DNA of 21,780 bases from a virus: IMG/VR virus record IMGVR_UViG_3300034198_023477, positions 1 through 21,780 of that record. One strand, written 5' to 3'. Shown here one piece after another: positions 1 to 21,780 of the stretch (its first letter is position 1; every line of letters begins with the position of its first letter). The position numbers and the translations under genes are program-made. Under the pieces are notes generated by a model. That model saw nothing but the letters and a program-made list of their open reading frames with translations, did no database searches and was not told the origin of the DNA.

Positions 1-1122
1 TGTTGATGGTTCGCCAATGAACTTTTGACATACTTGACGAACTAGTTGTGAAGCCTCATCTACGATTCTCTTAGTTGAGAGTCTTAGATAGTCTGAATTT
101 GCTGCCGAGTAAGTTACTGCTCCACCGAATACTGCAATCTTGTTAAAGTTCAATACAACAGCGTTTACTGCTGCGGCATTCAGGGTTACTTGCTGCACTC
201 TCGTGGGGGCGTAACGAAGAGATTCAATATTGTAAAGAGCTTTGTTTGTTAGGCCCGTGTACGATGGTGTTCTGCTTATAGTCGCCGCAAGTGACGCTGC
301 TCCGTTTGAATAACCGTAATCTGTAGTTCCACCAGAAGTTGTTGTAGCGTATCCTACTGGTTTTACTTCTGTAGCTATAATTGAAACATACGAACCAACA
401 GCCTTCATAAGCGCATTATTCCTGTCTGGCAAGAGTGCCAAAGAAGAAGACATGTGTGATGAAACTTGCGCTGGTGTTAAATTTTGTCTTGAACTTGCTA
501 CGTATGGCGCTATACCCATCACTGCAATGCATGGATTAGTATTTTCGGAAATATCTTTTACTTTAGCTGCTACCTTATATGCCCAGTTATTTGCTGTTGT
601 AGTGGAGTTGTTTGCGTGGAAAAGATAATCATCTGCGTTTGGTGTCGCTCCTGTTGTGGCATCCCAGTCTGATGAATTGCCACCTCTACCCCAAGGTATG
701 ATAACATCTGGGATTGCAGCTTCTGCTGCTGCAAAAGCTGCGTTAAAAATATCTTCGCCATAACTAGCAAATCCTGCGCTAGCGCTTTTTAGTTGTCCAT
801 TTGTGTGGTCAAACTGCGTGTCATAAGGAAGTGGAACAAGGTGAATTCTTTCTGCGCCTGCAGTAATCAATTCCAAAAATGCTTTATGGAGATCTGAACC
901 AACACCAAAAGCGTCAATAACATCTTTCTCTGTAGTAGCTTGCACTACGTCAAGGTCAGCAACCTTGTTCATAGCATTATAAGCAGTTGTTTCCGTAGAA
1001 GGATTGAACTCATTTTTGTTTCTTTTGGCTATCGCCACAATTCTTGGTCCCGCTGGGACATCTTGCCTTGAGACGCTGTAGAAGCGATCTCTAATTAATG
1101 TTGTTACACCCGGTGTAGCCAT
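1..1122 (-). CDS. Tail sheath-like protein, 3' end cut off by window edge
   Basis: The reading frame starts at ATG 1122 and stays open for 374 codons to base 1, so the C-terminus lies outside the window. The N-terminus (MATPGVTTLIRD, then a stretch like DVPAGPRIVAIAKRN) and the segment FGVGSDLHKAFLELITAGAERI at about residues 70-95 have the layout of contractile-tail sheath proteins. These assemble a sleeve around the tail tube and shorten to drive injection. The visible end (LSTKRIVDEASQLVRQVCQKF) resembles the conserved C-terminal helix that normally precedes the subunit-linking strand. A GGAGG sits 12 bases before the ATG, which is rather far. The gene is separated from the next upstream gene by 102 bases that contain a possible promoter. 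It is a second sheath-like gene beside the one ending at 1997. An alternative is a sheath-related tail component. Confidence 0.75.
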   Translation of the reverse strand, partial: MATPGVTTLIRDRFYSVSRQDVPAGPRIVAIAKRNKNEFNPSTETTAYNAMNKVADLDVVQATTEKDVIDAFGVGSDLHKAFLELITAGAERIHLVPLPYDTQFDHTNGQLKSASAGFASYGEDIFNAAFAAAEAAIPDVIIPWGRGGNSSDWDATTGATPNADDYLFHANNSTTTANNWAYKVAAKVKDISENTNPCIAVMGIAPYVASSRQNLTPAQVSSHMSSSLALLPDRNNALMKAVGSYVSIIATEVKPVGYATTTSGGTTDYGYSNGAASLAATISRTPSYTGLTNKALYNIESLRYAPTRVQQVTLNAAAVNAVVLNFNKIAVFGGAVTYSAANSDYLRLSTKRIVDEASQLVRQVCQKFIGEPST

Positions 1123-1159
1123 GTTATCTTTGAACCTCCGACAGAATAAGTCTTGTGAT

Positions 1160-1168
1160 ATAGTAACA
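1160..1168 (-). promoter_or_regulatory. Possible extended -10 promoter for the truncated sheath gene
   Basis: Reading the minus strand, TGTTACTAT fits the TGn-TAnnnT extended -10 pattern seen before other operons here. No good -35 box lies 16-18 bases upstream. It lies in the 102-base gap between two virion genes and would give a leader of about 30 bases carrying the GGAGG site. The sequence is degenerate, so the call is tentative. Confidence 0.35.
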
Positions 1169-1224
1169 ACTAAGTCATAAAAATAACTATCAATATATTA
1201 ACTATGGGAATTTTAATACAGGTT

Positions 1225-1995
1225 TTAATGACGTGGAGTAGCAGTATTCTCTAAGTCTATAAGGTTAATGTTTATATCTTCATAATTTGGAGTTGCTGCG
1301 GCTAAGAATTCTGGCTCATAGGCCATAAACTGTCTTACATCTATAGCTATCTTTTCTATCGTATTAGCTTGTGCTGCAAAGACCTTTTCTGTGGTGAGCA
1401 TGTAGGTGACCGTTCTCTTGTGAACGTCTTTGGAATCCCTGTTGACTTCTGAATCCGAAAGTCTTCTTGAGTACACTAATTCTGAAGCACCTATTTTTTT
1501 AAAGATTGGGGTATACTCCAACATAAAGTCTTCAAAAGATTCTATTAAAGATTCAACCAAATAAGAATTGTCTTGATCATCAGAAACAGAATTTGAATCT
1601 GACCCTGATCTTTTTCCGACCGGAGACATAGCCGTAAATGCAACAACGTTCTGAAACCTTTGCCCATAAACGTAAACATTATTATTTGTTATTTGTCTCA
1701 TTCTAGGTTTAGGTTCAACCGAATGAGCTTTTCTTAATTCTAAAGAATACACTATTATTGCATCTGTGGTATCGTATTCTTGAGTTGCTGGGTTAAACCA
1801 GGTAAAAGAATTATCCCCATTTGACGTTGCCTTGATCGGATAGTTCGGAAAGCTTTCTTCCCATAAAGATTTTACAGCTGATATAAATTCTAGGTAACTT
1901 AAATTCCCATCAGACTGGAGTATGTTTGCAAAACGCGATTTATCCATCGCATCTGCCAAGCCAAGCTTTGGCATGCTGATCGGTAATTGTGCCAT
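1225..1995 (-). CDS. Virion protein, possible tail terminator/neck protein
   Basis: This 256-residue protein has no signature I recognise with certainty. It lies between two sheath-like genes, one base after the stop of the larger one, with GGCGG just upstream of its ATG. That places it in the late virion operon. The middle part (about residues 145-215) alternates helix and strand: a helix around ESLIESFEDFMLEY, then charged residues, then a strand such as RTVTYMLTTEKVF. That pattern resembles tail-terminator or tail-completion proteins, which cap the tube and sheath below the neck. Residues 125-145 are rich in Ser, Asp and Gly and are probably a flexible loop. There is no signal peptide or membrane segment. 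The functional call rests mainly on position. Confidence 0.5.
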   Translation of the reverse strand: MAQLPISMPKLGLADAMDKSRFANILQSDGNLSYLEFISAVKSLWEESFPNYPIKATSNGDNSFTWFNPATQEYDTTDAIIVYSLELRKAHSVEPKPRMRQITNNNVYVYGQRFQNVVAFTAMSPVGKRSGSDSNSVSDDQDNSYLVESLIESFEDFMLEYTPIFKKIGASELVYSRRLSDSEVNRDSKDVHKRTVTYMLTTEKVFAAQANTIEKIAIDVRQFMAYEPEFLAAATPNYEDININLIDLENTATPRH

Positions 1996-1996
1996 C

Positions 1997-3871
1997 TTAA
2001 TCCGCCGGTCCTGCTGATAAAGAAAGGTTAATTTTCTTCAAACCTAAAGAAGAAGTTAAATTAATATTTAATATTAATAAACCTTGTTCCTGTTCAGATT
2101 GTTCTGCCTTAAATTCATAGTCAACAATTGAACCATTTTTCTTTAATGTTGACAACATATTAGTAACACTAGTTACAACCTTGTCATGTCCAAATTTTCC
2201 TATGTAATCATAGCCGTACGCTTTGACTTGGCTAGCTACATATGAAGTTAACCTCATTTGCGGAAGTTTCGAAAACACAGAATTAACATTTGAAAGGGTG
2301 TAATCACTAGTCAGGTATACTTCGTATACATTACCCCTACGTGCTTTAGTCCCTCTATATATTGTGTTTATGCCCATTGAGTCAAGTGTATTTAATTGAG
2401 TAGAATTTAAGTCTACACCGTACAAAGATAAAGCCCCTGGAATTCTTTTTCTTGTTAAGCCCATATTTAATTGAGACTGGGCTATCATCCCAGCAACAGC
2501 TGCTGCAACTGAAGCGGTGTAGGTGTTGTTTATTTGCAGGTGAGAGAATACAGCCTCCCCATATACTGGCACAACGTATCTTCCTATGTCAGAAGCAATT
2601 TGCGTGCTAGAGGTAGTGTTAATAAATGTAGTATATTTGTATCTAAGATATTTGCTATTTTGAATCAACTCAATATCGGATGAACTTATTCCATTTCCTC
2701 TACTGCCTATAACGCCAATTTGCACATACCCAGTTTCATTGTGGAAATCATTGCAATAGTGCACGAGTTGTGACAAGAAATCTACTCCACCAGTTTTTAT
2801 TATAGAAGCTTCTAGTGGAACAATTATATCTATATAGTCTAATTGTTTTATAATACCATATGTTTCAATCAATCTTTCATAATATTTTTCATAGAAAGTT
2901 TTAAGAGTTTGTCCATTAAAAACCGCATAAGCTTTGTTTCTATCTTCTACGCTTAAAACATATTCCGACATCGGGGCTGCCGCGCATATAAATATGTTTC
3001 TTGCGCCTGCGCCATATGCATCTAATACACCCCTAAGTAGAGGGCTATTTTTGTTTCCAGATAAAAGATCTATTGCGTTTTGTACTGAATTTATCTTTAC
3101 TGGATTATTTAATTCTAGTCCATCTGCGTGGCCTATTAATAATATTGACTGCATATTAGTTTGATTCAGGTCATCATAAGACGGTTTATAAGTTATTGTT
3201 GCAGATTTATTTCCTTGACCAACACCTGATACTAAATCATATAAACTATCTTTTAATTCGAATTGAACTGTTGAACTCAATAAGTTTCCGTCGATGTAGG
3301 TTCTAGCTACAATGGTGTAAGTGCCGCTGAATAAAGAATTTTTTGCTTCTATATTTTCTGGAATTCTATAATTAAAAACAAACTCAGTTGTTCCATTTCG
3401 CTCTATGTAGGCATCAGGGCTTGTAGTGGAGTTTGTATATCTATAAGATATAGGAACTCCTATAATTGCACCTGATTGGTCAAGACCCCTATACACACTG
3501 ACCGTAACGTCTGAGCCATTTGCTATTGGATCATAGGATAAACCGCCGTTCAATAGGGCGGAGGTAACAGAAGCTGTGCCGGGAGAAACAACGACGCTAA
3601 CATTTGATTCCACTGTTCTATAACTAAATGTATTATTAGTTACTTCCTCTATTGTATGTAATCCATTAAATTTTGAATCTACCCCAGCAATTGTAACTGC
3701 TTGTCCAACTTGAAAACCGTGATTAACAACTGTAGTTATTGTTGCTTTGTTGTTTAATATTTGTTTAAATGAAATATTTTTAGAATTAGTTGATGTAGTT
3801 GAAGTCGACCTAGCATCACCGACAAATGTAAATCTAAATTTTAATCGTTGATTTTTTTTTACTATTAACAC
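1997..3871 (-). CDS. Tail sheath protein with extra N-terminal beta domain
   Basis: This is a large structural protein of 624 residues from the preferred GTG start. The C-terminal half looks like a contractile tail sheath: a helix like TASVAAAVAGMIAQSQLNMG, a segment RKRIPGALSLYGVDL, a strand GNVYEVYLTSDYTL, then the last-domain pattern of a long helix, KLPQMRLTSYVASQVKAY, and a final beta hairpin ending LSLSAGPAD. The centre (QNAIDLLSGNKNSPLLRGVLDAYGAGARNIFI, split here across the core fold) is also sheath-like. Near residues 35-100 there is a small beta domain with HGFQVGQAVTIAGV and FNGLHTIEEVTNNTFSY. It resembles the short FCCH-type beta module found inserted in many phage structural proteins. 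GTG 3871 follows the upstream stop by one base and has AGG six bases before it. An in-frame TTG at 3901 would add ten residues and overlap the upstream gene by 29 bases, with no ribosome site. Confidence 0.75.
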   Translation of the reverse strand: MLIVKKNQRLKFRFTFVGDARSTSTTSTNSKNISFKQILNNKATITTVVNHGFQVGQAVTIAGVDSKFNGLHTIEEVTNNTFSYRTVESNVSVVVSPGTASVTSALLNGGLSYDPIANGSDVTVSVYRGLDQSGAIIGVPISYRYTNSTTSPDAYIERNGTTEFVFNYRIPENIEAKNSLFSGTYTIVARTYIDGNLLSSTVQFELKDSLYDLVSGVGQGNKSATITYKPSYDDLNQTNMQSILLIGHADGLELNNPVKINSVQNAIDLLSGNKNSPLLRGVLDAYGAGARNIFICAAAPMSEYVLSVEDRNKAYAVFNGQTLKTFYEKYYERLIETYGIIKQLDYIDIIVPLEASIIKTGGVDFLSQLVHYCNDFHNETGYVQIGVIGSRGNGISSSDIELIQNSKYLRYKYTTFINTTSSTQIASDIGRYVVPVYGEAVFSHLQINNTYTASVAAAVAGMIAQSQLNMGLTRKRIPGALSLYGVDLNSTQLNTLDSMGINTIYRGTKARRGNVYEVYLTSDYTLSNVNSVFSKLPQMRLTSYVASQVKAYGYDYIGKFGHDKVVTSVTNMLSTLKKNGSIVDYEFKAEQSEQEQGLLILNINLTSSLGLKKINLSLSAGPAD

Positions 3872-3872
3872 T

Positions 3873-4247
3873 TTAAACCTGTTTTTCTCTAGTTGCTCCA
3901 ACTGTCCAGTAAACTATTTTTCCGCCCTTGCCTCTTATCGGGGCACTTGTATCTATCACATATATAGTGTGCTTGTTCGCAACATTGGGGATCATCTCGT
4001 AGATTCTATCACCCTCCCCTGGATTAACGGAGCCTTCAAAGTAATAAACTACATCAGAATTAACGACTATCCCCTCGTCTTCTTCGCTAGCTGATTTGGC
4101 TTCAAATCTTCCTTTTGGGAAAACGCTTCTCGTGGTTACTTGCTGGAGGTTATCTTCGTAATTGCCATTAGCTTTTTTTCTTTGTATAAAAACATCATAA
4201 CCCCATTTTTTTAAAATGTTTATAAATGATTTTTCAAGATTAATCAT
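3873..4247 (-). CDS. Putative head-closure/stopper-like connector protein
   Basis: This is a small 124-residue protein without a certain family assignment. Its ATG lies inside the end of the upstream connector gene (8-base overlap), and its TAA lies one base before the GTG of the sheath gene, so translation is probably coupled. After a basic helix (FINILKKWGYDVFIQRKK) it is mostly beta strands: DVVYYFEGSVNPGEGDRIYEM, then HTIYVIDTSAPIRGKGG, then IVYWTVGATRE. Small beta-barrel proteins of this size between an adaptor and a sheath gene are typically head-closure or stopper proteins that seal the portal channel. I infer the role from size, predicted strand content and gene order. No catalytic motif is visible. 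Confidence 0.45.
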   Translation of the reverse strand: MINLEKSFINILKKWGYDVFIQRKKANGNYEDNLQQVTTRSVFPKGRFEAKSASEEDEGIVVNSDVVYYFEGSVNPGEGDRIYEMIPNVANKHTIYVIDTSAPIRGKGGKIVYWTVGATREKQV

Positions 4248-5139
4248 AATTACGCAAGCCTCTCTTAGGCATTGGGTCGTAGGATAGTTCTCTCTTTCTA
4301 CTTGCCCCGTAAAGATCTCTTTCTGTCAAGTAAGTTACTCTTCCAGTATCTGGATCTATATAGTTTCCAGAATTTACAACTGGCATTGTAGGTAGACCTT
4401 TTGGCTGGAAGCCTCTTGCCCCCGTTGTGCCAGCCAACATTTCTTTTCTTAACGCCGCTGCAATTTGGCACCAGGTGACTGCATTACCTCTGCTTATATT
4501 TGTCCTTGGCAGGTTTCTTGCCGTAACGGTTAGGTCGCCCAACTGCACAGAAACGTCGTCATCTCCGCCATAACTATAAGTTCTGCTGAGGTCGCAAGCT
4601 GTTGCTGCCTTTATGTATTCTAAGCTAGTATAGTTTATCCCAGATGCTGGATTTAAATCATTAAATCCATAGATATCTCTTACCTCCATTGAATGGTAAT
4701 GAATTATTTCTCCTATTTCAAGCAGAGATGCTTCCGGAAAGTATGCTTGCATTTCTTCTGGGTTTAAATAAATTGGGTCAACATCTGCTGCAAAGGTAAT
4801 TATTTCATCTGCCTTTAATGTTATAACAGGCTTATATGTGTCTGTAGATGTGCTGACATAAAGCTGTTGGTTAACGGTTATGGAACTTCCACCAGGTATA
4901 TTGCCTACAAAAACTATTTTATACGTGTCAGCAATTGTGGGGGTAAAATCATAATAGTATTCTGAGCCAGTAAGAGCTGTTGCTGTCGTTGAAACAATTT
5001 GTGTATTGTCTGACTTGTAGATCGTAACCAAAACAGAGGTAGGGGTAACCAATATTTGTGCTCCAGTAACATTGTTGACGTCAACAAATTTTACCTTTAT
5101 TCTTACAGTATCATTAACAAGTACACTGCTGGTAGTCAT
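4240..5139 (-). CDS. Head-tail connector/adaptor-like protein with N-terminal Ig-like domain
   Basis: The 299-residue protein has two parts. Residues 1 to about 98 form an Ig-like beta sandwich: VRIKVKFVDV, SVLVTIYKSDN, YYYDFTPTIADTYKIVFVG, ending in VNQQLYV. Residues about 110-235 are mainly helical (NPEEMQAYFPEASLLEIGEIIHYH, then SLEYIKAATACDLSRTYSYGG), resembling the helical connector proteins that dock on the portal ring. The C-terminal tail is rich in Gly, Arg and Pro. GGAGA precedes the ATG by six bases, and a TATAAT box lies 30 bases upstream, so this may be the first gene of the virion operon in this window. The adaptor call is inferred from the helical domain and from its position before the sheath gene. 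The Ig-like part may bind a surface or partner protein. Confidence 0.5.
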   Translation of the reverse strand: MTTSSVLVNDTVRIKVKFVDVNNVTGAQILVTPTSVLVTIYKSDNTQIVSTTATALTGSEYYYDFTPTIADTYKIVFVGNIPGGSSITVNQQLYVSTSTDTYKPVITLKADEIITFAADVDPIYLNPEEMQAYFPEASLLEIGEIIHYHSMEVRDIYGFNDLNPASGINYTSLEYIKAATACDLSRTYSYGGDDDVSVQLGDLTVTARNLPRTNISRGNAVTWCQIAAALRKEMLAGTTGARGFQPKGLPTMPVVNSGNYIDPDTGRVTYLTERDLYGASRKRELSYDPMPKRGLRNYD

Positions 5140-5168
5140 TTTTTCTCCAATAAACCTTGCATTTTTTA

Positions 5169-5174
5169 ATTATA
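5169..5174 (-). promoter_or_regulatory. Putative -10 box of the virion operon
   Basis: The minus strand reads a perfect TATAAT in the 45-base gap upstream of the connector gene. A start point about seven bases downstream would leave a short leader holding the GGAGA ribosome site. No TG extension and no good -35 box are present, so it is weaker than the other promoters in the window. Confidence 0.45.
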
Positions 5175-5184
5175 GTAGCCTAGT

Positions 5185-5472
5185 TTAACTAACTATAGAT
5201 ATTTCTCCTGGTGTACCAACCGATATTACCTGAGCTGACAATATGGCGGATACGTCTTTATCTAAAACTTCTACAGAAACAATTCCCTGAGGACTTATAT
5301 CCATGCTTATAACGCCAATTGTTGTTAAATTTGAATAATCTTCGTTTGATGAATAAAATATAGTTATATTGTTTAATACAATTGGATTTATTAAGCTATT
5401 TGCATAAATTATTAACGTGCCGTTATAAGACACATTAGGGCTATCGTAGGTTATTGCCTCATTATAAATCAT
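5185..5472 (-). CDS. Small beta-rich virion-associated protein of unknown function
   Basis: I do not recognise this 95-residue protein. It starts MIYNEAITYDSPNVSYNG, a tyrosine- and asparagine-rich opening that I associate with small structural proteins of phages. It continues as predicted beta strands with no cysteines and no charged catalytic cluster. An upstream in-frame TTG at 5505 would add eleven residues but has no ribosome site, so ATG 5472 is preferred, with GGGA four to five bases before it. The gene sits between the oxygenase island and the connector genes and reads in the same direction as both. It could be a small neck or decoration protein, but this is only positional inference. 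Confidence 0.6.
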   Translation of the reverse strand: MIYNEAITYDSPNVSYNGTLIIYANSLINPIVLNNITIFYSSNEDYSNLTTIGVISMDISPQGIVSVEVLDKDVSAILSAQVISVGTPGEISIVS

Positions 5473-5517
5473 ATTATCCCAATACTTAAGTATCCTATAG
5501 GACAATAGTAATAATGA

Positions 5518-6315
5518 TTAATGCATTAGCCCAGCATCTTTTCTTAGATTTTGTAGCCATATTCTCTCTTCTCCAACCTCTGGAACGGGGCTAGCATTAG
5601 CCGGAGTCCCATAAAGAAGTGCTCCAAGGTAGGCTATTCTTTTCCCAGCGGTAACTGATTCAACCTCGTGTGTGCCAACATAGTTAGTTGGATATATAGT
5701 TATACTACCAGTTTTTGGCTTATGTCTATACTTCGCGTATTTAAATATTATGTCTCCGCCCAAGAAATTTCTTCCATTTAATTCTTCCTCAGAATCCACG
5801 CCATCATTTAAGTATATGTTTATACTTACCTTACTGTGCTTTGGATACTCATTTCTTGGAGCTACACCATATTCCCATGGAATTTGATCATCACAATGAG
5901 GACCAATTTTTTGACCGTCCGAATAAGTAGCTATGTGACCAGGGCTTCTCCACCAACAAACTGTTGCAGCTACGTCATATATCTTTACGTATTCAACCAA
6001 AGCCTCGTAAATTAAATCCTCTAAATCATATATTAATTTGCATTGTTCGGCGGTTGGCTTTCTGCTCGACATTCTGCATAGCGGATCAACGAATCTTTCT
6101 GGCGCCTCTCTTACTTCTGATAAATCAAACTTAAAACCAGTTCTGTTAATAGCGTACTTTTTGCCATTTTCTTCCAAATAAGTAAAGGTGTCTTCCTCTT
6201 CCTGCTTAAGCCAGTTTATATATTCAAAAAGCATGTCTTGATCAATATCAAATGCGTTTGTCATTACACATAGCCCGGAACCTTTATCTTCTATTTTAAA
6301 ATCTTTTTTTAACAT
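5518..6315 (-). CDS. 2OG-Fe(II) oxygenase, tandem paralogue 1
   Basis: This 265-residue enzyme belongs to the double-stranded beta-helix 2-oxoglutarate/Fe(II) oxygenases, which oxidise a substrate while converting 2-oxoglutarate and O2 to succinate and CO2. The iron ligands are visible as H140 and D142 (GPHCDD) and H216 (GTHEV). R226 (GKRIAY) is the likely 2OG-binding residue. It shares with the next three genes an N-terminal segment (NAFDIDQD here), an INR-G motif near residues 56-60, a WW-x-x-GHI motif at 121-127 and an NGRNFLGGD motif near 180-188. It is the last of four tandem copies in the direction of transcription, and the most divergent around the HxD loop. Its ATG follows the previous stop by one base with no clear ribosome site, which suggests re-initiation. 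The substrate is unknown. Confidence 0.9.
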   Translation of the reverse strand: MLKKDFKIEDKGSGLCVMTNAFDIDQDMLFEYINWLKQEEEDTFTYLEENGKKYAINRTGFKFDLSEVREAPERFVDPLCRMSSRKPTAEQCKLIYDLEDLIYEALVEYVKIYDVAATVCWWRSPGHIATYSDGQKIGPHCDDQIPWEYGVAPRNEYPKHSKVSINIYLNDGVDSEEELNGRNFLGGDIIFKYAKYRHKPKTGSITIYPTNYVGTHEVESVTAGKRIAYLGALLYGTPANASPVPEVGEERIWLQNLRKDAGLMH

Positions 6316-6316
6316 A

Positions 6317-7198
6317 TTAATAATTCGATCTTGTTAACATAAACTGCTCGGACGATTCATCATAACCCTTTGATAAAAGGTAGCTTCTATAGTCAGAAAC
6401 CAGGGTAGGCATGTAGAGGTTGGTGGCATTTTTTGCTAGTTCTAGCTCTTTTCCTGGGTCAACAACTGATTCCCCAACCTCACTATTTGGGGTTCCATGG
6501 CTGTACCAGCCAAGATAAGAGTATCTTTCTCCATCCTCTACTGGCTTGACTTCATGTGCTGCCATAAAATTAGAAGGGAACATCAATAGATCACCTTTTT
6601 TTGGTTTTACATTTATATCTAAATAATTAAAATAATGATGGCCTCCAACAAAATTTGTGCCATCTAACTCCTCTACAGTGTCAACGCAAGAGGTTAGGTA
6701 GAATACATTGCTTATTGTATTTCTAGTCGCGAGTTGGTCTTTAGGTGTCCAAACGTCATATATGTAATCTGCACTAACATCGGAATGGCTGCCCAAATAA
6801 ACATCCTTCTTGTACTGAACTATGTGTCCCTTAACCTTCCACCATACGCATTTAAATGCCAAAGGGAACAGTTCAAAATACTTGAGCAAATACTTATCTT
6901 TTGATTCTTCTACAAAATCAAATATTTCTTTTATCTTTTCGTCACTATATCTATGTATCGCTGATCCTCTTCCTGGCATTTGGTCAATACTATCTTTGCC
7001 AAAAAAGTACCCACTTTTATTAAGGTAGATTTCATCGCCGGTTTCTGGATCTACAGCGGGGACATACATTTCTTCTTTTTCTTTATTAATAGCGTCTCTA
7101 CTAAACCCTCTAATGTAATCCCAATCAATATCGATTGCTGATTCAAATAGAACTACACCGCCACCCAGATGCTTTGCATCAACGTCATTGAATTTCAT
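6317..7198 (-). CDS. 2OG-Fe(II) oxygenase, tandem paralogue 2
   Basis: This 293-residue 2OG/Fe(II) oxygenase has ligands H138 and D140 (GSHSD) and H215 (AAHEV), with R225 (GERYSY) placed to bind 2-oxoglutarate. The family-specific WWKVKGHI motif lies at 119-126 and NFVGGH at 182-187, and the barrel ends with YLGWYSHGTP. A C-terminal extension of about 55 residues (YMPTLVSDYRSYLLSKGY) is also found, in a related form, in the next paralogue upstream. It may be a substrate-recognition or dimer helix. GGAAG lies six bases before the ATG, and the start overlaps the upstream gene by 14 bases, so expression is probably coupled. No key residue is missing, so it is predicted to be active, on an unknown substrate. 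Confidence 0.9.
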   Translation of the reverse strand: MKFNDVDAKHLGGGVVLFESAIDIDWDYIRGFSRDAINKEKEEMYVPAVDPETGDEIYLNKSGYFFGKDSIDQMPGRGSAIHRYSDEKIKEIFDFVEESKDKYLLKYFELFPLAFKCVWWKVKGHIVQYKKDVYLGSHSDVSADYIYDVWTPKDQLATRNTISNVFYLTSCVDTVEELDGTNFVGGHHYFNYLDINVKPKKGDLLMFPSNFMAAHEVKPVEDGERYSYLGWYSHGTPNSEVGESVVDPGKELELAKNATNLYMPTLVSDYRSYLLSKGYDESSEQFMLTRSNY

Positions 7199-8099
7199 GG
7201 TTTACTTCCTTTAGTGTATTAGCGCTATTATACATTCTTTTGGTTGCCTGGAGCAAATCGCCATAAAAATCTTCAGGCTTATCGGGGTATTTATTGTATA
7301 TATATTCTTTATATTCTTCAACTATCTCTGGCATCCATATTTGACCCTGTTTTCCAACAGGTAGATCCCCATTAATTAATTGTATGCCTCTTTCTATGTG
7401 CTCCGAACCATGAGAATAATAACCAATATAGGCATATCTTCCACCTTCGTAACATTCCTTAACCTCGTGTGAGGCAATGAAGTTGGATGGAAACATTAGT
7501 AAATCTCCTGCTTTTGGAGAATAATCAACATCACAATACGGGAACATTATATGTCCGCCAAGATATTCGTCTTTTATAATTTCTTCTTTTGAATCTACAG
7601 ATGTATTAAAATACAAGATAGACCCCAAAACACTTCTAGTTGCCACTTGAAGATCTGGTTCGAATCCAGGCTGGTAGTTAACATCATTGTCACTATGGAG
7701 ACCCATGTCGCTCCCTGGGCCATATGCTAATATATGCCCCTGAGTTCTCCACCATATACTTGGAAGAGCCATCGGATATATCTCAAGGTATTGAAGAAGG
7801 CACTGCCTAAAAGCTCTTTCGCATTCAATAAAAAACAATTCTATTTTATCAGAATCATTATTATCTAAAAAATTCATAATGTGGCTAGAGCTTTTTTCTA
7901 TATCCTCTATTGCATATCTATGCCCACTTCTATTTATGGCATATACACTTTCATTGCGTTCATTTTTAATTATCGTATAATCTTCTTCTACTGCCTTTTG
8001 CTTTAATGATTTTATGAAAGGTATTATCTCAGGGTATTCTTCCATGTTGATAACATTTTGGAATAGGACAATTCCAGTTCCTAATTTTTCTATTTTCAT
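7185..8099 (-). CDS. 2OG-Fe(II) oxygenase, tandem paralogue 3
   Basis: This 304-residue 2OG/Fe(II) oxygenase has ligands H135 and D137 (GLHSDND) and H211 (ASHEV), with R221 (GGRYAY) as the likely 2OG anchor. It carries the shared WWRTQGHI motif at 116-123 and YLGGH at 179-183. It is closest to the paralogue that follows it: both contain LLMFPSNF before the distal histidine and GxYSHG after the barrel, and both have the extra C-terminal helix (WMPEIVEEYKEYIYNKY). Together these indicate that this pair arose by a later duplication. The gap to the preceding gene is four bases and no strong ribosome site is seen. Confidence 0.9.
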   Translation of the reverse strand: MKIEKLGTGIVLFQNVINMEEYPEIIPFIKSLKQKAVEEDYTIIKNERNESVYAINRSGHRYAIEDIEKSSSHIMNFLDNNDSDKIELFFIECERAFRQCLLQYLEIYPMALPSIWWRTQGHILAYGPGSDMGLHSDNDVNYQPGFEPDLQVATRSVLGSILYFNTSVDSKEEIIKDEYLGGHIMFPYCDVDYSPKAGDLLMFPSNFIASHEVKECYEGGRYAYIGYYSHGSEHIERGIQLINGDLPVGKQGQIWMPEIVEEYKEYIYNKYPDKPEDFYGDLLQATKRMYNSANTLKEVNHEIQ

Positions 8100-8103
8100 A
8101 ATA

Positions 8104-9201
8104 TTAGATTCTTACAGCTTCAGTACCGCATGGTCCTTCTGGTAGATCTTCGGATACAGTATCAGCTTTAGCTTCTTCAACCTCAACCGCATCGTGTGAT
8201 GCGCTGTACTGTGCGACTTCTCTTCCTTGGTAAACTGGGTTCCAACCAACTTCTACATTGTTTTTTCCTGGATCAGAAAAAATAGAATATGGAGATTTGC
8301 AATACATTTCGTAATCATCATATATATTATTCAACCAAACAGGAGGACACCATTGGAAACTTTCATCTGGTTCAACTATCATAATATTTGCGCTCTTATC
8401 ATTTGCGCCTTGACCAAAAAAAGTTAAATAACTATATCTAACACCCTTACCCATAGTCTCTACATCGTGGGACGCGACGTAATTTGTTGGGAAGAATATT
8501 ATGTCACCTTTTCTTGGCTTATAAGAAATTCCCAAATGAACAAACCTAAGATGTCCGCCTGTAAAATTTCTTCCATTTAATTCTTCTTCAGAATCTACGC
8601 AATCATTTAGGTAAATTAAAGCACCGCATGTTTGTCTTGATGCGACCATACCCTTTGGCATATACCTAACGCCTTTTGTCACCTTATAATTAGTATCATT
8701 ATCTGCGTGACAACCAAGTCTTCCCCCATCTCCATAGCGCAATATATGGCCTCTTGTCTTCCACCATATGCTACCAAGCATCAGGGGGTAGTGGTCTATA
8801 TACTTTATTAGACACTTGTATATTTGGTCTTCCAAAATGTATAGAAACTCTTCTACTTCTTTAGGCGTAGATTCGTTTACCGGGTCAAGCAATCTTATTG
8901 GCGCTGCTGGTACGTCTTCCATCCTATACCTAAAGCCATCTTCATTGATGCCCATTTTTACGCCATCAACCTCAACATATTCCCATCGGGTTTTGTGTGC
9001 TTCTTCTGCATTAGAATCAATATGCGTTAGCACTGCGTCCTGATCTATCTGAAAAGCGTTTCTAAAAACCACGACACCTGGGCCAAGAATTTCGCATTCA
9101 ATTGTGGATATTTCTTTTACAGTGTCCTCATTAAGGGGTGGGCTAGAGGGGAACGCTACATCTCTAATTTGGGAATTTTCTGACTCTATATTGTAGCTCA
9201 T
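8104..9201 (-). CDS. 2OG-Fe(II) oxygenase, tandem paralogue 4, with N- and C-terminal extensions
   Basis: This is the longest of the four tandem 2OG/Fe(II) oxygenases, at 365 residues from ATG 9201. Ligands are H165 and D167 (GCHADND) and H245 (ASHDV), with R255 (GVRYSY). WWKTRGHI lies at 146-153 and NGRNFTGGH at 209-217. About 35 residues precede the shared core, and a tail of about 75 acidic residues follows residue 290 (containing VEVEEAKADTVSEDLPEG). I chose ATG 9201 because it overlaps the stop of the preceding gene as ATGA with GGAG upstream; a longer frame from 9237 would overlap that gene by 40 bases. It is the first of the four in transcription order and may be the ancestral copy. 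The acidic tail suggests a protein partner, but that is speculative. Confidence 0.9.
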   Translation of the reverse strand: MSYNIESENSQIRDVAFPSSPPLNEDTVKEISTIECEILGPGVVVFRNAFQIDQDAVLTHIDSNAEEAHKTRWEYVEVDGVKMGINEDGFRYRMEDVPAAPIRLLDPVNESTPKEVEEFLYILEDQIYKCLIKYIDHYPLMLGSIWWKTRGHILRYGDGGRLGCHADNDTNYKVTKGVRYMPKGMVASRQTCGALIYLNDCVDSEEELNGRNFTGGHLRFVHLGISYKPRKGDIIFFPTNYVASHDVETMGKGVRYSYLTFFGQGANDKSANIMIVEPDESFQWCPPVWLNNIYDDYEMYCKSPYSIFSDPGKNNVEVGWNPVYQGREVAQYSASHDAVEVEEAKADTVSEDLPEGPCGTEAVRI

Positions 9202-9818
9202 CCTAGCATCTCCTCTATTGCTTCCATAATGGTCCACCCAGCGCCCATAACTCTAGGCTCCTCATCTAGTGGTCCATCTTGCCAATTAAATCTAGTAATA
9301 AACATTCCTTGAGGGCTTAATAAGAATTTTTCGTAGCTATGTGGAATTCTTGCTATTGCCTGACCAACTAAATTCTGTCCTTCAATAGCTGCATCGCTGC
9401 TGTCTGCGGTAGTGTCTGAATATCCTCTTTTTTCTGGTCCCTTTAAAAAAGAATAAAGCGGATGTTCATTTTTGCCGTTAACTTCTATTTTTTGAGAAAT
9501 AGGAAAACTTACAAAAGGATAAGCTTCTTTGATAAAAGCTTCTATTTCGTTATTCTCTTTTGGCTCTTGTTTCCCAAATTGATTACATGGTATACCAACG
9601 ACGCTAAAGCCTTGATCTTTATATTTTTGATAAATGAATTCAAGTTCCCATAAATATTTACAAGTTCTTGCGTAAGAAAAAGTTACACTACACTTAGGAT
9701 CATAGCCTAATTTTGAAGCTATATTTGTTACAAGAGTTAATTTGCCCTTCATTGACCCCATAATGTCATATGAGCCGTCGATTGACAATAGCTCAATATC
9801 GTATGCTGAATTATTCAT
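9198..9818 (-). CDS. Glutathione peroxidase-fold protein lacking the peroxidatic cysteine
   Basis: This 206-residue protein has a thioredoxin-like fold and clear glutathione peroxidase family landmarks: KLTLVTNIASKLG at 26-38, GFSVVGIPCNQFGKQEP at 70-86, IEVNGKNEHPLYSFLK at 111-126 and EKFLLSPQG at 163-171. Active members reduce peroxides with a Cys (or Sec), Gln, Trp, Asn tetrad. Here the Cys position in NVASxCG is L37, Q80 is kept, and the Trp-Asn pair is replaced by H160-S161. C43, C53 and C78 exist but not at the catalytic place. About ten extra residues after the missing cysteine lengthen the first loop. It is therefore probably not a normal peroxidase; it may act as a binding or redox-partner protein. 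It precedes and is coupled (ATGA) to the four tandem oxygenases. Confidence 0.8.
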   Translation of the reverse strand: MNNSAYDIELLSIDGSYDIMGSMKGKLTLVTNIASKLGYDPKCSVTFSYARTCKYLWELEFIYQKYKDQGFSVVGIPCNQFGKQEPKENNEIEAFIKEAYPFVSFPISQKIEVNGKNEHPLYSFLKGPEKRGYSDTTADSSDAAIEGQNLVGQAIARIPHSYEKFLLSPQGMFITRFNWQDGPLDEEPRVMGAGWTIMEAIEEMLG

Positions 9819-10107
9819 ATCTAACCAAATCTACTTTCATACTAGAAAAATCTCCTACCCTTAAAACAGCTGACATATCTTTTGAGGTAAAATCATTGGT
9901 GCTAAATTCTAGCTCTAATCTTGTTTTCATTGGAGCTTCTATGTTTGCGGCGAATAGAGGACTTAGGCTTTGTGTTTGCACAAACTGCACGGTACCCTTT
10001 TCGCTTGACGCCGTAGCGGTGGCTAAGTCATCCGTACTGTCCAGGTTTACACTGTATTTTTCTGTTCCAAGTGGATTAACCACTGTTGCTTTCCATTTAG
10101 TAATCAT
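9811..10107 (-). CDS. Small single-domain beta protein
   Basis: This 98-residue protein is almost all predicted beta strand: ITKWKATVVNPLGTEKYSVNL at the start (split by a turn at NPLG), then FAANIEAPMKTRLELEFS, then a terminal strand. The order of features (an early Trp, a PxG turn, a Pro-Met before a long strand, and a last strand after VGDFSSMKVDLV) reminds me of a small beta-barrel family seen in actinobacterial genomes, but the match is from memory. It is the first gene of the operon containing the peroxidase-like protein and the four oxygenases, overlapping the former by 8 bases. Its ATG is exactly six bases after a strong -10 box and has no ribosome site in between, so the mRNA may be leaderless. 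Function is unknown. Confidence 0.6.
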   Translation of the reverse strand: MITKWKATVVNPLGTEKYSVNLDSTDDLATATASSEKGTVQFVQTQSLSPLFAANIEAPMKTRLELEFSTNDFTSKDMSAVLRVGDFSSMKVDLVRYE

Positions 10108-10113
10108 AAAACA

Positions 10114-10143
10114 ATTATATCACCTATTATTGTTTAATGACAA
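10114..10143 (-). promoter_or_regulatory. Strong promoter, apparently for a leaderless mRNA
   Basis: On the minus strand, TTGTCA (10138-10143) is a five-of-six match to the -35 consensus. It is followed after 18 bases by TATAAT (10114-10119), which is preceded by TGA to give an extended -10. Six bases separate the TATAAT from the ATG at 10107, so the normal start point would be the A of the start codon. The -35 box lies within the end of the upstream methyltransferase-fold gene. Confidence 0.7.
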
Positions 10144-10867
10144 CTGTAACCCCATAAAACAAAGGTATGTGATACATGTTGCAGTCTTTTCTTGACTTTA
10201 TCTCATTGTGATACTCCCAAACAGGAGATGCCTGAGTATCATTTTGGTAAAGAAAAATGCTATCTGATGAATTTTGGATCACTAGAATCCCACCTGTATT
10301 TAATCTATCAAGATAAAAATGTACAGGCACAAAGGGATTCTCCATGTCCTGTGACCATCCCACAATCATATCAAACATATAATTATTGCAATTGTCTTTT
10401 TCTAGATCCTGATGGCTAACAACATCATATTCTATTGGAGTATTTTCTTTTTGGAACTTTTCATACATTGCTGTTTTTTTATTATTCAACATATATATAT
10501 TAGACCCGTAGATATCCTGAAAAGGCTTCAATCTAAATCTATCTAGCCCCCCCGACAATGCCAGTATATTCTTGCCTCTACTAATATCCATTAGCATCTG
10601 AATTAATAGTATCGGCATCCACTGAGATTGACCGTATGAGTCAGCTAAATTTGGTCTTGGGTAATGTATAACAAATTCATAATCACTGGCCCCGCCAGTA
10701 GCTATATTTCTTCTATCTACACCAACTGTATTAAATAAATAATCAGAAATTGCTACTGACTCTGGTCCATCTTTTTTCGTAGACTCATTAGCATATGATC
10801 GCCAATCATATTCCCAGCTAGTAAAATCAAAAGATAACTGTGGTTCATACTTTTTATCACCCGACAT
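10127..10867 (-). CDS. Methyltransferase-fold protein of the duplicated cassette, copy A
   Basis: This 246-residue protein starts at ATG 10867, which has GAGG six bases upstream; an earlier in-frame ATG at 10900 would deepen the overlap with the preceding gene. The second half looks like a class I SAM-methyltransferase fold: NILALSGG at 100-107 is in the place of the SAM-binding glycine loop, followed by YDVVSHQDL, FDMIVGW and LNTGGILVIQN, with a final strand GVTVVIKQ. The glycine loop does not match the usual GxGxG, so SAM binding is uncertain. It is a paralogue of the gene ending at 17559: both share an N-terminal YL-D-R/K-IA-G region, a QD segment, an LN-GG or LNKNG turn and an ending C-x-YH-P. 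Each copy starts 11 bases inside the gene for a helical partner. Confidence 0.7.
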   Translation of the reverse strand: MSGDKKYEPQLSFDFTSWEYDWRSYANESTKKDGPESVAISDYLFNTVGVDRRNIATGGASDYEFVIHYPRPNLADSYGQSQWMPILLIQMLMDISRGKNILALSGGLDRFRLKPFQDIYGSNIYMLNNKKTAMYEKFQKENTPIEYDVVSHQDLEKDNCNNYMFDMIVGWSQDMENPFVPVHFYLDRLNTGGILVIQNSSDSIFLYQNDTQASPVWEYHNEIKSRKDCNMYHIPLFYGVTVVIKQ

Positions 10868-11138
10868 TTTGCACCTCGTACGAAGCAACTTGCACATCAA
10901 ACCAAGCTCTTCTAACTCCCCTATTTAAAACAATACTTTGTTTTTTAACGTATTCTTGAACCGCTATATTGTAATCTGGATGGCTGTGTTTGTACACGTA
11001 TCTATTCCTAATAAGATTTATAACATCATCTATTTTGGTAGATTCAAAATCATGTTCATCAATTCCAAGAATAAACAAAAAAGATGCCAAGTGTTGGGAA
11101 CGGTGCTCCAGATCTTCTAGCGGCCTATACTTATTCAT
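10857..11138 (-). CDS. Small helical protein of the duplicated cassette, copy A
   Basis: This 93-residue, mostly helical protein starts MNKYRPLEDLEH and contains ILGIDEHDFESTKIDDVINL and, near the end, RGVRRAWFDVQ. I do not recognise a named family. It aligns clearly with the 99-residue product at 18247-18546: the same opening (M-x-x-Y-x-x-x-x-DLE), the same I-G-x-x-x-x-x-x-x-I-D-x-x-I-N-x-x-R-N core and the same IRRxW or VRRAW motif. I prefer ATG 11138, which follows a GAAG sequence. A longer frame from 11204 would overlap most of the preceding small gene. Its gene overlaps the methyltransferase-fold gene by 11 bases, as in the other copy, suggesting that the two products work together, perhaps as a complex. 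Confidence 0.7.
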   Translation of the reverse strand: MNKYRPLEDLEHRSQHLASFLFILGIDEHDFESTKIDDVINLIRNRYVYKHSHPDYNIAVQEYVKKQSIVLNRGVRRAWFDVQVASYEVQNVG

Positions 11139-11325
11139 CTTCTTTTTTTTCTTCCTTAAACATTGCAACACCTTGACACATGCTGACCGGTTTGCCGGCA
11201 ACATAATATATCCCAGTCGCAGAGTCCCACTCTATAATTTCGTTGTCCCAGTCTGGGGTATCAGTTATAGATTCCCCTTGTCTTGTTTCCATTCCAAAAC
11301 TATTTGGCTCACCTATACTACTCAT
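11131..11325 (-). CDS. Small acidic protein of the duplicated cassette, copy A position
   Basis: This 64-residue acidic protein begins MSSIGEPNSFGMETRQ and ends in a charged, Lys- and Glu-rich tail. A central strand pair reads IYYVAGKPVSM, and it contains a single cysteine. It has no recognisable domain, signal peptide or membrane helix. It lies two bases after the 69-residue gene and overlaps the helical gene by 8 bases. A 68-residue gene occupies the same slot in the second cassette, but I see no convincing sequence similarity between them. It could be a small subunit, an adaptor, or a substrate peptide for the enzymes of the island. The frame is supported by tight packing with its neighbours rather than by homology. 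Confidence 0.55.
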   Translation of the reverse strand: MSSIGEPNSFGMETRQGESITDTPDWDNEIIEWDSATGIYYVAGKPVSMCQGVAMFKEEKKEDE

Positions 11326-11327
11326 AA

Positions 11328-11537
11328 TTAAACTATTTTCCTATAAGAAACTATCTCATCTATAAGACAATTAAATGCGTTGTGCTGAGGAAGGCTTTCG
11401 CTAAATGGATTTTTTGAATCTTTATTTAAATTTTCATAGTTTACATCCAGCAGCAAGCTTAAAGTCTGTATTGATTTTTCCAAGAAAGATTTAGCTTGAT
11501 CTTTAGCTTTTTGTGAATCGTAATTATTGAGTTGCAT
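11328..11537 (-). CDS. Very small helical protein of the duplicated cassette, copy A
   Basis: This 69-residue protein is mainly one or two helices. Residues 10-35 (KAKDQAKSFLEKSIQTLSLL) form an amphipathic helix. The same pattern, AKDxAxxxLxxSIxxLSxLI, begins the 52-residue product at 18739-18897, so the two are paralogues. Copy A has a C-terminal half rich in Asn, His and Ser that copy B lacks. It opens a transcription unit: AAAGGAGA stands six bases before the ATG, and TGGTATAAT lies about 23 bases before it. It contains one cysteine and no membrane segment. Function is unknown. The conserved placement before a helical protein and a methyltransferase-fold protein suggests a regulatory or substrate role. 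Confidence 0.65.
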   Translation of the reverse strand: MQLNNYDSQKAKDQAKSFLEKSIQTLSLLLDVNYENLNKDSKNPFSESLPQHNAFNCLIDEIVSYRKIV

Positions 11538-11559
11538 ACTTGTCTCCTTTGTCTTTTTA

Positions 11560-11568
11560 ATTATACCA
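11560..11568 (-). promoter_or_regulatory. Extended -10 promoter of cassette copy A
   Basis: The minus strand reads TGGTATAATTA, an extended -10 (TGn plus perfect TATAAT), in the 33-base gap after the 2OG oxygenase gene. The same eleven bases, preceded by TG, occur before the di-iron oxygenase gene. No strong -35 box is visible (best TTACAA at 19 bases). The predicted leader carries AAAGGAGA. Confidence 0.65.
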
Positions 11569-11570
11569 CA

Positions 11571-12335
11571 TCAGCTATTGGTTTTTGTAATGGCAAAAAA
11601 TCCTTGTGAAACAAAACGATCACCAGATAAAACTGGTGTTACCTCATGTGCCATATCTTCATGGGAAGAATGGGTAAAAATAAGAAGCGAATTTGCTTTA
11701 GGTTTAAGCTTAAAGCCCATCAGCGGCATATTGAATTCGCCGCCCTCGTAATCGTCATTGATGTAATACACGCTAGAATACTGTGTAATGGCGTCCCTGT
11801 TATGTATAAACGTTCCGTCACAGTGCATATTCATATAGCCACCTTCTCTAGCTACCGCTATCCAAGGGCCACTTTCACTGAAACAATCTTCGCCATATAC
11901 TTCTTTTACTATACTTACGACACCAGACAGGTAACCGCTTATAATGTCAAATGTTTTATTTTGCAGTAAGCTATTTGGCCATTTAGAATGGTGCATGAGT
12001 GCAGTTACAGGTGGCTCTTCCTCAATCTTTTGGATCTCTTCTACCGACATCACATAGTTGTCGCCATGCTTTGTATCGTTTGGATAAGGCTCCGGTATTT
12101 CACCCTTCATGTATAGATCGTATTCTTCTTCTGAAATTAAAAAAGAACGAATATATTTAATATCTGGATTTTTAGAATGCTCCTCTATCTTCCATCTAAC
12201 CGGAGAACCGTAACCGACATATGGAAATTTTTCTTTATTATCTCTACAATACTTATCTACAACTTCCCAATCTTCCTTTGGTAGAAAATCGGTAAATACA
12301 ATTATTCTCGGCTTATACATTCTTTCCACCTTCAT
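11571..12335 (-). CDS. 2OG-Fe(II) oxygenase, prolyl-hydroxylase-like
   Basis: This 254-residue 2OG/Fe(II) oxygenase has ligands H171 and D173 (MHCDG) and H230 (AHEVT), with R240 (GDRFVS) as the probable 2OG contact. YYINDDYEGGEF at 190-201 is the typical strand of prolyl-4-hydroxylase-type enzymes, and LKPKANSLLIF precedes the distal histidine. The N-terminal 110 residues are unlike those of the four tandem oxygenases, so it is a separate lineage. It is the last gene of the operon containing the di-iron oxygenase, radical SAM and GT32 genes, and is coupled to the 122-residue gene by a 4-base ATGA overlap. A second in-frame ATG 15 bases later has GGTGG before it and could also start the protein. 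The substrate is unknown. Confidence 0.9.
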   Translation of the reverse strand: MKVERMYKPRIIVFTDFLPKEDWEVVDKYCRDNKEKFPYVGYGSPVRWKIEEHSKNPDIKYIRSFLISEEEYDLYMKGEIPEPYPNDTKHGDNYVMSVEEIQKIEEEPPVTALMHHSKWPNSLLQNKTFDIISGYLSGVVSIVKEVYGEDCFSESGPWIAVAREGGYMNMHCDGTFIHNRDAITQYSSVYYINDDYEGGEFNMPLMGFKLKPKANSLLIFTHSSHEDMAHEVTPVLSGDRFVSQGFFAITKTNS

Positions 12336-12700
12336 CTAACCTTAAACCCACCACATGATTCTAAAAATAATAGCACATATTTGATGTCAGATCCATTTAA
12401 AATTGGACAACAAACTTCTCTGTGCCACGGCATGTGTGAATAGGGGATGTCTTCTTTGTAAAGTTCATTTATAAAATAATCAAAGTTATCAAGATTTGAT
12501 TTTATATTTTCCGATAATAATATTGCTTCCTCACTGGACAATTCAACTTGATCATTTGTCATCCAGGACGAAATTTCTAAATCAGAGATTATATTAAAAT
12601 AGCTAATCATTCTGACAAACTCATACCATTTCCAAATATTTAATCTGACACACAGCCCCACTGCGGATGTTGGACTCTTGCCTATCATCTCATAAGCCAT
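12332..12700 (-). CDS. Conserved small protein of unknown function
   Basis: This 122-residue protein opens with GKSPTSAVGLCVRLNIWKWY and ends with SDIKYVLLFLESCGGFKVR (each shown here as a short core). I recall a widespread hypothetical family with a similar plan: GKxPTSxxGxYFRxNxWxW at the start, an acidic ALxLAExL helix in the middle and FLxxCGGFxI at the end. The middle helix here is SSEEAILLSENIKSNL. That comparison is from memory, and no function is known to me. Cys residues at 17, in a CC pair near 98 and at 116 are scattered, not a clear metal site. It has GGGGGTG before its ATG, lies 6 bases after the radical SAM gene and overlaps the 2OG oxygenase gene by 4 bases. Confidence 0.6.
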   Translation of the reverse strand: MAYEMIGKSPTSAVGLCVRLNIWKWYEFVRMISYFNIISDLEISSWMTNDQVELSSEEAILLSENIKSNLDNFDYFINELYKEDIPYSHMPWHREVCCPILNGSDIKYVLLFLESCGGFKVR

Positions 12701-12706
12701 ATACTT

Positions 12707-13729
12707 TCACCCCCACACTGCGTTGCAACATTTTTTACACATTGTTTCTAATGATCTTTTAATTGTTTCAATATGTTCTTTGCTAAACCAAATTTCACTT
12801 AATTCTTTATTTTGTAATGAACCAAAAACATACTCATAGTCATAATCGTTACAACATATAAATGTTTCTCCTAGCGAATTTACATGCACCCAACCGTACA
12901 ATCTTCCGTCTTCTCCTAGGTTACAATCTTTAACTTCTTTTTTTGAATATTTATTTATTTGTATAAGTTTATTATTATCTATTATTTTTTCTTTAGATAA
13001 AAATCCAGAACGATCAGTTAAATTTGGAGAAGAATAAACCGTTAAACCATCAAACATTTTTTTAGCCATTTTTATTTGATTAAAAGATTCACCATATTGC
13101 GAGATGTCAATGCTAGGTGCATTTTTTCCTAGCGATAAACTGTCTACGGACTGCTCATTGGGTATATTAACTCCAACACATATTTTTTTTTCCTTTACCA
13201 TTTCTGGAAAAACTTTCATTAAATTAATAATATTTTTTCTTAAATCTTCAAATGATTTATTTTTTATTCCTGATCTTTCTTTCCAAAGGCTTTCTTCAAA
13301 AGCTGGTATGTTTAAATAAATGCCAGCTATTGTGTTTTCATATTTTTTTAATATTTCAATTTTTTTTTCAGTAAAATTTGTTCCATTAGATAAAATTGAT
13401 GTTTTTAGATTATATTTTTGAGCTGTATTTAACATTTCTTCTAAATATTTATACAATAAGATTTCATTATAATGTGCTGTATAAAAATGATTAAAATTAG
13501 TAGAAACAATTCCATTAAGTTTTTCTTTTTCATGCACTATGTTTTGAATTATTTTTTCAAATAAATCTGGACTCATATGCTTTGCGGTACGCGCAGGCAT
13601 TTTTCTATATGCCACAGGGCAAAACCAACATTTTGCGTTACAATAGCCAAAAGGATCTATCTGTAAATTAGTTATTTTATTTGTTTTTAATTTTTTAAGA
13701 ATATCTTCATCAAACATTCCAGCCACCAT
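12707..13729 (-). CDS. Radical SAM enzyme with SPASM-like C-terminal cysteines
   Basis: This 340-residue protein has the radical SAM signature CxxxCxxC at C30, C34 and C37 (GYCNAKCWFCP), which binds a 4Fe-4S cluster and cleaves S-adenosylmethionine to a radical. The TIM-barrel region contains the usual LKTSILSNGTNF strand near 108-120. The C-terminus has more cysteines: C269, C292, C293, C331, C334 and C335 around GETFICCND and MCKKCC. These match a SPASM-type auxiliary cluster domain, common in enzymes that modify peptides or sugars. ATG 13729 overlaps the GT32 gene by 20 bases; ATG 13717 (Met5) has a better ribosome site. The gene is very AT-rich, with long T runs on the plus strand. Its substrate may be a product of the same operon. 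Confidence 0.85.
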   Translation of the reverse strand: MVAGMFDEDILKKLKTNKITNLQIDPFGYCNAKCWFCPVAYRKMPARTAKHMSPDLFEKIIQNIVHEKEKLNGIVSTNFNHFYTAHYNEILLYKYLEEMLNTAQKYNLKTSILSNGTNFTEKKIEILKKYENTIAGIYLNIPAFEESLWKERSGIKNKSFEDLRKNIINLMKVFPEMVKEKKICVGVNIPNEQSVDSLSLGKNAPSIDISQYGESFNQIKMAKKMFDGLTVYSSPNLTDRSGFLSKEKIIDNNKLIQINKYSKKEVKDCNLGEDGRLYGWVHVNSLGETFICCNDYDYEYVFGSLQNKELSEIWFSKEHIETIKRSLETMCKKCCNAVWG

Positions 13730-14444
13730 GACCTGTTTTGGTATAAATTTTAATATCTGTTTTTGAATCTTTTATAATTGAACTATATATTTCATTTAAA
13801 TAAGAAAAATCAAAACCCCATTTAACATCATTCCAAGTAGTCGACCCAAAAATTTGTAAAACAGATTCTTTATTATTAACTGGATAATTAAACTCGCATA
13901 AACTAATGTCCGACATGTCGCATCCGTCATCCATATATTTATCCATTGCTTCACTAAATGCTAACGGTCCACAATCTTCAACCGTTATTGGTTCTGCATC
14001 CTTATCTTTACATCTTTTATACAAAAGATCTTTTAATTTTGTTATAAACTTTCCTTTAGGTTCGCTAGCAAAAATTGAAGTATTTATCCACCCATGTGTT
14101 TTTGGAAAACCAGCTTCACAAATAAAGTCTTTATTTAAATCTAAAAAAGAATCTATACCAGACAGACATATCGTATCCATGTCTGCGTATATACCACCGT
14201 ATTCGTATAGGCATAAGACTCTCCACATGTCTGCTTGAAAAACTTGCGACTGGCATTGCTTATAGAAGTTAAGCCAATCTTCCCCAAAAATATTATATAT
14301 AAAAGATTCTCTTTCAAAATGGTTTACATAATTATGGGTATAATCTTTATTCTGCTCAATCCAAGATAGCATGGGGCCCTTAGCAAAGAGAGGGAGATCT
14401 TCAATTAAATAACTATGGGTTTGCCATATTATTTTTGGTATCAT
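13710..14444 (-). CDS. GT32-type glycosyltransferase (DXD sugar-binding motif)
   Basis: This 244-residue protein begins MIPKIIWQTH, the opening typical of GT32/OCH1-like (Gly_transf_sug) glycosyltransferases. It contains the core ADMWRVLCLYEYGGIYADMD at 71-90, where D88 and D90 form the metal- and nucleotide-sugar-binding DxD motif. It has no membrane segment, so it is probably a soluble enzyme of the infected cell that transfers a sugar to a glycan, small molecule or protein. It lies 6 bases after the methyltransferase gene without a clear ribosome site. The end of the protein (KTGHGGWNV) overlaps the radical SAM gene. In phages such enzymes often decorate virions or DNA, but the acceptor cannot be determined here. 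Confidence 0.88.
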   Translation of the reverse strand: MIPKIIWQTHSYLIEDLPLFAKGPMLSWIEQNKDYTHNYVNHFERESFIYNIFGEDWLNFYKQCQSQVFQADMWRVLCLYEYGGIYADMDTICLSGIDSFLDLNKDFICEAGFPKTHGWINTSIFASEPKGKFITKLKDLLYKRCKDKDAEPITVEDCGPLAFSEAMDKYMDDGCDMSDISLCEFNYPVNNKESVLQIFGSTTWNDVKWGFDFSYLNEIYSSIIKDSKTDIKIYTKTGHGGWNV

Positions 14445-14450
14445 AATATT

Positions 14451-15116
14451 TTAAACCTTTTTAAATTTTACAATTATTGAATCTGCTTTAAAATTTGATT
14501 CGTAAGAGTTCACCTTGTAATACATTATATCTTGTATTGTTTTGTTTTTTTCTAATTCTACAAAAATTTCTTTAAAGTTATCATGAATAAAATGGTCTTC
14601 TTTTATTGATATAACTGCTATACCTTGTGATTTTAAATAAATTAATAAATTAATTAAATCACTAGAACCAAGATGACCAAGAGTAAATGTTCCAGAACTT
14701 ATAAAGTAATCATAATAACTTTCTAGCATTAACTTTGGGCTAGTTAAGTCGTCTACCATCATCCAATCATATACAGGTAAAAAATTTTTTCTTCTCTTTA
14801 AAGAAGCTATCCTTATCATTGAAGAAGATATATCAACGCCCTCAATCCAAAGATTATCATCAATAAAAGACAGGCTTTCACCCAATAATCCGGTACCACA
14901 ACCTATGTCTAATATGCTATTTTTTTTTGTTTCACTATAATTACTATTAGAAACGTACTTAAAAAATACTTCGGATACTTTTTCTGGCAAGATGTAGTTT
15001 ACGTCTTTTGCATAACTATCATATTCATCCGCCCAATCATTATAATATCTCTTTAGATCTTCAGAGCTTTCATAGGAATAAACTCTATCTACATTATAAT
15101 CATTAGGTGTTTTCAT
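14451..15116 (-). CDS. Class I SAM-dependent methyltransferase
   Basis: This 221-residue protein has a typical SAM-binding motif I, ILDIGCGTGLLGE at 68-80 (G72, G74, G76), followed by EGVDIS, the acidic end of strand 2 that binds the SAM ribose. The N-terminus DLKRYYNDWADEYDSYAKD is the cap helix seen in UbiE/WBSCR27-like small-molecule methyltransferases. The core is complete, so it is probably active, transferring methyl to O, N or C of a small molecule or sugar. It lies two bases after the di-iron oxygenase gene and just before the GT32 gene in one operon, so the substrate may be a sugar-containing metabolite. It is distinct from the two methyltransferase-fold proteins of the duplicated cassettes, which lack the GxGxG loop. 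Confidence 0.9.
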   Translation of the reverse strand: MKTPNDYNVDRVYSYESSEDLKRYYNDWADEYDSYAKDVNYILPEKVSEVFFKYVSNSNYSETKKNSILDIGCGTGLLGESLSFIDDNLWIEGVDISSSMIRIASLKRRKNFLPVYDWMMVDDLTSPKLMLESYYDYFISSGTFTLGHLGSSDLINLLIYLKSQGIAVISIKEDHFIHDNFKEIFVELEKNKTIQDIMYYKVNSYESNFKADSIIVKFKKV

Positions 15117-15118
15117 AA

Positions 15119-16228
15119 TTAGTAACTATGTATAAAAGCTGAAAACTCCTCTTCAGAATCTCCAAGGTTTTCAAATTCTATTGTTCCCATTTCTTCAAAT
15201 TTTCTACGCAACCAAGCACCGTTTCTATCTAGCAACCCTAGCTTGCTAAGGTTTGGGACAATCTTAGCCGCAAGCATCTTTCTAATCCAAGCCTGTGCTG
15301 GATCGTTCAATAAGAACGGGGCAATGTCTTTTGTCTTAACACCCATCTTTTCGTATACCTCTTGTTGCAGCATTCGCTCCCCAAGCTTTATGCTAGCTTC
15401 ATAGGCAAGCTGCTGACGCTCCATAATCTCTGAATCGGTCATTTCCGCATAGATCTCCTTGAGTGAGATAATACCAAATGAAACATGACGCGCTTCGTCA
15501 GCCATAACATTACGCAACAATTGCTTCAACAACGGTTCATTTGTTAATTCACGCATATACGCCATCGATGCAAGGCCGAGCCCCTCAACCATAATCTGCA
15601 TTCCTAGATAGGTTATATCCCAACGATTGTCGGCAATAGTATCGTCAACCAAGCCTTGGATATGCCAGTTAAAAGGAAGTGTTCCACCCAATTTTTCATT
15701 AGTATACTTTGCAAAAACTTCAACATGTCGAGCTTCATCTACGACTTGTGTTGCAGCAAAAAGTTTGCCATCGTACCATGGACATGTTTGTGTTAGTTTT
15801 GCAGAACAAATCAGAGCACCTTGCTCTCCGTGTATGAACTGTGAGATCATCCACCTTCTGCTTTCTAAGCCAAATTGCAGCCATTCTTTATCGCCCCAAT
15901 TTTCTATAGGGCTACCCTCATAGGCTGACATCTCTCTAGTCGATCCAAAATTTGCATAGTCTTCAGCTACAGACTTTTCTATATCAACAGGAGTAGACCA
16001 GTCTAATGCAGTTTCTCCATTCCATTGATTATTTTTAGCTTTTTCGTAAAGCTTTCTTAATTGTGTGCGAGCTAAAGAATAATCCCAAGTAAACATTATA
16101 TCAAAATTAGTTTTAACAACATGGTCAACCGCAGCAAAATCCACTTCTGGGGCATTGATGATAGGCTCTATGTCATTAATCTTTATATTGCCTATGAATT
16201 CTTTGTAAGTTTCTTTTGTTACAGTCAT
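15119..16228 (-). CDS. Ferritin-like di-iron oxygenase
   Basis: This 369-residue helical protein has two ExxH pairs in DEARH motifs (E165/H168 and E245/H248) and single Glu ligands E135 (GEQG) and E215 (VEGLGLA). That is the E-(ExxH)-E-(ExxH) set of carboxylate-bridged di-iron oxygenases and R2-like ferritin-superfamily enzymes. All six ligands are present, so O2 activation is likely. Its length is compatible with N-oxygenases of the AurF type or an actinobacterial ferritin-like oxygenase, but it is not a ribonucleotide reductase small subunit, because I see no matching partner. AGGGAGA lies five bases before the ATG, and a strong extended -10 lies upstream, so it leads its operon. Its base composition is clearly richer in G+C than the following genes, which suggests more recent acquisition or selection for high expression. 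Confidence 0.85.
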   Translation of the reverse strand: MTVTKETYKEFIGNIKINDIEPIINAPEVDFAAVDHVVKTNFDIMFTWDYSLARTQLRKLYEKAKNNQWNGETALDWSTPVDIEKSVAEDYANFGSTREMSAYEGSPIENWGDKEWLQFGLESRRWMISQFIHGEQGALICSAKLTQTCPWYDGKLFAATQVVDEARHVEVFAKYTNEKLGGTLPFNWHIQGLVDDTIADNRWDITYLGMQIMVEGLGLASMAYMRELTNEPLLKQLLRNVMADEARHVSFGIISLKEIYAEMTDSEIMERQQLAYEASIKLGERMLQQEVYEKMGVKTKDIAPFLLNDPAQAWIRKMLAAKIVPNLSKLGLLDRNGAWLRRKFEEMGTIEFENLGDSEEEFSAFIHSY

Positions 16229-16248
16229 AAAAATCTCCCTAAATAATA

Positions 16249-16257
16249 ATTATACCA
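16249..16257 (-). promoter_or_regulatory. Extended -10 promoter of the di-iron oxygenase operon
   Basis: The minus strand reads TGGTATAATTA, identical to the promoter before cassette copy A, in the 60-base gap after the preceding 2OG oxygenase gene. The -35 region (TTTAAA at 17 bases) is poor. The leader would be about 14 bases and carry AGGGAGA. Confidence 0.65.
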
Positions 16258-16288
16258 CAATAATAGTAGTATTTAAAAACTTATTTCC

Positions 16289-16885
16289 TTACCTATTTGG
16301 CACCCTATATTCCGACCAATCTGCGGTAGGGTTAGTGTTCGGTGTTTTAGGACTAAAGTTTGCACTTACGACAACTCTTTTTTCTTCGGAATATTGCCTA
16401 TTTGTCATATGAGGAATGTAAGAATTAAATATCAACAACATTCCTGTCTCTGTTTTGATTGAAGTTGCTCTCTCTATTGTGTTACAGTGTGTGGTAACAA
16501 ATATTAGATCTGCGCTATCTTCTGGTGCGCTTACATAGTATGAAACAGAATAGTATTCTTCTGGATAAAGCTGAGTATTTACTTTGTGTGTGTGGCTTAA
16601 AACAGACTGGCCTTTTTCTAGAGTTATAGTCCAGATAGAGTCCATAACCATATCTGAGCCAGTAAAATGATTGACAGAATTAGTTATTTCATCAACTAAC
16701 TTCATTGATTCTGGTTGACCAAAAGGATAGAGCTTATCTTCGTAAAAAGTATGAGCTGGTGATGGATCTTTTACATTTGGTGTTGTGTCAAATTTTTCTA
16801 TTTCTTTCAATAACTTGTCGTTATCAATATTTTTCAAAAAAGTTTTACATATACTTAATGTAAATAAATCAATTTTTTCATTCAT
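16289..16885 (-). CDS. 2OG-Fe(II) oxygenase, HxH...H type (PF13759-like)
   Basis: This 198-residue protein, from ATG 16885, has a beta-helix oxygenase core: IWTITLEKGQ, then H98 and H100 (SHTHK), the strand YYSVSYYVSAPEDSADLIF, then GMLLIFNSYIPH with H159, and R170 (EKRVVVSANF). The HxH in place of HxD, and the pattern up to the RVVVSxNF ending, recall the putative 2OG-Fe(II) oxygenases of the PF13759/TIGR02466 type, many of which occur in phages. I prefer ATG 16885 because GGTGA lies eight bases before it; a GTG at 16897 has no ribosome site. The gene overlaps the upstream oxygenase gene by 8 bases and is the last of its operon. Activity is likely, but HxH enzymes of this group are little characterised and the substrate is unknown. 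Confidence 0.8.
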   Translation of the reverse strand: MNEKIDLFTLSICKTFLKNIDNDKLLKEIEKFDTTPNVKDPSPAHTFYEDKLYPFGQPESMKLVDEITNSVNHFTGSDMVMDSIWTITLEKGQSVLSHTHKVNTQLYPEEYYSVSYYVSAPEDSADLIFVTTHCNTIERATSIKTETGMLLIFNSYIPHMTNRQYSEEKRVVVSANFSPKTPNTNPTADWSEYRVPNR

Positions 16886-17555
16886 AATAAAATTCACCAG
16901 TTTTTAAAGCTGATGGTGGATTATCTTTATGCCACACATTTACTACGACAACTTTTCGAACACCTTTAATCGGTGGAGTTGTGTTATGTATCACGTGTCC
17001 AGCATCAAAAATTATTAGCCTATTTGGCTTACAAGATATTCTTTCTCTTAATTCTATTGGAACTATTAAATGATTTATATTTTCTTTTTCTAAAGCGTTA
17101 GCTGTATCTTCTGAAATAGCTGTAGGATGCATCTCTAAAAATCCACCAACCACATCATTGGTGTGCGGATAATATACACAACCTATTCTTGGTCCTCTAA
17201 ATATTTTTTTATCTGCGTAAAGAAATGTATCTTCATCTACGTGAGTATCAAGAAATTGTCCAGGCTTAAAAGTTCTAGTCCAATACTCAAAACCGCAAAC
17301 GTCCTCTACTGGAAATGGAAGATTGTTTTCCCATATTTTTTTAATTAATCTTTTTCTTGGAGTATTAGCTTCAGATTTTAACCAACCATCCCAAAACATA
17401 TATGGCGCAAAACAATCGCATTGTCCATCATGGTAACCGTTTAAGACGGTAGCTATTTTTTCTTCGTCGCCCATTGATTCTGGAAAGAAATTTGGAGTTA
17501 ACTCTATTTCTTCTAATAAATTTTTATCTTTTATGAAATCATCTATAATAATCAT
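16878..17555 (-). CDS. 2OG-Fe(II) oxygenase
   Basis: This 225-residue 2OG/Fe(II) oxygenase has ligands H105 and D107 (DTHVDED) and H190 in GHVIHNTT, with R200 (GVRKVVVVNVW) ten residues later as the 2OG contact. H187 lies nearby, but the spacing to R200 favours H190. A Trp-rich segment (FWDGWLK near 54-60) and a conserved FKPGQFLD precede the HxD loop. It differs in sequence from the four tandem oxygenases and from the prolyl-hydroxylase-like ones, so it represents a third lineage. It follows the second methyltransferase-fold gene by three bases, placing it directly downstream of cassette copy B, and it overlaps the next oxygenase gene. No key residue is lost. The substrate may be the cassette's product. 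Confidence 0.88.
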   Translation of the reverse strand: MIIIDDFIKDKNLLEEIELTPNFFPESMGDEEKIATVLNGYHDGQCDCFAPYMFWDGWLKSEANTPRKRLIKKIWENNLPFPVEDVCGFEYWTRTFKPGQFLDTHVDEDTFLYADKKIFRGPRIGCVYYPHTNDVVGGFLEMHPTAISEDTANALEKENINHLIVPIELRERISCKPNRLIIFDAGHVIHNTTPPIKGVRKVVVVNVWHKDNPPSALKTGEFYYE

Positions 17556-17558
17556 CTT

Positions 17559-18257
17559 TTATAAACTAACTGCATAAGTAACAGCTGCTCCTGTAGGGTT
17601 ATGATAAACGCATGAATTTTTAATATTAATTAAATTTCTGTGAACTTCATAAAAATCAGTATATATTGATCCATTTTTATAAAGCTGATCAGTGCCAGTA
17701 TATAGCATCATCATTGTTCCATTTTTGTTTAATAAATTAAAAAAATCTATAACTAAATCTGGATCATGGATAACGTCATGAATGCTCATACATATGAAAT
17801 CATAGTAGCCACCATTGCCAGATTGTACATCCTGCATTGTAACAGTGTCGTAAGACCACGGTTCATCACCTATATAGTACTCAAATAAATGTAGTTGATA
17901 GTTATTTAATAAAGAAAGCTTTGATTTCTTCTCCATTAATCTCGCTAAACCAGTATTAAAAGCCGGGAGTGTCATTAGCGAAGTTTTTGGATTAGCTGTT
18001 AGAAAACCAAATTCATGCGTATTAGCCGCATAGAAGTAGGCAGGATTGACATTCCAAAAATGACTTTCTTTACTAAAGACATCAAAATACCAAATCATAA
18101 AATCCATACCAGCAGCTATTTTTCTTTTATCTATAGAAAAAGCCTCTAAGTATTCATTTATTATTTTACTTTTTGATATAGAATCTTCAACTGATTCGAT
18201 ATCATTGTATTTTATTAATTTAACTAAATTATCAAAATAATCTATTTCATACTGCAT
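17559..18257 (-). CDS. Methyltransferase-fold protein of the duplicated cassette, copy B
   Basis: This 232-residue protein is a paralogue of the one ending at 10127. Shared features include INEYLEAFSIDKRKIAAG near 33-50, TMQDVQ at 140-145, YYDFICMSIHD with the loop LNKNGTMMMLYTG near 176-188, and CVYHNP plus AVTYAV near the end. This half looks like the C-terminal part of a class I methyltransferase fold. The place of the SAM glycine loop (SLMTLPAFNTG near 93-103) is not glycine-rich, so it may have lost SAM binding or bind another ligand. I chose ATG 18257, with GGAG nine bases upstream, over an in-frame TTG at 18272. The start lies 11 bases inside the helical gene, the same overlap as in copy A. 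The reduced motif I in both copies argues for a shared role that is not simple methyl transfer. Confidence 0.7.
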   Translation of the reverse strand: MQYEIDYFDNLVKLIKYNDIESVEDSISKSKIINEYLEAFSIDKRKIAAGMDFMIWYFDVFSKESHFWNVNPAYFYAANTHEFGFLTANPKTSLMTLPAFNTGLARLMEKKSKLSLLNNYQLHLFEYYIGDEPWSYDTVTMQDVQSGNGGYYDFICMSIHDVIHDPDLVIDFFNLLNKNGTMMMLYTGTDQLYKNGSIYTDFYEVHRNLINIKNSCVYHNPTGAAVTYAVSL

Positions 18258-18546
18258 TTTTGATTGCTCCAATTGCTAACTGTCGCATGTACCAAATTCT
18301 TCTAATGTTTCCAATTAAAGATATTCTTTGGTTTTTTAAAAATAAATAAAGAGGATCATTTGAAAGATCCATGGAGCCTGACTCAACTTCGCTTATAGGA
18401 GCTATTGATATATTTCTTGCAGAATTTATTATTTGGTCTATTGAATACTCGTCAATATTTTTAGGATTTAAACCAATTATATATAAATATAAATATAATT
18501 GCTCATTAATATATTCTAAGTCTTTTTCCGCATTGTAGGTTTTCAT
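18247..18546 (-). CDS. Small helical protein of the duplicated cassette, copy B
   Basis: This 99-residue helical protein begins MKTYNAEKDLEYINEQ and contains IIGLNPKNIDEYSIDQIINSARN and, near the end, GNIRRIWYMRQL. These match the copy A protein at 10857-11138 block by block (DLE, I-x-G, ID-x-I-IN, RN, RR-x-W). A middle insertion of about eight residues with Ser, Glu and Asp (VESGSMDLSND) is the main difference. It overlaps the upstream 68-residue gene by 4 bases and the methyltransferase-fold gene by 11, so the three are probably translated together. It has no cysteines and no membrane helix. The pairing with a methyltransferase-fold protein in two independent copies is the best clue that they form one functional unit. 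I do not recognise a named family. Confidence 0.7.
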   Translation of the reverse strand: MKTYNAEKDLEYINEQLYLYLYIIGLNPKNIDEYSIDQIINSARNISIAPISEVESGSMDLSNDPLYLFLKNQRISLIGNIRRIWYMRQLAIGAIKNAV

Positions 18547-18749
18547 ATTAGATCATCCACAGATGGAGATAATGGGAGTATCACATACTTATTCATTTCA
18601 GCAAATACTTCAGTCAAAACATACTCCCTTGTTGTCCCGCCATTTGGCATTATGATATTTTGATCTTCATCAGAATAAACAGGGATAGCATCGTCCATCG
18701 TTTCCGTAAATTCATGTATTAATTCTTCACTGATTTGTCTAGGCTCCAT
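18543..18749 (-). CDS. Small acidic protein of the duplicated cassette, copy B position
   Basis: This 68-residue acidic protein has an N-terminal helix (SEELIHEFTETMDD), a GGTTREYVLTEVFAEM segment and an end of PLSPSVDDLI. It has no cysteines and no recognisable domain. AAGGA lies eight bases before its ATG, and the gene begins 11 bases inside the 52-residue gene. It occupies the slot held by the 64-residue gene in copy A, but the two sequences do not align convincingly, so either they diverged strongly or the slot was refilled. Tight overlap with genes on both sides supports it as a real gene. Its role could be structural, regulatory or as a substrate. Confidence 0.55.
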   Translation of the reverse strand: MEPRQISEELIHEFTETMDDAIPVYSDEDQNIIMPNGGTTREYVLTEVFAEMNKYVILPLSPSVDDLI

Positions 18750-18897
18750 CTTTAATTTCCTTCAAAGCGTTTTTTTGGTTTAACAAAGATTGTTCTGCGT
18801 TTTTTACTAAAGAATCAAAATTTGATTTTTTTATTAATTCAGACAAATGCTTAATAGAGTTATCTAAATAAATTATTGCTTTATCTTTTGCGTTCAT
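18739..18897 (-). CDS. Very small helical protein of the duplicated cassette, copy B (52 residues)
   Basis: This short frame, from ATG 18897 to TAG at 18739, encodes 52 residues: MNAKDKAIIYLDNSIKHLSE, then LIKKSNFDSLVKN, then a charged helical tail ending KEIKDGA. The first 28 residues align with residues 12-38 of the 69-residue copy A protein through AKDxAxxxLxxSIxxLSxLI, which is strong evidence that it is real despite its size. It is linked by ATGA to the DUF6065-like gene and overlaps the 68-residue gene by 11 bases. It has no ribosome site, so translation is probably by coupling. The protein is basic and helical with no membrane segment. It is easily missed by gene callers with a length cut-off. 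Confidence 0.65.
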   Translation of the reverse strand: MNAKDKAIIYLDNSIKHLSELIKKSNFDSLVKNAEQSLLNQKNALKEIKDGA

Positions 18898-19598
18898 AAA
18901 CTTGGTTCATCTAACTTTGGTAAACCGGTAAAACTTGGTCCGATTTTATTGCCGTCTGCATCAACGCCAGTTCTTATTCCTTTTGTCCATGTCCAAGGAT
19001 TTTCTTGATTATTTTTCATTTTCATATCGCCATATTTTTGCCTAGAGTTCATTAGCTCTGGTTTGTCCCACAAATTTTCTACTTTGAATTCTACGTTATT
19101 TGTAACTGTGCTATCAAAAATATTAAAAAACATAAAGGGCATCCCTGCTTCAAAGACAACTGGTTCCCCAATTTTATTTATCATCCAATTCATTTGGAAT
19201 TCATCTGGCCACCAGCTGCTCGGTATTATTGCCGACAAAGGAGAAGCTCCATCTACCATGTAATTTGGAGAACCTCCAATTGAGGTTTCATAACCGTCTT
19301 CAGTACCGAATGCCCATCCAGTAGAAAAGGAAACCATTCCAATGATTCCACCGTAAGCTATTTGTCTACCCTTGTACTCTGCGCCTTCAAGGATCTTAGG
19401 TACTGTATTGCCGCCATCCCACTGAGCGACAACATCTTGCGGCAAGATCAATTCCCAGCCATAAACGTTTGCATACGTCATAGGCAAACACTGGTAGGCA
19501 TGCTTGTTATAGGTGTTGTCCATCCACTCACGCTTTATTCGTGACTGGCGTATTTCTGGTGCATCTTGAGTTGTCTTTGTTAAGGTAACTTTAGTCAT
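18894..19598 (-). CDS. DUF6065-like protein
   Basis: This 234-residue protein contains REWMDNT near 23-29 and AYQCLPMTYANVYGWE near 34-49, a pattern I recognise as that of the DUF6065 family of uncharacterised proteins. The centre is rich in Trp, Gly and Pro (GWAFGTEDGYE, SSWWPDEFQMNWMI). The C-terminus (QENPWTWTKGIRTGV) keeps aromatic clusters, consistent with a compact beta-rich fold that could bind an aromatic or sugar ligand. The family assignment is from memory of the motif. The gene is coupled to the peroxidase-like gene before it (ATGA) and to the 52-residue gene after it (ATGA). Its place between a redox-fold protein and the cassette suggests a role in the same pathway. There is no known activity to assign. 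Confidence 0.7.
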   Translation of the reverse strand: MTKVTLTKTTQDAPEIRQSRIKREWMDNTYNKHAYQCLPMTYANVYGWELILPQDVVAQWDGGNTVPKILEGAEYKGRQIAYGGIIGMVSFSTGWAFGTEDGYETSIGGSPNYMVDGASPLSAIIPSSWWPDEFQMNWMINKIGEPVVFEAGMPFMFFNIFDSTVTNNVEFKVENLWDKPELMNSRQKYGDMKMKNNQENPWTWTKGIRTGVDADGNKIGPSFTGLPKLDEPSL

Positions 19599-20218
19599 TC
19601 AACTATTATATCTGATTCACCAAGAAAATGCTCTATAGTTTCAGTAATACTTTTCAACGCTGTTTCGGAATTAATTGTTCTATTCCCTGAATTGTACGCA
19701 AGGTCCAGCAGGTCCGAGTTGCAGTATCTAACTACCTTTTTGCCATCTTTGCTAATAATAAACTTTTCAAAGTTACCTTGAATAGGGTCTTTATTTTCTT
19801 GAACTTTTTCATAGAACGGATGAACTGGCAAACCTGTTGCTGAATCTTCTACGATTGCTGCCATTTTAGCAAATGGTAAATCTGTTTTATACAATTCCTT
19901 CATATGGCTACGCATAAGTTCTGGGCTTGCATTTGAGTCCTTAAAATCTCCATATGCATGGTCGCAGAAATCTGTACTTGGAACCGCTACCACTTCAAAA
20001 CCCAAATCTTTATATTTATCATATAAATTTTGTATAGTTACATACTGTGGGGAATTAGCACATTCTCCGGTAACATTAACGAGCATTGTAACTTTGCCTT
20101 TATTCTTTTCAAAGATGTTTTCTTCTCCGTCTAAAGACTCTAGGTTTAAATCATATATAGATTCATCATAGTATTCAACTGTTGGCATTTCCAACGGGTT
20201 TATTTGCTGATTCTCCAT
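19595..20218 (-). CDS. Glutathione peroxidase-fold protein with altered tetrad
   Basis: This 207-residue thioredoxin-fold protein matches the glutathione peroxidase plan: GKVTMLVNVTGECANSPQY at 41-59, LYDKYKDLGFEVVAVPSTDF at 65-84 and NFEKFIISKDGK at 149-160. It keeps a Cys, C53, at the peroxidatic position and N149 of the usual Trp-Asn pair. The Gln of PCNQF is replaced (PSTDF, D83), and Trp is replaced by G148. It is thus degenerate in a different way from the copy at 9198-9818, which lost the Cys but kept the Gln. The roughly 25 residues before the core are unlike the other copy. GGAGG lies five bases before the ATG. It follows the 2OG oxygenase gene by 9 bases. It might be a thiol-based redox or binding protein rather than a peroxidase. 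Confidence 0.78.
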   Translation of the reverse strand: MENQQINPLEMPTVEYYDESIYDLNLESLDGEENIFEKNKGKVTMLVNVTGECANSPQYVTIQNLYDKYKDLGFEVVAVPSTDFCDHAYGDFKDSNASPELMRSHMKELYKTDLPFAKMAAIVEDSATGLPVHPFYEKVQENKDPIQGNFEKFIISKDGKKVVRYCNSDLLDLAYNSGNRTINSETALKSITETIEHFLGESDIIVE

Positions 20219-20227
20219 AATGCCCTC

Positions 20228-20962
20228 CTATTGTGGCATTGGGTATGTTAAAGGAACATTGTCCGCTTTAGATATCCCAACATTTTCTGTTATTTTGCTT
20301 CCGTCACCACCATAGCCAATGCCATGTTTGTGGTTATTGTCGTTATAATCAAACATAGTAACAGCAGAATATTTAACACCGCTTTTTACTTTCAATGAAG
20401 AATGCGCATATATATATGTTGAAGGGAACAAAACTATATCCCCAGCTTGTGGTTTAAAGTTTATATTGAGATAAGGAAACCACAATTCACCACCCTCATA
20501 ATCATCATTTAAATACATGACCGAAGACAATGTACACGTATATGAAAAACCGTGGTCAGCGTGCACCGCAAAATGTTGACCCGGCTTATATCTAACAAAG
20601 TTTATAGCTTCCATATAATCCATCTTAAAATTATATAAAGATTCGTAATGAGTCAGGCATTTCTTTAAATTTGTCTCTACATCTTCGTAGCATTTTTTTA
20701 CTTCTTCAAATTCTGGAGTCAAATACTGCCAATGACTTGGGCTCATTTTGAGGTCTACACAATCTCTATAGTCCGGCATTTTTACGTTATAGCCAACCAT
20801 CGCTTCTGACCACTTAAACAACTCGTGCGTGCTGTCGCCTATTGCTTCTTCTAATCTTTCTGGGATATTTAACTCTCTTGGAATAGCATTTCTGTACAAA
20901 TAGATGCCGAATTTAGCATTGTCTTTACTATCTGCACACGCGCCAACATGAAAAAATTCCAT
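20228..20962 (-). CDS. 2OG-Fe(II) oxygenase, prolyl-4-hydroxylase-like
   Basis: This 244-residue enzyme has ligands H134 and D136 (AVHADHG) and H187 (YAHSS). The likely 2OG anchor is K197 (GVKYSA), not Arg; Lys at this position is typical of prolyl-4-hydroxylases. YLNDDYEGGELWFP at 150-163 is the classic strand of that group, followed by FKPQAGDIVLFPS. The N-terminus of about 110 residues is unlike the others in the island. GGAG lies six bases before the ATG, behind a strong promoter, so it leads the operon of peroxidase-like, DUF6065-like and cassette B genes. It could act on a proline, or another residue, of a phage or host protein. Which one cannot be read from this sequence. Confidence 0.92.
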   Translation of the reverse strand: MEFFHVGACADSKDNAKFGIYLYRNAIPRELNIPERLEEAIGDSTHELFKWSEAMVGYNVKMPDYRDCVDLKMSPSHWQYLTPEFEEVKKCYEDVETNLKKCLTHYESLYNFKMDYMEAINFVRYKPGQHFAVHADHGFSYTCTLSSVMYLNDDYEGGELWFPYLNINFKPQAGDIVLFPSTYIYAHSSLKVKSGVKYSAVTMFDYNDNNHKHGIGYGGDGSKITENVGISKADNVPLTYPMPQ

Positions 20963-20988
20963 TTAAATCTCCAATCGATAAGTGATAA

Positions 20989-20997
20989 TGATATACT
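20989..20997 (+). promoter_or_regulatory. Promoter for the plus-strand hydroxylase gene
   Basis: TGATATACT is an extended -10 on the plus strand; the -35 region 17 bases upstream is poor. The predicted start point lies near 21004, giving a leader of about 30 bases with AAAGGA before the GTG at 21034. The -10 shares three bases with the divergent minus-strand -10, so the two promoters probably compete. Confidence 0.55.
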
Positions 20998-21023
20998 ATA
21001 CCACATAAACTTTTTGCTTGCAA
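20995..21023 (-). promoter_or_regulatory. Promoter for the minus-strand operon starting at 20962
   Basis: On the minus strand, TTGCAA (21018-21023) and TATAGT (20995-21000) are separated by 17 bases, and TGG precedes the -10, so this is an extended -10 promoter with a fair -35. The -10 overlaps that of the plus-strand promoter on the opposite strand. Confidence 0.65.
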
Positions 21024-21033
21024 AGGATAACCA

Positions 21034-21651
21034 GTGGAAGAATCTTTAGTAAAACCAGGACATTTTGGCAGTTCGAAAGACAATATAAAAATTATAAAAA
21101 ACTTTGTAGATTTAGAAGACCTTAAAATTATACAAGATTTTTTACCAAAAATTAATCAATGGATGGATGCTGGTGAAAATCAATATTCAGAAGATGGAAC
21201 GTGCACATACGATGCTTCCTATTGGTCGAACAGACAGTGTAGTGGTGAGATCTTATCTAAGATAAATTTAGATATTTATAATCTTGTTGACAAATATATA
21301 TTAAAAATGAAATATTTTTTAGAAGATTCTTTTAATGTTGAATTGTCAGTTAGACCACCAGTTATAATAAGATGGTTTCCTGGGATAGAGCAACGTCCAC
21401 ATGCTGATAAGCAGCTAAACGATGGATCACCAAATCCATTCCCTACGTATGATCTAAATTCACTTATATATTATAATGATGATTTTGAGGGCGGCGAATT
21501 ATATTACCCTGAACATGACATTGAAGTAAAGCCAGAACCTGGGCTTGCAGTTGCTCATCCTGGCGATATTAATTACCTACATGGTGTCAAGGTAATTAAG
21601 TCTGGAGAAAGATTTACCACACCATCTTTTTATACTATTACAAAATTATAA
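21034..21651 (+). CDS. 2OG-Fe(II) oxygenase, prolyl-4-hydroxylase-like, lone plus-strand gene
   Basis: This 205-residue oxygenase has ligands H123 and D125 (RPHADK) and H183 (YLHGV), with R193 (GERFTT) as the 2OG contact. YYNDDFEGGELYYPEHD at 146-162 is the prolyl-hydroxylase-type strand, and VKPEPGLAVAHPGD precedes the distal histidine. The start is GTG 21034 with AAAGGA six bases upstream. It is the only gene here on the plus strand. It has its own promoter, shared back to back with the minus-strand operon, and ends 23 bases before a strong terminator. That self-contained layout suggests separate acquisition or control. It points toward the end of a minus-strand gene encoding a proline-rich repeat, a conceivable substrate. 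Confidence 0.92.
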   Translation: MEESLVKPGHFGSSKDNIKIIKNFVDLEDLKIIQDFLPKINQWMDAGENQYSEDGTCTYDASYWSNRQCSGEILSKINLDIYNLVDKYILKMKYFLEDSFNVELSVRPPVIIRWFPGIEQRPHADKQLNDGSPNPFPTYDLNSLIYYNDDFEGGELYYPEHDIEVKPEPGLAVAHPGDINYLHGVKVIKSGERFTTPSFYTITKL

Positions 21652-21674
21652 TATCCATTATTTTTTATAGATAT

Positions 21675-21705
21675 AAAACCCGCCTTTTATAAGGCGGGTT
21701 TTTTT
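21675..21705 (+). terminator. Rho-independent terminator, probably used from both sides
   Basis: Bases 21675-21686 (AAAACCCGCCTT) pair with 21691-21702 (AAGGCGGGTTTT) around a TTAT loop, followed by T residues. It ends the plus-strand oxygenase gene. The minus strand also has a short T run after the stem, so it may stop the convergent minus-strand gene too. Confidence 0.92.
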
Positions 21706-21711
21706 ATCTAT

Positions 21712-21780
21712 CTATTTAAATACTGGCGGGAAGTACGGTGGGAAAAACGGTGGGAAAAACGGTGGGAAAAACGGTGGGAA
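21712..21780 (-). CDS. C-terminal end of a proline-rich repeat protein, cut by the window edge
   Basis: The minus strand stays open from base 21780 to TAG at 21712-21714 and encodes 22 residues: FPPF three times, then FPPY, FPPV and FK. The gene continues beyond the window, so only the end of the protein is visible. Four-residue aromatic-proline repeats of this kind occur at the ends of some phage structural proteins as I remember them, but the parent protein cannot be identified. The periodicity, the regular codon use within the repeat and a stop codon just before a convergent terminator support a real coding end. The repeat is rich in proline beside a prolyl-hydroxylase-like gene, which makes it a candidate substrate. 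Confidence 0.6.
   Translation of the reverse strand, partial: FPPFFPPFFPPFFPPYFPPVFK
21723..21780 (+). repeat. 12-base tandem repeat
   Basis: The unit ACGGTGGGAAAA occurs at 21735, 21747 and 21759, with a fourth truncated at 21771 by the window end. A degenerate copy lies at 21723-21734. Read on the minus strand the unit encodes Phe-Pro-Pro-Phe, so the repeat is in frame with the partial gene. Nearly identical units suggest recent expansion by slippage or recombination. Confidence 0.9.

Follow-up and report, generated by a model that had tools for sequence, protein, structure and literature searches.

Organization of the cassette

The window, a 21,780-nucleotide stretch of viral DNA (positions 1 to 21,780 of IMG/VR record IMGVR_UViG_3300034198_023477), carries a four-gene cassette twice, as copy A and copy B, whose genes are numbered here as slots 1 to 4 (Table 1). 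All eight genes are found at the positions and lengths of the original prediction, all are encoded on the minus strand, and their order is the same in both copies. The prediction further held that slot 4 begins exactly 11 bases inside slot 3. This is true of both copies, but 11 bases is not a fixed value among relatives: across 49 distinct slot 3/slot 4 pairs, with start codons assigned by script, the overlap is 11 bases in 30, 14 in seven, 8 in six and -1 in four. Single cases of -10 (L034) and -48 (L085) arise because slot 3 ends early and because the frame is broken, respectively. The cassette genes are under purifying selection, which is strong for slot 4; dN/dS is 0.07, 0.06, 0.07 and 0.04 for A1 to A4 and 0.22, 0.12, 0.11 and 0.04 for B1 to B4, the slot 4 values resting on one genome pair per copy.

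Table 1. Genes of the two cassette copies and of their surroundings in the window.
Feature	Position	Strand	Product	Remarks
2OG-Fe(II) oxygenase-family genes (four)	5518..9201	-		Downstream of copy A; listed singly below
Oxygenase	5518..6315	-		Pfam and PHROG support
Oxygenase	6317..7198	-		Assigned by BLAST group F0
Oxygenase	7185..8099	-		Assigned by BLAST group F0
Oxygenase	8104..9201	-		PHROG support (for 8104-9237)
A4 (slot 4, copy A)	10127..10867	-	246 aa	Predicted class I methyltransferase fold
A3 (slot 3, copy A)	10857..11138	-	93 aa	Gene end 11 bases inside A4
A2 (slot 2, copy A)	11131..11325	-	64 aa	Family A6; conserved core DWDNExIEWDSxTGxYYVAGKPVxMC
A1 (slot 1, copy A)	11328..11537	-	69-aa small protein	Family A5
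F12	14451..15116	-	Canonical class I methyltransferase	Pfam; internal SAM-motif control
F7	16289..16885	-	2OG-Fe(II) oxygenase	Pfam 2OG-FeII_Oxy_5, E 4.6e-9
F4	16878..17555	-	2OG-Fe(II) oxygenase	Immediately follows copy B; Pfam 2OG-FeII_Oxy_3, E 3e-4 (curated cut-off not reached)
B4 (slot 4, copy B)	17559..18257	-	232 aa	Predicted class I methyltransferase fold
B3 (slot 3, copy B)	18247..18546	-	99 aa	Gene end 11 bases inside B4
B2 (slot 2, copy B)	18543..18749	-	68 aa	Conserved core NGGTTxEYVLT
B1 (slot 1, copy B)	18739..18897	-	52-aa small protein
DUF6065 gene	18894..19598	-		Directly upstream of copy B; Pfam E 3.7e-42
(F/Y)FPP-repeat tail protein gene	21712..21780	-		Truncated at the window end; 22 final codons plus stop

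Homology between the copies

The similarity first noticed by eye in three of the four slots corresponds to homology of slots 1, 3 and 4, as judged by both pairwise and profile comparison. Local alignment scores are 53 for A1 against B1 (null 27.3, sd 5.3; one of 2000 shuffles as high), 105 for A3 against B3 (null 26.9; none of 2000) and 103 for A4 against B4 (null 35.4; none of 2000). Profile comparison of copy A with copy B gives P 97.0% for slot 1, 97.9% for slot 3 and 97.7% for slot 4, and similarity in these slots stands well above the controls; for slot 1, a profile score of 53.6 compares with a maximum of 13.4 over 60 column shuffles and with 10.6-16.0 for four cross-slot pairs.

At the present sensitivity of both methods, homology of slot 2 between the copies is rejected. 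The local score of A2 against B2 is 21 (null 21.9; 1146 of 2000 shuffles as high), and the profile comparisons return P 0.1% and 0.06%. To judge from sequence, slot 2 appears to keep its position and approximate size alone. Slot 2 of type C cassettes is weakly similar to B2, its score of 25.6 exceeding the maximum of 19.9 from 100 column shuffles, and profile comparison did not link it to A2 as a bridge between the types.

Fold and SAM site of slot 4

Predicted structures bear out a methyltransferase fold for slot 4 in both copies. The AlphaFold2 models of A4 (pLDDT 75.5, pTM 0.80) and B4 (pLDDT 72.9, pTM 0.75) each contain seven strands in order, with mostly low confidence at residues 51-80 of A4 and 1-80 of B4, and are consistent with a Rossmann-like class I fold built on a seven-stranded sheet. 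Their top Foldseek and VIA matches are methyltransferases, with Z 14.8 and 3.4 Å over 187 residues for A4 and Z 13.6 and 3.2 Å over 160 residues for B4.

The abnormal SAM loop of the original prediction is a property of the whole family. The motif [DE]hGxGxG is absent from all 63 distinct slot-4 sequences and follows strand 1 in 6/6 members of the F12 family, the control from the same loci. At the SAM-loop position A4 has SGGLD, with SGGLD, SGYLD and SGGPD among A-type relatives, and B4 has NTGL, which is also the B/C-type loop except for one SVGF. In methyltransferases, strand 2 usually ends with an acidic residue. No such residue occurs in the slot-4 patterns at this position, which was placed from the models: LNN (as in A4) is found in 50 sequences, LNS in seven, VNG in three and VNS in one, and two of the 63 do not match the strand-2 pattern. 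One loop glycine and the Asn-Asn ending strand 2 are invariant over the aligned A and B sequences. Slot 4 also has a weak profile match (E 0.02) to tRNA (cmo5U34)-methyltransferase in the loop region. The metal site of cation-dependent O-methyltransferases (COMT/CCoAOMT-like) is Asp-Asp-Asn; near the corresponding positions, compared by eye rather than by residue-level structural alignment, A4 has a Trp and Gln-Asn, and B4 has neither. In slot 4, strong purifying selection maintains a predicted methyltransferase fold from which the cofactor motif is missing.

Occurrence among relatives and in databases

The pairing of slots 3 and 4 recurs well beyond the window. A slot 3 of the matching type lies upstream of slot 4 in 49/51 distinct sequences (the window's two included); the two misses are cut at the edge of the fetched locus, and A and B types of the two slots are never mixed. 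Contigs with both A and B types number 17, those with A and no B 21, and those with B and no A 29, many of them fragments.

Database matches to the cassette are few and weak. For all eight proteins, no Pfam match reaches the curated cut-off (best E 0.011, B1) and PHROGs matches are weak (best E 0.0017, B1); 28 slot-4 sequences against PHROGs give a best E of 0.0081, and slots 3 and 4 of the copies against NCBIfam one of 0.057. PADLOC returned a single weak match for the eight proteins (E 0.015, a cyclase model); this lends no support to a known defense module, and such a lack of matches carries little weight against one. A4, B4 and A3 had no matches in 50,697 named phage records, and pattern scans of GTDB genomes that used the slot-4 alignments yielded no confirmed cases. 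The slot-4 family is already present in databases as uncharacterized proteins: the best structural matches of A4 are four BFVD proteins of uncultured Caudovirales, A0A6J5RCS9, A0A6J7X1E1, A0A6J5M8D5 and A0A6J5ND78 (45%, 32%, 22% and 19% identical to A4). Neither literature searches, phrased without names for the slots, nor family searches turned up a published account of the cassette, and the word DUF6065 was not found in the papers of the library searched. These results support the original reading of an undescribed module, with the qualifications that slot 2 lacks detectable homology between the copies and that only some phages carry two. Neither outcome named as contradicting that reading was observed: slots 1, 3 and 4 do show profile similarity between the copies, and slots 3 and 4 do recur as a pair in other genomes. 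The results delimit four linked and hitherto undescribed families of freshwater phage genes, and the natural series of A alone, B alone, A+B, C and none offers a route to function.

Genomic neighborhood

Outside A+B phages, the cassette lies almost always between the DUF6065 gene and F4. The 3 kb preceding slot 4 include DUF6065 in 29/29 B/C cases and 20/30 A cases, and F4 is the next gene after slot 4 in 31/31 B/C-type and 19/29 A-type cases with 800 bases available downstream. The ten A-type cases in which copy A does not adjoin F4 comprise nine from the A+B lineages and L029. In L190 and L225 the repeat region, DUF6065 and F4 are all present, and a protein of 394-403 aa replaces the cassette. 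A fusion of the slots was considered for this protein; it has no profile match to slots 1-4 and is therefore treated as an unrelated occupant.

The cassette is generally located downstream of a tail protein that ends in (F/Y)FPP repeats. In the window the end of this protein, read by eye, is FPPFFPPFFPPFFPPYFPPVFK followed by a stop, and the complete frame is present in the near-identical L034 (2162-2542). Upstream sequence of 4.5 kb or more was available for 42 distinct slot-4 loci; in 24 of them the repeat gene is 2.9-5.7 kb upstream, and in 18 it was not seen within the available stretch. The 18 include A copies that do not occupy the DUF6065 position, as well as L101, where the repeat is about 6 kb away. 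Conversely, 80 loci found by the repeat alone include F4 in 11, slot 4 in 10 and both in nine. The window also encodes a radical SAM/SPASM protein, an AurF-like oxygenase and a glycosyltransferase.

Origin of the two-copy state and host

In the F4 tree, A-only phages stand apart from phages carrying B, C or A+B, and the DUF6065 tree does not track cassette types. F10, a gene of the structural region, has a distinct allele accompanying copy A in A+B phages (support 100/100, from four A+B rows, of which two are near-identical, compared with three B-only rows). Simple in-place tandem duplication is not favored as the source of the A+B state, because this distinct F10 allele goes with copy A, yet F4 in A+B phages groups with B. 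The grouping of the A copies from A+B phages is weakly supported (86/44), so the tree does not establish a transfer; a long-branch warning also applies to the junction of A with B/C.

Carriers are large freshwater myoviruses, most likely of Actinobacteria, a host group that we infer from whiB genes, two of which occur in a 169-kb relative. The only named matches of a 634-aa window protein (1997-3901) are Microbacterium phages (five records, one of which has a masked name; 33-46% identity over 11-16% of the protein). The Nanopelagicales phages E7 and F5 were considered as isolates of the group and rejected, being 39-kb phages according to the excerpted text of PMC10202952.

Possible roles of the cassette

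The reading that we tentatively favor, possible rather than probable, takes the cassette for an accessory complex that does not methylate and that belongs to a locus for modifying tail proteins in freshwater myoviruses, where it would serve 2OG oxygenases. It draws on the linkage of slots 3 and 4, the predicted fold, the missing SAM motif, the low dN/dS, the position relative to F4, DUF6065 and the repeat gene, and the F4 tree. The four genes would form a conserved, co-inherited accessory unit. The SAM pocket of slot 4 appears to have been rebuilt, so that the protein probably no longer methylates, and it may bind another ligand or a protein instead. Slots 3 and 4 would be made together, probably by coupled translation, and slot 4 probably associates with slot 3 and with the small proteins of slots 1 and 2. 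Such a complex would probably serve the neighboring 2OG-Fe(II) oxygenases, above all the downstream F4, for example by presenting a tail protein to the oxygenase as a substrate. The two copies in one phage would be old paralogues with separate partners, and slot 2, lacking detectable A/B similarity, is the likely specificity part.

A bolder and more doubtful version treats the locus as a post-translational modification system of the virion, in which prolyl-hydroxylase-like 2OG oxygenases would hydroxylate the (F/Y)FPP tail-fiber tip and the cassettes would be exchangeable adaptors choosing the target of F4. The methyltransferase-fold protein would then have turned into a scaffold, and the complex would decide on which tail protein or residue F4 acts. 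If modification is indeed the function, this would be a phage system that alters its own tail protein after translation, and it could bear on host range in actinobacteria-rich waters. Several observations count against the accessory complex that we favor: 48 of the 58 repeat loci with a 2OG gene show no slot 4 (many are too short for certainty), an unrelated protein occupies the place in L190 and L225, some A copies lie away from F4, the DUF6065 tree departs from cassette types, and the repeat gene was not seen in part of the slot-4 loci.

Other explanations begin from the same features. A rather unlikely alternative to modification is a role for the four small proteins in the virion or in tail assembly, as structural parts or chaperones; the position of the cassette between the tail-fiber genes and the sheath gene region fits this idea, as do strong conservation and short overlapping genes, but no structural PHROG match is significant, an unrelated protein can fill the same place, and a methyltransferase fold is unusual in virion parts. 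Slot 4 could instead still methylate a phage or host target despite its unusual SAM loop, with slot 3 as obligatory partner. Its mostly methyltransferase structural matches, its invariant glycine and Asn-Asn and the tRNA-methyltransferase match over the loop argue for activity; the absence of the canonical motif from every relative, and an A loop wholly unlike the B/C loop, which is unexpected for a shared SAM site, make it unlikely.

A module for counter-defense, superinfection or host takeover, with no link to the tail, appears improbable. Such modules commonly contain small, overlapping genes without an assigned function, and the changes of type and absence from some phages would fit, but the PADLOC match stands alone and the place beside DUF6065 and F4 is fixed, save for type-A copies of A+B phages. 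Least credible is that slot 2 is a peptide substrate of neighboring enzymes, as in ribosomally synthesized natural products. A small conserved slot 2 near radical SAM/SPASM, AurF-like oxygenase, glycosyltransferase and methyltransferase genes suggests it; however, the radical SAM family (F27) occurs in only 2/8 locus maps (the window and L102), type-A slot 2 is conserved in mid-protein rather than as a leader and variable core, and A and B slot 2 have no common motif.

Comparison with known systems

The accessory complex that we favor has partial parallels. As in collagen and viral prolyl hydroxylase systems, prolyl-hydroxylase-like 2OG enzymes adjoin a proline-repeat surface protein; unlike those systems, the phage repeat is (F/Y)FPP rather than Gly-X-Y, and hydroxylation is putative. 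We know of no counterpart of the cassette in them. In predicted fold and strand/helix order, slot 4 resembles the cation-dependent O-methyltransferase/TrmR branch (PDB 8gxn, 5zw3, 2hnk), with 8-18% identity in Foldseek rows; it differs from this branch in lacking the canonical SAM motif, in having LNN in place of the acid and in its small linked partner genes. Trm61-Trm6 and METTL3-METTL14 are pairs of a catalytic and a pseudo-methyltransferase in which the partner subunit has lost the SAM motif. Slot 4 would be similar, as a methyltransferase-fold subunit without a SAM motif acting as a partner, but the constant neighbors of the cassette are DUF6065 and a 2OG oxygenase rather than a catalytic methyltransferase.

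The cassette as a recurrent, co-inherited unit

The two copies of the cassette each comprise four minus-strand genes in the same order, and a reading-frame check of the window returned all eight frames and their lengths as originally predicted. The predicted similarity between copies at three of the four slots was likewise borne out. When single sequences were set against 2000 shuffles per slot, no shuffle scored as high as the A–B comparison for slots 3 and 4, slot 1 was above chance (one shuffle as high), and slot 2 was at chance (1146 as high). Profile comparisons of families built from related contigs singled out the same slots, with probabilities of 97.0%, 97.9% and 97.7% for slots 1, 3 and 4 and no similarity for slot 2. 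Because the effective sequence numbers in these profiles are small, slot 1 homology was judged by controls: its score is 53.6, whereas 60 column shuffles reach no more than 13.4 and four cross-slot pairs give 10.6–16.0.

Scans of IMG/VR with the slot-4 proteins of the two copies (A4, B4) and their alignments found A-type slot 4 on 38 contigs and B-type on 46. Both types occur on 17 contigs, A without B on 21 and B without A on 29, the single-type counts being upper bounds, as many contigs are fragments. Among the 80 matches listed for a wider slot-4 profile are a further A subgroup (loci L104-L114, 45–46% identical to A4) as well as type C, the third (L115-L121, L135; inspected at five loci). 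The pairing of slots 3 and 4 recurs outside the window: a same-type slot 3 lies directly upstream of slot 4 in 49 of 51 distinct sequences, the window's own counted, and the two misses (L013, L014) start at the edge of the retrieved locus. Same-type slot 2 adjoins slot 3 in 47 of these 51 cases and is present ~0.7 kb away in L026 and L030. A and B slots are never mixed within a cassette across the 51 sequences.

An overlap of exactly 11 bases holds in the window, where A4 begins inside A3 and B4 inside B3, but not as a fixed value: among the 49 pairs it is 11 in 30, 14 in seven, 8 in six, -1 in four, -10 in one and -48 in one. Relative phase is constant except in the -48 pair, a broken copy (L085). 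Slot 4 of that copy is split across two frames, and slot 3 of L034 has an early stop, reflecting either decay or assembly errors. Extra proteins of 78–85 residues adjoin slot 1 at three loci; they share, by eye, a DPDT[FY] pattern and are perhaps distant slot-1 paralogues.

Values of dN/dS, each from one genome pair (the window and contig 3300032291_004309, loci L007 and L040, slot 4 93% and 94% identical), come to 0.04 for slot 4 in A and B alike; slots 3, 2 and 1 have 0.07, 0.06 and 0.07 in copy A and 0.11, 0.12 and 0.22 in copy B. In a tree built from 36 slot-4 proteins, A is set apart at 100/100, B at 96/96 and C with lower support (74/71); A and B/C stand on long branches whose joining point is not safe.

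A predicted methyltransferase fold with an abnormal SAM loop

The predicted structures of A4 (pLDDT 75.5, pTM 0.80; residues 51-80 mostly of low confidence) and B4 (pLDDT 72.9, pTM 0.75; residues 1-80 mostly of low confidence) have O-methyltransferases and TrmR as top Foldseek PDB matches (E 2.5e-8 and 2.2e-7). VIA aligned A4 with 8gxn (Z 14.8, 3.4 Å over 187 residues) and B4 with 2hnk (Z 13.6, 3.2 Å over 160 residues). Nearly all structural-match rows shown are titled methyltransferases; further down the Foldseek list for B4, a few rows, spermidine synthase among them, belong to different proteins that share this fold. BFVD holds four uncharacterised slot-4 relatives from uncultured Caudovirales.

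The SAM loop, predicted to be abnormal in both copies, proved so throughout: the canonical motif occurs in none of 63 distinct slot-4 sequences, a count that keeps copies truncated at a contig end separate, compared with all six members examined of F12, a normal methyltransferase family also present in the window. After strand 1, A-type sequences read SGGLD (23), SGYLD (7) or SGGPD (1) and B/C-type sequences NTGL (31) or SVGF (1); LNN ends strand 2 in 50 of the 63.

Genomic setting

The window is a virus record of 21,780 bases. Its left part carries structural genes, including a virion structural protein and a sheath by family (F16, identified via the relative L090). A 169-kb relative with both cassettes encodes a terminase, a sheath and two WhiB proteins, which marks the group as myoviral, with Actinobacteria as the most likely hosts; whiB serves likewise as a host indicator in PMC6802176. 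The window also contains further 2OG-Fe(II) oxygenase-family genes and two glutathione-peroxidase-like genes.

Coordinates of cassettes, neighbours and related features
Feature	Position	Remarks
Copy A; copy B	window:10127-11537; 17559-18897	minus strand
F4, 2OG-Fe(II) oxygenase family	window:16878-17555	
DUF6065 gene	window:18894-19598	
F12 methyltransferase	window:14451-15116	
AurF / R2-like ligand-binding oxidase relative (F13)	window:15119-16228	Pfam E 2.5e-7; NCBIfam E 1.4e-8, below cut-off; also L090, L097, L100
Radical SAM/SPASM gene; DXD-type glycosyltransferase	window:12707-13729; 13710-14444	between the two cassettes
F10 structural-region gene, near copy A	window:4240-5139 and relatives	identity to window: 70% in A+B phage G001; 52-53% in B-only G004, G007
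Tail-protein gene, last 22 codons and stop	window:21712-21780	right edge; complete in L034:2162-2542, also L037, L058, L071, L101, L104, L119
Candidate +1 frameshift in tail gene	L061:2645, L034:2166, L071:2653 and others	
Unrelated 394-403 aa protein between DUF6065 and F4	L190:7197-8381, L225:8607-9818	in the cassette's place; accompanied by 1–2 small proteins (81-85 aa)
Slot 3 with early stop	L034:5712-5990	
Slot 4 across two frames	L085:5835-6556	
Extra proteins beside slot 1	L116:4608-5142, L212:7163-7399, L207:3314-3559	

At distinct loci with 800 downstream bases, F4 is the next gene after slot 4 in all 31 B/C cases and in 19 of 29 A cases. A DUF6065 gene lies within 3 kb upstream of slot 4 at 29 of 29 B/C and 20 of 30 A loci. 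Nine of the ten A-type exceptions come from lineages carrying both types (A+B), among them L008, whose contig is short and shows A only; the other exceptions are L029, which has no F4, and L032, which has no DUF6065. The gene-caller list for the A+B phage L100 lacks F4, so this copy may be broken. Between DUF6065 and slot 1, type C has one or two additional small genes, and L098, L101 and L102 have a further 2OG gene. Since an unrelated protein takes the cassette's position in L190 and L225, this conserved place has at least two alternative occupants.

The F4 tree (15 rows) splits A-only phages from those with B, C or A+B at 97/95, a split not seen in the DUF6065 tree (16 rows). In the F10 tree (seven rows), A+B phages carry a distinct allele (100/100); F10 was seen in three of nine records searched and in none of six A-only records, several of those being fragments.

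A repeat-bearing tail protein and neighbouring oxygenases

Upstream of the DUF6065–F4 place sits a gene for a tail protein ending in (F/Y)FPP repeats; the listed frames, taken at a threshold of 6, carry 7–21 PP[FYWG] units. Ahead of the repeats lies fibronectin type III (L101, E 1.8e-11) or a PASTA-like stretch that is below cut-off, and in L119 a Peptidase_S74 fibre chaperone (E 1.2e-11) comes after them. The gene lies near many prolyl-hydroxylase-like 2OG oxygenase genes, and its product is a candidate hydroxylation substrate. L051, L063 and L066 have a PPGFF/PPAFF variant, and mixed synonymous codons encode the repeats in eight tail genes checked.

A candidate programmed +1 frameshift was also noted in this gene. 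Among 25 distinct starts found, 18 stay open only if the frame moves by +1 where CGG stands, so that GGN (Gly) is read there, six are in frame throughout with GGN at that codon, and L075 has CGG at the site. CGG is absent from the 6451 codons of called window genes >120 aa, occurs 0–1 times per stretch in six relatives (20 kb or shorter), and makes up 25 of the 46,307 codons in the 169-kb relative, where the tail gene is in frame.

Of 42 distinct slot-4 loci that include 4.5 kb or more of upstream sequence, 24 have the repeat gene upstream on the same strand and none has it downstream on that strand. Scanning IMG/VR with a pattern for the repeat gave at least 80 loci, those listed being 1.0–14.9 kb long (L176-L255). 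Among these 80, four or more repeats in an open frame are found in 72, a 2OG BLAST-group gene in 58, a DUF6065 gene in 40, F4 in 11, slot 4 in 10, and the last two together in nine; in L190 and L225 F4 is present and slot 4 is not, and in L207 slot 4 is present with no F4 detected. The repeat with 2OG and DUF6065 genes is thus widespread. On these counts, the repeat protein and oxygenases form the wider system, within which the cassette is an option accompanying F4.

Possible role of the cassette

We tentatively propose, as the likeliest of the readings considered though at fairly low confidence, that slots 1–4 would join into an accessory complex of a tail-protein modification locus, in which slot 4, a one-time methyltransferase, would have been converted to a binding or scaffold protein, and that this complex would assist oxygenases, F4 above all. 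The genes overlap, are co-inherited, are under selection and keep their position; a complex with a putative ligand and substrate, and with methylation lost, may be what they encode. Several observations argue against such an accessory complex: the cassette is not seen at 48 of the 58 repeat loci with a 2OG gene (among the 80 listed, many of them short), copy A does not adjoin F4 in A+B phages, and 18 of the 42 slot-4 loci have no repeat gene within the available upstream stretch.

Relation to known systems

No slot of either copy reaches the curated cut-off in Pfam, nor do slots 3 and 4, the two queried, in NCBIfam; PHROG and PADLOC matches are weak, and the best PDB profile match has E 0.02. 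A4, B4, A3 and the DUF6065 and F4 proteins have no match among named phage records, and GTDB genomes scanned by pattern with the slot-4 alignments gave no confirmed match. No described counterpart was found for the four-gene unit as a whole; its main part, slot 4, is predicted to have a known fold.
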